Shown one piece after another: positions 1 through 64,000 of a stretch of 64,000 bases of DNA. The first letter of the stretch is position 1. The number at the start of each line of letters is the position of its first letter. Under the pieces are notes generated by a model, which was not told where the DNA came from, did no database searches, and was given only the letters and a program-made list of their open reading frames with translations. The translations under genes were made by a program, and so were the position numbers. The stretch spans positions 3,906,001-3,970,000 of the forward strand of contig NZ_CP089293.1 of NCBI RefSeq assembly GCF_021919345.1, in the 5' to 3' direction. The DNA comes from Paenarthrobacter nicotinovorans. Lineage in GTDB: Bacteria > Actinomycetota > Actinomycetes > Actinomycetales > Micrococcaceae.

Positions 1-1316
<1,316 letters not shown>

Positions 1317-1482
1317 GTAAAACAAAATCAAACAGACACAACCACACCCACCGGAAATAACGGCAAACACGGCTGCACAAAATTCGAAACCAGCTGAAAA
1401 CCAGACCACCACACACGGGGGTGCGCAGCAACCTGGCAAAATTTCAACCAATCAATAAAACAATCGGTATCAACAAACTTGG

Positions 1483-1507
1483 CACACTATTGAGTTCTCA
1501 AACAACA
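1483..1507 (-). promoter_or_regulatory. rRNA leader antitermination box (boxA-like), first operon
   Basis: On the minus strand the sequence contains TTGAGAACTCAATAG followed by TGTG, the conserved leader element of actinobacterial rRNA operons thought to recruit Nus antitermination factors. The same element is at 9715-9739, and a shorter form is in the 16S-23S spacer at 7609-7630. Confidence 0.75.
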
Positions 1508-1651
1508 GACCCCCCAAAACATCACCCCACCGGAACACCACACAAAGCAGCGCACCACAACAGGGCCATTGGAAAAGAAGAGTTATTTTTGGCCGCCTAC
1601 CGAACCGTACACACCTTCCGGCTTTCCGTTTCGCACCCGGCGACTCAGAAA

Positions 1652-1680
1652 ACAATACACGCCCCACAACCCCAACGCAA
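1652..1680 (-). promoter_or_regulatory. Probable rRNA promoter, first operon
   Basis: On the minus strand a -35-like TTGCGT (1680-1675) is followed by a 17-bp spacer and a -10-like TATTGT (1657-1652). The second operon has TTGTGT-17-TAATGT at 10003-9975 in a clearly homologous block, while flanking sequence differs. Conservation between operons supports promoter function. Predicted start is near 1645, giving a leader of about 330 nt. Confidence 0.55.
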
Positions 1681-1688
1681 ATCCACCA

Positions 1689-1731
1689 CCCAACACCCCC
1701 ACACCAACCCCCAAAACCCCACCAAACCCCC
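1689..1731 (-). other. G-quadruplex motif just upstream of the rRNA -35
   Basis: The plus strand has five C-runs of 3, 5, 5, 4 and 5 bases separated by 4, 7, 4 and 6 bases. The rRNA sense (minus) strand therefore carries five G-runs with loops of 7 or less, a textbook G-quadruplex pattern. It lies directly upstream of the predicted -35, where UP elements normally sit. Confidence 0.6.
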
Positions 1732-1858
1732 GTCGAACACCACCTACAAGGACTCCGCGTGGAGCGGGGCCAAGCGAGGCTTCATTGCTGAGGCAGCCCC
1801 CATCAGGGCCATGGAGGCAGTCAGTGCGCGAGGCGGGGGTGCGGTGTGAAACAGGCTC

Positions 1859-1894
1859 TTGCGCGATTCAATTGTTAGTCACTAACATTTTGCT
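1859..1894 (+). promoter_or_regulatory. tetR promoter with palindromic operator
   Basis: TTGCGC (1859-1864), an 18-bp spacer and TAACAT (1883-1888) form a plausible promoter. A perfect 15-bp palindrome TGTTAGTCACTAACA (1873-1887) overlaps the -10. The ATG at 1895 begins about 7 nt after the -10 and no Shine-Dalgarno sequence is visible, so the mRNA is probably leaderless. The palindrome is the likely site of TetR autorepression. Confidence 0.65.
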
Positions 1895-2464
1895 ATGGAC
1901 CTACAAAGCCAACCAAGTGCACGGGCGTCGCGCACACGGGCGCGCCTTATTGATGCTGGCCTGGAACTTTTCGAACGCAACGGCTACGACCAGACCACTG
2001 CGGCTGAGATCGCTGCCGCGGCCGGGGTCACCGAGATGACATTTTTCCGGCATTTCAGCACCAAGGATCAGCTGCTTCTCGATGATCCCTACGATCCGCT
2101 TCTCGCAGCTGCTGTTCTGGAACAGCCGGCGGCACGCAGTCTCCGTCGCATTATCAATGGAATCCGCGCAGTCTGGCGAGATCTTCCCGAACCCGCGAGC
2201 GACTTCACAAGGAGACGCATCCGCATAGTGGCCGCCACACCCGGGCTACGTGCCGCCGTGGCCAGAAACAACGCCCGGACGGAAACAGTCATAGCCGATG
2301 CCCTGATCGCGGACGGCGCCGATCCCCTCGAGTCGCGCGTGGCGGCCGCAGCCGTCATCGCCGCAATGTCCGTGGCCCTGATCGAGTGGTCGCTGCAGGA
2401 GGAGGCAACCCTGAGTGGCACCATCGAGAGCGCCCTGGACGTTCTGGAGGCATCCCATGGCTGA
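1895..2464 (+). CDS. TetR/AcrR-family transcriptional repressor
   Basis: A 189-residue protein with an N-terminal TetR helix-turn-helix: the segment from about residue 7 to 55 contains RARLIDAGLELFERNGYDQT, then a VTEMTFFRHFSTKDQLL recognition-helix region. The C-terminal three quarters should be the ligand-binding and dimerisation domain; its ligand cannot be predicted. It overlaps the ABC ATPase gene by 8 bp, so the regulator and exporter are probably one transcript controlled by the palindrome at 1873-1887. The start at 1895 is chosen because the HTH begins soon after it and the promoter spacing fits a leaderless message. Confidence 0.9.
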   Translation: MDLQSQPSARASRTRARLIDAGLELFERNGYDQTTAAEIAAAAGVTEMTFFRHFSTKDQLLLDDPYDPLLAAAVLEQPAARSLRRIINGIRAVWRDLPEPASDFTRRRIRIVAATPGLRAAVARNNARTETVIADALIADGADPLESRVAAAAVIAAMSVALIEWSLQEEATLSGTIESALDVLEASHG

Positions 2465-3206
2465 GACTCTCTTAGCAGCCCGCTCCGTTTCGCGGTCCTA
2501 CGGATCCGGCGAGGGTGTGCATGGCATTGACCTCAGCGTCTCTGCAGGCGAGATTCATGCCTTGGTCGGATTGAACGGTGCAGGAAAATCAACACTCATG
2601 AGACTGCTGCTGGGGCAGATCAGACCCGACTCAGGCGACGTGACTATTTTCGGGCAAGGGTTGAACGCAGCCGGGCCAGACATATGGCGTCGGGTAGGGC
2701 ACCTTATCGAATGCCCACTCGCTTACGGTGAGTTGACCGGCCAGGCCAATCTTGAGATTGGCGCTCTCCTCCACGGTGTTCCATACGGGGACATCAGCGC
2801 CGCCGTAGAGGCCGTGCTCGACGAGCTGGCTCTGCGCCGATACGCGCCCATTGCGGCTCGGTCGCTTTCGCTCGGTAACCGCCAACGATTGGGACTCGCG
2901 TCCGCGCTCCAGCACCATCCAGAGTTGATAGTGCTCGACGAGCCCACAAACGCCTTGGATCCCGCCGGAGTCATCCTTCTGCGCGAGAGTCTCTTGCGGC
3001 GCGCAGCGCATGGGGCCGGTGTACTTGTCTCCAGTCACCACCTGGATGAGGTAGCGCGAGTGGCAAGCAGGGTGACGGTAATCAACGCCGGCCGCGTTAT
3101 TGGAACCATCGATCCGAAGGGCACGGATATAGAACGTGAATTCTTTGCCCTTGTCCACAGCGACGACACCGGCCAAGAGCTGGAAACACCGGAGGTACCG
3201 ACATGA
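2457..3206 (+). CDS. ABC-2 type exporter, ATP-binding subunit
   Basis: The 249-residue protein has Walker A (GLNGAGKST, about residues 37-45), an ABC signature-like LSLGNRQRLGLA, Walker B with LIVLDEPTNALDP and a downstream H-loop (SSHHLDEV). This is the DrrA/CcmA-like class of daunorubicin or lantibiotic exporter ATPases. The ATG at 2457 is preferred over an upstream in-frame ATG at 2415 because GGAGG lies about 8 bp before it. The C-terminal ~45 residues are an acidic extension. The permease start overlaps the stop codon. Export of a drug, peptide or lipid is inferred from the family; the substrate is unknown. Confidence 0.92.
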   Translation: MAETLLAARSVSRSYGSGEGVHGIDLSVSAGEIHALVGLNGAGKSTLMRLLLGQIRPDSGDVTIFGQGLNAAGPDIWRRVGHLIECPLAYGELTGQANLEIGALLHGVPYGDISAAVEAVLDELALRRYAPIAARSLSLGNRQRLGLASALQHHPELIVLDEPTNALDPAGVILLRESLLRRAAHGAGVLVSSHHLDEVARVASRVTVINAGRVIGTIDPKGTDIEREFFALVHSDDTGQELETPEVPT

Positions 3207-3976
3207 GCAAACCATTCGAAGGACTTACGGCCGCAGTCGTCGTCGAAGCCCGCAAGATGCGACTGTCCCGTACGGTCCTCGGGGCCGGATCCATCCTGAT
3301 CCTCGGTGTCAACGCACTTGCTTCCGGATTCGCACTGGCTGCGCGGTCCGGCAACCAGGCTGCACTCGCCAAGCTCGGACCGCTCGCCTCCCAGGGTGGC
3401 TGGACCGGGTACCTTGCCTCGGCACAGCAAATCACCGCCGCAGGCAGCGTACTGGCCTTCGGCATTGTCTTGGCCTGGATGTATGGTCGGGAATTCACCG
3501 ACGGTACGATCTCCGGCCTCTTTGCCTTGCCCGTGCGCCGACCTACGGTCGCACTAGCCAAGCTCATCGTCTTCGCTGGCTGGTCGTTCGCCGTCGCTGT
3601 CCTTCTGACCGCCACGTTAGTGGCACTTGGACTGATCCTGGGCTTCGGATGGCCCAACTCCACTGAACTAGCAGGGCTGGGTCGAATTCACCCTCTCATC
3701 GTCCTTTCCGCCTTGGTCGCTACGCCCGCAGCCTGGTCGGCGACTTTGGGACGTGGTGTGCTCAGCGGAATTGGCCTAACCGTGGGTGTCATGGCAGGCA
3801 CGCAGGTGGCGGTCCTCGTGGGCGCAGGCCCCTGGTTTCCTATCGCAGCCCCCGCACTCTGGGCGATAGCGCCCGATACCGTACCGCCGGCAGCCCTAGC
3901 TCTCACACTTGGGATACCGCTCACCTTCGGCGCGCTTACCCTCTGGGCTTGGTCGCGGCTTCAGCTGGACCGATGA
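3203..3976 (+). CDS. ABC-2 type exporter, membrane subunit
   Basis: This 257-residue protein has about six hydrophobic segments, as in ABC-2 permeases (for example around residues 22-45, 80-100, 115-145, 165-190, 195-225 and 230-250). Its ATG overlaps the ATPase stop codon (ATGA), showing translational coupling. With the ATPase it should form a 2+2 exporter in the cytoplasmic membrane. The gene ends about 50 bp before the rRNA terminator, so transcription converges with the complete rRNA operon. Confidence 0.88.
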   Translation: MSKPFEGLTAAVVVEARKMRLSRTVLGAGSILILGVNALASGFALAARSGNQAALAKLGPLASQGGWTGYLASAQQITAAGSVLAFGIVLAWMYGREFTDGTISGLFALPVRRPTVALAKLIVFAGWSFAVAVLLTATLVALGLILGFGWPNSTELAGLGRIHPLIVLSALVATPAAWSATLGRGVLSGIGLTVGVMAGTQVAVLVGAGPWFPIAAPALWAIAPDTVPPAALALTLGIPLTFGALTLWAWSRLQLDR

Positions 3977-4030
3977 ATCGTGCTGCCATAGAGCCGCGCG
4001 TTAGCGTTACGTGGCTGGCTTGCTTAAATG

Positions 4031-4060
4031 GAAGAGCCCCAACCGTGGTTGGGGCTCTTC
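4031..4060 (-). terminator. rRNA operon terminator (probably bidirectional)
   Basis: Two perfect 14-bp arms, GAAGAGCCCCAACC and its complement, are separated by 2 bp. The hairpin lies just beyond the 5S 3' end and also downstream of the converging permease gene at 3976, so it can stop transcription from both sides. On the minus strand it is followed by CATTTAAG rather than a strong U tract. Confidence 0.8.
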
Positions 4061-4066
4061 GTTAAT

Positions 4067-4189
4067 GGTTGTCCGGCGGTGTCCTACTCTCCCACACCCT
4101 CCCGGGTGCAGTACCATCGGCGCTGTGGGTCTTAGCTTCCGGGTTCGGAATGGGACCGGGCGTTTCCCCCACGCTATGACCGCCGTAAC
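4067..4189 (-). rRNA. 5S ribosomal RNA
   Basis: The minus strand reads GTTACGGCGGTCATAGCG, then conserved 5S core elements (CCCGGTCCCATTCCGAACC, GAAGCTAAGACCC), ending near GGACAACC. The terminal parts can pair, and the length of about 120 nt fits. It lies 150 bp downstream of the 23S gene and just before the terminator. Confidence 0.95.
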
Positions 4190-4310
4190 TCTGTTACCCG
4201 TCCCAACCCCGCGTTGGTGTGGGGGTGGGTGGGAAGCTTTGTGGTTACAACTGTGGTGTTATGTAGTTGTTGTTGTTGTTGGTTCCTGGAACGGTTGTTG
4301 TTCGGGAACC

Positions 4311-4324
4311 ACATAGTGGACGCG
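4311..4324 (-). repeat. 3' arm of pre-23S processing stem
   Basis: ACATAGTGGACGCG here is the exact complement of CGCGTCCACTATGT at 7601-7614 on the other side of the 23S gene. The pair would form a 14-bp helix closing the 23S precursor, the usual substrate of RNase III. Confidence 0.7.
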
Positions 4325-4339
4325 TGCAGTGTTTTGTGT

Positions 4340-9742
<5,403 letters not shown>

Positions 9743-9974
9743 ACAACCGGCACCACCCACACCCCACAGGGTCCAGGATCGCTCCGGAGCAACTTTCCAA
9801 AGTTACCCGAACCACCCGATCTTGGCAAATCAACGTTCCCGCGATTCTCCGATCAAGCATCCGGCCCCACCCACACAGCACGCTCAAAAGCGAACCATTT
9901 CTCAGGCTGTTATCAAGGGGGTCGGCCCCCGCAGTTCTCAGCTCCAGGCTGTCTCACTCGCGGCGACTCAGAAG

Positions 9975-10003
9975 ACATTACACGCCCACAAGCCCCCACA
10001 CAA
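9975..10003 (-). promoter_or_regulatory. Probable rRNA promoter, second operon
   Basis: On the minus strand TTGTGT (10003-9998), a 17-bp spacer and TAATGT (9980-9975) match the arrangement of the first operon, including the flanking CTGAGTCGCCG downstream. The predicted leader is about 420 nt, longer than in the first operon. A second weaker candidate, TTGCCA-17-TAACTT, lies nearer the gene at about 9830-9798. Confidence 0.5.
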
Positions 10004-10007
10004 ATCC

Positions 10008-10160
10008 ACCACCACACCACCCAAAAACCCCGCAAACACAACCCAAACAACCCCACCAACCCAACAAACCACCCCCAAACCCACCAAAACAACCACCGTG
10101 AACCCCATCACAACCACCCACACCCCCCCGACACCCACACACCCAACCCAACAACCGCCG
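10008..10160 (-). other. Extreme C/A-rich tract upstream of rRNA promoter
   Basis: For about 150 bp the plus strand consists almost only of C and A, with many CCC to CCCCC runs. The minus (rRNA sense) strand is G/T-only and could form quadruplexes with loops of 3-10 bases. Open frames here are proline/threonine-rich artefacts. The upstream region of the first operon (1640-1735) has the same bias. Confidence 0.6.
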
Positions 10161-10182
10161 TCGAACCCCATCCCAGCGGAAC

Positions 10183-10440
10183 GCGACCAAGCGACCGGCC
10201 CAAACCCTTGGGGAAGTGAGCAAGCGTCACAACCAAACCCGTGGAACGTGAGCAAGCGTCACAACCAAACCCCTGGAACGTGAGCGAGCGTCGGCCTGAA
10301 ACCCTAGGGATGTGAGCAAGCGTCACAACCAAACCCGTGGAACGTGAGCAAGCGTCACAACCAAACCCGTGGAACGTGAGCAAGCGTCCGATTCAAGCCC
10401 TAGGGATGTGAGCGAGCGTCGGAAAGAGGGGGCGGTTATC
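10183..10440. repeat. 32-bp tandem repeat array, locus 1
   Basis: The core GTGAGCAAGCGTC (or GTGAGCGAGCGTC) starts at 10216, 10248, 10280, 10312, 10344, 10376 and 10408, exactly 32 bp apart. A degenerate unit starts at 10183. The 19 bp between cores vary, mostly ACAACCAAACCCGTGGAAC. The array lies upstream of the rRNA promoter and downstream of rpsN. A closely related array is at 17824-17996. Confidence 0.9.
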
Positions 10441-10493
10441 CGGCAGCGCGCGTCCAAGGGAGGAACGACCGAGCGCGCAGAGGATGACCGCCC
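10421..10493. repeat. Conserved tail flanking the 32-bp array, locus 1
   Basis: After the last repeat comes a block with CCGGCAGCGCGCGTC and GAGGATGACCGCC. The same order of motifs, CCGGCAGCGTGCGTC and GAGGATGGCCGCC, follows the array at 18018-18076. Array plus tail therefore behave as one dispersed element. Confidence 0.65.
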
Positions 10494-10612
10494 CCTCCCC
10501 GCCGGCCACCCCTCCCCGACAGCCACCCTTCCGAGACCGCCGCCTCCCCGACAGCCGCCTCTCCGCGACAAGCCCACCGGCCTGAGAAACTGAACAACCC
10601 GCGCTTAAACAC

Positions 10613-10646
10613 AAAAAGGGCCGGCAACCATAACGGTCGCCGGCCC
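10613..10646 (-). terminator. Intrinsic terminator of rpmB-rpmG-rpsN
   Basis: On the minus strand GGGCCGGCGACC, a short loop and GGTTGCCGGCCC are followed by TTTTTGTG. It lies 17 bp after the rpsN stop codon and is the clearest rho-independent terminator in the window. Confidence 0.85.
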
Positions 10647-10662
10647 TTTCAGAGCTTCGTGA

Positions 10663-10968
10663 TTACCAGGAAGACTTGGTGATGCCCGGGAGCTCACCGC
10701 GGTGAGCCATGTCGCGGAAGCGAACACGGGAGATACCGAACTTCTGGAGCGTGCCGCGGGGACGGCCGTCGATCTGGTCGCGGTTACGCAGACGGATCGG
10801 GGAGGCGTTGCGGGGCAGCTTCTGCAGGCCGAGGCGTGCAGCTTCGCGTGCTTCGTCAGTCGCGTTGGGGTCAACCAGGGTCTTCTTCAGTTCGAGACGC
10901 TTGGCAGCGTAACGCTCAACAATGACCTTGCGCTGCTCGTTGCGAGCAATCTTGGACTTCTTTGCCAT
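10663..10968 (-). CDS. rpsN: 30S ribosomal protein S14, zinc-independent form
   Basis: The 101-residue protein begins [14 protein letters not shown] and ends LPGITKSSW, with the S14 signature region [13 protein letters not shown]. It is the longer form and has no cysteines, so it lacks the CxxC zinc knuckle of short S14. S14 binds 16S rRNA in the small-subunit head. It is last in rpmB-rpmG-rpsN and is followed by an intrinsic terminator. Confidence 0.97.
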
Positions 10969-10972
10969 GTGT

Positions 10973-11140
10973 TTAGCGCTCCTCTCGGAATTCGACGTGC
11001 TGGCGGATCTTGGGGTCGTACTTCTTCAGGACCAGGCGGTCCGGGTCGTTACGACGGTTCTTGCGGGTTACGTAGGTGTAACCGGTGCCCGCAGTGGACT
11101 TCAGCTTGATGATCGGACGTACGTCCTTGTCCTTTGCCAT
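10973..11140 (-). CDS. rpmG: 50S ribosomal protein L33, zinc-independent form
   Basis: The 55-residue translation begins [18 protein letters not shown], contains [20 protein letters not shown] and ends VEFREER, a typical L33. It has no cysteines, whereas zinc-binding L33 has two CxxC pairs. Its ATG overlaps the rpmB stop by one base (TAATG), and rpsN follows 4 bp after its stop. The gene is short but certain. Confidence 0.95.
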
Positions 11141-11376
11141 TAGAGCTTTACTCCTCGTGCCAGGATGTCGGCGACGACTGAGTCGATGCCGCGTACGTCG
11201 ATGGTCTTGATGCCACGGGCTGACAGGGTCAGCGTGACATTACGGCGCAGGGACGGAACCCAGTAGCGCTTCTTCTGAATGTTCGGGTCGAACCGTCGCT
11301 TGTTGCGACGGTGCGAGTGCGAAATGCTGTGTCCAAAGCCCGGCTCGGCTCCGGTCACTTGGCAGTGTGCTGCCAT
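11140..11376 (-). CDS. rpmB: 50S ribosomal protein L28
   Basis: The 78-residue protein [20 protein letters not shown]... with [17 protein letters not shown] is L28. It keeps one cysteine rather than the four of the zinc-binding form. The start at 11376 is preceded by GGAGGAG at good spacing; an in-frame ATG farther upstream gives no L28 sequence. Cysteine-free L28-L33-S14 clusters are repressed by Zur in several actinobacteria. No clear Zur palindrome was found upstream (11377-11590), so this set may instead be the constitutive one. Confidence 0.96.
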
Positions 11377-11759
11377 GACTCTCCTCCAAAGATTGAATGT
11401 AACGGCGTGCAGATGTTCCTGCGTTGCCGTGCGACAGGCAGTGTTCGCATCCGGGTCCACACCATTTCGGTAGTTTCCGCAGCAAGTGCGGCGAAGAAGG
11501 CTGGCCTCAGGACCGCAATGATTCAGGTCCTGGGATACCGGGCGAATACAGGAATGCACGCAACTTGAGCCCCTAACTACCGGCCAACGGGATGTCAGTC
11601 AGACTGACTTCACCACCAACCGGAGCAATTGCACACGATCCGCACTACCTAGCGCCTAACTATTCTACGGGCCAGGCCAAATTAAGACCAATCCGGCATC
11701 ATACGCCCTCAAAAGCTCTTTCACAGCAGAATGAAAGGAAGCCGGGCGAGTCTTGGGAT
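11377..11759. other. Intergenic region, rpmB to ferric reductase
   Basis: This 383-bp stretch separates divergent transcription units and must hold both promoters, but no strong -35/-10 pair stands out. An inverted repeat CAGGACC...GGTCCTG (11508-11532) is the only notable structure. An in-frame ATG at 11592 would lengthen the next protein by 56 low-complexity residues and is not favoured. Confidence 0.4.
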
Positions 11760-13220
11760 ATGACCTCGTTACTGGCCCCTGATTCTCCGGTGGACAACCC
11801 GTCGTCGCCCGGCCCGCGGACAGCACCTGCCGCCGTCGAGCGCTTCCGCCCGCAAGCACGACGGCGGCTGGCCCGGTCCGATGTCCTGGCTTTCGTCGGG
11901 TGGTTGTCGCCGGTTGCGGCGGTGACGCTGCGGCTTGCTGACGGCGGCGCCAACGGGTTCTCGTCGTTCGCGGCCACCATGACATCGCTGGGGATCGTAG
12001 CCGGCTTGATCGGCATGGACCTGGTGTTGTTGATGCTGTTGCTCGCGGCCAGGATCCCGTTCGTGGACAACACAATCGGCCATGACCGCGCCTTGGAGGT
12101 GCACAAGAAGCTGGGCAAACCGGCTCTTTACCTGCTGCTGGCGCATGGTCTCCTGCTCGCGATCGGCTACGGAGCGGCGGAGGGCCTGGATCCGGTCAGT
12201 GAGTCGGTCTCGCTCTGGGTCAACGTCCCGGACATGTGGCTCGCGTTCGTCTCCATGGCACTGTTCGTTGCCGTGGTGGTGACGTCGCTGGTGGCCGTCC
12301 GCCGGAAGTTCCCGTACGAATTCTGGTACGCGATCCACCTGCTGACCTATGTGGCCGTTGGCACCGCCATCCCGCACCAGTTCAGTGTGGGCGGGTTGTT
12401 CGCCGAAGGGACGTGGCAACGCTGGTACTGGCTGGCTATTTGCATTGCGACCGGCGCCGCACTTCTCCTCTACAGGGTGTACCTGCCGTTGGCAGCGACA
12501 TTCCGGCACCAGCTCACCGTCAGCCGCGTGGTCCGGGTCGCGCCGGACGTTTTCAGCATCGAAATGACGGGCCTTCAGCTGGAACGCCTGGCCGGCGCCG
12601 GGGGCCGTTTCTTCTTCTGGCGGTTCCTCGCTCCGGGACACTGGTGGCAGCCGCACCCGTTCAGCTTGTCGGCGGAACCCGTGTCCGGCGTCGGAAGCAA
12701 ACCAGGGAGCTTGCGCATCACAGTGCGAAACCTGGGTGAAGGCTCTGCCCGGCTTGCCCGGATCAAGCCCGGCACCAAGGTCGCCCTTGAGGGCCCCTAC
12801 GGCATGTTCAGCACGGCGGCACGCACCCGGAACAACGTGGTGATGATCGGCGCGGGGATCGGCATCACGCCGTTGCGGTCGCTCCTGGAATCCACCCCTT
12901 TCGAACCCGGACAGGCCACGGTCCTGCTGCGGGGACACGATGAGTCGGAGCTTTTCCTCGGCAAGGAAATCATGGCGTTGTGCCAGGCACGAGGCGCCAC
13001 CCTCTTCCACCTCACGGGGCCCCGCTCGGCCGGCGTCCGCTCCTGGCTCCCCGAATCCGCGACGACTGCCGGGTTCACCAGCGCCTCCTACGCACCCGGC
13101 ATCGCAGACGCCGACGTTTACGTTTGCGGCCCCACCCCCTGGGCCGCCTCCGTGATCAGGGAAGTCCGCGCAGCGGGTGTCCCCTCGGAACAAGTCCACT
13201 ACGAAAGGTTTGACTGGTGA
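11760..13220 (+). CDS. Ferric reductase-like membrane oxidoreductase (FRE/NOX family)
   Basis: The 486-residue protein has about six membrane helices in the first ~230 residues, with paired histidines typical of the haem-binding ferric-reductase domain (for example EVHKKLGK, LLAHGLLL, IHLLTYVAVGTAIPHQF). A cytosolic ferredoxin-NADP-reductase-like part follows: an FAD site HPFSLSAEP, a pyridine-nucleotide site GAGIGITPLRSLLE, VYVCGPTPWA and the terminal aromatic FDW. It should pass electrons from NAD(P)H through FAD and haem across the membrane. The stop overlaps the FMN-binding gene, and ApbE follows. The likely acceptor is the FMN protein rather than iron itself, an inference from context. 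The ATG at 11760 starts the recognisable protein; its RBS is weak. Confidence 0.9.
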   Translation: MTSLLAPDSPVDNPSSPGPRTAPAAVERFRPQARRRLARSDVLAFVGWLSPVAAVTLRLADGGANGFSSFAATMTSLGIVAGLIGMDLVLLMLLLAARIPFVDNTIGHDRALEVHKKLGKPALYLLLAHGLLLAIGYGAAEGLDPVSESVSLWVNVPDMWLAFVSMALFVAVVVTSLVAVRRKFPYEFWYAIHLLTYVAVGTAIPHQFSVGGLFAEGTWQRWYWLAICIATGAALLLYRVYLPLAATFRHQLTVSRVVRVAPDVFSIEMTGLQLERLAGAGGRFFFWRFLAPGHWWQPHPFSLSAEPVSGVGSKPGSLRITVRNLGEGSARLARIKPGTKVALEGPYGMFSTAARTRNNVVMIGAGIGITPLRSLLESTPFEPGQATVLLRGHDESELFLGKEIMALCQARGATLFHLTGPRSAGVRSWLPESATTAGFTSASYAPGIADADVYVCGPTPWAASVIREVRAAGVPSEQVHYERFDW

Positions 13221-13696
13221 GAATTCGAGCAGCCATGGCAACCGCGCTGGCGTCGGCGGGCATCCTGTTGGCGGGCTGGCAGTCGGGCGCGCACATCGCC
13301 GACACCGGCACGGCAACCACCACAAGCCTGGGCAGCAGCGCCAGTGCCGCCGGCGGCACCACCACGGGCACCAGCGGAAGCAGCAGCGCCACCAGCAGCG
13401 GAACCAAGACAACAACGACGGCGGCAACTTACGACGGCACGGCCGTCCAGACCCGCTTCGGTACAGTCCAGGTCCGGGTGACCATCCAGGGCGGCAAGAT
13501 CACCGAAGTCACGGCCCTCCAGCTCACTGACGCCGAACGCAAGTCGGCCCAGATAAGCAGCCGGGCAGCACCCGTGTTGCGGTCAGAAGTCCTCCAGGCG
13601 CAATCCGCGGACGTGCAAACCGTCGGCGGCGCAACGGTCACCAGCGACGCCTACCTCACCTCACTCCAGGCAGCCCTCGATGCCGCACACTTCTAG
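13217..13696 (+). CDS. Exported FMN-binding domain protein
   Basis: This 159-residue protein has an N-terminal hydrophobic segment (about residues 4-20) suggesting export or membrane anchoring, then a Thr/Ser/Gly-rich linker (about 30-68). An FMN-binding domain follows (about 70-159) with TRFGTVQVRVTIQGGKITEV and the C-terminal VGGATVTSDAY. The second threonine of GATVT fits the ApbE acceptor motif for covalent FMN. Its start overlaps the reductase stop and its 3' end overlaps apbE. It is probably the extracytoplasmic electron carrier served by the upstream reductase and flavinylated by ApbE. Confidence 0.85.
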   Translation: MRIRAAMATALASAGILLAGWQSGAHIADTGTATTTSLGSSASAAGGTTTGTSGSSSATSSGTKTTTTAATYDGTAVQTRFGTVQVRVTIQGGKITEVTALQLTDAERKSAQISSRAAPVLRSEVLQAQSADVQTVGGATVTSDAYLTSLQAALDAAHF

Positions 13697-14471
13697 CACC
13701 ACGCAGCTGCGGGCCCGGACATTCCGCACCATGGGCACCGTAGTGAGCCTGACGGTGGCGAGCGGACACTACGCCCAAACAGCCGTTGACGAGCTCGAGT
13801 CAGCAGCCGCCGTCGTCGAGGATAAATTCTCTGAACTGGACCTTAGCTTCAGCCTGTACCGGAACGGCTCCGAAGCGAGCAGGCTGGCCCGCGGTGAGCT
13901 GACCCTGGCCTACGCCTCCGAGTCCATGCAGGCCCTGTACGCAGAAGCGTCCGAATGGCGGTTGGCAACCGGCGGGGCTTTCACGGCTGAGCGGCCGGAT
14001 GGCACGTTGGATCTTTCCGGGATCGTGAAAGCACACGCGGTGCGTGAGGCGGCGTTGTCCCTCGAAGCCCTGGGTTTGCGGGACTGGTGCTTGAACGCCG
14101 GCGGCGATGTCCTGGTGAGCGGGTCCCCCGAACCGGGGACGGAGGAGCCGTGGCTCGCCGGCATCGTTGACCCGCAGGATCGGCAAGCCTTGCTGGGCGC
14201 GTATCCGATGTCGGCCCTGCGGGCACTCGCGACGTCGGGCACGGCTGAACGCGGCCAGCACATTTGGGCCATTGGAGGTGCGGCAACGGAGTTCGACCAG
14301 GTTTCCGTGGCCGCCGCCGACATCGTTACCGCCGACGTCCTTGCAACCGCCATCGTCGCCGGCGGGACAAGGACCCTCGATCAGGCTGTTGAAAAATGGA
14401 AGGTGGAAGTCCTCGCGGTACGTCGCGACGGGACGCTGCTGGCTACCCCCGGGTTCAGGAAACCGGCCTGA
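13680..14471 (+). CDS. apbE: FAD:protein FMN transferase (ApbE family)
   Basis: The 263-residue protein has ApbE motifs in order: MGTVVSLTV near residue 18, DLSFSLYRNGSEASRLARGE, LDLSGIVKAHAV, the NAGGDVLVSG loop and a C-terminal TADVLATAIVAGG where the catalytic Mg-binding aspartate is expected. It transfers FMN from FAD to a threonine of exported flavoproteins. The start overlaps the FMN-binding gene by 17 bp, strong evidence that this is its substrate. No signal peptide is evident, unlike Gram-negative ApbE lipoproteins. The stop lies in a TGATCA palindrome shared with the converging SGNH gene. Confidence 0.92.
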   Translation: MPHTSSTTQLRARTFRTMGTVVSLTVASGHYAQTAVDELESAAAVVEDKFSELDLSFSLYRNGSEASRLARGELTLAYASESMQALYAEASEWRLATGGAFTAERPDGTLDLSGIVKAHAVREAALSLEALGLRDWCLNAGGDVLVSGSPEPGTEEPWLAGIVDPQDRQALLGAYPMSALRALATSGTAERGQHIWAIGGAATEFDQVSVAAADIVTADVLATAIVAGGTRTLDQAVEKWKVEVLAVRRDGTLLATPGFRKPA

Positions 14472-14491
14472 TCAAGAAACCGGCCTGATCA
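14459..14491. repeat. 17-bp tandem duplication at convergent stop codons
   Basis: GAAACCGGCCTGATCA occurs at 14459-14474 and again at 14476-14491, period 17. The TGATCA of the first copy supplies the stop codons of both apbE and the converging SGNH gene. The second copy is read through as coding sequence by the SGNH gene. Confidence 0.85.
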
Positions 14492-15239
14492 GTTCTGCGT
14501 ACTTGGGACTGAGGCCATCGCCGGAAGACACGCCCCGGAGACGACGGGACACCCACGGCGCTGCCGACTCCCGGAACCAGCGCGCGTTTGCCTTCAGGGC
14601 CTCCACCCTCCCCAAAAGCCGCGCGGGCGCGAGCTCGGGAACGTCGATCACATGCTCGTGTTCCAGGACGTCCAGGACGCGCTTGGCCATGTTGATGTGG
14701 CCGGCTGTGGACATGTGCATCCGGTCCTCGCCCCACAGCCGCCAGTCGTCGTATTCGTCGAAGCGCCAGTAATCCACCAGCAAGGCGCCGTGGTCCTCGG
14801 CGATCTCCCGCACGAGTTCGTTGTAGATCGCAGTGCGGCCACGCATCGCGCTGAACACTTTCGAGCCCTTCGCGTCGAAGCCCGTGAAGAGGAGGACCGT
14901 GGCACCGGTCGCACTCAACTTGGCGATGCCGGCGTCGTACTCCTCCAACAGCGAGTCGATGTCGATCTTGGGCCGCAGGATGTCGTTCGCCCCGGCGTAA
15001 AGGGTCACCAGGGTGGGTTTCATTGCGGCGGCGGCATCCACCTGCTCGGCCATGATCTGGCGGAGTTTCCGGCCACGGATGGCCAGGTTGGCGTAGCCGA
15101 AACCGGGGTTGCTTTGGGCCAATTGCCCTGCCACGATGTCAGCCCAGCCGCGCACCCCGTTGGGGCGGCTGGGATCGTCGTCGCCGACGCCCTCAGTGAA
15201 CGAATCCCCCAGGGCAACATATCGGGCAGAAAAATCCAT
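14472..15239 (-). CDS. SGNH/GDSL hydrolase, paralogue 1
   Basis: The 255-residue protein has the SGNH blocks: GDSFTEG (block I, nucleophile Ser), a block II glycine around YANLAIRG, GANDI (block III, Asn) and DRMHMSTAGH (block V, Asp and His). The family contains esterases and acyl- or acetylxylan-type deacylases. No signal peptide is visible, so it is probably cytosolic. It shares with paralogues at 16115 and 16942 an unusual C-terminal motif, RRLRGVSSGDGLSP. The substrate is unknown. It abuts apbE tail to tail with no spacer. Confidence 0.9.
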   Translation of the reverse strand: MDFSARYVALGDSFTEGVGDDDPSRPNGVRGWADIVAGQLAQSNPGFGYANLAIRGRKLRQIMAEQVDAAAAMKPTLVTLYAGANDILRPKIDIDSLLEEYDAGIAKLSATGATVLLFTGFDAKGSKVFSAMRGRTAIYNELVREIAEDHGALLVDYWRFDEYDDWRLWGEDRMHMSTAGHINMAKRVLDVLEHEHVIDVPELAPARLLGRVEALKANARWFRESAAPWVSRRLRGVSSGDGLSPKYAELIRPVS

Positions 15240-15302
15240 GCCGCCAGTCTGCCACTTCAGCGCTCACAGCCACAAAGCCGCTGTTCTGCGCCGGAGAAAG
15301 CA

Positions 15303-15782
15303 CTAGGAATCGCGGAGAATCCAGTGGTTGTTGTCCAACCGGGCAACGATTTTCTCGCCGATCCGTGCGAGGTCGGCGACGTCGTCGGGGCTGAGCGAGT
15401 CGAGCATCAACGTCCGCACTGATTCCACATGGGCAGGCGCCAGGGAAACAATGGTGGACATGCCGGCGTCGGTCAGGTGCGCCACCGTGACGCGGGCGTC
15501 ACCGGGGTGGGCCTGCCGTTCCACCCAGCCGCGTTTCTGCAGTTTGGTGACCACGTGCGAAAGCCGTGACAGGGAGGCGCTTGTCCGGGCAGCGAGCTCG
15601 CTCATAGGCAGGTACCGGCCCTCCGTTTCGGAGAGCATGGCGAGCACGTTGTAATCGAACAGGGACAGTTTCCCGGCCGCCTGAAGCTGGGTGTCCAACG
15701 CCGAGGGGAGCAAAGTATTGATGCTCAGCAGGGCAAGCCAGGCACGGCGTTCGTCGGCGTTCAGCCACCGGGGTTGATTCAT
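15303..15782 (-). CDS. MarR-family transcriptional regulator
   Basis: The 159-residue protein has a MarR winged helix: the recognition region LPMSELAARTSASLSRLSHVVTKLQKRGWVERQ (about 59-91) is followed by the wing DARVTVAHLTDAG. Long flanking helices would dimerise it. It lies 63 bp upstream of SGNH paralogue 1 in the same direction and is divergent from the YciI gene with 69 bp between starts, so it may control either. The ligand is not predictable. Confidence 0.9.
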   Translation of the reverse strand: MNQPRWLNADERRAWLALLSINTLLPSALDTQLQAAGKLSLFDYNVLAMLSETEGRYLPMSELAARTSASLSRLSHVVTKLQKRGWVERQAHPGDARVTVAHLTDAGMSTIVSLAPAHVESVRTLMLDSLSPDDVADLARIGEKIVARLDNNHWILRDS

Positions 15783-15851
15783 GGGTCCATCTTATGAGAA
15801 TCCGTCGGCTTCCCGGGTCCAGGCCTGCTGCCCTGGCGATAGGCTGGCTGC

Positions 15852-16139
15852 ATGTTCGTAGTCTCTTTGACCTACAAAGTTCCGGACGAAATCGTCGACT
15901 TTCACCGCCCGGGCCATATGGCCTGGCTCAAGGACGCGTTCGACGGCGGGATCTTCCTTGCGTCCGGACGTCGCGTCCCGGCCACGGGAGGCGTGCTGCT
16001 GTCCAAAGTGGACAGGGCAACGTTGGATGCCTCGCTGGCCGAGGATCCGTTCTACAGCAACGGGGTGGCCGACTTCGAAATCATCGAATTCACCGCCACC
16101 AGCGTGGCCGAAGGCTACGAAAACCTGCTGGACAGCTGA
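15852..16139 (+). CDS. YciI-family protein
   Basis: The 95-residue protein shows the YciI fold signature: MFVVSLTYKVPDE, then HRPGHMAWLKDAFDGGIFLASGR and AEDPFYSNGVADFEIIEF. The histidine of HMAWL and the aspartate of AEDPF form the conserved His-Asp pair of this ferredoxin-like fold. The family may have dehydrochlorinase- or isomerase-like activity, but most members are uncharacterised. It is divergent from marR, and its last 25 bp overlap the end of the converging SGNH paralogue 2. Confidence 0.85.
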   Translation: MFVVSLTYKVPDEIVDFHRPGHMAWLKDAFDGGIFLASGRRVPATGGVLLSKVDRATLDASLAEDPFYSNGVADFEIIEFTATSVAEGYENLLDS

Positions 16140-16945
16140 GTTTTCAAGGTTTTCGCCGCGCTGGTTCCGAGCCGTTCGGGCAGCACCACCGGCATGAGTT
16201 CCGGCCAGCGGGCACCCAGGTGGTCACCGCTCGAAACGCCGCGGACCCGGCGTGAAAACCAAGGCCCGACGTCGCGCCTCAGCCAGGCGACGTCGTCGGC
16301 GATGTTTTCGGTGAGGGACTTCGAACGCCACGGCGCCATAACCGGCTCAGAGAGCGAATGGGGCGCTCCCAGGACCTCCAGGACTTTCCTGGCCATGTAC
16401 CTGTGGCCCGGCGTGGACATGTGCAGCCGGTCGGGAGCCCACATGCGGGGGTCCTGGAACCTTTCGAAGCACCAATAATCCACCAGGAGCGTCTGGTACT
16501 TCGCGGCAATCCGCCGGATGTGGCGGTTGTAAATGGCAGTACGGACCTTCAAGGGCTCCAGCAAGGGGGACAGCGGGACGTTGTAGCCGGTGAAGAGCAC
16601 GATGGTAGCACCGCTGGCTTTGAGGCGCATCACGGCATTTTCGTAATCCCTCATGAGCCGGCCCAGGTTGAGCCGGGCCATGAGGAGGTCGTTGCCGCCG
16701 GCGTAAAAGCTGATGAGTGTGGGATTCAGGGCCAGTGCGGGTTCGAGCTGCTCGTCGACGATCCTTTGGAGGCGGCGGCCCCGAACGGCCAGGTTGGCGT
16801 AGAGCGTGCGGTCATCGTGCCGGGCGAAATCCTCGGCCACACGGTCAGCCCAGCCACGGCAGTTGTTGGGTAGCCTGCGGTCAACGTCTCCCACGCCCTC
16901 AGTGAAGGAGTCTCCCAACGCGACGAATCTCCGCGGCATGGTCAT
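16115..16945 (-). CDS. SGNH/GDSL hydrolase, paralogue 2
   Basis: The 276-residue protein starts MTMPRRFVALGDSFTEGVG at 16945, where ATGA overlaps the stop of paralogue 3. A longer reading to 17116 would lie inside that gene and is rejected. Blocks: GDSFTEG, GGNDLL, and DRLHMSTPGH carrying the Asp-His pair. The C-terminal RRVRGVSSGDHLGARWPELMP resembles the other two paralogues. Translational coupling to paralogue 3 suggests they act on related esters. The last 25 bp overlap the YciI gene on the opposite strand. Confidence 0.9.
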   Translation of the reverse strand: MTMPRRFVALGDSFTEGVGDVDRRLPNNCRGWADRVAEDFARHDDRTLYANLAVRGRRLQRIVDEQLEPALALNPTLISFYAGGNDLLMARLNLGRLMRDYENAVMRLKASGATIVLFTGYNVPLSPLLEPLKVRTAIYNRHIRRIAAKYQTLLVDYWCFERFQDPRMWAPDRLHMSTPGHRYMARKVLEVLGAPHSLSEPVMAPWRSKSLTENIADDVAWLRRDVGPWFSRRVRGVSSGDHLGARWPELMPVVLPERLGTSAAKTLKTQLSSRFS

Positions 16946-17778
16946 TGTGCTGCCTCCCGGTTTTCCATGAGCTTCTTCAAACCACCCTTGCGGGGGACTT
17001 TGACCGGATGCGGCCAGCGGGGTTGCAGCGAATCGCCCAGGGTGACACCGCGCAGTTTGCGCCCGAACAACGGCACCACCCAGTCGTTGACCCAGCGGCG
17101 TTGGCGGCGCTCCCATTCACGCAAGGTCAAACGGGTAGGCGGTTCCCATTCCTTGGCCGGGATCTTGTGCGGGACATTGAGATGGTCCAGGACCTGTCCG
17201 GCCAAGTACTTGTGGCCGGCCTTGGACATGTGAAGCCGGTCCGGGGACCACATCCGCGGGTCCTTGTAAGCATCGAAGCACCAATAATCCACCAGAACGG
17301 CGCCGTACTTGGCCGCTATCTCCCGGACTCTGTGGTTGTACAGGGTATTGCGTTTCTTGAACGGCTCCAGGACCGCGGAAACCTTGACGTCGAACCCCGT
17401 GAAGAGCACCACCGTGGCCCCGGTTCCACTCAGCCGCGCGACCAGGAGTTCGTAGTCGGCAAGAAGGGCGTCCATGTCCGTGCCGAAGTCCAGGATGTCA
17501 TTGCCGCCGGCGTACAGCGTGATGAGCGTGGGCTCCATGGCGAGCGCGGGTTCGAGCTGTTCATCGATGATGTGCCGGAGCCTCTTGCTGCGAACTGCCA
17601 GATTGGCGTACTCCCACCCCGGTTGCGCCTTCGCCAGCCTTTCGGCCACCCGGTCGGCCCAGCCGCGCACCCCGTTCGGCAGGACCTTGCTCGGGTCCCC
17701 AACACCCTCGGTGAAGGAATCCCCGATGGCGACATACCGCCGTCGAGCGCTGTTCCCGTCACCGAAGTCGTCCCGCAC
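16942..17778 (-). CDS. SGNH/GDSL hydrolase, paralogue 3
   Basis: The 278-residue protein has GDSFTEGVGDPSK, YAGGNDIL and DRLHMSKAGHKYLA, so the Ser-Asn-Asp-His set is complete. A basic, tryptophan-rich linker (EWERRQRRWVNDW, about residues 216-228) precedes the shared RKLRGVTLGDSLQPRWP motif, and the C terminus is lysine-rich. It is the first gene of a two-gene operon with paralogue 2. The 32-bp repeat array starts about 45 bp upstream of its ATG, so the array may overlap its promoter region. Confidence 0.9.
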   Translation of the reverse strand: MRDDFGDGNSARRRYVAIGDSFTEGVGDPSKVLPNGVRGWADRVAERLAKAQPGWEYANLAVRSKRLRHIIDEQLEPALAMEPTLITLYAGGNDILDFGTDMDALLADYELLVARLSGTGATVVLFTGFDVKVSAVLEPFKKRNTLYNHRVREIAAKYGAVLVDYWCFDAYKDPRMWSPDRLHMSKAGHKYLAGQVLDHLNVPHKIPAKEWEPPTRLTLREWERRQRRWVNDWVVPLFGRKLRGVTLGDSLQPRWPHPVKVPRKGGLKKLMENREAAQ

Positions 17779-17823
17779 CCCACCGAAGCTACCCGCCCCC
17801 GGTTAAGCCCGAGCCAACCCCAA

Positions 17824-17996
17824 GTGAACAAGCGTCCGACCCAAGCACGCGGGATGTGAGCAAGCGTCGGACCCAAGCACGCGGGATGTGAGCAAGCGTC
17901 CGGCTCAAGCACGCGGGATGTGAGCAAGCGTCCGGCTCAAGCACGCGGGATGTGAGCAAGCGTCCGGCCCAAGCACGCGGGAAGTGAGCAAGCGTC
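17824..17996. repeat. 32-bp tandem repeat array, locus 2
   Basis: Six units with core GTGAGCAAGCGTC (first unit GTGAACAAGCGTC) start at 17824, 17856, 17888, 17920, 17952 and 17984, exactly 32 bp apart. The intervening 19 bp are nearly constant (CGGCTCAAGCACGCGGGAT). In several units TGAGC and GCTCA can form a small hairpin. Core and period equal locus 1 at 10183-10440, with the same orientation. Confidence 0.92.
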
Positions 17997-18076
17997 CGGC
18001 ACTGCAGGGCCGGTTGTCGGGCATCCGGCAGCGTGCGTCAAAGCGACGAAGGAGCAGCACGCCGAGGATGGCCGCC
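17997..18076. repeat. Conserved tail flanking the 32-bp array, locus 2
   Basis: CCGGCAGCGTGCGTC and, about 30 bp later, GAGGATGGCCGCC parallel the tail at 10421-10493. No gene lies between 17779 and 18099; this element fills the region. Confidence 0.65.
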
Positions 18077-18099
18077 AATCGGCCGCCCACGTAAAAGGC

Positions 18100-19155
18100 T
18101 TAGCCCTCCGCCTTGCCGCGACGCCAGTAGCCCATGAACGCAACCTGCTTGCGGTCAATGCCAACGTCCCGCACCAGGTAGCGCCGCATTTCCTTGATCA
18201 CGAACGCTTCGCCGGCAATCCAGGCGTAGAACGGCAGGGCACCTGCGGGCAGTGTCGGGTTCTTGGTGGCTTCGATGGCTGCCGCGTCCATGCGCTGCGG
18301 GGTTTCCCAAAGAATGTCCTGGTCTACGTTGACGTCTTCGGGCTCAGGACCTGCTGCGGTTCCGGAACCCTTGATGCCCACCCACCCCGGGACGGGAACT
18401 GCCTTGGCCACGGCTTCCTTGAGGAGTTCGCCGTGGGGACGGGAGCGTCCGATGGCTGCGCCGCGGGCAAGCCAGGTGATTTCGATGTCGGCGGCGGTGC
18501 TGATGTCCTGGAAATCGCCGGCTTCGGGCACCTCGAGGAAGGCATGTCCGGTCATGTCGGCGGGCAGGCTTTCCAGGATGGCGCTGATGGCGGGCACTGC
18601 GGTTTCGTCGCCGGCCAGGAGTACGCGCTGCGCCAGCCCCGGCCGCCATTCAATGCCACCGTAGGCGCCGGCGGTGGCGCACTGTGCAGCCCTGTTGTTG
18701 GGACCGATGATGGTCAGTGCGTCGCCCGGTTTCGCAGCAAGCGCCCAGTTGGCCGCAGGTCCGCCGTGCCCGGCGTCGTCGAAGTGCATGACGAAGTCGA
18801 TGTCGATTTCGGGGTACACGGCGTCGAGCCGTTCGGAGCGGACGGTGTAAGTCCGCATGTCCCCACGGACGGACGGGTCCATCGCCAGCCATTCCTGGTA
18901 CCAGCCGGCCTCTTCCATTTTGAAGGGGGGCAACGGAATGACGTTGCCGTCTGCGTCAAAGGACGGAATCATCAGCTTCACGCGCAAGTCCAGGGTGTCG
19001 CCCGCGACGCCGAAGTCGCGCAGCGAGTAACCGCCGAACGTGATCCGGCGGAAATTGGGGCTCAGTTCCTGCACTGCCGTCACGGTGACGTCGAAGGCGA
19101 GGGTCATGGGCTCCACGGCGGCGCTTGCTTTGGCCTGTGTCGGTTGTGCACTCAT
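18100..19155 (-). CDS. Siderophore-interacting protein (ViuB-like ferric-siderophore reductase)
   Basis: The 351-residue protein has the SIP layout: an N-terminal FAD-binding barrel (FRRITFGGYSLRDFG, RTYTVR, the DIDFVMHFD region, GDALTIIGP) and a C-terminal NAD(P)H-binding half (LAGDETAVPAISAILESLP; WIAGEAFVIKEMRRYLV). It should reduce imported ferric-siderophore in the cytosol to free Fe(II). Its ATG overlaps the stop of the ABC ATPase gene, so import and iron release are cotranslated. An acidic insertion rich in Pro and Glu (about 262-290) interrupts the NAD domain. Confidence 0.93.
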   Translation of the reverse strand: MSAQPTQAKASAAVEPMTLAFDVTVTAVQELSPNFRRITFGGYSLRDFGVAGDTLDLRVKLMIPSFDADGNVIPLPPFKMEEAGWYQEWLAMDPSVRGDMRTYTVRSERLDAVYPEIDIDFVMHFDDAGHGGPAANWALAAKPGDALTIIGPNNRAAQCATAGAYGGIEWRPGLAQRVLLAGDETAVPAISAILESLPADMTGHAFLEVPEAGDFQDISTAADIEITWLARGAAIGRSRPHGELLKEAVAKAVPVPGWVGIKGSGTAAGPEPEDVNVDQDILWETPQRMDAAAIEATKNPTLPAGALPFYAWIAGEAFVIKEMRRYLVRDVGIDRKQVAFMGYWRRGKAEG

Positions 19156-19976
19156 GAGGCGATCTCCAATTCGTTGCTTACAGCGGGGCTTGCGTGGTGC
19201 CGTCCAATGGGAACGATCAGTGGTGTGCCTGAGATGGGGTCCGGAACCACCCGGGACTCCAGGCCGAAAACGTTGAAGACGAGTTCTTCCGTGACCACGT
19301 CGATGGAGGGCCCTTCAGCCACGATGCACCCGCCCTTCATGGCGATGACGTGATCTGCGTAGCGCGCTGCCAGGTTCAAGTCGTGGAGCACGATCGCCAC
19401 AGTGGTCGCGCGGCGGCGGTTGAGGTCCGTGATGAGGTCGAGGACTTCCACCTGATGCGCGAGGTCCAGGTAGGTGGTGGGCTCGTCCAGCAGCAGGACG
19501 TCGGTTTCCTGCGCCAAAGCCATGGCAATCCAGACCCGCTGGCGCTGGCCGCCGGACAGTTCGTCGATGCTCCGCTCAGCGAGCCCAAGGGTATCGGTGG
19601 CTTCGAGCGCGCGCTGCACCGCGGCGTCGTCGGCGGCGCTCCAGCTGCGGAAGAAACCTTGGTGCGGGTAGCGGCCGCGGCCCACGAGGTCGCGCACGGT
19701 GATCCCGTCCGGCGCGGCCGGGTGCTGCGGCAGGAGGCCCAGCGTGCGGGCCAGTTCGCGGGCAGGACGGGTATGGATGTCCTTTCCGTCCAGCGTCACG
19801 GCACCGCTGGCCGGCTTCAGCAACCGCGACAAGCCGCGCAGGAGCGTGGATTTGCCGCAGGCGTTGGCGCCGACGATCATGGTCACTTTGCCCTCGGGAA
19901 TCTCGGTGGAGAGCCCCTCCACCACCTTGCGCTGCTCGTACTGGAGCGTGAGGTCCTTGGCATTAAGGATGGCCAT
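19152..19976 (-). CDS. Ferric-siderophore ABC transporter, ATP-binding protein (FepC/FhuC-like)
   Basis: The 274-residue protein has Walker A GANACGKST, signature LSGGQRQRVWIAMALAQ, Walker B VLLLDEPTTYLDLAHQ and the H-loop IVLHDLNLA. YLDLAHQ is typical of iron-siderophore and B12 importers. The ATG at 19976 is chosen because it lies one base after the permease stop and starts the ABC domain; upstream in-frame codons lie inside the permease gene. The C-terminal ~50 residues are an extension seen in actinobacterial members. Confidence 0.95.
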   Translation of the reverse strand: MAILNAKDLTLQYEQRKVVEGLSTEIPEGKVTMIVGANACGKSTLLRGLSRLLKPASGAVTLDGKDIHTRPARELARTLGLLPQHPAAPDGITVRDLVGRGRYPHQGFFRSWSAADDAAVQRALEATDTLGLAERSIDELSGGQRQRVWIAMALAQETDVLLLDEPTTYLDLAHQVEVLDLITDLNRRRATTVAIVLHDLNLAARYADHVIAMKGGCIVAEGPSIDVVTEELVFNVFGLESRVVPDPISGTPLIVPIGRHHASPAVSNELEIAS

Positions 19977-19977
19977 G

Positions 19978-21087
19978 TCAGGCTTCCTTTCGGTTGGACG
20001 TGACCAGAAGCCACAGCAGGAAGGGTGCACCGAGCGCACCGGTGATGACGCCGACCGGGAGGACGGTTCCGTCCAGGACGACCGGAGCAATGTTGGAGGC
20101 GAAGAAGTCGGCAACCAGCACGATCAGCGCGCCAGTGAGGGCCGACGCCGGAAGGCTGGGTTTGCGCACGATGCGGCGGGCGATCGGCCCGGCGAGGAAC
20201 GCGACGAAAGCTACCGGTCCGGCGGCGGCAGTGGCGACGGCGGCAAGTCCGACGGCGGTCAGCACGAGTCCCAGCCGCGCGGCGTTGACCCTGATTCCGA
20301 GGCCGGCGGCAGCGTCGTCGCCCAGTTCAAGGATGCGCAACGGTCCGGCGAGGACCACGACGGCCGGCAGCAAGACAAGCAAGGAGACCCCCAGAACACC
20401 GGCCCGGTCCCAGGTGGCTGAGTTCAGCGAGCCGTTGAGCCAGATGAGGGCGTCGGCGGCAGTCCGGATATCCGCACGGGTCATGAGGAAGTTGACCACC
20501 GCGTGGAGTGCTGCGGCGATGCCCACGCCGGCCAGGATGAGGCGGTTGCCTGCAGCGTTGCCCCGGCTGCCCCCGCCCGCGCCGGAGCCGGTGCCGCGGG
20601 AGATCGCGTAGATGATGGCCGCGACACCCAGTGCGCCGCCGAGGGCCGCCCCGGAAACGACAGCCCCGGATGCGCCGAAGATCACGATGGCGGTCACTGC
20701 CGCGGCGCTGGCACCGTAGCTGATGCCGATGATGTCCGGGCTGGCCAGCGGGTTGCGCAGCATGGTCTGGAACAGCGCGCCGGCGAGCCCGAAAGCGAGG
20801 CCGATCATCGTTCCCACCACAGCGCGGGGCAGTTTGTGTTCCATCACGATGAAGCTGGCGCCCGGGATCTTTTCGCCGCCGGTCAGATGGTTGATGACGA
20901 TGGTGAAGAAGTCGGGGATGGTCACGGTGTAGCTGCCCAGGAGCACGTACACGGCGAACATCACCAGCAGCGCGAGGCCCAGGAAGAAGGTGGGGCTCAG
21001 CACGCGCCGAAGTGGCAGATGATGAGGGTGTTTGGGGGAATTATTGGCATTAAGTGCCGTCTCGGGCGCGGATTTAAGGACCGTCAC
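19978..21087 (-). CDS. Ferric-siderophore ABC transporter, permease 2 (FecCD family)
   Basis: The 369-residue protein begins with GTG at 21087, forming GTGA with the upstream permease stop. Longer in-frame readings lie inside that permease gene. It has about 9-10 membrane helices with FecCD hallmarks: PRAVVGTMIGLAFGLAGALFQTMLRNPLASPDIIGISYGAS and, near the C terminus, GPVAFVAFLAGPIARRI. A glycine- and serine-rich loop (GTGSGAGGGSRGNAAGN) is unusual. It should form a heterodimeric channel with permease 1. Confidence 0.93.
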   Translation of the reverse strand: MTVLKSAPETALNANNSPKHPHHLPLRRVLSPTFFLGLALLVMFAVYVLLGSYTVTIPDFFTIVINHLTGGEKIPGASFIVMEHKLPRAVVGTMIGLAFGLAGALFQTMLRNPLASPDIIGISYGASAAAVTAIVIFGASGAVVSGAALGGALGVAAIIYAISRGTGSGAGGGSRGNAAGNRLILAGVGIAAALHAVVNFLMTRADIRTAADALIWLNGSLNSATWDRAGVLGVSLLVLLPAVVVLAGPLRILELGDDAAAGLGIRVNAARLGLVLTAVGLAAVATAAAGPVAFVAFLAGPIARRIVRKPSLPASALTGALIVLVADFFASNIAPVVLDGTVLPVGVITGALGAPFLLWLLVTSNRKEA

Positions 21088-22199
21088 AGTCCGGCCCCCT
21101 TTCCACGGCGAATCAGCCAAACGAACACCGGCGCTCCAACGATCGCGGTCATGATGCCTGCCGGAACTTCGCCCGGGAGGAGGATCACGCGGCCGATGAT
21201 GTCGGCAGAGATGAGCAGGATGGGAGCCGAGACCAGGGAAAACGGCAGGATCCACCGGTAATCCGGGCCGGTCAGCAGCCGGACGGCGTGGGGGATCACC
21301 AGGCCAAGGAAGCCGATGGGGCCGGCCAACGCAGTCGCCGAACCACACAACAGCACGATGCCCAGTGCCGTGATCCCGCGTGCCAGTCCGACGTTCTGGC
21401 CCAGGCCGCGGGCAATGTCATCGCCCAGGGCCAGGCTGTTCAGAACGCGCCCGCCGCCCAGGACGATGACCGCGCCAACAGCCAGGAACGGCAGCGCAGG
21501 CAGCAGCACGGACCAGTCCCGCCCGCCGATGCTGCCCACCTGCCAGAAACGGAAACGGTCCAGGGTGTCCTGGCTGGAGACAAGAATGACGTTCATCAGG
21601 GAGAACAGACCCGCGCTCAGCGCCGCACCCGCCAAGGCGAGCTTGACCGGCGTCGCACCGTCGCGCCCCCGGGACGCTATGGCATAAACGACGACGGCGG
21701 CTGCCGCGGCTCCGATGAAAGCGAACCAGATGTAGCCGGTCAGTGAGCCGATGCCGAAGACGTAGATGCCAACAACCACGGACAAGGCCGCGCCGGCGTT
21801 GAGACCAAGGATCCCCGGGTCGGCCAGCGGGTTGCGGGCGACGCCCTGCATGGCAGCCCCGGCGAGGCCAAGTGCAGCGCCGGCGAGGAGGCCCAGGACG
21901 GTGCGGGGAATCCGGGCGATCACCACAGCGTGGTTGCCGTCAGCCGGATTGAAGTTGGTGAGAGCCTCCCACACAGTGGTGAGGGGAAGGCCGCGCGCGC
22001 CGATCGCCAACGATGCGGCACTTACTGCGGCGAGTACGACGACGGCCAGCAGCAGCCAGGCGGTGCGCTTGCCTGCTGCGCTCCGGGCCCCGGTTCCCCT
22101 ACCGGATGCCGAAGCGTCAGGGGAGATGCCTCCCGGGCCAGCCGGCACCATGCTGCCGCTGCCCCGCCCCTGGACGGCCGTCGTCGTACTCAGTTTCAT
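21084..22199 (-). CDS. Ferric-siderophore ABC transporter, permease 1 (FecCD family)
   Basis: The 371-residue protein has a polar N-terminal ~45 residues and then the FecCD pattern: PRTVLGLLAGAALGLAGAAMQGVARNPLADPGILGLNAGA and GPIGFLGLVIPHAVRLLTGPDYR. It has about ten membrane helices. It starts 5 bp after the stop of the binding-protein gene. FecCD permeases often come as a non-identical pair like this. Confidence 0.93.
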   Translation of the reverse strand: MKLSTTTAVQGRGSGSMVPAGPGGISPDASASGRGTGARSAAGKRTAWLLLAVVVLAAVSAASLAIGARGLPLTTVWEALTNFNPADGNHAVVIARIPRTVLGLLAGAALGLAGAAMQGVARNPLADPGILGLNAGAALSVVVGIYVFGIGSLTGYIWFAFIGAAAAAVVVYAIASRGRDGATPVKLALAGAALSAGLFSLMNVILVSSQDTLDRFRFWQVGSIGGRDWSVLLPALPFLAVGAVIVLGGGRVLNSLALGDDIARGLGQNVGLARGITALGIVLLCGSATALAGPIGFLGLVIPHAVRLLTGPDYRWILPFSLVSAPILLISADIIGRVILLPGEVPAGIMTAIVGAPVFVWLIRRGKGAGL

Positions 22200-22204
22200 T
22201 GCAG

Positions 22205-23275
22205 TTACTTGCCTGCGGCTTCTGCGGCCTTACCCAGCTGCGGCAGGAACGTATCCAGTGCCCACGGCAGGCTCAGCGGCGAGGAAGCGGAGATGGAGAG
22301 CGTCAGGGTCTGGTCCGAATCGGCAACCAGGGCGCCCTTCTTGATGGCCGGGATCTGGCCCAGCAGCGGGTCGGCCTTGATGGCGTCGGCCGTTGCAGCC
22401 TCGGGAACCCAGGTCACGAAGATGTCGGAATCAAGCTCGTTGGCCTTTTCCGCGGACCACGGGATGAAGAATTCCGTGTTCGACTTGGTGTTTTCCGTAA
22501 CGACGGGGGCCAGCTTCATGCCGATTTCGGAGAGGAACCGGGGGCGGTTGTCGATGGCGGTGTAGACGTTGGCGCCGTCACCCTTGGCGGGCTCGAGGTT
22601 GCCGTAGATGAAGGTCTTGTCCTTGATCTGCGGGTACTTGGAAACCTTGTCCTTGATGGTGGCTTCGGTGTCTTCGACCAGTTTCTTGGCTTCGGCTTCC
22701 TTGCCCAGCGCCTTGCCGATGATGGTGGTGCTTTCCTGCCACGGCGTACCGTAGGCCAGTTCCGGCTGCGCCACGACGGGGGCGATTTCGCTGAGCTTCT
22801 TGTAGTCAGCCTCTTCCAGGCCCGAGTAGGCAGCCAGGATGACGTCCGGGTTGAGCTTGGCGATCTCGGTGAAGTTGATGCCGTCTGCCTCGGAGTACTG
22901 CACGGGAGCCTTGTCGGTGCCGAAGCCGGCGCCGAGCTTCTCCAGCGCTGCGTCCTTCCACGGGGTGGAGCCCTTGTCGTTGTTGCCCCACTCGTTCTTG
23001 GGAACGCCAACCGGAACAACACCCAGGGCGAGTGCGACGTCGTCGTTGACCCACGAGACGGTGACTACGCGCTTGGGCTGTTCCTTGATGGTGGTCTCAC
23101 CGAAGACGTTCTTGATGGTCACGGGGAACGCGGCGGACTCGGCCTGCTCGGTTGCCGGCGTCGACGTGGCCGGTCCTGTGGAGCAGCCAGTGAGGGAAAG
23201 GGCGACGGCGGCCAGGGCGGCCGTCGCGGTTCCTGCTGTTTTCAGCAGGGCGCGGCGTGGGAGAAGGGATGCCAC
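22205..23275 (-). CDS. Ferric-siderophore ABC transporter, substrate-binding lipoprotein
   Basis: The 356-residue protein has a twin-arginine-like and lipoprotein leader (PRRALLKTAG ... LSLTGCSTG, lipobox cysteine at about 31). The mature part has the periplasmic-binding helical-backbone pattern of FepB/FhuD proteins (RVVTVSWVNDDVALALGVVPVGV; LNPDVILAAYSGLEEADYKKLSEIAPVV). It captures the iron-siderophore outside the membrane and hands it to the two permeases. It is the first gene of the operon and sits 28 bp from a DtxR-type iron box. Confidence 0.94.
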   Translation of the reverse strand: MASLLPRRALLKTAGTATAALAAVALSLTGCSTGPATSTPATEQAESAAFPVTIKNVFGETTIKEQPKRVVTVSWVNDDVALALGVVPVGVPKNEWGNNDKGSTPWKDAALEKLGAGFGTDKAPVQYSEADGINFTEIAKLNPDVILAAYSGLEEADYKKLSEIAPVVAQPELAYGTPWQESTTIIGKALGKEAEAKKLVEDTEATIKDKVSKYPQIKDKTFIYGNLEPAKGDGANVYTAIDNRPRFLSEIGMKLAPVVTENTKSNTEFFIPWSAEKANELDSDIFVTWVPEAATADAIKADPLLGQIPAIKKGALVADSDQTLTLSISASSPLSLPWALDTFLPQLGKAAEAAGK

Positions 23276-23302
23276 GATACTCCTTAGGTAAGTGATGCGA
23301 AC

Positions 23303-23321
23303 CTAAGTAAGGCTAGCCTAC
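23303..23321 (-). promoter_or_regulatory. DtxR/IdeR-type iron box
   Basis: CTAAGTAAGGCTAGCCTAC matches 14 of 19 positions of the TTAGGTTAGGCTAACCTAA consensus. A further TTAGGT/ACCTAA pair spans 23284-23306 and may be a second, partly overlapping site. Located just upstream of the siderophore operon, it predicts repression by an iron-loaded DtxR-family protein. Confidence 0.7.
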
Positions 23322-23339
23322 CCTCCCGATAATTACGAA

Positions 23340-23707
23340 ACGTTTGCGTCACCTAATCTCCAGGCCTGGGCAATGCGGGCTGCTTTTGATTGGGGTTAGG
23401 ATGGTCGATGGCGGAACAACCGCTTCCTGGAAAACGACGAGGGGATGAGCGTGCGCACTGTTTCAGTTGCTGCAGCCATGGTTGGCGAGGTGGCCGTTTT
23501 GGCCTGCTTGGCACTCCCCTGCACGTCGGCATCTCTCTAGGTTTCCGGGCACAGCAAAAACCCGGCCGCAGGGCGCTTTCCTTGCCTTGCCATTTCCTCG
23601 TTTGGTGACCGACGACTCCTGCCATCCCGCAACACTGCCCGTGGCCGTGCCGGCAGAGGCACGCCCAGGCACGCGGACGTCGACCATTTTTCGAAAGAAG
23701 CTTTGCC
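23340..23707. other. Intergenic region with a possible 31-residue ORF
   Basis: No conserved gene was recognised in these 368 bp. A small ORF at 23445-23540 on the plus strand (ATG, purine-rich GAGGGG directly before it, stop TAG) would encode a hydrophobic peptide beginning MSVRTVSVAAAM and ending LPCTSASL. The spacing of the putative RBS is too short, so the evidence is weak. Confidence 0.25.
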
Positions 23708-24208
23708 ATGCAGAAAATCACTGCCCAACAGATCCGTTCATCCTTCATCAACGCCAGCCGCTCCGAGGCAGCAAAGGCCAATCTTCCCCGCGATTTCGAC
23801 ACCATCGACTGGGACAAGCTCGAATTCCTGGGATGGCGCGATGAGAAGATGCCCCAGCGCGGGTACCTGGTGGTCCCCCACCGGGGCAAACTCACGGGGG
23901 TCATGCTCCGCGCCCCCGAGGGAGGCTCCGGCAAGAAGCGTGTGGTGCTGTGCGAACTGTGCCGGGACGTCTTCTCCAAAGACGACGTCTACCTGTGGGT
24001 TGCCAAGAAAGCTGGACAGTCCGGCAAGGACGGGAACACCGTGGGCACCCTGATCTGCGCCGAGTTCGGTTGCAGCGCCAACGTGCGCAAGGAACCACCG
24101 GCCAATGAGATCAACCCGGACCCGGCCGTCGTCGTGGTTCGGCAAATCGCAGGCCTGGAGTCCAGGACGGAACAGTTCCTGGACCGGGTCCGCGACGTGT
24201 CAAAGTAG
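23708..24208 (+). CDS. FBP-domain (FusB-like) zinc-finger protein
   Basis: The 166-residue protein begins MQKITAQQIRSSFINASRSE. It has a helical N-terminal half and then a treble-clef zinc finger with CELC (about residues 80-83) and CAEFGC (about 119-124), four probable zinc ligands. This architecture matches FBP/FusB-type elongation-factor-G-binding proteins, some of which give fusidic acid resistance by releasing EF-G from the ribosome. Whether this member does so is unknown. It is monocistronic and converges with the jetC-like gene across a strong inverted repeat. Confidence 0.8.
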   Translation: MQKITAQQIRSSFINASRSEAAKANLPRDFDTIDWDKLEFLGWRDEKMPQRGYLVVPHRGKLTGVMLRAPEGGSGKKRVVLCELCRDVFSKDDVYLWVAKKAGQSGKDGNTVGTLICAEFGCSANVRKEPPANEINPDPAVVVVRQIAGLESRTEQFLDRVRDVSK

Positions 24209-24217
24209 CGCCCTGGA

Positions 24218-24282
24218 GCAACGCGGGGTCACTTTTGGCCCATAAAGGGCCTCCCAAAGGGCCATAAGTGACCCCGCGTTGC
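24218..24282. terminator. Large inverted repeat between convergent genes
   Basis: Two 24-bp arms, GCAACGCGGGGTCACTT followed by TTGGCCC on one side and its near-exact complement on the other, enclose a 17-bp loop with one mismatch. It fills the whole gap between the FBP gene and the jetC-like gene, so it probably terminates both. It lacks a long T tract. Confidence 0.7.
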
Positions 24283-24285
24283 TTT

Positions 24286-27200
24286 CTAGCGGAGGACGAT
24301 GTCCACCGGGTTGGCTTCGGATCGCCATGCGCCGGGCTCACCCGGCCCTGCGATAACGGGAGCCGTGAGGACGCCCGAGCGGTTGGTCCGCTTGTCCCGC
24401 AGGATCTCCGTGACGGAGCCGAGGTGCCGTGACAGGTCAATGACGTTTTCGGGCGCGGCCAGCAACAGCTGGAAGCCGAATTCGTGGAGTGCCTTGATGC
24501 CCGCACCCGCGAACTCCTCCGAGGCCAGCACGAACGCTTCGTCCATCATCACGGTGCCGTAGGTGGTGAAGCCCTGCTCGGCGATGCCCAACTGGTAGCT
24601 CAATGCAGCAGCCATGATGAAGGCCGTGAACCGTTGGCGCTCACCGCCCGACATGGAGCCGGTGTCGGCGTGCATGAAGACTTCGGTTTTCTTCTTGCCG
24701 GTTTTGGAGGCGCCGGCCTTCCCTTGCTTTGCCACCTCGCGGTGTTCCTTGCACTGGATGAAGACGTGTCCACGGACGTCCAGCACCTCGGCACGCCAAC
24801 GTCGATCCTCCGGCGTTTGCGATCCGAGCCGCTTCACCAGCGTTTCCAGCGATTTATACCGGGCGGTGAGCTCGGCGTCGTCGTCCGTTTCGGCGGAACC
24901 AGCGGCGGAAGCGCCGCGCGAGGGCCGTGTGTGTTTGGTTTTCAAAGCGTTCTGGATGGCGTCCTTGAAGACCTTGGCCGTTGCCGGCAGCGTCTGCTTG
25001 ATGTCCAGTTCCAGGAAGCTTCCCTCGTGGAAATTGACCTCGGACAAGATGCCGTTGAGGGGGAGGATGCGGCTCGTGATGCTGCGCCGTTCCTCATCGA
25101 GAAGGTGCAGGAGCGTACTGAACGACTCGTGCGTGCGTTGGTTGAAGAACAGCCTGAACTCGGCCTCCTGTGCGGGCAGGCCGTCGCTCACGATCGCGTG
25201 GTAGCGGGCTTCGAAGTCGCCTGCGGCACCGATTGAGGTGCCGTGGTCGGCGCTGATGGCGCTCCCCCAGTCGCGGACGAACGCTTCGAACATGCGCGTC
25301 AGGCGTTCGGCTGTCGCCTGGCTCCGGGATTCGGCCGCGTGCAACTCGTCCAGGAGTTTGTTCCGGACGCTGTTGGCCAGGTTGTCCAGCTCATACAGTT
25401 CGGAGACGTCCGCGACGCCGTCGAAGTACGGTTCCAGCGCGGTGACGGTAGAGGCCGACGGCGGTGACTGCTCAAGCTTGAGCCTCGCCGCGTCCAGCAG
25501 CCCGTCAGCCGTGGTCATCTTGTGGTCGAGCGCTTTGTATTCGCTCTGCAGCACAGCCGCCACCCCTGTGGAGGACTGGTGCTTTTCCCTGACGGCTTCG
25601 ATGTTGGCACGCAACGGCTCGAGGTCCGCCTGGGCGGCCAAAGCATCCACCAGCCGTTGCTCTATCCGTGCCAGCTCGTCCGCGGCAACGGCAGCCGAAA
25701 CCTGCTCCCACGGCCGCTCGTCTTCAGCCACGCGCCGCAGGGCTTCCAGTTGGCGGGCCATGCCTTGGTGTGAATCCTCACGGCTTTGGGCCAGTTCGGC
25801 TGCCTTGGCCAGCTCATTCTCCAGCTCGCCCACGCGGGCAGCGACGAGTTCAAGCTTGGAAGCGTTATCGAAGCCGAGGACGTAATCCTGCCGGCTGGTG
25901 AACCGGTCGTCCTTCTCAACGGTGTGCCGGTTCCGCTTCACCACGCCGCCCAGGCTCAGGCCTTTGTCCATCGAGGCGAGCTCGTCCGGGTCCTCGACAC
26001 ACGGATACGCAAAGTCCAGGGCGATCCGCTCACGGATCCATTCCCCGGCGTCGGCGTTTGCGCCCGAGGTGAGGATGCTCAACTTCGTCAAGAGGTCGCC
26101 GTCGGACACGTCCTCCACAGCCAGCGCCCCACCGGCAAGCGGCTTGGAGACGTCCACCGCGCGCAGCGCGCCCCGAACAGTGTTGTCGTTCAGGTATCGC
26201 GTGACGGCAGCAAAGTGCTCCCCCGGAACCAGCAAGGTGGTGGCCAGGTTGCGCAGGGCCCGCTCCGCCGCGGGCCGCCACTGGTCCTGCCCCTCCGCGA
26301 GGTCGATCAGCTCGCCGCCAAACGGCATCCGTTCTTCCGGTACGCCCGTCGCGGCCGCGATGGCGGCCCGGTTTTCAATGCTCGACGGCGGCAGCAGGGA
26401 CTTGCGCGACCGCAGCGACAACAGTTCCTGCTGGGCCGCAGCCAGCTCACGCTTCTTGGTCGCGTGGCCATCGAACGCCTCGAAACGGAGTTCCTTCAAG
26501 GCCTCCGAATCGTCTTTCAACTCGATCGAACGGGCGGCGGCCTGCTCGTGCGCCTGGTCCCAGCCCTCGGCTGACCATTCCAGGTTCAGCCCGGCGTCGG
26601 CCAGCGCCTTCCTGGCCGAGTCCTCAACCTGCTGGCGCAGCTTCAGGCCAACCTTGGCGTTCTCCAACGACTGCTCAATGGCCGAAATGGCGTTGCCACC
26701 GCGGTTGTTGTAGTCCAGCTCAAGGTCCCGCAACTCCTTGGCCAGGGCATCGCGGACCACACGCTCGGCGGCGAGTTCCTGCGCCTTGGACTGCGCCAAC
26801 TCCTTGAAACGGGCCAACGTCTTGGCGTGCACCGTGACAGCGAGCTGCTGCTTGTAAGCTTCAAACTCTTCGCCGGCCAACTCACGGAGGCGGTTGGCGT
26901 CCAGCAAGGCCTGGGCGTATTCCTTGTTCAGGCCCGGCACCGGAGCCAATTGGTCGCGCTGCAGCCGGACATCCTCCAGCCGCTGCCGGATCGACATCAG
27001 GTTGCTGAATTCCTCCACGACGTCGTCCGCCGCAGCCAGCGTGGCCGGGGCATCCAGCACCTGGTCCCGGAAGAACGTGTTGACGCTGCCGCCCAAGCCC
27101 TTGCCGGCCTGGATAACGCGCAGCAGCGGAAGCGCCTGGTCCGAGTTGATACCCAGGAGCCGCCGGAACCGCTCGGCGAACGCCTTGTGGACGTCGAACA

Positions 27201-27759
27201 CCTGACCGTCCGGGAAGATCGATTCCAAGGCACTCCTGGTAAACCGCTTCTGTGCGATCCCCTCGATCGCTTCGAGGTCCAGGGGCTTGCTGTCGATCAC
27301 ATAGAAACGCCCAACGCTCGACTCCGTGCCGTTTTTCGGCAGGTCGAACAGCGCCGACACCGTCACTTTCGTGCCGGCTGCGTTATCAAACGTCAGCGCG
27401 ACGGCGGACCAGGTGGCACCGGGGCGCTGGAAGGCACTGGCCGAACTATCCCCGACCGCCTTGTCACCGACCTTGCCGCGCATGTAGGTGAACGTGGTCC
27501 TCTTGTCCTCCACAGCCCCGCCGGACCGCTGGGCAGCAGCCTCGTTCGACCGCGGGCGGGCATCGAAAACGCGGAGCATGGCATCAAAGAGTGTGGACTT
27601 GCCGACACCGGAATTGCCGGTCAGCAGCGTGCCCTTGCGGTCCACGTGCATGGTGTGGGCGCCATGGAAGGTGCCCCAGTTGACCACCTGGACGAGGGCC
27701 AAACGCATCTGGCCCGGATTCGTGAGCTCGCCGAGCGGGAGCATGCTTGCGATGGTCAC
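24286..27759 (-). CDS. SMC-like ATPase of a JetABC/MksBEF-type complex (JetC/MksB-like)
   Basis: The 1157-residue protein has Walker A (GNSGVGKST, residues 48-56) in a MukB/JetC-like N terminus. Long helical coiled-coil arms occupy about 300-470 and 640-800 around a central hinge-like region, with a C-terminal signature SMSGGERQR (about 1035) and Walker B VMMDEAF (about 1071). Related proteins extrude DNA loops: JetC in Wadjet detects small plasmids, and MksB acts as a condensin. The ATG overlaps the jetB stop (ATGA). It is the last gene; no JetD/MksG nuclease gene follows. Confidence 0.88.
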
Positions 27760-28655
27760 TTGGCTGCCTCCTCTGCTGCTGGGTCACTGTCCGCGGCGGT
27801 ACCGGCGTCGTCGTCCCCGTCTTCGGAAGTGGGGCTGGAGTCAGCTTCCATATCCAGCAAAGGCTCCGTGCCGGATTCGTCCGCTGCTACTGCCACGAGG
27901 GCCTCTATGTGGGCCGGGATGTCGCCGATGTTTTCGAAGGGGAGGGCCAATGGGAGGGCGTTGCTGATGGTGTACGTGTCATCCAGCGGGGTGGGGAGGA
28001 GAAGTTGCCGGGCGAGGAGTTTGGTGATGGTGCGGGTGACCACGTCGGAGTCGCGCAGGGCATCCTGTTGGCCGGCGGGGGTGTAATTCGCTACGAGGTC
28101 GGAGATCTCTTCGCGGGTGATCGTGGGGTCGGTCTGGGCTGTGACGTGGCGGTCCAGGAGGAGGCGCAGCCGGAGCAGCACGATGGTTTCGACGCGGCTC
28201 AAAGCACGTTGTTGGCGGAGGATGCTGGACCGGGAGCTCGCCCCGATGATTTCCGGATCAACGGGTCGCAGGACAGCGATCTTGCGGTCGTGGTCCAACT
28301 GGAGCGTCAGGAAGAGTTCAGAGAGGCGGCTCCGGAGAATCAGCTGGTTGTCCAGGAGGGTCGTCCACAGCTTCTCGTCGCGGGCACCGTCAACGTAGGG
28401 ACCTTTAAGGAGCTTCACCAGGGCATGGCGGACTTTCATCGGGAGCACGCCGGTGTCGCCGGGGAAGAGCGCGGCACCGTCCACGAAAGTGTCCCGAGGC
28501 GTGATCCGGAACGGGTCCGGGTGCTGGGCGGTCTCATCTGGCACCTCAACGGTGTCCTGCTCCGCTTCGGTGACGTCCTCCGCAACGGTGACGTCCTCCG
28601 CAGCGGTGACGTCCTCCGCTTCGGTGATGTCCGTCGTCGTGATGTCCTCAGTCAT
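27756..28655 (-). CDS. JetB/MksE-like subunit (DUF4194)
   Basis: The ~300-residue protein contains a DUF4194-like core (about residues 50-240: [43 protein letters not shown]...), corresponding to MukE/MksE winged-helix partners of the SMC kleisin. The N-terminal ~40 residues are an acidic hexapeptide repeat (AEDVTx) encoded by an 18-bp tandem repeat. The C-terminal ~50 residues are also acidic and low-complexity. ATG at 28655 or 28667 could be the start; both overlap the jetA stop. It lies between jetA-like and jetC-like genes with overlaps on both sides. Confidence 0.82.
28568..28640. repeat. 18-bp tandem repeat inside the jetB-like gene
   Basis: On the plus strand CGGTGACGTCCTCCGC plus two variable bases recurs at 28568, 28586 and 28604, with a degenerate copy at 28622. 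It encodes the acidic (AEDVTx) repeat of the JetB-like N terminus and could change copy number by slippage without shifting frame. Confidence 0.8.
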
Positions 28656-30105
28656 TGGAATCCTCATTCAGCGTGACGACAGGCAGGTACGCGGTGCGGA
28701 TGCTGCCGTCAATTTGTTCGAAGTCGATGTGTTCCCAGGCGGCGCGGTCGAAAGCCGCGCCGGTCTGCAATGCCATGGACAGGAGGGTCCGGACGCTGTT
28801 GATGTGCCGTTCTTCCGCGGGCAGGTTTTCCCAGGCCTCACCCAACGTGGCCGAGCCTGCCATGGCCGCCCGCACAACATCGGGGCGCGCTTTGCCGGTG
28901 CGGGCCGAACGGACCCTGTCCGAGTCGCTGAACGCTATGGGGTCGGCCAGGCGCGGGGGCGTGGCGAACTCGTCCGGGTCGAACAGCTTGACCATGGCCA
29001 AGGACTCGAACCCGGCGTTGAAGAGCACAGGTCCAGGCACCAGGCCGGGCCGGTCGCGTTCGTAGGGCAGGGAACGGATGGCCTGTTCGGCTTCGGCCAG
29101 CACTTTGCGGAGACTAACCGACTGCCGGACGTCGTCGCTCTGGATATAGGTGTTGAGGCTTTCCGAGAGCTTTCCGTAAATCCGCTGGATCTGGCTGTGC
29201 TGGTACCGCAGTTCCGCGACGAGGTTTTTCAGCGTTTCGCGGTCCTCGTGGGAGAGATCGTCCGCAAACTGCCTGCTCAGCACCTCGCCGATGGCCGAGC
29301 GGAAACGCAGCTGCTGTTGCGGATCCTCAAGGAAGGCGGTGAAGGAGCGGAAAGTACGTCCTTCGGGGCTTTGCCGAAGCCGTTTGTCGGCCTCCAGAAC
29401 CTGGGCCATGGTTGCGCCCTTGCTCAACGACTCTTCGATGATCTGGTTGCGGAGCTCCCCCACCAGTTCCTCGATACGGTCACGCATTTTCTTGTAGTCC
29501 GCGGGCAGGCTTGCGGCGAGGTCAAGGATGTTACCGGCAGCTTCAACGGCTTCTTCGTCGTCAAGGAGGCCGTCGAATTCGCCGGAACTGATGTCCTCCA
29601 CCAGCTGCTGGCGCTCGTGGATTTCCTCTTCCAGGGCCTCCAGGCGCGCGCTCTGGTCCGGGTTTGTTTCGTTGGCCAGCTTCTCCACATCGCCGAGCAG
29701 CGTGCCGAGCCTCGAGCCGTTCAGTGTGGAACGTTCGCTGGAGAGGCTGTCGAGGAAAGCGAGCACACGCGCTGCGGGCTCGGTGACCTCGTACACGATC
29801 CGGCCCGACTGGTTGCGTCGCGTCAGGAACTGCTTGCGCGTCCATTCGTCACCGAACAACTTGCCGTTCTGCTGGCCGCCAAGCGCAGGATCCTGGCGCC
29901 GGAGCTGCTCAAGGAAAGCGTCGACGTCGGCGTGGAACTCTTCGAGCGGAAGCTGCGGCCTGGTGCGGGTAAAGGAGGCCTGGAGGACGGCGATGACCCA
30001 CGGCGCCGAGCGCGTCAGGGCCCACGCGGGACCCTTGGTCAGCTGTTCGAGGTCGCGGAGCCTCGCGCCGATTGCGTCGGCGGAGGACATGGCTGAACGG
30101 GACAA
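28648..30105 (-). CDS. JetA/MksF-like kleisin subunit (DUF3375)
   Basis: The 485-residue protein resembles DUF3375/JetA: an N-terminal winged-helix region ([57 protein letters not shown]), middle helices (about 115-330), and a C-terminal part reaching [17 protein letters not shown]. Kleisins bridge the SMC heads. Start codons at 30105 (MSRSAM) or 30090 are both possible. It is the first gene of a three-gene operon with overlapping frames, suggesting fixed stoichiometry. The 291 bp upstream (30106-30396) show no obvious promoter motif. Confidence 0.85.
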
Positions 30106-30396
30106 CTACTCTCCTTCAGCTGCTGCGAAACCTGGCTGGCAGCGGAAACTGCCCCGTACAAGGTTAACGCAGAGCGTCGCGGAGGCGTCGAGCGGGCCGG
30201 AAGTACCGCCGTCGGGGGCTTCAGCGCAGGCCGGCCGCAACCATTCCGTGACTTACCCTCCGGTACGGTTTCGATCGGATATCAACGCCGCAAAGTCACG
30301 CGTCAGCACTGGCCGGAAAGCACCCCCGCCCCTAATGTCAGATCATCGACGCCGCCACGCCGCGTCGACTCACGCAATGTCGCTCCGGGGGGAACC

Positions 30397-30699
30397 ATGG
30401 ATTTCGATTTCACTGCGCTGGAAACAGGCACATACGTAGTTATTGGAACGCTGTTCTTCGCTGTAATCCTGGCCGCATTCATTGCGGCCGCAGCAATGGC
30501 AACGATCGTCCTGATCGGAGCCATGGGGACGGCCTGGTACATCGTCAAAGCCGTCCTTGGTGGCCTTGTCCACGGCATTAATTTTGCCTGGGACAGCCTG
30601 GTCCACCACGCCGGACAGGTGGAAATTCCGGCGGAATTCCAGCCCCAGGTTTCCTCTGGCACGGGTAGCTACCCGCGGGTAGCATTGAGGGACAGCTGA
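30397..30699 (+). CDS. Small membrane protein, unknown function
   Basis: The 100-residue protein begins MDFDFTALETGTYVVIGTLFF and has one long hydrophobic stretch (about residues 12-62) that could form two membrane helices with a tight turn. A polar C-terminal tail follows. A GGGGGG-type RBS precedes the ATG. It is 60 bp upstream of the acyl-CoA dehydrogenase gene, but a role in the same process is not evident. No family was recognised. Confidence 0.65.
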   Translation: MDFDFTALETGTYVVIGTLFFAVILAAFIAAAAMATIVLIGAMGTAWYIVKAVLGGLVHGINFAWDSLVHHAGQVEIPAEFQPQVSSGTGSYPRVALRDS

Positions 30700-30761
30700 A
30701 GGGTTCCCACCCACGGCGGACCCTGGCTCCATCCGGCACAACCGGCTAGAGGAGTTTTCCC

Positions 30762-32726
30762 ATGACGTCCGCTACAGACAGCAGTCTCACCGCCGCAAGC
30801 GTCAATGCCACAGCAGAGGAAGCCCGCGCCGTCGCCGAGGCTGCCCGCGAAACTGAATGGAACCGGCCAAGCTTCGCCAAAGGCCTGTATCTGGGCAGCT
30901 TCGACCTCAGCCTGATCCACCCCTGGCCACAAGCCAAAGCGGACGACGTGGAACGGGGCGAGGAGTTCATGGCCCGGTTGCTGGCGTTTGCCAAAACAAT
31001 GTCCGGCCGGCAGATCGAACGCGACGCCAGGATTCCGGACGAGTATCTGGCCGGGCTCGCTGAGCTTGGCGTGTTCGGCATGAAGATCCCACGCGAATAC
31101 GGCGGACTGGGCCTTTCCCTGGTGTACTACGGCCGGGCCCTCGCCCTCCTGGGTTCAGTCCATCCGAGCCTGGGTGCGCTGATTTCCGCCCACCAATCAA
31201 TCGGCGTCCCCGAGCCCGTCAAGGAGTTCGGCACGCCGGAGCAGAAGAAGGAATACCTGCCGCGCTGCGCCGCCGGCGCCATCACGGCGTTCCTCCTGAC
31301 AGAACCCGACGTCGGCAGCGACCCCGCCCGCATGGGCGCCACTGCCGTACTTTCCGACGACGGCGGTTCTTACCTTCTGGACGGCGTGAAACTCTGGACC
31401 ACCAACGGCGTGATCGCTGAACTCGTTGTGGTCATGGCCAGGGTTCCGGCCCACACCGATCCTGATGGAACCGAGCACAAGGGCGGCATTTCCGCTTTTG
31501 TGGTGGAGATGGACTCGCCCGGCATCACGGTGGAGAACCGGAATGCCTTCATGGGCCTGCGTGGCATCGAGAATGGCGTGACGCGCTTCCACCAGGTGCG
31601 GGTGCCTGCCGCCAACCGGCTCGGGCGGGAGGGGCAGGGGCTGAAGATCGCCCTCACGACCCTGAACACCGGGCGGCTTTCCATCCCCGGCCTCTGCGTC
31701 GCTGCTGGAAAGTGGAGCCTGAAGATTTCCCGGGAGTGGTCCAACGCCCGGACGCAGTGGGGCCGCCCAGTGGGCAAGCACGAGGCCGTGGGCAAGAAGA
31801 TCGCCTTCATCGCAGCCACCACTTTTGCGTTGGAGGCCGTGTTTGAGCTCTCCGCCGAGATGGCCGACGCCGGCCAGAAGGACGTCCGCATCGAGGCCGC
31901 GCTGGCCAAACTGTGGTCCACCGAACTGAGCTGCAGGATCGCCGATGAACTGGTGCAGATCCGTGGCGGCCGCGGCTTCGAAACCGCCGATTCCCTCGAA
32001 GCCCGTGGGGAACGGGCAGTCCCGGCCGAGCAACTCCTCCGGGATCTTCGCATCAACAGGATCTTCGAGGGTTCCAGCGAAATCATGAAACTCCTGATCG
32101 CGCGCGAGGCAGTGGACGCACACCTCGCCGCCGCCGGCGACCTCGCCTCGGCGGACGCAAGCCTGCAGGACAAGGCGAAGGCCGCCGTCGGGGCCTCCGG
32201 CTTCTACGCCCGCTGGTTGCCCAAACTGGTTGCGGGCGCCGGGATGGACCCTCGGTCGTACGCCGAATTCGGGCGGCTCGCCAAGCAGTTGCGCTTTGTT
32301 GAACGCTCCTCGCGCCGCCTCGCCCGGCAGACCTTCTACGGGATGGGACGCTGGCAGGCCAAGCTTGAGCACAAGCAGGCGTTCCTGGGCAGGATCGTGG
32401 ACATCGGGGCCGAGCTGTTCGCCATGGCCGCGTGCTGTTCACGCGCCGAGTCGCTGCTGCGGACCCACCCGGAACAAGGCGCGGCTGCCTTCGAGCTGGC
32501 TGAAGCCTTCTGCGAACAGGCCCGTGTTCGGGTGGATGAGTACTTCGACCAGCTTTGGCGCAACACCGACGACGGCGACCACGACCTCTCGCGGAAAGTC
32601 CTCGACGGCGACTACGCCTGGCTGGAGGCCGGAATCCTGGACCAATCCGAAGGAACAGGCCCCTGGATCGGCGACGCCTCCCCCGGCCCCTCGACCAAGG
32701 AAAACCTCCACCGCAGATACCGGTGA
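30762..32726 (+). CDS. Acyl-CoA dehydrogenase family protein, long form
   Basis: The 654-residue protein carries an acyl-CoA dehydrogenase core at about 70-450: IPREYGGLGLSLVYYGRALALLG, AFLLTEPDVGSDPARMGATA, WTTNGVIAELVVVMAR, FMGLRGIENGVTRFHQVRVP, and RIFEGSSEIMKLLIAREAV, whose Glu is in the usual base position. A further ~200-residue helical C-terminal domain follows, as in VLCAD-type enzymes. It oxidises acyl-CoA thioesters with FAD in beta-oxidation; chain length is unknown. AGAGGAG precedes the start. The YchJ-like gene converges on its 3' end with a 1-bp gap. Confidence 0.93.
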   Translation: MTSATDSSLTAASVNATAEEARAVAEAARETEWNRPSFAKGLYLGSFDLSLIHPWPQAKADDVERGEEFMARLLAFAKTMSGRQIERDARIPDEYLAGLAELGVFGMKIPREYGGLGLSLVYYGRALALLGSVHPSLGALISAHQSIGVPEPVKEFGTPEQKKEYLPRCAAGAITAFLLTEPDVGSDPARMGATAVLSDDGGSYLLDGVKLWTTNGVIAELVVVMARVPAHTDPDGTEHKGGISAFVVEMDSPGITVENRNAFMGLRGIENGVTRFHQVRVPAANRLGREGQGLKIALTTLNTGRLSIPGLCVAAGKWSLKISREWSNARTQWGRPVGKHEAVGKKIAFIAATTFALEAVFELSAEMADAGQKDVRIEAALAKLWSTELSCRIADELVQIRGGRGFETADSLEARGERAVPAEQLLRDLRINRIFEGSSEIMKLLIAREAVDAHLAAAGDLASADASLQDKAKAAVGASGFYARWLPKLVAGAGMDPRSYAEFGRLAKQLRFVERSSRRLARQTFYGMGRWQAKLEHKQAFLGRIVDIGAELFAMAACCSRAESLLRTHPEQGAAAFELAEAFCEQARVRVDEYFDQLWRNTDDGDHDLSRKVLDGDYAWLEAGILDQSEGTGPWIGDASPGPSTKENLHRRYR

Positions 32727-32727
32727 G

Positions 32728-33135
32728 CTACTGGAGCACGTCCCCGTCCACGTAGTACCAACGCTTGCCTTCCCGCACGAAACGGGAGAGTTCACGCTGG
32801 ACGCCGCGTTCGCCGTCGGACCTGTAGTGCGCCGCGAACTCAACGGTGCCCGCCGAGTCGAGCGGGCCGCCGTTGCTCGTGGAAAGGATGTCCAACCTGC
32901 GCCACTGCAGGTCCGGGTCCAGGTCCATGGAGGCGGGCCGGGTGGAGGAATGCCACGTCCGCAACAGATACCCGGGCTCTAGGACCACGAAGGCCGAATA
33001 CCGGGACCGCATGAGTTGCTCTGCGGTGGGCGCCTCGGCCTCCCCGCGATGGAACCGGCCGCAGCATTCGTCGTACTGCTCGCCGGAAAGGCAGGGACAG
33101 GCACCGTTGCGGAGCCGGGTGTGGTCAGGGGTCAC
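32728..33135 (-). CDS. YchJ/UPF0225-family protein with SEC-C zinc motif
   Basis: The 135-residue protein starts with GTG at 33135 (VTPDHTRL). RNGACPCLSGEQYDECCGRFH is a SEC-C type zinc-binding motif, and MRSRYSAFVVLEPGYLLRTWHSSTRP with FAAHYR...FVREGKRWYYVDGDV is the YchJ NTF2-like core. Function is unknown; SEC-C motifs often mediate metal-dependent protein contacts. Upstream in-frame sequence up to 33339 does not resemble the family, so the later GTG is preferred. Confidence 0.85.
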   Translation of the reverse strand: MTPDHTRLRNGACPCLSGEQYDECCGRFHRGEAEAPTAEQLMRSRYSAFVVLEPGYLLRTWHSSTRPASMDLDPDLQWRRLDILSTSNGGPLDSAGTVEFAAHYRSDGERGVQRELSRFVREGKRWYYVDGDVLQ

Positions 33136-33320
33136 GACGCGCCAATCTGGGCTGTAAATGAGAGCTGGGCAACATATTTTCGCATGCGAGATAACAGGTT
33201 CGAAACAACCCTGCCAGAGTGGGCTGCGGCGCGTGATTCCGTCGGTGCGGGACCTTACGCTAGATAAGCAAGCTGGGTGGGCAATGCGCGCATCACAAAA
33301 CGACAGCCAGGGGAGGCTAC

Positions 33321-34094
33321 GTGGAGGATCCGACAACACTCGCCATCAACCTGACGTATTTGGGGACGCTGGGCCTGGCTCTGCTGATGTTCCTCGGCCT
33401 CGGGTTGATTGTCATCATCACTCTGGTGGTTGCCGGAGTGGGACGGCTGGTGTCTGTCATCCTCCTGGCGTTGATTGGCGTCTTCCCCAAGAAGGACACC
33501 ACTCCCATCGTGCACCTTCCCGCTCGGCCCGGGTACGTGCCGGAACGGGTAGTCGGCGCGGACGCAGTTGGCGGCGCGGACGCAGTTGACGGCGCAGCTG
33601 AGGAATCGGCGCCGATCGCGACGCCGGTTGCCGCGCCATCTTCCGCTGCGGTGCCTGCCGCGCCCAAGCGGGACTTGCTCGGAGTGACCCGTCGCCGGAT
33701 CTCAGGTGCGTCGGCCGCCGTCAAGGACGGCGCGTGGAAATCAAAGGTGGACCCCCGGAAGCTGCCCAAACCGGCCGAGGTCAAGTCCGCCGTCGAGCAC
33801 CAAACTGCGCACCACCCGATCGTCGTGGCCGCTGCCAAGGAACCGCCGGTCCTGTCGAAGGACTGGGCGGATGCGGTTGCTGAAGCCGACCGACGCGAGG
33901 CCGAACGGGCCAAGGCCCAGCAGCCACCGCCCATCAAAGTGACGGTCCGCGACCTCGACGAGCCCACGCCGTCGTCAAAGAGCCCGGCACCGGCCAACCC
34001 GCCAAAGAAGCAGGGCCCTGTGACGTCCCCGAAGGGGAAATCCCAAGGCCCCACCAAAAAGGGATCCCTCAGCGGCGCTGCCCGAAACTCCTAG
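33321..34094 (+). CDS. Membrane-anchored low-complexity protein, unknown function
   Basis: The 257-residue protein starts with GTG at 33321 after GGGAGG. Residues about 8-55 form two hydrophobic helices. The rest is Ala/Pro/Lys-rich and probably disordered, including a GADAVGGADAVDGA repeat (about 79-92) and a basic C terminus (PPKKQGPVTSPKGKSQGPTK). It probably sits in the cytoplasmic membrane with a cytosolic tail. No family was recognised and the neighbours give no hint. Confidence 0.75.
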   Translation: MEDPTTLAINLTYLGTLGLALLMFLGLGLIVIITLVVAGVGRLVSVILLALIGVFPKKDTTPIVHLPARPGYVPERVVGADAVGGADAVDGAAEESAPIATPVAAPSSAAVPAAPKRDLLGVTRRRISGASAAVKDGAWKSKVDPRKLPKPAEVKSAVEHQTAHHPIVVAAAKEPPVLSKDWADAVAEADRREAERAKAQQPPPIKVTVRDLDEPTPSSKSPAPANPPKKQGPVTSPKGKSQGPTKKGSLSGAARNS

Positions 34095-34109
34095 CTCGGG
34101 CGTGCCGGG

Positions 34110-34601
34110 CTAAGCGGCCAACTGACGGAACGCTGCGCCATGGTAGATCAGCGGCTTGGACTCGAGGTTGACGGTGGTTGCCTTGACCTCAAGAACCACG
34201 ATCGCGTGATCCCCGGCGGGCGTTTCTGAAACTATTTCGCATTCGAAACCCAACACGGCCCCATCGATCAGCACCGCGCCCGAGTCCCTGACACTCGTGT
34301 CCAGCCCGGCGAAGCGGTCCCTCGTTTTGGACGAGAGCTGGAGGCAGGCAGCTTCCTGCCCCTCAGCCAGGACCGAGACGCCAAGCCGCTGGGCCTGGCG
34401 CAGTTTGGGCCACGTTGTGGACGAGTTCTGCACTGCGAACATGACCAGCGGCGGCTCCAGTGAAACGCCCACGGTGAAGGACGACGCCACCAGCGCTTCC
34501 GGCGTGAAATCCACCATCGCGCTGAAGGCGGCAACTCCGGAGGGGAACTGCGCAAAAGCCGCCTTGATGGCCGCCGTTTCTTCCACTGTGGTCTGTGTCA
34601 T
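34110..34601 (-). CDS. Flavin reductase-like FMN-binding protein
   Basis: The 163-residue protein fits the flavin reductase domain family (HpaC type): FAQFPSGVAAFSA (where related proteins have FxTGVxV), EALVASSFTVGVSLEPPLVMFAVQNSST (the S-F-T and S-L-x-P-P signature), SVLAEGQ and GDHAIVVLEV. Such enzymes supply reduced FMN to a monooxygenase, but no partner oxygenase is adjacent. It converges with the preceding gene with a 15-bp gap. Confidence 0.88.
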   Translation of the reverse strand: MTQTTVEETAAIKAAFAQFPSGVAAFSAMVDFTPEALVASSFTVGVSLEPPLVMFAVQNSSTTWPKLRQAQRLGVSVLAEGQEAACLQLSSKTRDRFAGLDTSVRDSGAVLIDGAVLGFECEIVSETPAGDHAIVVLEVKATTVNLESKPLIYHGAAFRQLAA

Positions 34602-34878
34602 CCCGCTGTCCCTTTCGTGCGTTTCCTAAGTTCCTTTCCCATAATTCACCCGCTTGGAAGAACGGCAATATTTGTTGATCCGCAAGACATTTGTGTTGCC
34701 GTGTGTCAAGAAATGTCGCGAAGTAAGGCCTCTTCCATTACCCCGCAAGACGAAAAACGAAGAACTTCTACCATTTGCGTTTATGCCTCCGGCGGCCGTG
34801 TGTAGCCTCGATTGAACATCCCGTCCACGCCGCTGACCCAGGCGTCGACCCAGCACTATCCATCCACAGGAAGCCGAC

Positions 34879-35913
34879 ATGAGCCTCAACGAGCTACGAA
34901 CGCTTGGACGCACTGGCGCCCTGATCAGCCCGCTCACCCTGGGCACCCTGAACTTCGGCACCGGCGCCGCGCCCACAGGTCCCGCAGAGAGCATCCGGAT
35001 CATCAAGGCCGCGCTCGACGCCGGTATCACCAGCATCGACACTGCAGACATCTACTCACAAGGGGAATCCGAAACCGTGGTGGGCCAGGCGATCCACAGC
35101 CGGCGCGACGACGTCTTCCTCGCCACCAAGTTCCACGGGCAAATGGGATCCAACCCCGCGCACGCCGGCAACTCCCGCCGCTGGATTGTCCGGGCTGTCG
35201 AGGACAGCTTGCGGCGTCTGAACACGGACAGGATCGACCTCTACCAGGCACACCGCCCGGACTACAACACCGACCTCCTGGAAACCATCACTGCCCTCAA
35301 CGACCTCATCCGCCAGGGCAAGATCCTCTACTACGGCACGTCCGTGTTCAGCCCGGCCCAACTCGTTGAGGCCCAGTGGATCGCCAACACCAACCACTTG
35401 ACCCCTCCGGTCGTGGACCAAGTGCCCTATTCGCTTCTGGTGCGTGCCAACGAACGCGACGTCTTCCCCATCACCCAGCAGTACGGCGTCGGGGTCTTGA
35501 GCTACGGACCGCTCGACGGCGGGTGGCTGGCAGGCGGTTACCGGGTCGGGGCCGGGCAGCCCGAGAGTTCGCGTTTTTCCGCACTTCCCGGCCGCTTCGA
35601 TGTGAACGCGCCGTTCAACCAAGGCAAACTGCACGCCGCGGACGCCCTGGCCCAACTCGCGGCACGCCACGGATTGACGCTCATCCAGTTGGCAGTCGCC
35701 TTTGCCCTGAACCACCCGGCAGTGACCAGCGTGATCATCGGCCCCCGCACCGAGGAGCACCTGACCGATTACCTGAAAGCCGCGGACGTGGTGCTGAGCG
35801 AGTCCGTCCTGGATGAAATCGACGACATCGTGGCGCCCGCAGTCAACTTCCTCGAACGCGACGCCGGCACCGTTGCCCCGCACCTCGAGTACCCGGAACT
35901 ACGACGCCGGTAG
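34879..35913 (+). CDS. Aldo/keto reductase
   Basis: The 344-residue protein has the AKR tetrad context: DTADIYSQGESE (Asp and Tyr), FLATKFHG (Lys) and YQAHRPD (His), plus SVFSPAQLVEAQW and a C-terminal NADPH-binding loop VIIGPRTEEHL. It resembles the Kvbeta/YajO-like group of soluble NADPH reductases. The substrate is unknown. No clear operon partner; an inverted repeat follows at 35931. The 277 bp upstream contain only a weak inverted repeat GACATTT...AAATGTC (34686-34717). Confidence 0.92.
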   Translation: MSLNELRTLGRTGALISPLTLGTLNFGTGAAPTGPAESIRIIKAALDAGITSIDTADIYSQGESETVVGQAIHSRRDDVFLATKFHGQMGSNPAHAGNSRRWIVRAVEDSLRRLNTDRIDLYQAHRPDYNTDLLETITALNDLIRQGKILYYGTSVFSPAQLVEAQWIANTNHLTPPVVDQVPYSLLVRANERDVFPITQQYGVGVLSYGPLDGGWLAGGYRVGAGQPESSRFSALPGRFDVNAPFNQGKLHAADALAQLAARHGLTLIQLAVAFALNHPAVTSVIIGPRTEEHLTDYLKAADVVLSESVLDEIDDIVAPAVNFLERDAGTVAPHLEYPELRRR

Positions 35914-35930
35914 CCGTCTTCCGTTGTGGG

Positions 35931-35975
35931 GCCTGCTCTGCGTTCTTTGCGCCTGTTTTAGCGCGCAGAGCGGGC
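35931..35975 (+). terminator. Inverted repeat after aldo/keto reductase
   Basis: GCCTGCTCTGCG and CGCAGAGCGGGC form a 12-bp stem with one mismatch around a loop of about 21 bp. It lies 17 bp after the stop codon and is a probable transcription end, although no T tract follows. Confidence 0.5.
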
Positions 35976-36076
35976 CTCGCAACGAGGTATTGACGCAGGT
36001 TCGCCCCGGCGTGATCCTTGTCCTAAGTGCTGCGGCACTCCGCAGCGTTTAGCTTCCAGTAGAACGCCGCCGTCCC

Positions 36077-37180
36077 ATGTCCAATGATCACCTCCAACAA
36101 CGGGCCACGAAAGCCGTCGTCACCGGGCAGCCCACCGATGGACCCCTGACCCACGAAGAGTTGCAGCTTTCCGGGCGGAACCATTCGATGCCGCTGGAGG
36201 CCCTGCACGACGACATCACTCCGGCCGGCCTGCACTACCTGCTGATCCACTTCGACATCCCGCATCTGTCACCTGAGACGTGGCGGTTGCGACTGGGCGG
36301 GGCTGTCGACCACACGCTTGAACTCAGCCTCGAGGACATCAAAGCGCGGCCGGCTGTCACCATGCCCGTCACTCTCGAATGCGCGGGAAACGGCCGCTCG
36401 CTTCTGGAACCCCGCCCCTTGAGCCAGCCCTGGGTGCTTGGCGCGGTGGGCACAGCCGAGTGGACCGGAACTCCCTTGGCGCCCCTGCTGGAGGAGGCAG
36501 GGTTGGCGGGTGACGTCGTCGAACTTGTTTTTACCGGTGCCGACAACGGTGTCCAAGGCGGCGTCGAAGAGCCGTATGCCCGCAGTCTTTCCGTCGCCGA
36601 GGCCATGCACCCCGAAGTGATGCTGGTCTATGCCATGAATGGCCAGCCTTTGCCGCTGCAGCATGGATTCCCGTTGAGGCTCCTGGTCCCTGGTTGGTAC
36701 GGGATGGCGAGTGTGAAGTGGTTGACGTCGATCGAAGCAGTGACGTCGCGGTTCATGGGATGGCAGCAGTCCGTGGCCTATCACTATCTGCAGGGTCCGG
36801 ATGGGCCCGGCATTCCTGTCACCCATATCCGTGTGCGGTCCCTGATGGTGCCGCCGGGGATCCCGGAATTCTTCACCCGGCGACGGATCGTGGACGCCGG
36901 CCCGGTGATGCTGCACGGCCGTGCATGGTCCGGACACGGTGAAGTGGAGCGGGTGGAAGTGGGGATCGACGGCGAATGGATGCCTGCGCACTTGGATCCG
37001 GCGCTGGGGGACTTCGCGTGGCGGTCGTGGTCCATGGTGTGGGTCGCGAGCCCAGGGGAACACCTGTTGCGGTGCCGGGCCATGGATACCTCGGGCGCGC
37101 TGCAGCCTACCGAGCAGGTGTGGAACTACCAGGGTATCGGGAACAACATGGCGCAGCGGGTTGAGGTGACGGTGCGGTAG
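36077..37180 (+). CDS. Sulfite oxidase-like molybdopterin oxidoreductase
   Basis: The 367-residue protein has the sulfite-oxidase fold: the molybdenum-ligand cysteine in TLECAGNGR (Cys102), YGMASVKWLTSIEAV, and a C-terminal Mo-cofactor dimerisation domain (about 245-365: GRAWSGHGEVERVEVGIDGEWMPA). No signal peptide or Tat motif is present, so it is probably cytosolic. The family oxidises sulfite or reduces S- or N-oxides. The protein lacks the cytochrome b5 domain of animal sulfite oxidase, so the electron partner is separate and unidentified. Confidence 0.92.
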   Translation: MSNDHLQQRATKAVVTGQPTDGPLTHEELQLSGRNHSMPLEALHDDITPAGLHYLLIHFDIPHLSPETWRLRLGGAVDHTLELSLEDIKARPAVTMPVTLECAGNGRSLLEPRPLSQPWVLGAVGTAEWTGTPLAPLLEEAGLAGDVVELVFTGADNGVQGGVEEPYARSLSVAEAMHPEVMLVYAMNGQPLPLQHGFPLRLLVPGWYGMASVKWLTSIEAVTSRFMGWQQSVAYHYLQGPDGPGIPVTHIRVRSLMVPPGIPEFFTRRRIVDAGPVMLHGRAWSGHGEVERVEVGIDGEWMPAHLDPALGDFAWRSWSMVWVASPGEHLLRCRAMDTSGALQPTEQVWNYQGIGNNMAQRVEVTVR

Positions 37181-37220
37181 TTTCCCTGGGTTCCCTGGCG
37201 CCCCCTGAGAACGCCGCGAC

Positions 37221-37258
37221 GGTGCGAGTTCGCCGGAGCGTTCCAGCGAACTCGCACC
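37221..37258 (+). terminator. Inverted repeat after molybdopterin oxidoreductase
   Basis: Perfect 13-bp arms GGTGCGAGTTCGC and GCGAACTCGCACC flank a 12-bp loop and are followed by TTTCCC. Probable terminator 40 bp after the stop codon. Confidence 0.6.
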
Positions 37259-37328
37259 TTTCCCGCGTTCCGGACTTCTTCCAGCGTTCTCGTCGTGCAC
37301 GTGACGCCCGGTTAGACTCGTTCAGATC

Positions 37329-37706
37329 ATGAGTATTCCGTCGTCATCCCCAGCAAACGTCCGCGTTGATGCCTGGTTGTGGGCGATCCGAGCCTACAAA
37401 ACCCGCTCCGCCGCCACAGCCGCCTGCCGTGCCGGGCACATCCGGATCAACGGGAACCCGGCCAAGGCATCGCAAAGCGTGATCATCGGCGACACCATCC
37501 GGGTCCGGGAATCCGGCTGGGAACGGATCCTCGAAGTGCGACGACTCATCGCCAAACGCGTAGGAGCCGAGGCCGCGTCGCACTGTTTCACCGACCACAC
37601 TCCGCCGAGGCCCGTGGCTCCCAAGCTTGGACTCCCCCAGCGCGACCGCGGAGCCGGCCGGCCCACCAAGAAGGACCGCCGGGACATGGAGAAGCTGCGG
37701 GGCTGA
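37329..37706 (+). CDS. S4-domain RNA-binding protein (Hsp15/HslR-like)
   Basis: The 125-residue protein has an S4 domain at about 12-70 (RVDAWLWAIRAYKTRSAATAACRAGHIRINGNPAKASQSVIIGDTIRV) and a basic C terminus (GAGRPTKKDRRDMEKLRG). Hsp15-like proteins bind 50S subunits carrying stalled nascent chains. No Shine-Dalgarno sequence is visible; a TAGACT -10-like hexamer ends 10 bp before the ATG, so the message may have almost no leader. Confidence 0.9.
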   Translation: MSIPSSSPANVRVDAWLWAIRAYKTRSAATAACRAGHIRINGNPAKASQSVIIGDTIRVRESGWERILEVRRLIAKRVGAEAASHCFTDHTPPRPVAPKLGLPQRDRGAGRPTKKDRRDMEKLRG

Positions 37707-37919
37707 CCTTGCGGTGTACCACGCAAATTTTGCTGGATCATCAGGCTGGGCGCCGGCCAGAAACCGTGGAATCCGTGTGATTTCAAGGCATGCCCATGCG
37801 GATCATTCAGCAGAATATTCCTGGCACTTATCCACAGGGCCATACTTCTGACGTGAATCCCCCGCGCACGCTGCTTAGACTGGCCGCCACACCGTCGAAC
37901 AGCTGTTGGGGAGCTTGTC

Positions 37920-39529
<1,610 letters not shown>

Positions 39530-39843
39530 GGCCTCGGAACAGTAGCTTCCTGACCCGTTTTGAACCCGAAACAGCTCGAAACCGCGGGAAAAGCGCGCTC
39601 AACGGCCTCAAACAAGGTCACAAAGCCACACCAAACGGGTGCCGACGTCGAAGTTTTGGGAAAGACCCGTGCCGCCACCACCCACTTTGACCGCCAAACC
39701 CCGGGCGACACACCGCACAGACGGCGTGTCAGACCCAACACAGATCCAAAGTAGGTCGGAGCGGCACACGCAAAGGCGAGAACCAGGTGTTAAAGCAAGA
39801 AAGCACCAGTTCCGAAGAACCGATGCTTCCCGCCGGCTGGATC
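39530..39843. other. Intergenic region with no recognised feature
   Basis: These 314 bp lie between convergent genes. Short frames exist but none has family signatures or an RBS. No strong hairpin was seen. Confidence 0.5.
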
Positions 39844-40305
39844 CTAGGAGAACCAGGTACCCGGAGGGCCCATGAACAGAAGGAAGCTGAACACTGCACC
39901 CACAGCCACCAGGGTCACCACAACCGCGAGGATTGGATTGCGAAGGACCCAGGCTTGAGCCTTTTCAAAGCCCCCACGCGGCGTATCTCCCCCAGCGGCC
40001 AAACGCCACCCACCGGCCAGGAGACCCCGGCGATCCAGCGACTTCTCCATCGGGATGGTGGCATAGGGAATCACAGCGGAGCCGATGGCGAGCAGGCCAG
40101 TCCGCGTTGTCCACTTCTGGTTGATCCAGGTGAAGGCGGCCGTCGCTGCGTAGCAAAGGAACACGAAGCCGTGGATGCCTCCGGCGATACTCACGCCGAG
40201 GTCAGTGGTCTTCGTGACGTATTTAAGGAACAGCCCGATCAGCAGCAGCGTCCATGTCACGGCCTCGGCAAAAGCGACGGTACGGAACAGGGCACGGGGC
40301 TGCAT
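39844..40305 (-). CDS. DUF3817-family membrane protein
   Basis: The 153-residue protein starts at 40305 after AGAGGA. It has an RTVAFAEAVTWTLLLIGLFLKY segment, GGIHGFVFLCYAATAAF, a third helix and an added C-terminal helix (about 125-148), matching the DUF3817 three-to-four-helix pattern. Function is unknown. A longer reading to 40374 is possible but adds only charged residues without an RBS. Confidence 0.85.
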   Translation of the reverse strand: MQPRALFRTVAFAEAVTWTLLLIGLFLKYVTKTTDLGVSIAGGIHGFVFLCYAATAAFTWINQKWTTRTGLLAIGSAVIPYATIPMEKSLDRRGLLAGGWRLAAGGDTPRGGFEKAQAWVLRNPILAVVVTLVAVGAVFSFLLFMGPPGTWFS

Positions 40306-40370
40306 GGAAGTCCTCTGGTTGAGATCTGGAGTCACGTCCAATTTACCGTGGCGGCCGGGCTCCGTCAGAA

Positions 40371-40988
40371 TCACCCCTGCCCAGGGAGCGCCAGTCTGTT
40401 CCGGATGCGCGAGTCGCCGAATTCAATGGCCACCGGAGCGATCTCCACGGGCGGCTCGTGTCGCGACCGCGCCCTTCCCACGGCAATGTGCGGCAACCAG
40501 CGCGGAGACCTGTAGCCCAAAGCGGGTGAGCCCAGGATGAAGTCATCGATGTTGTCGAGGCCAAGATCATCAAGAAGCACGTGCAAGCCCTGCACCAGAA
40601 GCGCTTGGTAGTCGTGAACTTCCTGGGGAACGTCCACCTCAAGCCCCATCAGCCGACCGCCACCCAGCGGGACCACTTTGTCCGACTTACCCAGAAACCC
40701 CTGCAGCACCGGCAGTTCCGTCAACCAGCTCGTAATCTCGGGCAGAACCCTCTCCGGCGTCGCCCTTCCTTTGGTCCACGCGGCAATATCATCTGCGAGT
40801 TCGTGGAGGATCCCCACGTGCAGCAGCGTCATGTGCAGCCCTTGCGGCTTGCGCAGCGAATCAACGAATCGCTTGAGGCCCTCGTAATCGGCCTGCCCGC
40901 CACCGATCCGAAGGACAGGAACCTCTACCGTGATGCGGGGTTGACCCGCGGTGCTTCCAGTGGGGCTGCCGGCCGTCATGGACGCCAT
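40371..40988 (-). CDS. 2H phosphoesterase / 2'-5' RNA ligase-like protein
   Basis: The ~205-residue protein has two histidine motifs of the 2H superfamily about 120 residues apart: LHMTLLHVG and LPHIAVGRA. 2H enzymes cleave 2',3'-cyclic phosphates or 2'-5' RNA bonds. The first histidine motif fits HxTL well; the second (HIAV) is a looser HxxV. The RNA substrate is unknown. Starts at 40988 or 40979 are equally plausible. It is 65 bp upstream of the DUF3817 gene in the same direction. Confidence 0.65.
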   Translation of the reverse strand: MASMTAGSPTGSTAGQPRITVEVPVLRIGGGQADYEGLKRFVDSLRKPQGLHMTLLHVGILHELADDIAAWTKGRATPERVLPEITSWLTELPVLQGFLGKSDKVVPLGGGRLMGLEVDVPQEVHDYQALLVQGLHVLLDDLGLDNIDDFILGSPALGYRSPRWLPHIAVGRARSRHEPPVEIAPVAIEFGDSRIRNRLALPGQG

Positions 40989-41057
40989 TATCCGCCGATC
41001 ACCCACGCAGCGGGAGGCCGACGGCGAAAGGCACCTGCCGCCGTCGGCCTCCTTGGG

Positions 41058-41564
41058 CTATTTCCTGGCGCGCGCCTGGACCAGATTGGCGAACGGGAGG
41101 CGTCCGTGAGCGGCAACGAACGCGGCGTGATAATCGGCTTCGGCTGCACTCAGCCCCTCCGGCGGCAGTTCCTTCCAAGCGATGACCAGGTCCAGGGCGT
41201 CGCGCAGCTGCCAAATGAGGCGCGCATCCCACACGACGGTTGGTCGCCCGCGGCCGTAATCCATGAACTCCTGGATTTGCTTGCGTAGCCCCCGGTTGCC
41301 TTGACTGCCCGCGCTGGCTTTGCCGATGTAGAGCACTGAGGCGTCTGTAAGCCACTCGGACGCGAGTGCTTCGCGCTTCAATGATGGGTCCTTCTTCTTG
41401 AAGGTCCCGGCGGTGCTCTTGTTCAGAAAGACCGGTTCAAATCCGGCCGGGCGAAGGACCACGAATATCCCGGGTCCTTGTGGGATCCGCATGGGATCGA
41501 GTTCGTCGAGTGGTCGGAATCCGGTGAATCCGTCCTCGGTGAGGGTCTTTTTGGTGAAGAGCAT
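41058..41564 (-). CDS. GIY-YIG-like protein
   Basis: The 168-residue protein has GPGIFVVLRP (a GIY-like strand) and, about 55 residues later, VLYIGKASAGSQGNRGLRKQIQEFMDYGRG (the YIG strand and an arginine-bearing helix), then LRDALDLVIAWKE with a possible catalytic Glu. The spacing between GIF and YIG is longer than usual. It may be a nuclease or an inactive fold member. It lies 70 bp downstream of the 2H phosphoesterase gene's stop region in the same direction and borders the nuclease-rich island. Confidence 0.6.
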   Translation of the reverse strand: MLFTKKTLTEDGFTGFRPLDELDPMRIPQGPGIFVVLRPAGFEPVFLNKSTAGTFKKKDPSLKREALASEWLTDASVLYIGKASAGSQGNRGLRKQIQEFMDYGRGRPTVVWDARLIWQLRDALDLVIAWKELPPEGLSAAEADYHAAFVAAHGRLPFANLVQARARK

Positions 41565-41772
41565 GATCCATTGTGTCAAGCACCCGTCACACATCCCGCT
41601 GCCACCGGCCCGAAGCCTCCTCATGACCACTTGTAGCTTAAAGTGTTCACGGCTGCTGAGCAGCCGACTCATCACTCCATTCGCATAAATAGGGGGACTA
41701 TTTGCGCACCCAGAACCGGCTGTCCCACAGCCACCCTCCACTTCAAGCCCCAGTTGTGGGAGGCCATACATC

Positions 41773-42888
41773 ATGCGGAAGCTAATCATTGGAGCTACGG
41801 CAGCAGTCGCGATCGTGACTGGCTCCCTGGTAGCGGCGGCTGCCGCAAACGCCGACAGCGGGACCGTCGTCAGGGTGGTCGACGGCGACACGGTAGTTGT
41901 ATCCATCAACAACATCGATCAGACAGTTCGCCTGCTGAACATCAATACTCCGGAAACTAAGGATCCGAACAAGCCCACCGAATGCCTTGGGCCGGAGGCG
42001 ACAGATCATCTTGAGGGAGTACTGCCGGTGGGCAGCAAGGTCAGGTTGGAGTTCGACGTCGAACGCCATGACAAATACGGCAGAACCTTGGCGGGGGTCT
42101 TCAATGCCAGCAACCAGCTGGTCAACGCAGAGATCGCACGCCGGGGACTGGGGGTTCCAATGGTCGTCGGAGAAAACCGAAAGTTCCTGCCTCCTGTCGA
42201 AGCCGCCTTTGAGGAAGCGCGTACTGCCAAGTCCGGGCTCTTCGCAGAGGGCATCGAATGCACCCTCCCTGCGCAACTGGCAGCTGCCAACGAAGCACTG
42301 ACAGCGGCACAGAGTGCGGCGCCGGCAACGACGTCGGCCGGAGCGGGAGCATCGGCTACTGGGCTGGCGACAGCCATCGTTGCTGCCAAGGCAGCGAAAG
42401 ACCTCCTGTCCGCAGCGAGAGAAACAGAGAACTCCATCCTTTGGGCGGCATACTCTGCCAGCGAATCAACCGCCAAGTTGACCGCCCTGACCGCAGTAAT
42501 AACCCGGGCTGAGTCTGCACACAATCAGCTCAAGGAACAAGAGAAGACACTTGCCGCGGCCGAGAAGAAGGCAGAGGAAGAACGAGTAGCCGCTGTGGCG
42601 CGAGCGGAGGCAGAACGAAAGGCTGCTGCGGAAGCAGAGGCGGCAGCAAAGAAGGCTGCCGATGAGGCCGCCGCGGCAGAACAGGCTCGGGCAGCAGCAG
42701 CGGCTGCCGAGGCTGAACGGATACGCAACTTACCCGTACCAGCTCCCTATGTTCCGCCAGTCCAGCCGTATGTTCCGCCAGCTCAGAATTACGTACCGCC
42801 GGCGCCACCGGCCCAATCGAATCCCTACCCGGGGTACACGGGCCCCCGCTGTTACGCTCCCGGCGGCAAGTCCTGGCGTCCCTGCTGA
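41773..42888 (+). CDS. Secreted thermonuclease (SNase family) with coiled-coil tail
   Basis: The 371-residue protein has a signal peptide (1-27, ending AANA) and a staphylococcal-nuclease domain (about 30-160). The catalytic pattern is present: Asp38/Asp39 region VVDGDT, Arg53 in VRLLNINTPE, Glu61, and Arg104 in DKYGRTLAG. Residues ~190-320 form an alanine/glutamate-rich coiled coil, followed by YVPP repeats and a terminal GPRCYAPGGKSWRPC with two cysteines. It should be an extracellular Ca-dependent nuclease, perhaps wall-associated through the tail. A terminator follows at 42903. Confidence 0.9.
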   Translation: MRKLIIGATAAVAIVTGSLVAAAAANADSGTVVRVVDGDTVVVSINNIDQTVRLLNINTPETKDPNKPTECLGPEATDHLEGVLPVGSKVRLEFDVERHDKYGRTLAGVFNASNQLVNAEIARRGLGVPMVVGENRKFLPPVEAAFEEARTAKSGLFAEGIECTLPAQLAAANEALTAAQSAAPATTSAGAGASATGLATAIVAAKAAKDLLSAARETENSILWAAYSASESTAKLTALTAVITRAESAHNQLKEQEKTLAAAEKKAEEERVAAVARAEAERKAAAEAEAAAKKAADEAAAAEQARAAAAAAEAERIRNLPVPAPYVPPVQPYVPPAQNYVPPAPPAQSNPYPGYTGPRCYAPGGKSWRPC

Positions 42889-42902
42889 CAACCGGCTTGG
42901 CT

Positions 42903-42937
42903 GAAGGCCTGGTGTCCCTTAGGGACGCCAGGCCTTC
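42903..42937 (+). terminator. Terminator after SNase gene
   Basis: GAAGGCCTGG, TGTCCC, loop TTA, GGGACG and CCAGGCCTTC form an almost perfect 16-bp stem, 14 bp after the stop codon. It separates the SNase gene from the restriction-modification operon. Confidence 0.75.
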
Positions 42938-42983
42938 TCACCGATGGGCGTGGCTCACATGAGAACGCACTAAACTCGCATGA

Positions 42984-44480
42984 GTGATCACAGGTGAAAT
43001 CAAGTCCCAAGTAGACAAAGTCTGGAATACGTTCTGGAGCGGCGGTATCTCGAACCCGCTGGAAGTCATCGAGCAGATCACGTACCTTCTGTTCCTCAAG
43101 CGCCTGGACGAGAACCAGACTCGGGCGGAGAAGCAGGCCAACATCTTGGGCGAGCCGATCGAGAACGCGGTGTTTCCCGAGGGTGTTGACCCCCAGGGCC
43201 GCCCCTATTCGGACCTCCGCTGGTCGAACTTCAAGGACTTTGGTCAGATTGAGATGTTCACGGTCTTCCAGCAGAACATCTTCCCGTTCCTCCGAACTGA
43301 GCTGACCAAGCAGTCCAACGGCGAAGACTCCACTTATAGCCACCACATGAAGGATGCGCAGTTCAAGATCCCGAACGCGGGTGTCTTGAAGCAGGTGGTG
43401 GATGTCATCGACTCCATCAACATGGAGGGCCGCGACACCAAGGGCGATCTCTACGAGTACATGTTGTCGAAGCTGGCATCGGCGGGTACCAACGGACAGT
43501 TCCGAACCCCACGGCACATCATCGACCTCATGGTCGCGATGACAGCACCCCAGCCACTCGAAGCCATCTGTGATCCGGCCGCTGGCACCTGCGGCTTCCT
43601 GGTTCAGGCCGGCGAATACCTCCGTAAGAACAACAGCAATCTCCTCACCAATGACGAGACCAGTAAGTTCTTCCATCACGAGCAGTTCCATGGCTTCGAC
43701 TTCGACTCCACCATGCTCCGCATCGGTTCAATGAACATGCTGCTCCACGGGGTCGAGAACCCGGATGTTTCCTACCGCGATTCACTTGCCGACCTGCACT
43801 CCGTCGAGGAAGAGAAGTACAACGTCATCCTCGCCAACCCGCCGTTCGCTGGCAGCTTGGACTACGAGAATGTGTCGAAAGAGTTGCTGAACGTCGTCAA
43901 GACGAAGAAGACCGAACTCCTCTTCCTGGCACTTTTCATCAAGCTGCTTAAGCCAGGCGGACGCGCTGCGGTTATCGTTCCCGACGGCGTCCTCTTCGGC
44001 TCCACCGGCGCACACAAGTCCCTCCGCAAGACACTGGTCGAAGGCCACAAGCTCGACGCCGTCGTAAAACTCCCGTCCGGCGTCTTCAAGCCCTACGCCG
44101 GTGTCTCCACCGCCATCCTCTTCTTCACGAAAACCAACTCCGGCGGCACGGATAACGTCTGGTTCTACGACGTAAAGTCGGACGGGTTCAGCCTCGACGA
44201 CAAGCGCACGCCGCTTGCCTCTTCCGACCTTGAGGACGTCCTCTCACGTTGGAATCAGCGCACGACGGCGGAACTTGAGCGGGCGCGCACGGAACAGTCC
44301 TTCTGTGTTCCGCTTTCAGAGATCGTGGCGAACGACTACGACCTGTCGCTGAACCGGTACAAGGAGATCGAGTACGAAGAAGTCGAGCATGCTGCCCCTG
44401 AGGAAATCCTGGCTGCACTGGATCAGCTCGAGACTGAAATCACCGAGGGCATGAACGAGCTGCGGGAGCTGCTGAAGTGA
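42984..44480 (+). CDS. hsdM: Type I restriction-modification DNA methyltransferase subunit
   Basis: The 498-residue protein has an HsdM N-terminal helical domain (about 5-140: KVWNTFWSGGISNPLEVIEQITYLLFLKRLDE), motif I DPAAGTCGF (198-206) for S-adenosylmethionine and catalytic motif IV NPPF (285-288), marking an adenine-N6 methyltransferase. A GTG at 42984 is the only sensible start. The stop overlaps the hsdS ATG (ATGA). With HsdS it protects host DNA, and with HsdR (48258) it forms the restriction complex. Confidence 0.96.
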   Translation: MITGEIKSQVDKVWNTFWSGGISNPLEVIEQITYLLFLKRLDENQTRAEKQANILGEPIENAVFPEGVDPQGRPYSDLRWSNFKDFGQIEMFTVFQQNIFPFLRTELTKQSNGEDSTYSHHMKDAQFKIPNAGVLKQVVDVIDSINMEGRDTKGDLYEYMLSKLASAGTNGQFRTPRHIIDLMVAMTAPQPLEAICDPAAGTCGFLVQAGEYLRKNNSNLLTNDETSKFFHHEQFHGFDFDSTMLRIGSMNMLLHGVENPDVSYRDSLADLHSVEEEKYNVILANPPFAGSLDYENVSKELLNVVKTKKTELLFLALFIKLLKPGGRAAVIVPDGVLFGSTGAHKSLRKTLVEGHKLDAVVKLPSGVFKPYAGVSTAILFFTKTNSGGTDNVWFYDVKSDGFSLDDKRTPLASSDLEDVLSRWNQRTTAELERARTEQSFCVPLSEIVANDYDLSLNRYKEIEYEEVEHAAPEEILAALDQLETEITEGMNELRELLK

Positions 44481-45643
44481 AGCTTGTGCCACTCGTCAAG
44501 GTCGCTCGTGTCGTCTCTGGCGGGACGCCCAAGACTGCCGTCGCAGAGTACTGGGACGGGGACATTCCATGGGCAACACCCAAGGACCTAAGCAGCCTCA
44601 GGGCTGTAGAAATCCACTCAACTCCCCGGGGACTGACCCCGGCGGGTTTGAATGCTAGCAGCGCCGAGGTTCTACCCGCTAATTCGGTTTTGTTCAGTTC
44701 CCGTGCGCCAATCGGTCTGTTGGCCATCAACAGCGTTCCCATGGCAACAAACCAAGGGTTCAAAAGCTTTGTTCCCGACCCTACCCAGCTTGAGGCCCGG
44801 TATCTCTACCGCTGGCTCGAATTCAACCGGAAATGGCTACAAAGTCTTGGTGTTGGTGCGACTTTCAAGGAGGTTTCAAAAGCCACTGTTTCGCGGATTG
44901 AACTTCCTCTGCCATCCTTAGCGGAGCAGCGGCGGATTGCGGCGATTTTGGACAAGGCCGATGAGCTCCGCGGCAAGCGCCGCCAAGCAATCGCCCACCT
45001 GAACACCCTCACCCAGTCGATTTTCCACTCCATGTTCGGCGATACGGTCTCTAATAGCCTCAACTGGCCAGTCAAAGCCTTCGGCCGGGTCACTACGAGC
45101 CGCCTGGGCAAGATGCTGGACAAGAAGGCCCAGACTGGAAAGCATGGCTTTAAGTATCTGCGCAATGCCAACGTGCAATGGTTTCAGATCAATACGGATG
45201 ATCTGCTCGAGATGGACTTTAGCCCCTCAGACCAAATCGAGTTCGCACTTCGCAGAGGAGACATCCTGGTGTGTGAAGGTGGGGAACCGGGCCGAGCAGC
45301 CATTTGGAAAGACCAGGCAATCGACTGTTACTTCCAGAAAGCACTTCACCGTGTGCGACCGAATCCTGATGATTTAGATCCTCAATACATAGTTCACCTG
45401 CTCTGGGCTCTGGCTCATGGCGGCGGCCTCAAAGACCATGTGACGGTTGCTACGATCGCACACCTAACCGGTGAGAAGCTCAAGCGAATGCACATTCCAG
45501 TTCCCCCGCTCGAACTGCAGCAGACCTTCGCAAACCGAATTGCCGCCGTCGAGCGTTTGAAGGAAACTTACCGCAAGCACTTGGCGGAACTGGACGCGCT
45601 CTTCGCGTCTCTCCAAAACCGCGCGTTCAAAGGAGAACTCTAG
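44477..45643 (+). CDS. hsdS: Type I restriction-modification specificity subunit
   Basis: The 388-residue protein has two target-recognition domains (about 1-150 and 195-350), each followed by a conserved helix: LPLPSLAEQRRIAAILDKADELRGKRRQAIAHLNTL and IPVPPLELQQTFANRIAAVERLKETYRKHLAELDALF. Two domains predict an asymmetric bipartite recognition site. It is translationally coupled to hsdM and overlaps the downstream mrr gene by one base. The second domain is intact, with no inverted repeats suggesting phase variation. Confidence 0.95.
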   Translation: MKLVPLVKVARVVSGGTPKTAVAEYWDGDIPWATPKDLSSLRAVEIHSTPRGLTPAGLNASSAEVLPANSVLFSSRAPIGLLAINSVPMATNQGFKSFVPDPTQLEARYLYRWLEFNRKWLQSLGVGATFKEVSKATVSRIELPLPSLAEQRRIAAILDKADELRGKRRQAIAHLNTLTQSIFHSMFGDTVSNSLNWPVKAFGRVTTSRLGKMLDKKAQTGKHGFKYLRNANVQWFQINTDDLLEMDFSPSDQIEFALRRGDILVCEGGEPGRAAIWKDQAIDCYFQKALHRVRPNPDDLDPQYIVHLLWALAHGGGLKDHVTVATIAHLTGEKLKRMHIPVPPLELQQTFANRIAAVERLKETYRKHLAELDALFASLQNRAFKGEL

Positions 45644-46584
45644 TGACCGAATCAGCGGCTCAGGCACCTTCGACCGAGGTACCGATTTGGCCAGCGCTCA
45701 TCGTGCCGGTTCTCCAAGCTCTGTCTGATGGACAGACGCTCCACCGGAAGGAGCTCTTCCATCAAGCGGCGGATCAAGCCGGACTGTCGGCGGGCGCTCG
45801 CGAGGAGACCCTGAACTCGGGCGGACTGCGTTACGAGCAGCGCATGGGCTGGGTCCTAAGCCACCTGACACGGGCGGGCTGGATCGACCGTCCCGTAAAG
45901 GGGTACTACTGCATCACCGATACCGGCAGGCAGTGGCTTCTGGACAATCCTCAGGGGATCAACTACAGCCAGGCACACACAATCTTTGCGCAGTACTGGC
46001 CGAAAGCCGACGGTCAAGCCGCACCCACTCAGGCTGCGCGAGAGACCGGCCTCTCAGCTACGGAAGAACTGGAGCCAGTGGAGCAGATCGAGGACGCGAT
46101 AAACCGCATCCAAGGCGAAGTAGGAGCATCGCTCCTTAAACGGCTTCACGAAGGACATCCGGACTTTTTCGAAGACGCTGTGGTGAAGCTGCTGCTGAAG
46201 ATGGGCTACGGAGGTGCTGAGCAACGGGGGCGACGTATCGGTGGCACCGGTGACGGTGGCGTTGACGGGGTTATAGACCAAGACGCGCTTGGGTTGGATC
46301 GGGTCTACATCCAGGCAAAACGTTACAGCCCGGACAACGCCGTTGGCCGCGAAGCCATCCAAGCATTCGTAGGAGCGCTGCATGGCTTCTCTGCCTCCAA
46401 GGGCGTTTTCATCACCACCAGTAGGTTTTCACAAGGTGCGAGAGATTATGCAGGCAGTGTCGGCACCCGCACAATCCTGATTGACGGCGCTCGTCTAGTG
46501 AGCCTCATGATTAAATACCGGGTCGGAGTGCAGGTGAAGCAGAGCTACGACGTCGTAGAACTGGACGAGGACTTCTTCGAATAA
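45643..46584 (+). CDS. Mrr-family restriction endonuclease
   Basis: The 313-residue protein has an Mrr N-terminal winged-helix domain (about 15-105) and a C-terminal Mrr catalytic domain (about 170-300). FFEDAVVKLLLKMGYGG, GTGDGGVDGVI (Asp208) and VYIQAKRY (Gln224-Ala-Lys226) together form the PD-(D/E)xK-like site with a Q in place of the second acid, as common in Mrr. Mrr enzymes cut DNA with foreign methylation. GTG at 45643 overlaps the hsdS stop by one base, so it belongs to the hsdMS operon. Confidence 0.92.
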   Translation: MTESAAQAPSTEVPIWPALIVPVLQALSDGQTLHRKELFHQAADQAGLSAGAREETLNSGGLRYEQRMGWVLSHLTRAGWIDRPVKGYYCITDTGRQWLLDNPQGINYSQAHTIFAQYWPKADGQAAPTQAARETGLSATEELEPVEQIEDAINRIQGEVGASLLKRLHEGHPDFFEDAVVKLLLKMGYGGAEQRGRRIGGTGDGGVDGVIDQDALGLDRVYIQAKRYSPDNAVGREAIQAFVGALHGFSASKGVFITTSRFSQGARDYAGSVGTRTILIDGARLVSLMIKYRVGVQVKQSYDVVELDEDFFE

Positions 46585-46594
46585 CTCGACCACT

Positions 46595-46662
46595 GTCGCC
46601 GTACGGCAACAAATGCTAAAGTCGGCGTACGGCGACATTCATCAAAGTTGCCGTACGGCGAC
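46595..46662 (+). promoter_or_regulatory. Three phased palindromic operators and promoter of hipBA
   Basis: Three near-identical 16-bp palindromes lie at 46595-46610 (GTCGCCGTACGGCAAC), 46621-46636 (GTCGGCGTACGGCGAC) and 46647-46662 (GTTGCCGTACGGCGAC). Their centres are exactly 26 bp apart. An extended -10-like TGCTAAAGT (46614-46622) touches the middle operator, and the hipB RBS AGGAG touches the third. This is the expected layout for cooperative autorepression by a HipB-type antitoxin. Confidence 0.8.
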
Positions 46663-46673
46663 AGGAGCAGCTA

Positions 46674-46898
46674 TTGCGTACGGTCCGAGAGGCAGGGCCC
46701 TTGGTCCGGGAACTCAGGGAAGAGCGAGCCTGGTCACAGGCAGAGTTGGCCCGGCGCGCCAGCGTCTCACGCACCTTTGTCATCGATCTTGAATCCGGTA
46801 AAGCATCGGTGGAAACGTCCAAGTTCATGGATGTCTTTCAAGCCCTTGGTTTCGAGATCGCCATACGCGACAGCGAGACGGGCGCAGTTCGGTGGTGA
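46674..46898 (+). CDS. hipB: HipB-like antitoxin (Xre-type HTH)
   Basis: The 74-residue protein starts with TTG at 46674 after AGGAG. It has an HTH_3/Xre fold: LVRELREERAWSQAELARRASVSRTFVIDLESGKASVETSKFMDVFQALGFEI. It should bind the three upstream palindromes and neutralise HipA. Its stop codon overlaps the hipA GTG (GTGA). The antitoxin is shorter than E. coli HipB (88 residues) but complete. Confidence 0.9.
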   Translation: MRTVREAGPLVRELREERAWSQAELARRASVSRTFVIDLESGKASVETSKFMDVFQALGFEIAIRDSETGAVRW

Positions 46899-48187
46899 GT
46901 GCGCGCGCTCTTGAAGTGTTCATGGACGGGACACTTTGCGGCCGGGTTGAACAGTCGTCGTCGGGGAATCTGACGTTCCGCTATTACCCCGAATACCAGG
47001 CAGCCCCCAACGCGACCCCGCTGTCACTGTCCATGCCCTTGGCCGCCACCCTCCACAAGAAGCGCAACGTCCTGCCCTTTCTCCAGGGCCTCTTGCCCGA
47101 CAGTGAAGGGGCCCTCCAGACGATTGCCCGACGGTTCCGGGTGTCCCCGTCCAACCCCTTCGCCATCCTTGAACATATCGGTGCCGATGTCGCGGGTGCG
47201 CTCCAGTTCATGCGGCCGGGCACCGGATCTTCGGATGGCACCCTCGCAAGAACGGCGGTGAAGCCAGTTTCGGACAGGGATGTGGCCGAGATGCTGGACC
47301 ACGTCGTGACTGAGTACAAAGACGGCACGCCCTACGACGACTCCGCAGGACGCTTCAGCCTCGCCGGGGCTCAGCCAAAGATCGCCCTGCACCAACTTCC
47401 CAACGGCGACTGGGCGGTACCGGAAGACGCTACCCCCACGACGCACATCCTCAAACCGGCAGCCGGCACATTCAGTCGCTTGGATATTGTGGAACAGCTG
47501 ACCATGAGGGCAGCATCTTTTCTGGGGCTCGAGGTGGCCAAGTCCGAACTCCGCCGCATCGGCAACTGGGACGTCTTTGTGACACGTCGCTATGACCGCC
47601 AGGAAGTGGGTGGAACCTGGCGCCGCATCCATCAAGAAGACTTTTGCCAGGCATTGAGCGTTTCTCCAGCCAAGAAATACCAGCACCGTGACGGAGGGCC
47701 GGGCGCGAGCGATATGGCCGCCCTTATCCGATCGCTTCCTTTTGAAGCGGACCGCCGGGCGGCAGGAGCAGGGCTGTACCGGGCCCTTGTTTTCAACACC
47801 GTGGCCGGTTGCACCGACGCGCACGCCAAAAACTACTCCCTCCTCCTCCATGGCAGTAGAGCGCAGCTATCGCCCCTCTACGACCTCGCCACCTATGCCC
47901 CGTATTGGGACGCGGACTCAGGTATCGACTTGGCCATGAGTGTGAAAGCCGAATACAGGCTTCAGAAGATCAGCAAGCAGATGCTGGTCTCGACAAGCAC
48001 TCAGTTTGGCGTTGATGCTGAAGCAGCCCGGGAAATGGTCGAACACTATTCTCGCGGCATAGTGGAAGCATTCGAAGCTGCCAGGGAAGAGCTGAAATCC
48101 CAGCTGGGATCCCTGCCGAAAATCACCGATGACACTATTGCGAAGGTACGACTGCTGCCACTCGTCGAGGCCACGGATCTGAAATAA
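46895..48187 (+). CDS. hipA: HipA-family serine/threonine kinase toxin
   Basis: The ~430-residue protein has the HipA N-terminal region (LEVFMDGTLCGRVEQSSSGNLTFRYYPEY) and kinase motifs. The phosphate-binding SLAGAQPKIAL (about 156-166) includes a serine equivalent to the autophosphorylation site, CTDAHAKNYSL has catalytic Asp309 and Asn314, and PLYDLATY has metal-binding Asp331, so it should be active. E. coli HipA phosphorylates glutamyl-tRNA synthetase and causes dormancy; the target here is unknown. GTG at 46895 gives a GTGA overlap with hipB. It sits between mrr and hsdR in the same direction. Confidence 0.93.
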   Translation: MSARALEVFMDGTLCGRVEQSSSGNLTFRYYPEYQAAPNATPLSLSMPLAATLHKKRNVLPFLQGLLPDSEGALQTIARRFRVSPSNPFAILEHIGADVAGALQFMRPGTGSSDGTLARTAVKPVSDRDVAEMLDHVVTEYKDGTPYDDSAGRFSLAGAQPKIALHQLPNGDWAVPEDATPTTHILKPAAGTFSRLDIVEQLTMRAASFLGLEVAKSELRRIGNWDVFVTRRYDRQEVGGTWRRIHQEDFCQALSVSPAKKYQHRDGGPGASDMAALIRSLPFEADRRAAGAGLYRALVFNTVAGCTDAHAKNYSLLLHGSRAQLSPLYDLATYAPYWDADSGIDLAMSVKAEYRLQKISKQMLVSTSTQFGVDAEAAREMVEHYSRGIVEAFEAAREELKSQLGSLPKITDDTIAKVRLLPLVEATDLK

Positions 48188-48257
48188 GGCATAAACGGTC
48201 GCAGTCCCGTGATTGACTACCTTCAGGACATCGGAGCAACGGATCGGAGACGGCTGC

Positions 48258-51200
48258 ATGGGGGCAGTTACCAGCAACTTTGGGTTCATGCTGGGCGAGT
48301 GGCCCGAGTTGGCCCAGCAAGCACGCCGGGCCGAACAATTCGCCCGGGTCGATCCACGCGCTTCCGTGTTCTACGCCCGTTACACCATCGAACGCATTGT
48401 TGAGTGGCTTTATCAAGTGGAGCCAGGGTTGGTGACCCCCTACAAAGATGACCTCAACGCGTTACTGAACGAGCCCACCTTTAAGAATCTTGTGGGCGGT
48501 CCTATTGCCAACAAGCTCACGATCATTCGCAAAGCCGGTAACAATGCGGTCCACAATTCCGTTGGCCCCACCATCCAGGGCGCTGAACTCGTGCTCCGCG
48601 AACTGCACCACGTTTGCTATTGGCTCGCGAGGAACTACGCCAAAACCGGTAGCCAGCTGCCGCCGTCGTTGGTCTTCGACGCCAGTATCCTGGCCCCAAA
48701 GCCGAAGACGCCGGCACAGCAGCAGTCGCCCGAAGAACTCCAGGCACTCGAGAGCCAACTCAAAGCCCAAAACGAGGCCCTTGCACAAGCAGCAGCGGAT
48801 TCGGCAGACCTTAAGGCCCAGCTGGAGATTCTGCAGGCTGAAGTCGCGGAGGCCAAAAAACAGAACCAGACCGTCCCTGACCACCACGACTATGACGAAG
48901 CCCTGACCCGCAGGCACCTCATCGATCTTGAGCTGAACGAGGCAGGCTGGCCGCTCACCAATACAGAAGACCGCGAGTTCAAGGTAGACACCATGCCCAC
49001 GGCGAGCGGCACGCTCAGCGGAGTGGGCTACGTGGATTACGTGCTGTGGGGCGCTGACGGGCTGCCCCTCGCAGTGGTCGAGGCGAAAAGGACAACCAAG
49101 GATCCCCATGTAGGGAAGCAACAAGCCAAGCTGTACGCCGACTGCCTGGAACGTCGCTATGGTCGACGACCGATCATCTACTACAGCTCCGGTTACGAGA
49201 CATGGATCTGGGACGACACCATGTACCCGGAGCGCTCGTTGCAGGGCTTCCACACAAGGGATCAACTTCAACTGCTGATCAACCGCCGTCAGAGCCGAAA
49301 GCCTCTGGCTGAACAGGCAATCGACAACTCCATCGTCGAACGCCCCTACCAGCACAACGCCATCCGGGCCGTCACTGAAGCCTACGAAAAGGACTTCGAG
49401 CGCAAGGCGCTTGTAGTCATGGCGACAGGCACGGGCAAGACGCGCACCGTCGTCGCACTCGCCAAGCTCCTGCAGGAAGCCAACTGGGCCAAACGCGTTC
49501 TGTTCCTCGCGGATCGGGTTGCGTTGGTCAAGCAAGCGGCCAACGCCTTCAAGGCCCACCTTCCCGGTTCCAGCCCTGTCATTCTGGGCTCGGACGATGA
49601 AGCAGACAGCCGCATCCATGTGGCTACATATCCGACGATGATGAACCTCATCAACCGGACCGAGGGAAAGCTTGGCCAGCGGACCTTTGGCATTGGCCAC
49701 TATGACCTCATCATCGTTGATGAAGCCCACAGGTCGGTCTACCAAAAATACAGGGCCATCTTCCAGTACTTCGATTCACTCCTCATCGGGCTGACAGCCA
49801 CGCCACAGTCAGAGGTGGACCGCAACACCTACAGCCTTTTCGGCATCGAGGACAACGTTCCAACGTTTGCCTATGAGCTCAGCGAGGCCATCGAGGCCGG
49901 ATATCTTGTGCCACCGCGGGTCGTTCCGGTTCCGCTGAAGTTTCCTGACCAAGGCATCTCGTACGAGGACCTCCCAGAGGCTGAAAAAGAGCAGTGGGAC
50001 GAGCTCGAATGGGACGAAGACGGCGAGATCCCGGACTCGGTCGATTCAAGCGTTATCAATACCTGGCTGTTTAACGCCGACACAGTGGATAAGGCACTGG
50101 AAGTCCTTATGACCCGCGGCCACAAAGTCGCCGGCGGGGATCGCCTGGGCAAGACCATCATCTTCGCGAAGAACAACAGACACGCGGAGTACATTGCTGA
50201 ACGCTTTGACAAGAACTACCCGGCTTACAAGGGTCAGTTTGCTCGCGTCATCACCTATCAGGTGAACTACGCCCAGATTCTCATCGACCAATTCTCGACC
50301 ACCGAGAGTGATCCCCACATCGCTATTTCGGTAGACATGCTGGACACCGGCGTTGACGTGCCGGACGTCGTCAACCTCGTCTTTTTCAAGATGGTCAGGT
50401 CCAAGACCAAATTCTGGCAGATGGTGGGCCGCGGAACGCGACTCCGGCCGGAACTGTATGGGCCGGGCGAGGACAAGAAGGACTTCTTTATCTTCGACCT
50501 CTGCCGCAACGCCGAGTTCTTCAATGCGGGAATGCCCAGCAATGAAGGCTCTGTGGGTAAGTCACTCGCGGAGACTACGTTCGCTGCGCGCGTCCAGCTC
50601 CTGCAAACTTTCACTGACCTTCAATGGGACCCCCAAGCGCCCGTTGTTGCCGACCTCCGGCAAACCCTGAAACACGCAGTTGACCGGCTTCCGCTGGACA
50701 ACTTCCTCGTTAAACCGGCACGCAAATGGGTGGACAGGTTCGCCGAAGAAGCAGCCTGGAAATCGTTGGCAGCCGAGGACTTCCAGGCTTTGCAAACCCA
50801 GATCGCCAGGCTCGCTACCATCGGCGCGCCTGCGGATACGGAAGAGGCCAGGCGGTTCGACTACCTGATGCTTCAGGCAGAGTTGGCGTCGCTGCAGGGA
50901 TCGGCGGTTGGGCCGTTCCGGACAAAGATCCAAGCCATCGCCTCGGCCTTGCAGGACCAGCAGAGCATCCCGGCCATCGCTGCTCAGTTGCCCCTGCTGG
51001 AAACCATTCTCCACGACGACGAATGGGAATCCGTTTCGTTGGAATGGCTTGAGGACATCCGCAAGCGGCTCCGCGGATTGGTCCATCTGATCGAGAAGCG
51101 GAAGCGCAAAGTGGTCTACACAAACTTCCAGGACGAGCTCGGCGTGCTTGAGGAAGTCGAACTGGTGGGGACAACCAATGGCTTCGTCGACCTCCCTCGG

Positions 51201-51656
51201 TACAAAGAAAAAATGCGTTCGTACCTGGCGCAATACGAGGAGCATGCAACCATTCAACGGCTCCGGCGTAACAAGCAACTGACGGCGTTGGACCTTGCCG
51301 AGCTTGAACGCATTCTTCTTGAAAGCGGTTTGGGTTCGCTTGAAGACTTGAATCGTGCCGCCAACGATGGCCTCGGCCTCTTTGTCCGTTCCCTGGTTGG
51401 TTTGGACCGCGAGGCCGTCGAGGAAGCGTTGTCAGAGTTTGTAGCTGGTACTACGCTCACAGCCCAGCAGCTCAACTTCCTCAACGTTCTGACCAATCAC
51501 CTGATGGAAAACGGAAAGGTCAGCCCGAAGGCGTTGTTCAATTCCCCGTACAACGAGCTGGCCCCGTCCGGGCCGGATGTGCTGTTCGGCGATGAAAAAA
51601 TCGGGCAGCTGATCAGCATCCTCCGCTCCATTGAGAACCACGCGAAGGTTGGCTGA
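48258..51656 (+). CDS. hsdR: Type I restriction enzyme R subunit, EcoEI-like, with DUF4145 N terminus
   Basis: The 1132-residue protein has a DUF4145-like domain (about 1-130), a coiled coil (about 160-205), a PD-(D/E)xK nuclease domain ([21 protein letters not shown], Asp260 and Glu275-x-Lys277), and helicase motifs (ATGTGKT 389-395, DEAH 488-491, and [12 protein letters not shown]). An EcoEI-type C-terminal domain binds the methyltransferase. ATG at 48258 is preferred to a TTG at 48213 because of the GGAG before it. Only 70 bp separate it from hipA. The next gene overlaps its stop. Confidence 0.95.
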   Translation: [1132 protein letters not shown]

Positions 51657-52534
51657 TGTCCCTCACCCTCGCCCATGTCCTGGCCGGCGTGGGGGCTGAG
51701 CAGGTCCCGCCGGTTTCCTTGGACGATATCCACGTAATACGCCACTCATTCAGGCCGAATGACGTTGCCGCGCTCCGTGGACCTGAAGACCTGACCGAGG
51801 AACGAGTCTTGGCGTACACCCGGGAGCAGGACATTTCGCCTCGTCGTTTCCCGGCAGCCCCTCCTCGCTTTTGGGTGATACTCATAGCCGATGGCAAGAA
51901 CCGCTCTCGCCTCTGGGGAACCTTCGAAAATCGTGGAGAATTGGCGACCGAACGTACTGGATCGTGCCGGTATTACGACCTCCATTCAACGGATTTCCTT
52001 GCACCCCTCAAGGATCGGCTCGTAATTGACTGGGACAATCCCCGCAGCTGGCACCGTGGCGCCAGCTCCGCCAGCGCAGCGCGGATGCAGGTAGTCGAGA
52101 TCGCTGACCGGGACAAGGTTCCTTTTCCAGGCTTCGACGGTGTGCTGCTTAGCTACCCCCAACTGCAGGACCTGGTGGATGACCCACGCTACGGGGACTG
52201 GCGCGCAGCACTTTCCGAGGTCCAGGGGATTTACCTGATTACTGACTCCAGCAACGGGAAGCAATATGTCGGCAAAGCCGACGGCTCCGAGCGGATCCTA
52301 GGCCGATGGACGAGCTACGCCCGCGACGGACATGGCGGTAACGTGGCGCTCCGTGAGCTGGCGTATGACAGTGTGGGCGAAACAACGAGCATCAAAACAG
52401 ACCACGCGCGGCACTTCGTTTTCAGCCTCCTCCGCGTGTTCGGCCCCAGCACGCCCTCGTCCGAAGTGAACACAGCCGAGTCCCACTACAAGGCGGCGCT
52501 CATGACCCGAAAATTCGGCCTGAACAGAAATTAA
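51656..52534 (+). CDS. GIY-YIG nuclease domain protein with N-terminal unknown domain
   Basis: The 292-residue protein has an unrecognised N-terminal domain (about 1-180, including PPRFWVILIADGKNRSRLWGTFENRGE) and a GIY-YIG domain (191-285: GIYLITDSSNGKQYVGKA, Arg217 in RILGRWTSYA, Asn229, a later glutamate in VNTAESHYKAALM). All core residues look present. It starts in the hsdR stop codon (TGATG), so it is cotranslated with the restriction subunit and ends the island. It may be an accessory restriction nuclease; a direct function is not established. Confidence 0.82.
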   Translation: MSLTLAHVLAGVGAEQVPPVSLDDIHVIRHSFRPNDVAALRGPEDLTEERVLAYTREQDISPRRFPAAPPRFWVILIADGKNRSRLWGTFENRGELATERTGSCRYYDLHSTDFLAPLKDRLVIDWDNPRSWHRGASSASAARMQVVEIADRDKVPFPGFDGVLLSYPQLQDLVDDPRYGDWRAALSEVQGIYLITDSSNGKQYVGKADGSERILGRWTSYARDGHGGNVALRELAYDSVGETTSIKTDHARHFVFSLLRVFGPSTPSSEVNTAESHYKAALMTRKFGLNRN

Positions 52535-52579
52535 GCCAAGTTTGACCAGTCCCCAAACCGTGAAGCAAGCCTTTCAGCG

Positions 52580-52616
52580 TTGACAGCCTCTTGTGACCCG
52601 TGCCATATTCGAAGCG
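52580..52616 (+). promoter_or_regulatory. Promoter of the asparagine-utilisation operon
   Basis: A perfect TTGACA (52580-52585), 18-bp spacer and CATATT (52604-52609). A GTG start at 52616 lies 7 nt after the -10, so the regulator mRNA is probably leaderless. Confidence 0.6.
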
Positions 52617-53344
52617 TGAACCTGTCAGACAGCCGGACAGCCGGACAGCAAGAGCCCGTGAGCGGCCAATCAGCGCATATGCCTATTTCGCGCATTTCCG
52701 CAGCTGAGGCCGTCTTTGCTGCGCTCCGGCGGGCCATCGAGGGTGGCCAGTTCGATATCGGGACCAAGCTGAGTTCCGAAGCGACGCTGGCTGCCCAGTA
52801 CGGTGTCAGCCGCTCAGTCATCCGGTAAGCGCTACGGTCGTGCAACACCTTGGGCCTCACAGTCACCAAAACCGGCAAGGGCACATTCATTGTGGCCAAC
52901 AAGGTTGCTAATGACCTTACCTTGGGTCAGTACAGTGCACGCGATCTCAACGAGGCACGTCCGCACATCGAGATCCCGGCAGCGGGACTCGCGGCGCAAA
53001 GAAGGACCGAGGAAGAGCTCGAACACCTCAAGGACATCGTCCAGGAGATGCTCAACGAGACCGACCCCGAATCATGGGTGAACCTGGACGCCACGTTCCA
53101 CTCAGCCGTGGCCCGGGCCAGCGGAAACCGCGTGTTCGCCAGCGTTGTCTCTGACATCCGCGAGGCCTTGGCCCACCAGTCGGAAACCCTCAACCTCGTT
53201 GCTGACAGGCAGCACCGCTCGGACGAGGAACACGTCGCAGTGCTGAACGCGATTGAAGCCGGCGATTCCGAAGCCGCAAGCAGGGCGATGGCCGACCACC
53301 TCCAGGCCGTCAGCGTTGCGCTGGACACAATCCTCAACAAATGA
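52616..53344 (+). pseudogene. GntR/FCD-family regulator interrupted by an in-frame stop
   Basis: The first part (52616-52828) encodes a GntR winged helix ending LSSEATLAAQYGVSRSVIR. An in-frame TAA (52826-52828) follows exactly where nearly all GntR proteins have Glu (VIREALR). The same frame continues ALRSCNTLGLTVTKTGKGTFI and a full FCD-type ligand domain to 53344. One base change, GAA to TAA, explains it; no frameshift is needed. The DNA-binding half is severed. A TTG at 52850 could restart the ligand domain alone. It lies directly upstream of asparaginase with overlapping stop and start, so it once regulated this operon. Confidence 0.88.
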
Positions 53345-53361
53345 CCCACCCAAAGGACACC

Positions 53362-54369
53362 ATGCCCGTCCCCACAGCACCGGCCCATCAGGCCGCGGCG
53401 CAGAACACCAAGGCGCCAAACCACGTCCCGCTTGTCGAAGTGACCCGCGACGGACTGGTGGAGAGCATCCACTACGGCTCGCTGATCGCACTCTCGGCAG
53501 AGGACAGCAGCCTCATCGAGGCCGGCCAGCCGGACGCCCCCATGTACCCGCGTTCGAGCCTGAAGCCACTGCAGGCTGTCGCGCTCCTGAAGGCCGGCCT
53601 GGACATCCCCGAAAACCTCCTGGCGCTCACGGCTGCCAGCCACTCCGGCGCAAAGATGCACCGCGACGGCGCCACTGAGATCCTGAGGCTGCACGGCCTC
53701 AACGACCAAGCCCTGGCCAACAGCACGGACCTTCCGTACGGCGTCGCCGAACGCGAGGACTGGCTCCGCGCCGGAAACGGCCCCACCCGGATCGCGCAGA
53801 ACTGCTCCGGCAAGCACGCGTCCATGACCGCCGTCTGCGTCATCAACGGCTGGCCTGTAGAGGGATACCTGCACCCGGAGCACCCGCTGCAGGTCCTGGT
53901 CCGCGACACCATCACCGAACTGACCGGCGAGGAAGCGGCCGCAGTCAGCACAGATGGTTGCGGGACTCCGCTGTTCGCCCACTCGCTGCATGGCATGGCC
54001 CGCGCCTATGGCCGCCTGGCCGCCGCAGACCAGGACACTCTCGAAGGCAAAGTTGCGCACGCCATGCGCCGCTTCCCGGAGATGGTGGCCGGCGAAGGTC
54101 GCGACGTCACCGCCCTCATGCGTGCGGTCCCCGGCTTGCTCGCCAAGGACGGCTTCGAAGGCCTCCAGTTGGTTGGCCTTCCGGACGGCACCGGCCTGGC
54201 GGTGAAGATTTCCGACGGCGGCGATCGCGCCCGCATGCCCGTCACCGTTGAGGTGCTTCGCCGCTTGGGCGTCGACGGCGGCAGCCTGGACACGCTTCAA
54301 AGCCCACCTGTGCTGGGCGGCGGCCTTCCGGTCGGCGAGCTCCGTGCAGCCCGAATTTTCAGCAACTAA
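53362..54369 (+). CDS. L-asparaginase, Rhizobium-type (Asparaginase_II family)
   Basis: The ~335-residue protein matches the thermolabile or ReAV-type asparaginases, not the E. coli type. It has the YPRSSLKPLQ (Ser-x-x-Lys) motif, ASHSGAKMH, NCSGKHASM (Cys and Lys three apart, as in ReAV Cys135/Lys138) and STDGCGTP with Asp and Cys that bind zinc in ReAV. It hydrolyses L-asparagine to aspartate and ammonia, feeding AspA next door. ATG at 53362 is preferred because AAAGGA lies 7 bp upstream. An ATG at 53341 overlapping the regulator stop is also possible. Confidence 0.88.
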   Translation: MPVPTAPAHQAAAQNTKAPNHVPLVEVTRDGLVESIHYGSLIALSAEDSSLIEAGQPDAPMYPRSSLKPLQAVALLKAGLDIPENLLALTAASHSGAKMHRDGATEILRLHGLNDQALANSTDLPYGVAEREDWLRAGNGPTRIAQNCSGKHASMTAVCVINGWPVEGYLHPEHPLQVLVRDTITELTGEEAAAVSTDGCGTPLFAHSLHGMARAYGRLAAADQDTLEGKVAHAMRRFPEMVAGEGRDVTALMRAVPGLLAKDGFEGLQLVGLPDGTGLAVKISDGGDRARMPVTVEVLRRLGVDGGSLDTLQSPPVLGGGLPVGELRAARIFSN

Positions 54370-54382
54370 ACCAAGGACAGCT

Positions 54383-55798
54383 ATGACCACCGTCGATCAG
54401 GCGATCCCCCTCCGTTCCGAACACGACCTCCTGGGCGATCGCGATGTACCCGCGGACGCCTACTGGGGCGTCCACACCCTCCGCGCTATCGAGAACTTCC
54501 CCATCACCGGGCAGCCGCTGTCCACCAACAAGCACCTGGTCCGTGGACTGGCTGCGGTCAAGCAGGCCGCCGCCCGCACCAACCACGAGCTGGGCCTCCT
54601 GGACGCTGAGCGTGCGAACGCCATCGACCAGGCCTGCCAGGACATCCTGGACGGGAAGCTGCAGGAGCAGTTCATGGTGGACGTGATCCAGGGCGGCGCA
54701 GGAACCAGTTCCAACATGAACGCCAACGAGGTCATCGCCAACCGTGCCTTGGAAATCCTGGGGCACCCGAAGGGTGACTACGCCAAGCTGCACCCGAATG
54801 ACCACGTGAACCTGAGCCAGTCCACCAACGACGTCTACCCGACTGCCGTGAACCTGGCCACGATCTTCTCGGTCAAGGAACTCCTCCTGGCCCTCGAAGA
54901 GCTTGAGCAGGCCTTCGCCGAAAAGGGCCGTGAGTTCCGGACCGTCGTGAAGATGGGCCGCACCCAGCTCCAGGACGCTGTGCCCATGACGCTGGGCCAG
55001 GAATTCGGTGGTTACGCCGTGACCATCGGCGAGGACCGTGCCCGACTGGACGAGTCCCACATGCTCATCCATGAGATCAACCTGGGTGCCACGGCCATCG
55101 GTACGGGCCTGAATGCCCCGGTTGGCTACGCGGACGCAGCTTGCCGCCACCTGGCCGAAATCACCGGCCTTCCCCTGCTGACCGCCGCGGACCTCATTGA
55201 GGCCACCCAGGATGTGGGAGCGTTTGTCCACCTGTCCGGTGTGCTGAAGCGCGTGGCAGTGAAGCTCTCCAAGATTTGCAACGACCTCCGCCTGCTGTCC
55301 TCCGGGCCGCGTGCGGGATTGGGCGAGATCAACCTTCCGGCAGTGCAGTCCGGTTCGTCGATCATGCCCGGCAAGATCAATCCGGTGATCCCGGAAGTGG
55401 TCAGCCAGGTGGCGTACGAAGTCATCGGCAACGATGTCACCGTCACCATGGCCGCGGAGGCAGGCCAGCTCCAGCTGAATGCCTTCGAACCGATCATTGT
55501 GCACAGCCTGCACAAGAGCATCTCCCACCTGGAAGCAGCGTGCCGCACCCTTACGGCACGCTGCGTCCGGGGCATCACCGCAAACACCGAGCGGCTACGG
55601 CTTACCGTGGAGCAGTCGATCGGTCTCGTCACGGCATTGAACCCCCACATCGGTTACGCCTCCGCCACCGCTATCGCCCAGGAGGCGCTGGCGACGGGCA
55701 AGGGTGTGGCAGAACTCGTGTTGGAGCACGGTCTCCTGACCGCTGCCCAGCTCGAGGAATTGCTCAGCCCGGAACGTCTGGCCAACCTGAGCAAATAG
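54383..55798 (+). CDS. aspA: Aspartate ammonia-lyase
   Basis: The 471-residue protein begins MTTVDQAIPLRSEHDLLGDRDVP and contains AspA-specific GGAGTSSNMNANEVIANRA, STNDVYPTA, GRTQLQDAVPMTLGQEFGGY and the fumarase/aspartase signature GSSIMPGKINPV (about 324-335). It splits aspartate to fumarate and ammonia, completing asparagine catabolism. AAGGACA precedes the ATG, 13 bp after the asparaginase stop. Length matches E. coli AspA (478). Confidence 0.96.
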   Translation: MTTVDQAIPLRSEHDLLGDRDVPADAYWGVHTLRAIENFPITGQPLSTNKHLVRGLAAVKQAAARTNHELGLLDAERANAIDQACQDILDGKLQEQFMVDVIQGGAGTSSNMNANEVIANRALEILGHPKGDYAKLHPNDHVNLSQSTNDVYPTAVNLATIFSVKELLLALEELEQAFAEKGREFRTVVKMGRTQLQDAVPMTLGQEFGGYAVTIGEDRARLDESHMLIHEINLGATAIGTGLNAPVGYADAACRHLAEITGLPLLTAADLIEATQDVGAFVHLSGVLKRVAVKLSKICNDLRLLSSGPRAGLGEINLPAVQSGSSIMPGKINPVIPEVVSQVAYEVIGNDVTVTMAAEAGQLQLNAFEPIIVHSLHKSISHLEAACRTLTARCVRGITANTERLRLTVEQSIGLVTALNPHIGYASATAIAQEALATGKGVAELVLEHGLLTAAQLEELLSPERLANLSK

Positions 55799-55945
55799 GC
55801 CAGATCAGGCCAGAGAAATCCCAGCGGCTGTAGTCAGCCGTCCCGCCCGATGAGGCATACCCCCAACGAGGCGCTGTCCTGTGTGCCCGGATCCCCGACC
55901 GGATCCACCCAGGACAACCCCAACAGGACACTCCTAAGGATTCCA

Positions 55946-57454
55946 ATGACCAATCCCATCACTGACCACACGGTTCCGGCCCAAGCGCACGCCAGTGAGA
56001 AGGCCCTGCACAAAGAGGACTCCGGCTACCACAAGGACCTCAAGCCCCGCCAGATCCAGATGATCGCGATCGGTGGCGCAATCGGCACCGGCCTGTTCCT
56101 GGGCGCAGGTGGCCGTCTTAACGCCGCCGGCCCGTCCCTGGTGATCGCGTACGCCGTCTGCGGCTTTTTTGCCTTCCTGATTCTCCGCGCACTGGGTGAA
56201 CTGGTGCTGCACCGCCCGTCCTCGGGTTCGTTCGTCTCCTACGCCCGTGAGTTCTACGGCGAGAAGGCGGCGTTCGTCTCCGGCTGGTTCTACTGGATCA
56301 ACTGGGCCACCACCACCATCGTGGACATCACGGCGGCCGCTCTCTACATGAACTTCTTCGGCAAGTACATCCCCTGGATGGGCGCCGTTCCGCAGTGGGC
56401 GTGGGCCCTCATCGCCCTGGTGGTGGTGCTGAGCCTGAACCTCGTCTCCGTGAAGGTCTTCGGCGAGATGGAATTCTGGTTCGCCCTGATCAAGGTTGCT
56501 GCCCTGGTGGCCTTCCTCCTGGTTGGCACGTACTTCGTCATCTTCGGCACCCCGGTTGATGGCCAGGAAGTCGGCTTCAGCCTGATCTCGGACAACGGCG
56601 GCGTGTTCCCGAACGGCATCCTGCCCATGATCATCCTCATGCAGGGTGTGCTGTTCGCCTACGCCTCGATCGAACTCGTGGGCACGGCGGCCGGCGAAAC
56701 TCCTAACCCCGAAAAGATCATGCCCAAGGCCATCAACTCCGTGGTCTTCCGCATCGCGGTCTTCTACGTCGGCTCGGTCATCCTGCTCGCCCTGCTGCTC
56801 CCCTACACCTCCTACGAAAAGGGTGTCAGCCCGTTCGTGACGTTCTTCGGATCCATCGGTGTCCAGGGCGTTGACGTGATCATGAACCTCGTGGTCCTCA
56901 CGGCAGCACTGTCCTCGCTGAACGCCGGGCTCTACTCCACGGGCCGTATCCTCCGTTCCATGTCCGTGGCGGGTTCCGCTCCGAAGTTCGCCCAGCGCAT
57001 GAACAAGGCCGGCGTCCCTTACGGCGGCATCGCGATCACCGCAGGTGTTTCCCTGCTCGGTGTTCCGCTGAACTACCTCGTCCCGTCCGATGCCTTCGAG
57101 ATCGTTTTGAACGTGGCTTCCGTGGGCATCATTGTCACCTGGGCAACCATTGTGCTGTGCCAGATGCAGCTCAAGCGCTGGTCCGACAAGGGCTGGGTGA
57201 AGCGTCCGTCCTTCCGTTTGTTCGGCGCACCCTACACAGGTTGGTTGTCCTTGGTCTTCCTTGCCGGCGTCCTGGTGATGGTGTTCATCGAGTCCCCGCT
57301 CACCATGCTGGTGACCGCGATCGCTTGCGGGCTGATGGTCTGGGGCTGGTTCCTGTGCCGCAAGCAGATCCACGAGCTCGCCGCCACGCGTGACGGTTAC
57401 ACGGGCAGCGCCCCGGTGATCGCCAACCGCCCGTTGCCTGGCGGCGATAAGTAA
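55946..57454 (+). CDS. ansP: Amino acid permease, AnsP-like (APC family)
   Basis: The 502-residue protein has twelve membrane helices and the amino-acid-permease signature: [74 protein letters not shown] follows in helix 6. It resembles L-asparagine permease AnsP, and its position after asparaginase and aspA supports asparagine uptake. The ATG at 55946 follows AAGGA; an in-frame upstream reading to 55850 has no RBS. A strong terminator follows at 57476. Confidence 0.9.
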
Positions 57455-57475
57455 CAGCAGTACCCGTTAGCGCCC

Positions 57476-57523
57476 GACGGCGGCGCCCGGGTTCCGTAAC
57501 AGCGGAACCCGGGTGCCGCCGTC
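57476..57523 (+). terminator. Terminator of the asparagine operon
   Basis: GACGGCGGCGCCCGGGTTCC and a near-complement form a stem of about 20 bp with a loop of about six bases. It lies 21 bp after the permease stop and isolates this operon from the fucose regulator. Confidence 0.75.
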
Positions 57524-57564
57524 GTTGGTTAACGCCCCCCAATTGGGTGAGGTCGCGGCGCGGG

Positions 57565-57592
57565 CAGACATCCGATCATTCGTGGCTACTAT
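57565..57592 (+). promoter_or_regulatory. Promoter and operator of the FCD regulator gene
   Basis: A weak -35 CAGACA (57565-57570), 16-bp spacer and -10 TACTAT (57587-57592) precede the ATG at 57599 by 6 bp, suggesting a leaderless mRNA. ACATCCGATCA (57568-57578) overlaps the -35 and resembles the palindrome ACATCCGATGT in the fucose promoter region, consistent with autoregulation. Confidence 0.6.
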
Positions 57593-57598
57593 TGGTCC

Positions 57599-58270
57599 AT
57601 GGCTGTCACAGACGAAGCGATCAGCAAGATCAAGGACATGCTGATCCGCGGCGAACTCAAGGCGGGCGATCGGCTTCCCCCTGAAAAGGAACTGAGCGAA
57701 CGTCTTGGCCTTTCCAGGAGTTCGCTGCGTGAAGCAGTGAAGGCCCTGGAGCTGATCCGGGTGCTGGACGTGCGCCGCGGCGACGGCACGTACGTGACCA
57801 GCCTCGATGCGAAACTGCTCAACGAGGCCGTGGCGTTCGTGGTGGACCTGCACCAGGACCGTTCCATCCTTGAACTCTTCGAGGTCCGACGAATCCTGGA
57901 ACCCGCCACGGCCCAGCTGGCAGCGGGCAAGATTACCGCGGACGAGCTCCAGTCCCTGCGGGCCACCATGGACGGGATCGACGAAAACACCGACGTCGAA
58001 GAACTCGTGGCCCATGACCTCGAGTTCCACAGCATCATCACCGCAGCCGCGGGAAACGACTACCTCGGCAGCCTCTTGGAGGCCCTTTCCAGCAGCACGG
58101 TGCGGGCCCGGATCTGGCGTGGATTGACGCAGGAAAAGGCCGTGTCCCACACTTTGGCGGAGCATCGTGCCATCGCGGATGCGCTGGAGCGCGGTGATGC
58201 GGAGCTGGTGCGGGCTCTGGTGACGGTGCACATCAGTGGCGTGGAGAACTGGCTGCGCCAGGCCCTCTAG
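57599..58270 (+). CDS. FadR-type GntR/FCD transcriptional regulator, probable fucose-cluster repressor
   Basis: The 223-residue protein has an N-terminal GntR winged helix (about 5-70: IKDMLIRGELKAGDRLPPEKELSERLGLSRSSLREAVKALELIRVLDVRRGDGTYV) and an FCD domain with metal-binding residues (DLEFHSIITAAAGN and EHRAIADALERGD). Unlike the broken GntR at 52616, its REAVK helix is intact. It converges with the amidohydrolase gene, the stops overlapping by 4 bp (CTAG). A matching operator upstream of itself and in the fucose promoter region suggests control of that cluster. Confidence 0.9.
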   Translation: MAVTDEAISKIKDMLIRGELKAGDRLPPEKELSERLGLSRSSLREAVKALELIRVLDVRRGDGTYVTSLDAKLLNEAVAFVVDLHQDRSILELFEVRRILEPATAQLAAGKITADELQSLRATMDGIDENTDVEELVAHDLEFHSIITAAAGNDYLGSLLEALSSSTVRARIWRGLTQEKAVSHTLAEHRAIADALERGDAELVRALVTVHISGVENWLRQAL

Positions 58271-59136
58271 GCATCCACCAACGGGTTGGCCGCCAGCCCA
58301 TAGGTACGGATCGCAGTCCCCTCCAGGATGGAATCCTGCTCCGCGGGGCTCAGGGAGGACACCAGTTCCAGCAGGACGTCGAGGGTCCGGCCGTAAGGCG
58401 CCCCGAGGATGCTGACCGGCCAGTCGCCACCGATCATCAGGCGGCCGGCGCCGAAAGCTTCCAGCGCGGTTTCGAACAGCGGCCGCAGTGCCGCGCTGGC
58501 GTACGGCAGCCCCGGAGCGTGGAGCCCGGATAGCTTGGCTACGGTGTTAGGCTCGCGGCCCAAGGCAAGGAAATCAGTGCGCCACGAGTCCATGAGCGAG
58601 GCATCGGACCGCGGCGGCTTCCCCAAATGGTCAAGGACCACGGTCAGCTCCGGGAGGTCCCGGGCAAGCCGGACGGCCGCGCCCAAATGACGGGGGAATG
58701 CGTCCGGAATATCAAAGACCAGGCCACGTAGCGCCACCAAAGCGAGGGACTCGCGCACGGTAGGGAACTCCAGGAAGTCCGCCCGGGGATCGTCGTGCAC
58801 CAAGTGGCGCACGCCCTTGAAGACAGGCTGTGCACTGAAGCTGTCCAGCTGGGAAGCGCACTCAGCCGGCGAGTCCAACCGCACCCAGCCCACCACGCCC
58901 AGCACCCACGGATTCCGCGCTGCGACGGCCAGCATGCTGTCCGTATCGGCTATGGTGTCGTCGGCCTGGACCAGCACCGCAGCCCGGACACCCGCGGCCT
59001 CCAGGGTCTCCCCCGCCTCTTCTTCGCCAAAGCTGCGGAAGAGCGCACCGTGCTGCGGACCGAGCCACGGGTAGGGACGTTCACCGCCGGTGACGAAAGT
59101 GTCCAGCGTCCACAGGTGCAGGTGTGAATCAATCAC
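58267..59136 (-). CDS. Amidohydrolase-family lactonase (probable L-fucono-lactone hydrolase)
   Basis: The 289-residue protein starts VIDSHLHLW at a GTG (59136) that overlaps the dehydrogenase stop (GTGA). It has the amidohydrolase_2 hallmarks: DSHLHLW, GVRHLVHDDP, VVLDHLGKPP, NTVAKLSGLH and MIGGDWPVS. This COG3618 group hydrolyses sugar lactones. Position after the sugar dehydrogenase supports L-fuconolactone as substrate, giving L-fuconate for the dehydratase. It is the last gene of the fucose operon. Confidence 0.85.
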   Translation of the reverse strand: MIDSHLHLWTLDTFVTGGERPYPWLGPQHGALFRSFGEEEAGETLEAAGVRAAVLVQADDTIADTDSMLAVAARNPWVLGVVGWVRLDSPAECASQLDSFSAQPVFKGVRHLVHDDPRADFLEFPTVRESLALVALRGLVFDIPDAFPRHLGAAVRLARDLPELTVVLDHLGKPPRSDASLMDSWRTDFLALGREPNTVAKLSGLHAPGLPYASAALRPLFETALEAFGAGRLMIGGDWPVSILGAPYGRTLDVLLELVSSLSPAEQDSILEGTAIRTYGLAANPLVDA

Positions 59137-60080
59137 TGCCCGGCGCCTTTCCGCAAGCCCTCCAAAGCCTCCCACAGCTCTTCGGGGAGTGGCTCGTCCA
59201 TGCGGGCGGCGTTGGTGGTGACCTGTTCAGGAGAAGTCGCTCCTGCTGTCACGTTCACCACGGCCGGATGCCGCAGCGGGAACTGGAGTGCCGCCGTCGG
59301 GAGTTCGACGCCGAAGTCGCGGCAGACGTACGCTAGCGCCCGGGCCCGCTCCAGCACTTCCGGCGGCGCTTGGTCGTAGTTGTAGTGCGCGTCGTCGGGG
59401 ACGTCCGGGCGGGCCAGGAGGCCCGAGTTGAAGACGCCCACATTCACGACGCCGGTGCGGCGCTCCACACAGCGGTCAAGCAGCGGAACGTCTGGCTGCT
59501 CCAGCAGGGTGTAGCGCCCGGCAAGCATCAGGAGGTCCAGGTCGGCGGCTTCGACGCACTCCAGCGCGGCTTCGGCGGAGTTGGTGCCCACGCCAATCGC
59601 CGTGACCAGGCCTTCGGAACGCAGCTTTTCCAGGGCCGGCAAGCCTTGTTCGATTCCGGCCTGCAGGTCGTGGACGTCGGGGTCGTGCAGGTACGCGATG
59701 TCCACATGGCTAAGGCCGAGCCGCTCCAAGGACTCCTCAATACTGCGACGGATGCCTGCCTCGGAGAAGTCCCAAACACGACGGCTGGTGGCAGGAACGT
59801 CGAAGCCTTCGGAATCCCGGCCTTCGGACCCGTTGGGTTCCAGCAGGCGCCCCACCTTGGTGGAGATGACGAATTCCTCCCGCGGTTTGTCCCTCAGGAC
59901 AGCACCGAGCCTTTGTTCGGACAGGCCCAGTCCGTAATGCGGCGCGGTATCGAAGTAGCGGATCCCGGCGTCCCACGCCGCAAGTGCCGTGGCGAGGGCT
60001 TCCCCATCAGGAAGGGCCCGGTAGAGATTCCCTATGCCCGCTCCGCCGAAACCGAGCTTGCCCAGATCAGGTGCATTCAT
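59133..60080 (-). CDS. Aldo/keto reductase-type L-fucose (D-threo-aldose) 1-dehydrogenase
   Basis: The ~315-residue protein has AKR catalytic context RYFDTAPHYGLGLSEQRLG (Asp, Tyr), VISTKVGRLLEP (Lys) and YLHDPDVHD (His). The GFGGAGIGNLYRAL start and STKVGRLL are typical of L-fucose dehydrogenase and pyridoxal dehydrogenase-like AKRs. It should oxidise L-fucose to the 1,5-lactone with NAD(P)+. ATG at 60080 overlaps the mutarotase stop (ATGA), and GTGA links it to the lactonase downstream. Confidence 0.88.
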   Translation of the reverse strand: MNAPDLGKLGFGGAGIGNLYRALPDGEALATALAAWDAGIRYFDTAPHYGLGLSEQRLGAVLRDKPREEFVISTKVGRLLEPNGSEGRDSEGFDVPATSRRVWDFSEAGIRRSIEESLERLGLSHVDIAYLHDPDVHDLQAGIEQGLPALEKLRSEGLVTAIGVGTNSAEAALECVEAADLDLLMLAGRYTLLEQPDVPLLDRCVERRTGVVNVGVFNSGLLARPDVPDDAHYNYDQAPPEVLERARALAYVCRDFGVELPTAALQFPLRHPAVVNVTAGATSPEQVTTNAARMDEPLPEELWEALEGLRKGAGQ

Positions 60081-60391
60081 GGCAGTTCCCATACTCTACC
60101 GATACCCCTATCAGCCCCGGAGTAATCGTCCTGGACCTCCAAAAGTTCAGCCATGCGGGCTTGCCACGGGACGTTGGCGGGGTGATCGGCGAGCGCATGC
60201 CGCATTGCCTGGTAGTCGTCCACGTCCACCACGTGGAAGAGGTCGAGCCCGCTGCGCCAGATACGCCAGTTCCGCACCCCCGCTTCCTTCAATGCCGCCA
60301 CGAGTTCCGGAGGGATGTTCGCATGGGCGTCAGAGTATTCCTCCTCGGCACCGGGCTTGAGGCGGGTGTGCAGGGCGATGCTCTCAGTCAT
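60077..60391 (-). CDS. L-rhamnose mutarotase-family protein (sugar mutarotase)
   Basis: The 104-residue protein [60 protein letters not shown] has the RhaM/DUF718 dimeric alpha-beta-barrel pattern with conserved H, W and D residues. It should interconvert alpha and beta anomers; the fucose context suggests L-fucose as substrate. The ATG at 60391 overlaps the fucosidase stop by 8 bp. Confidence 0.85.
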   Translation of the reverse strand: MTESIALHTRLKPGAEEEYSDAHANIPPELVAALKEAGVRNWRIWRSGLDLFHVVDVDDYQAMRHALADHPANVPWQARMAELLEVQDDYSGADRGIGRVWELP

Positions 60392-61751
60392 CGCGTTCAC
60401 CGGCCCCTGTGGAACCGGGCTCTGCGGAGACGGCCTCTGTGGAGCCTGCCCCTGTGGAGCCGGGCTTGAGGAACAATTCCAGCACGGGAACAGCGGCATC
60501 GGGTCGCTGCACCGGCAGCTTGATGGTCAGCGTGCCCGGCGGCTGGCCTCCGGGGGTCATGTTGGCTGGTTGCTGCCCGGGGTCCACTTCCTGCAGGAAC
60601 ACCTCCGAGGCATCGTTGAGCAGCTGGGCGTATTCCACTTTGCCTGCCAGGTCCGGCAGGTGCACGTATTCGAAGGGCCAGCTGAACAGGTGAACGTACA
60701 GCCTGTCCCCGCGCTGCGTGTAGCGGACGTCGGAGGGCGCGGTGAACGGCGAAGTCCCCGCCCCGTAGATGGAGCGGGAGTGCAGCTGCATCCACTTCCC
60801 GATTCCCTCCAACGACTCCAGCGCCCGCGGATCAAGGGACCCCCTGCCGGTGGGGCCAACGTTGAGCAGCAGGTTGCCACCTTTGGAGACGCCATCCACC
60901 AGCATCCGGATCAGCAGGTCCACGGACTTGTAGTTTTGGTTGTCCCGGTCGTACCCCCAGCTGCCGTTCAGGGTTTGGCAGGCCTCCCAGGTGACGGGTT
61001 CGCCGTCGAGCATCATGGGGCCGGCGGGCTGGTACTGCTCCGGCGTGACAAAGTCTCCCGGGATGTCCAGGCGGTCGTTGACCACGATCCCGGGCTGCAG
61101 TTCACGGACCATGGCGAGCAGCGCCTCCGAGCCCCAGTCGTCACGACCCTTGCCGCCCCAGAACTCTGCGTGGCCGAGGCCGGCGTAGGAGAAGTCGAAG
61201 AACAGATAGTCGATGGTGCCGTAGTTGCTCAGGAGCTCGCGCACCTGGCCATGGAGGTAGTCACGGTAACGGGCCATGTCGCGACCGGCGTTGAGGCTTT
61301 CGACGTCGGCGGCGTTGCGTTGGGGATGTACCCCGTCAATGGTGAAGTCGGGGTGGTGCCAGTCAACGAGCGAGTGATAGAAGCCCACCTTCAGCCCCTC
61401 GGCGCGGAGTGCTTCGACGTAGGGCGTGATCAGGTCCCTGCCGGCGGGCGTGTTGGTGGCCTTGTAGTCGGTCAGCGCCGAATCCCAAAGGCAGAAACCG
61501 TCGTGGTGTTTGGTGGTGAGGACCACGTACTTCATCCCTGCCTCGCGGGCGGCCCGGGCCCACTCGCGGGGATCGTAGAGGTCCGGGTCGAAGCGGCGGA
61601 AGTACTTTGAGTACTCCTCCACCGTGATCTCCTCCCGGTTCATCACCCATTCGTGTCGTGCGGGCAGGGCGTAGATGCCCCAGTGCACGAACATGCCGAA
61701 ACGTGCTTCTTCGAACCAGGGGGCGTGCTGGATCAATGGGTTTCCTTCCAT
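60384..61751 (-). CDS. Alpha-L-fucosidase, GH29
   Basis: The 455-residue protein has the GH29 hallmarks [25 protein letters not shown] (about 12-36), [19 protein letters not shown] (73-91), [14 protein letters not shown], and [13 protein letters not shown] with the probable nucleophile Asp186. No signal peptide is present, so it probably cleaves imported fucosides in the cytosol. The C-terminal ~35 residues are a low-complexity [14 protein letters not shown] extension that GH29 does not need. It overlaps the dehydratase gene by 19 bp. Confidence 0.92.
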
Positions 61752-63037
61752 ACCGGGCCGCCCGGAAAGCTGTATGCGGCCAGTGTTTCACGGAGCATTT
61801 CGTTGCCGGCACCAGGGGACGACGGCGGCCAGTACGCGCCGCTGTGGACGTCCACGGGTGTGACGAAGTGTTCGTGGAGGTGGTCCACGAACTCTATGGT
61901 CCTGCCCTCTTTGGTCCCGGTGACCGCCACGAAATCGAACATGGACAAATGCTGCACGGCTTCACAGAGCCCCACTCCGCCTGCGTGCGGGCATACCGGG
62001 ACCCCGAACTTCGCGGCCAGCAGCAGGATGGCGATGTTCTCGTTGACCCCGGCTACGCGGGCGGCGTCGATCTGCAGGACCTGCAGCGAGCCCGCCTGGA
62101 GCATCTGTTTGAACACCACCCGGTTCTGGACGTGCTCCCCCGTTGCCACCGGAATGGGTGCCACTGCGCGGGCGATGGCGGCGTGCCCGAGGATGTCGTC
62201 CGGGCTGGTGGGTTCTTCGATCCAGGCGATGTCGTACGGGGCAAGGTGGGCCATCCAGTCGATGGCGTCCTGGACATCCCAGCGCTGGTTGGCATCAACA
62301 GCGATCCTGATGTCCGGGCCCACGGCGGCGCGGGCGGCCCGGACGCGGCGGATGTCGTCGTCCAAGGACGCCCCCACCTTCAGCTTGATCTGTGTGAATC
62401 CGTCCGCCACCGCTTCCTTGGCCAGCCGCGTCAGTTTCGCGTCGCTGTAACCCAGCCATCCCGGCGTCGTGGTGTACGCGGGGTAGCCTTCAGCGCGAAG
62501 GGCGGCCTTCCGCTGTTCCTTTCCCGGTTCTGCGGCGCGGAGGATGGCCAGGGCTTCGTCCGGGGTGAGTGCGTCCGTGAGGTACCTGAAGTCGACCAGT
62601 GCCACGATTTCTTCGGGGGCCATGTCGGCAAGCAGTTCCCACAGGGGAAGTCCCGCACGTTTGGCTTTCAAGTCCCAAAGGGCGTTGACCACCGCGCCGA
62701 TGGCCATGTGCATGACGCCTTTTTCGGGTCCGAGCCAGCGGAGTTGGGAGTCGTGGGCCAGGAGCTTCCACGTCGCACCCATGTCCTCCAGCAAGGCTTC
62801 GACATCGGCACCAAGGATGTGTCCGCGCAGGGCGTTGATGGCTGCCGTTTCCACCTCGTTGCCGCGACCGATGGTGAAGACGAAACCGTGGCCCTCATGC
62901 CTGTCGGTGGCGTCGGTGCGGATGACCAGGTACGCGGCTGAGTAATCCGGATCCGGGTTCATGGCATCGGAACCATCCAGGTCCCGGGACGTCGGGAAGC
63001 GAATATCGAATGTTTCGATTTCGGTGATGATGCTCAT
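61733..63037 (-). CDS. L-fuconate dehydratase (enolase superfamily)
   Basis: The 434-residue protein has the mandelate-racemase-subgroup catalytic set at positions matching the characterised Xanthomonas fuconate dehydratase: Lys218-x-Lys220 (QIKLKVG), Asp248 and Asn250 (VDANQRW), Glu274 (IEEPTSP), Glu301 (TGEHVQNR) and His351 (CPHAGG). It removes water from L-fuconate to give 2-keto-3-deoxy-L-fuconate. It is the first gene of the minus-strand operon, behind the operator region at 63071-63099. Confidence 0.95.
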
Positions 63038-63070
63038 TGGGCTCCTGGCTACGTCGTATTCTTCGATGAC

Positions 63071-63154
63071 AGCTAAACATCGGATGTATGCCTTGTCAAT
63101 GGGTCACATTTCCGTATTATGGGGGAAAACATCACACTAGAGTTCGGATGTTAG
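63071..63154. promoter_or_regulatory. Divergent fucose promoters with ACATCCGAT operators
   Basis: Minus strand: TTGACA (63099-63094), 17-bp spacer, TTAGCT (63076-63071), with the perfect palindrome ACATCGGATGT (63077-63087) inside the spacer. Plus strand: TTGTCA (63093-63098), 16-bp spacer, TATTAT (63115-63120). The two -35 boxes overlap. A related half-palindrome GTTCGGATGTTAG (63142-63154) lies just downstream of the plus-strand start site. One repressor could close both directions. Confidence 0.75.
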
Positions 63155-63176
63155 TCCCGAACGCACGGAGGAAGCC

Positions 63177-64000
63177 ATGACCTTGAAATTCGCCAGGCTG
63201 GGTACGGCCGGAAACGAACAACCGGCCGTCATCGCCCAGGACGCCCACGGCCTCGAAAAATACTTCAGCCTCACCACCCTCACCCAGGACATCGACGGCA
63301 AGTTCCTCGCCTCTGATGGCATCGAACGCACCCGTGCGGCCCTGGAAAACGGTGAACTCGGGGAAATTTCGGCCGAGGGGCTGCGCATCGGCGCACCCGT
63401 CGCCCGCCCCGGCGCGGTGGTTGCCATCGGCCTGAACTACACCGCGCACGCTGCCGAATCCGGCGCCACGCCGCCCGAAGTTCCCGTGGTGTTCCTGAAG
63501 CCGAGCAACACCATCGCGGGACCGTTCGACGCCGCCCCCATCCCGCCGTCGTCCGAAAAATACGACTGGGAAGTGGAGCTGGCCATCGTAATCGGCCGGG
63601 AAGCGTCATACCTTTCCTCCGTTGAAGAAGCGGAGATGTGCATCGCCGGCTACGCCGTGGCCAACGACCTCTCGGAGCGCGAATACCAGATTCCCGGCGC
63701 TGCCGGACAGTGGACCAAGGGCAAGACCCTCCCCGGCTCCACTCCCCTGGGACCCTGGCTGGTACCCGCTGCGGACATCGACGCCGCCAACCTCCGGCTC
63801 CGCACCCTGGTCAACGGCGAAGACCGCCAGGACTCAACCACCTCGGACATGATCTTCGACCCCGCCACGATCGTCCACCACCTCAGCCAGTACATGATCC
63901 TTGAACCGGGCGATGTGATCATCACCGGCACTCCCGAAGGCGTCGCCCTGTCCGGCCGTTTCCCCTTCATCCAGCCGGGTGACGTTGTGGAACTCGAGAT
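63177..64000 (+). CDS. Fumarylacetoacetate hydrolase-family protein (probable 2,4-diketo-3-deoxy-L-fuconate hydrolase), 3' end cut
   Basis: The first ~274 residues are present and run off the window. MTLKFARLGTAGNEQPAVI is followed by FAH-family motifs: IGLNYTAHAAESG, PVVFLKPSNTIAGP, YDWEVELAIVIGREASYL (metal-binding Glu pair), GYAVANDLSERE, WTKGKTLPGSTPLGPWLVP and LEPGDVIITGTPEGVALS. In the fucose pathway this enzyme splits diketo-deoxyfuconate to pyruvate and L-lactate. ACGGAGGAAG precedes the ATG. It is divergent from the other fucose genes; a dehydrogenase for the preceding step is expected beyond the window. Confidence 0.9.
   Translation, partial: MTLKFARLGTAGNEQPAVIAQDAHGLEKYFSLTTLTQDIDGKFLASDGIERTRAALENGELGEISAEGLRIGAPVARPGAVVAIGLNYTAHAAESGATPPEVPVVFLKPSNTIAGPFDAAPIPPSSEKYDWEVELAIVIGREASYLSSVEEAEMCIAGYAVANDLSEREYQIPGAAGQWTKGKTLPGSTPLGPWLVPAADIDAANLRLRTLVNGEDRQDSTTSDMIFDPATIVHHLSQYMILEPGDVIITGTPEGVALSGRFPFIQPGDVVELE

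Follow-up and report, generated by a model that had tools for sequence, protein, structure and literature searches.

The locus occupies positions 42984 to 52534 of a 64,000-nucleotide stretch of Paenarthrobacter nicotinovorans DNA (the window) and comprises seven genes, all on the plus strand. Profile and ORF analysis identified all seven in the order given by the initial annotation, hsdM-hsdS-mrr-hipB-hipA-hsdR-GIY-YIG, with an SNase-like ORF as the next one upstream. The features are listed below.

42984..44480, plus strand: hsdM, type I DNA methyltransferase, 498 aa (PF02384, 5.5e-67; PF12161; PADLOC MTase_I, 3.8e-199)
44477..45643, plus strand: hsdS, specificity subunit, 388 aa (PF01420, two stretches; PADLOC Specificity_I)
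45643..46584, plus strand: mrr, Mrr-type nuclease, 313 aa (PF04471, 8e-34; PF14338; PADLOC mREase_IV)
46595..46662, no strand: three 16-bp dyads, putative HipB operators (starts 46595, 46621 and 46647; 26 bp apart)
46674..46898, plus strand: hipB, HTH antitoxin, 74 aa, TTG start (PF13560, PF01381; HipB(Lp), 2.9e-06)
46892..48187, plus strand: hipA, HipA-family Ser/Thr kinase toxin, 431 aa (PF07804, 3.5e-50; PF13657, 7.7e-25; E. coli HipA, 4.7e-39)
48193..48257, plus strand: hsdR leader with a conserved element (17-locus alignment; motif scan)
48258..51656, plus strand: hsdR, restriction subunit (PF04851, PF08463, PF04313, PF13643; PADLOC REase_I, 5.6e-176)
51656..52534, plus strand: GIY-YIG-type protein, PADLOC UzuA, 292 aa (PADLOC, 5.3e-146)

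The type I restriction-modification subunits HsdM, HsdS and HsdR were present with the expected domains by Pfam and PADLOC, and by its coordinates the hipBA toxin-antitoxin pair lies in the hsdS-hsdR interval, in the orientation of both flanking genes. The coupling of genes by overlaps was reproduced at hsdM/hsdS (4 nt), hsdS/mrr (1 nt), hipB/hipA (7 nt, or 4 nt with the next GTG as the hipA start) and hsdR/GIY-YIG (1 nt). The hipBA pair is free of overlap with either neighbour, mrr and hipB being separated by 89 bp, and hipA ending ~70 bp short of the hsdR ATG. The hsdR ORF is open from the TTG at 48213, and the ATG at 48258 is the more likely start, as the HsdR proteins of relatives start at the SNFxF motif. 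An alternative hipB ORF at 46648-46914 was rejected, as it lies in another frame and lacks a profile match; hipB is the ORF that starts with the TTG at 46674.

The exact seven-gene order was considered as a unit and discarded: among the annotated loci it is present only in the window, and the relatives differ in mrr and in the last gene. The Mrr nuclease does lie within the operon, as had been pointed out, but this is nothing special, mrr following hsdS in 17 of the 28 family loci. The terminal gene adjoins the unit, and its membership is doubtful. Its GIY-YIG label fits the many named homologues that carry the name GIY-YIG nuclease family protein (2314 homologues at E ≤ 0.001 in all). The protein matches the PADLOC UzuA models of Uzume (5.3e-146 and 1.8e-81) and had zero Pfam matches. 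The gene is not a constant partner, however, a relative beyond the window being present among the annotated related loci in L005 only.

Anatomy of the hipBA cassette

HipA contains both the Couple_hipA (PF13657) and the HipA_C (PF07804) domains, and alignment to E. coli HipA together with the motif confirmed that the catalytic residues Asp309, Asn314 and Asp331 are kept. HipB, whose gene overlaps hipA from upstream, matches HTH profiles, and the nearest solved structure by sequence is HipB(Lp). The three dyads 5' of hipB are near-perfect and are kept in four related loci (L004, L005, L009 and L029), while the DNA further upstream differs. The dyads are conserved in L029, where HipA is only 62% identical to that of the window, while the DNA farther upstream is unrelated, which marks hipBA as a cassette of its own. 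A sigma-70 scan identified no promoter-like site at the dyads, such sites being no commoner than in shuffles, and a terminator scan identified no plus-strand terminator-like site in the hipA-hsdR interval.

HipA is under purifying selection, with dN/dS values of 0.07-0.12 and 0.07-0.15. Stand-alone HipA of the Burkholderiales type showed the same constraint (0.08-0.13), and the constraint is thus not specific to the position between hsdS and hsdR (the slot). The plasmid search with HipA returned 1646 records, every one below 60% identity.

Recurrence and turnover of hipBA between hsdS and hsdR

Outside the window, hipBA was present in the slot in 2 of the 28 family loci: in L029 the same hipBA lies 5' of hsdR, and in L043 the copies are in the slot but in reversed orientation. 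In the Burkholderiales, another HipA subfamily lies immediately 5' of hsdR in 6/13 genomes (4/11 without two genomes found via HsdR), and the five intact hipBA-plus HsdRs of this order form one clade in the tree. The initial annotation had named random positions of hipBA in related genomes as the sign of chance insertion. On this check, hipBA recurs between hsdS and hsdR in separate lineages, for which a single chance insertion is an insufficient account. Most HipA genes sit outside such slots, and the next-nearest HipA loci were without this type I system in 20 of 20 cases, three of these on cut contigs. Placement was compared with whole genomes for two toxin classes, HipA_C and Fic. In the 44 HsdR-bearing genomes other than that of the window, 5 of 45 HipA_C places (four loci) were in hsdS-hsdR slots vs 0.0175 expected, an expectation that assumes even placement along the genome and ignores the clustering of defence genes.

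A toxin-antitoxin pair between hsdS and hsdR is already known, as DarTG2 occupies this position in the RRDM phage-defence island (RptR-RMS-DarTG2-M48) of enteropathogenic E. coli, according to the available text of PMC12255303; hipBA is a different occupant. In RRDM a repressor, RptR, is encoded 5' of hsdM and controls the island promoter (PMC12255303); in the window the dyads, as putative operators, lie 5' of hipB. The hipBA pair is a minority cargo of the slot. By classes assigned by eye from ORF lists, with Pfam and PADLOC run on representatives, the cargo is highly varied and consists chiefly of toxins and nucleases, including hipIN-like, Fic, HigBA, PIN and HepT genes, with some genes lacking a recognised domain. 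Hip-family kinases are in the slot in L008, L011 and L047 as PADLOC PDC-M03, an assignment based on L008, and the name hipIN is our interpretation after PMC8262856, in the available text of which HipI is a kinase and HipN carries a HIRAN domain; they differ from hipBA in their short kinase and downstream HIRAN partner.

Such diversity, including cargo without a recognised domain, would suit an hsdS-hsdR junction that simply tolerates insertions, with hipBA having no tie to restriction, and the RRDM authors termed their insertion site a potential recombination hotspot (PMC12255303). We regard this as quite unlikely, given that in two HipA lineages hipBA lies immediately 5' of hsdR and on its strand, and that the single clade of Burkholderiales HsdRs suggests long co-inheritance.

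Turnover was also observed. Two sister loci have hipBA scars 5' of an open hsdR and have kept their restriction genes; hipBA was therefore lost there and is not indispensable. These losses argue against addiction, in which hipBA would arrest cells that lose the restriction locus, or an island that was once mobile, and so stabilise it. Addiction would be consistent with the low GC content of the locus (~58-60%, below most of the right half of the window), and with one genome (G1295) in which hipBA-hsdR is retained although the genome yielded no hsdM of this family. It also has a precedent in GI21/CGI48 of Shewanella putrefaciens CN-32, where HipAB, on one island with a type I system, maintains the island, and where HipB and HipAB repress their own operon (PMC8978831, available text). 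The arrangement there is different, with hipAB after hsdR, two genes off and on the opposite strand (PMC8978831); the hsdS-hsdR gap is occupied by an AAA_5 gene and one hypothetical gene, not by hipAB. Taken together, we consider addiction unlikely.

Proposed role of hipBA and control of hsdR

The role of chromosomal hipBA modules is still debated. We give roughly even chances to the reading that hipBA is a self-contained, exchangeable second-line module in a recurrent hsdS(-mrr)/hsdR cargo slot of one type I family. HipB, alone or with HipA, would repress the cassette by binding to the three dyads, keeping its expression low, and would also hold HipA inactive. Should infection or damage lower HipB, HipA would arrest growth as a second line behind restriction, with a possible anti-phage effect; DS-6/HipAD, a HipA-family kinase, has been described as protecting against phage (PMC13092281, available text). 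As hipA ends so close to hsdR, the hipBA transcript may also feed hsdR by read-through. This reading draws on the dyad-marked cassette edges, the recurrence, the varied cargo, the scars, the constraint on HipA, the lack of a terminator-like site 5' of hsdR and the DarTG2 precedent. The small share of hipBA among the cargo, the reversed L043 copies, the outcome of the promoter scan, the hsdR leader element and the equal constraint on stand-alone HipA speak against it.

A closer tie would exist if the restriction complex itself held HipA, and a phage protein inhibiting the complex released it. This would resemble prrC, likewise a latent growth-stopping toxin gene within a type I operon, which is embedded in the type IC operon EcoprrI and activated on inhibition of the restriction enzyme (PMC3874165, PMC12707154). 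The toxins differ, PrrC being an anticodon nuclease that the restriction complex keeps in check (PMC3874165, PMC12707154) and HipA a kinase that comes with an antitoxin of its own. None of the seven locus proteins matched the Pfam family of the PrrC anticodon nuclease, and HipA matched HipA profiles. Since HipA already has an HTH antitoxin and dyads, and the unrelated toxins in the slots of relatives argue against one specific contact, a guard of this kind is highly improbable.

HipB might also act as a controller of restriction, the dyad-repressed hipBA promoter driving hsdR so that loss of HipB would raise both HsdR and the HipA kinase. We consider this unlikely; if true, the hsdS-hsdR slot would be a general site at which hsdR comes under the control of toxin-antitoxin repressors, so that the first and second lines of defence are coupled. 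The presence of hipBA 5' of hsdR in two distant lineages, together with the natural losses, scars and alternative toxins, makes two ideas directly testable: that HipA provides a reserve defence linked to restriction, and that the amount of a restriction subunit is governed by the repressor of a toxin-antitoxin pair. No text on hipBA between hsdS and hsdR was found in searches of an open-access library; a preprint on systems embedded in immune systems, cited by PMC12255303, may list such loci. Separately, the PADLOC candidate names in the slot indicate that such loci are perhaps already catalogued.

The alignment of 17 loci and a motif scan identified an element in the hsdR leader that is common to hipBA-plus and hipBA-minus relatives. 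As it is kept with or without hipBA, hsdR may have its own promoter. The element was rejected as a genome-wide operator, the strict pattern finding one other place, with two mismatches, and missing the leader itself. Looser scans of 34 relatives identified it only 5' of hsdR, in nine loci, and in the window with one mismatch.

The hipBA cassette within the restriction locus

Profile matches confirmed the identity of the seven genes proposed in the initial annotation, in the order hsdM-hsdS-mrr-hipB-hipA-hsdR-GIY-YIG, within a genome of 4.48 Mb. The proposed couplings were borne out, with overlaps of 4 nt and 1 nt along hsdM-hsdS-mrr, 7 nt between hipB and hipA and 1 nt between hsdR and the GIY-YIG gene, and the HipA catalytic residues D309, N314 and D331 were all present. 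The hipB frame was corrected to a TTG start (46674-46898), and the probable start of hsdR is ATG 48258. The closest HsdR in a scan of named genomes was that of Paenarthrobacter nitroguajacolicus (99% identity). The GC content of the locus was ~58-60%, compared with 61-67% across most of the remaining window right of 12 kb. Window positions 1-11000 form a second lower-GC stretch (mostly 55-60%). A gene with an SNase domain (41773-42888) ends 95 bp 5' of hsdM.

The hipBA pair is a self-contained cassette. Three near-perfect 16-bp dyads lie 79, 53 and 27 bp 5' of hipB, and this block is conserved in the related loci L004, L005, L009 and L029, while the DNA farther upstream is unrelated; the L029 HipA is only 62% identical to that of the window, yet the dyad block is kept. 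The hsdR leader contains a short element (48193-48230) that is conserved in nine relatives, both hipBA-plus and hipBA-minus, of the locus's own clade (HsdR above ~60% identity). A consensus scan identified no plus-strand terminator-like site in the hipA-hsdR interval; this would permit read-through, and the hipBA transcript may extend into hsdR. The same scan gave no sigma-70-like promoter at the dyads, and across the region such sites were no more frequent than in shuffles; the hipBA promoter is thus one that we infer. HipB would repress at the dyads, and a fall in HipB would lead HipA to arrest growth.

Cargo between hsdS and hsdR

The slot between hsdS (or hsdS-mrr) and hsdR was surveyed in 66 loci carrying both genes in cis, a sample that leans to kin of the window. 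The survey leaves out the window, the duplicates L027, L028, L031 and L086, loci found through HipA, L014 (hsdS off the contig) and L022 (hsdR cut). Classes were assigned by eye from open reading frames, with profiles run on representatives. There was no room for a gene in 12 of the 66 slots, mrr alone in 8, and ~0.5 kb or more of extra DNA, not all of it recognised, in 46. Toxin-type cargo was present in 20/66:

hipBA: L004, L005, L009, L023, L029, L043
hipIN-like: L008, L011, L047
HigBA: L006, L029, L059 (HigB below the Pfam cut-off in L006 and L029)
PIN: L007, L008, L018, L025, L029, L038 (PIN_10 below the Pfam cut-off in L018)
Fic: L039, L091, L109, L113
HepT-MntA: L089

Further cargo includes GmrSD-like genes and the PADLOC candidates PDC-S11 and HEC-09. 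The ~360-aa slot gene of L044 was tested and matched PDC-S11, with a weak NucS_C match. Look-alikes of ~360 aa were seen by eye in the same slot of L112, L114, L115, L117 and L118.

A toxin-antitoxin system between hsdS and hsdR is already a known concept. PMC12255303 describes an E. coli island with DarTG2 at this site as protective against phage, and PMC3874165 describes a type IC operon with prrC embedded. Searches of an open-access library turned up no account of hipBA between these two hsd genes. The hipBA version of the slot, with its natural losses, is a useful new form of that concept. The junction may be a mere hotspot, an insertion-tolerant site; this rival reading is live, and the authors of PMC12255303 call the site of their island a potential recombination hotspot. 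Among 44 HsdR-bearing genomes (the window's left out; slot lengths hand-entered, genome sizes rounded), 5 of 45 HipA_C places fell in slots, against 0.0175 expected under even placement; these five represent four loci, two of them hipIN-like. The corresponding figure for Fic was 3/84 against 0.033. As defence genes cluster, this enrichment indicates linkage, not function.

Recurrence of hipBA in the slot

The association of hipBA with hsdS-hsdR recurs outside the window, in several Micrococcaceae and Burkholderiales loci. The HsdR scan of named genomes yielded 23 loci, with hipBA 5' of hsdR in L004, L005, L009, L014 and L023. HsdR matches were present in 46 and HipA matches in 101 of 295 Micrococcaceae genomes; 39 HsdR places were retrieved; hsdS and hsdR lay in cis in 28 of them, and hipBA occupied the slot in two of these 28 (L029 and L043). 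The L029 HipA was the closest to that of the window in the search of these 295 genomes, and its hipBA lies on the strand of hsdR, after GmrSD-like, HigBA and FitA/VapC-like genes. L043 carries two hipA copies in the slot, on the opposite strand. In L029 the stretch 484-6422, between hsdS and hsdR, thereby stacks three toxin-antitoxin-like pairs (HigBA, FitA/VapC-like, HipBA) with a GmrSD-like gene.

The control comprised the 20 further HipA loci next in rank, L043's left out, and none (0/20) had an hsdM, hsdS or full hsdR match to queries from this type I family, which other type I families would escape. L081 and L084 showed a 25-26% match to the helicase part of HsdR, 7-8 kb distant, and L066, L070 and L083 are truncated at contig ends.

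HsdR matches were found in 22 of 349 Burkholderiales genomes. Among 20 regions retrieved via HsdR, seven had the M-S-R order (L086-L092), none with hipBA (0/7), and no hsdM or hsdS was found before hsdR in the 13 regions L093-L105. Querying 399 genomes from the family of genome G312 with the L023 HipA returned 12 genomes at E<=1e-60, which with L014 made a set of 13. The hipB-hipA pair lay directly 5' of hsdR in six (L014, L023, L123, L124, L126, L130; hsdR of L126 in pieces), or in 4/11 without L014 and L023, both found through HsdR. It was not directly before hsdR in seven (L125, L127, L128, L129, L131, L132, L133); L129 is a 3.6 kb contig whose HipA is identical to that of L128. Upstream of hipBA, hsdM-hsdS was present in L023, L123 and L130, and hsdM was on another contig in L014 and L126. 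L124 carries hipB-hipA-hsdR at 9024-14121 with hsdR open, and hsdM of this family was not found anywhere in its genome (G1295).

Turnover and constraint

In an HsdR tree of 79 rows, built by a quick method, the five Burkholderiales hipBA-plus rows formed one starred clade, and the hipBA label (10 rows) required three changes, or five if L043 and the L006 remnant count as hipBA. The HipA tree, of 40 rows, placed the five Micrococcaceae slot copies (window, L004, L005, L009, L029) in one starred clade; the L043 copy and the Burkholderiales slot copies lay outside it, the Burkholderiales ones interspersed among stand-alone copies on branches that were in part weak. On this tree the slot label requires five changes, at least four of them forced. 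Together, the trees indicate several gains or losses, plus long co-inheritance.

Scars were identified immediately 5' of the hsdR leader in two relatives. In L006 (HsdR 81%) the dyad block survives as a 52-bp stretch (83%) and the end of hipB as a 99-bp stretch (76%), with a HigBA-like pair now upstream. L008 (HsdR 75%) has a 54-bp remnant of the dyad block (91%), and a piece resembling the hipA end is visible in the alignment, without a tblastn match; it now carries a reversed PIN gene and a hipIN-like pair, of a Hip family already described in PMC8262856. Judged from these remnants, hipBA was once present in both loci and was then lost, with hsdR still open. Addiction, in which hipBA would stabilise the restriction locus, is also a live rival; PMC8978831 describes a Shewanella island stabilised by HipAB beside a type I system. 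PMC13092281 describes DS-6/HipAD, a HipA-family kinase that is phage-protective.

The slot HipA is under constraint, with dN/dS of 0.07-0.12 for the window against L004, L005 and L029 and 0.07-0.15 for L023 against L014, L123, L124 and L130, synonymous sites being saturated in distant pairs. Stand-alone copies fell within the same range (0.08-0.13). The hipA of L009 has a frame change near its end.
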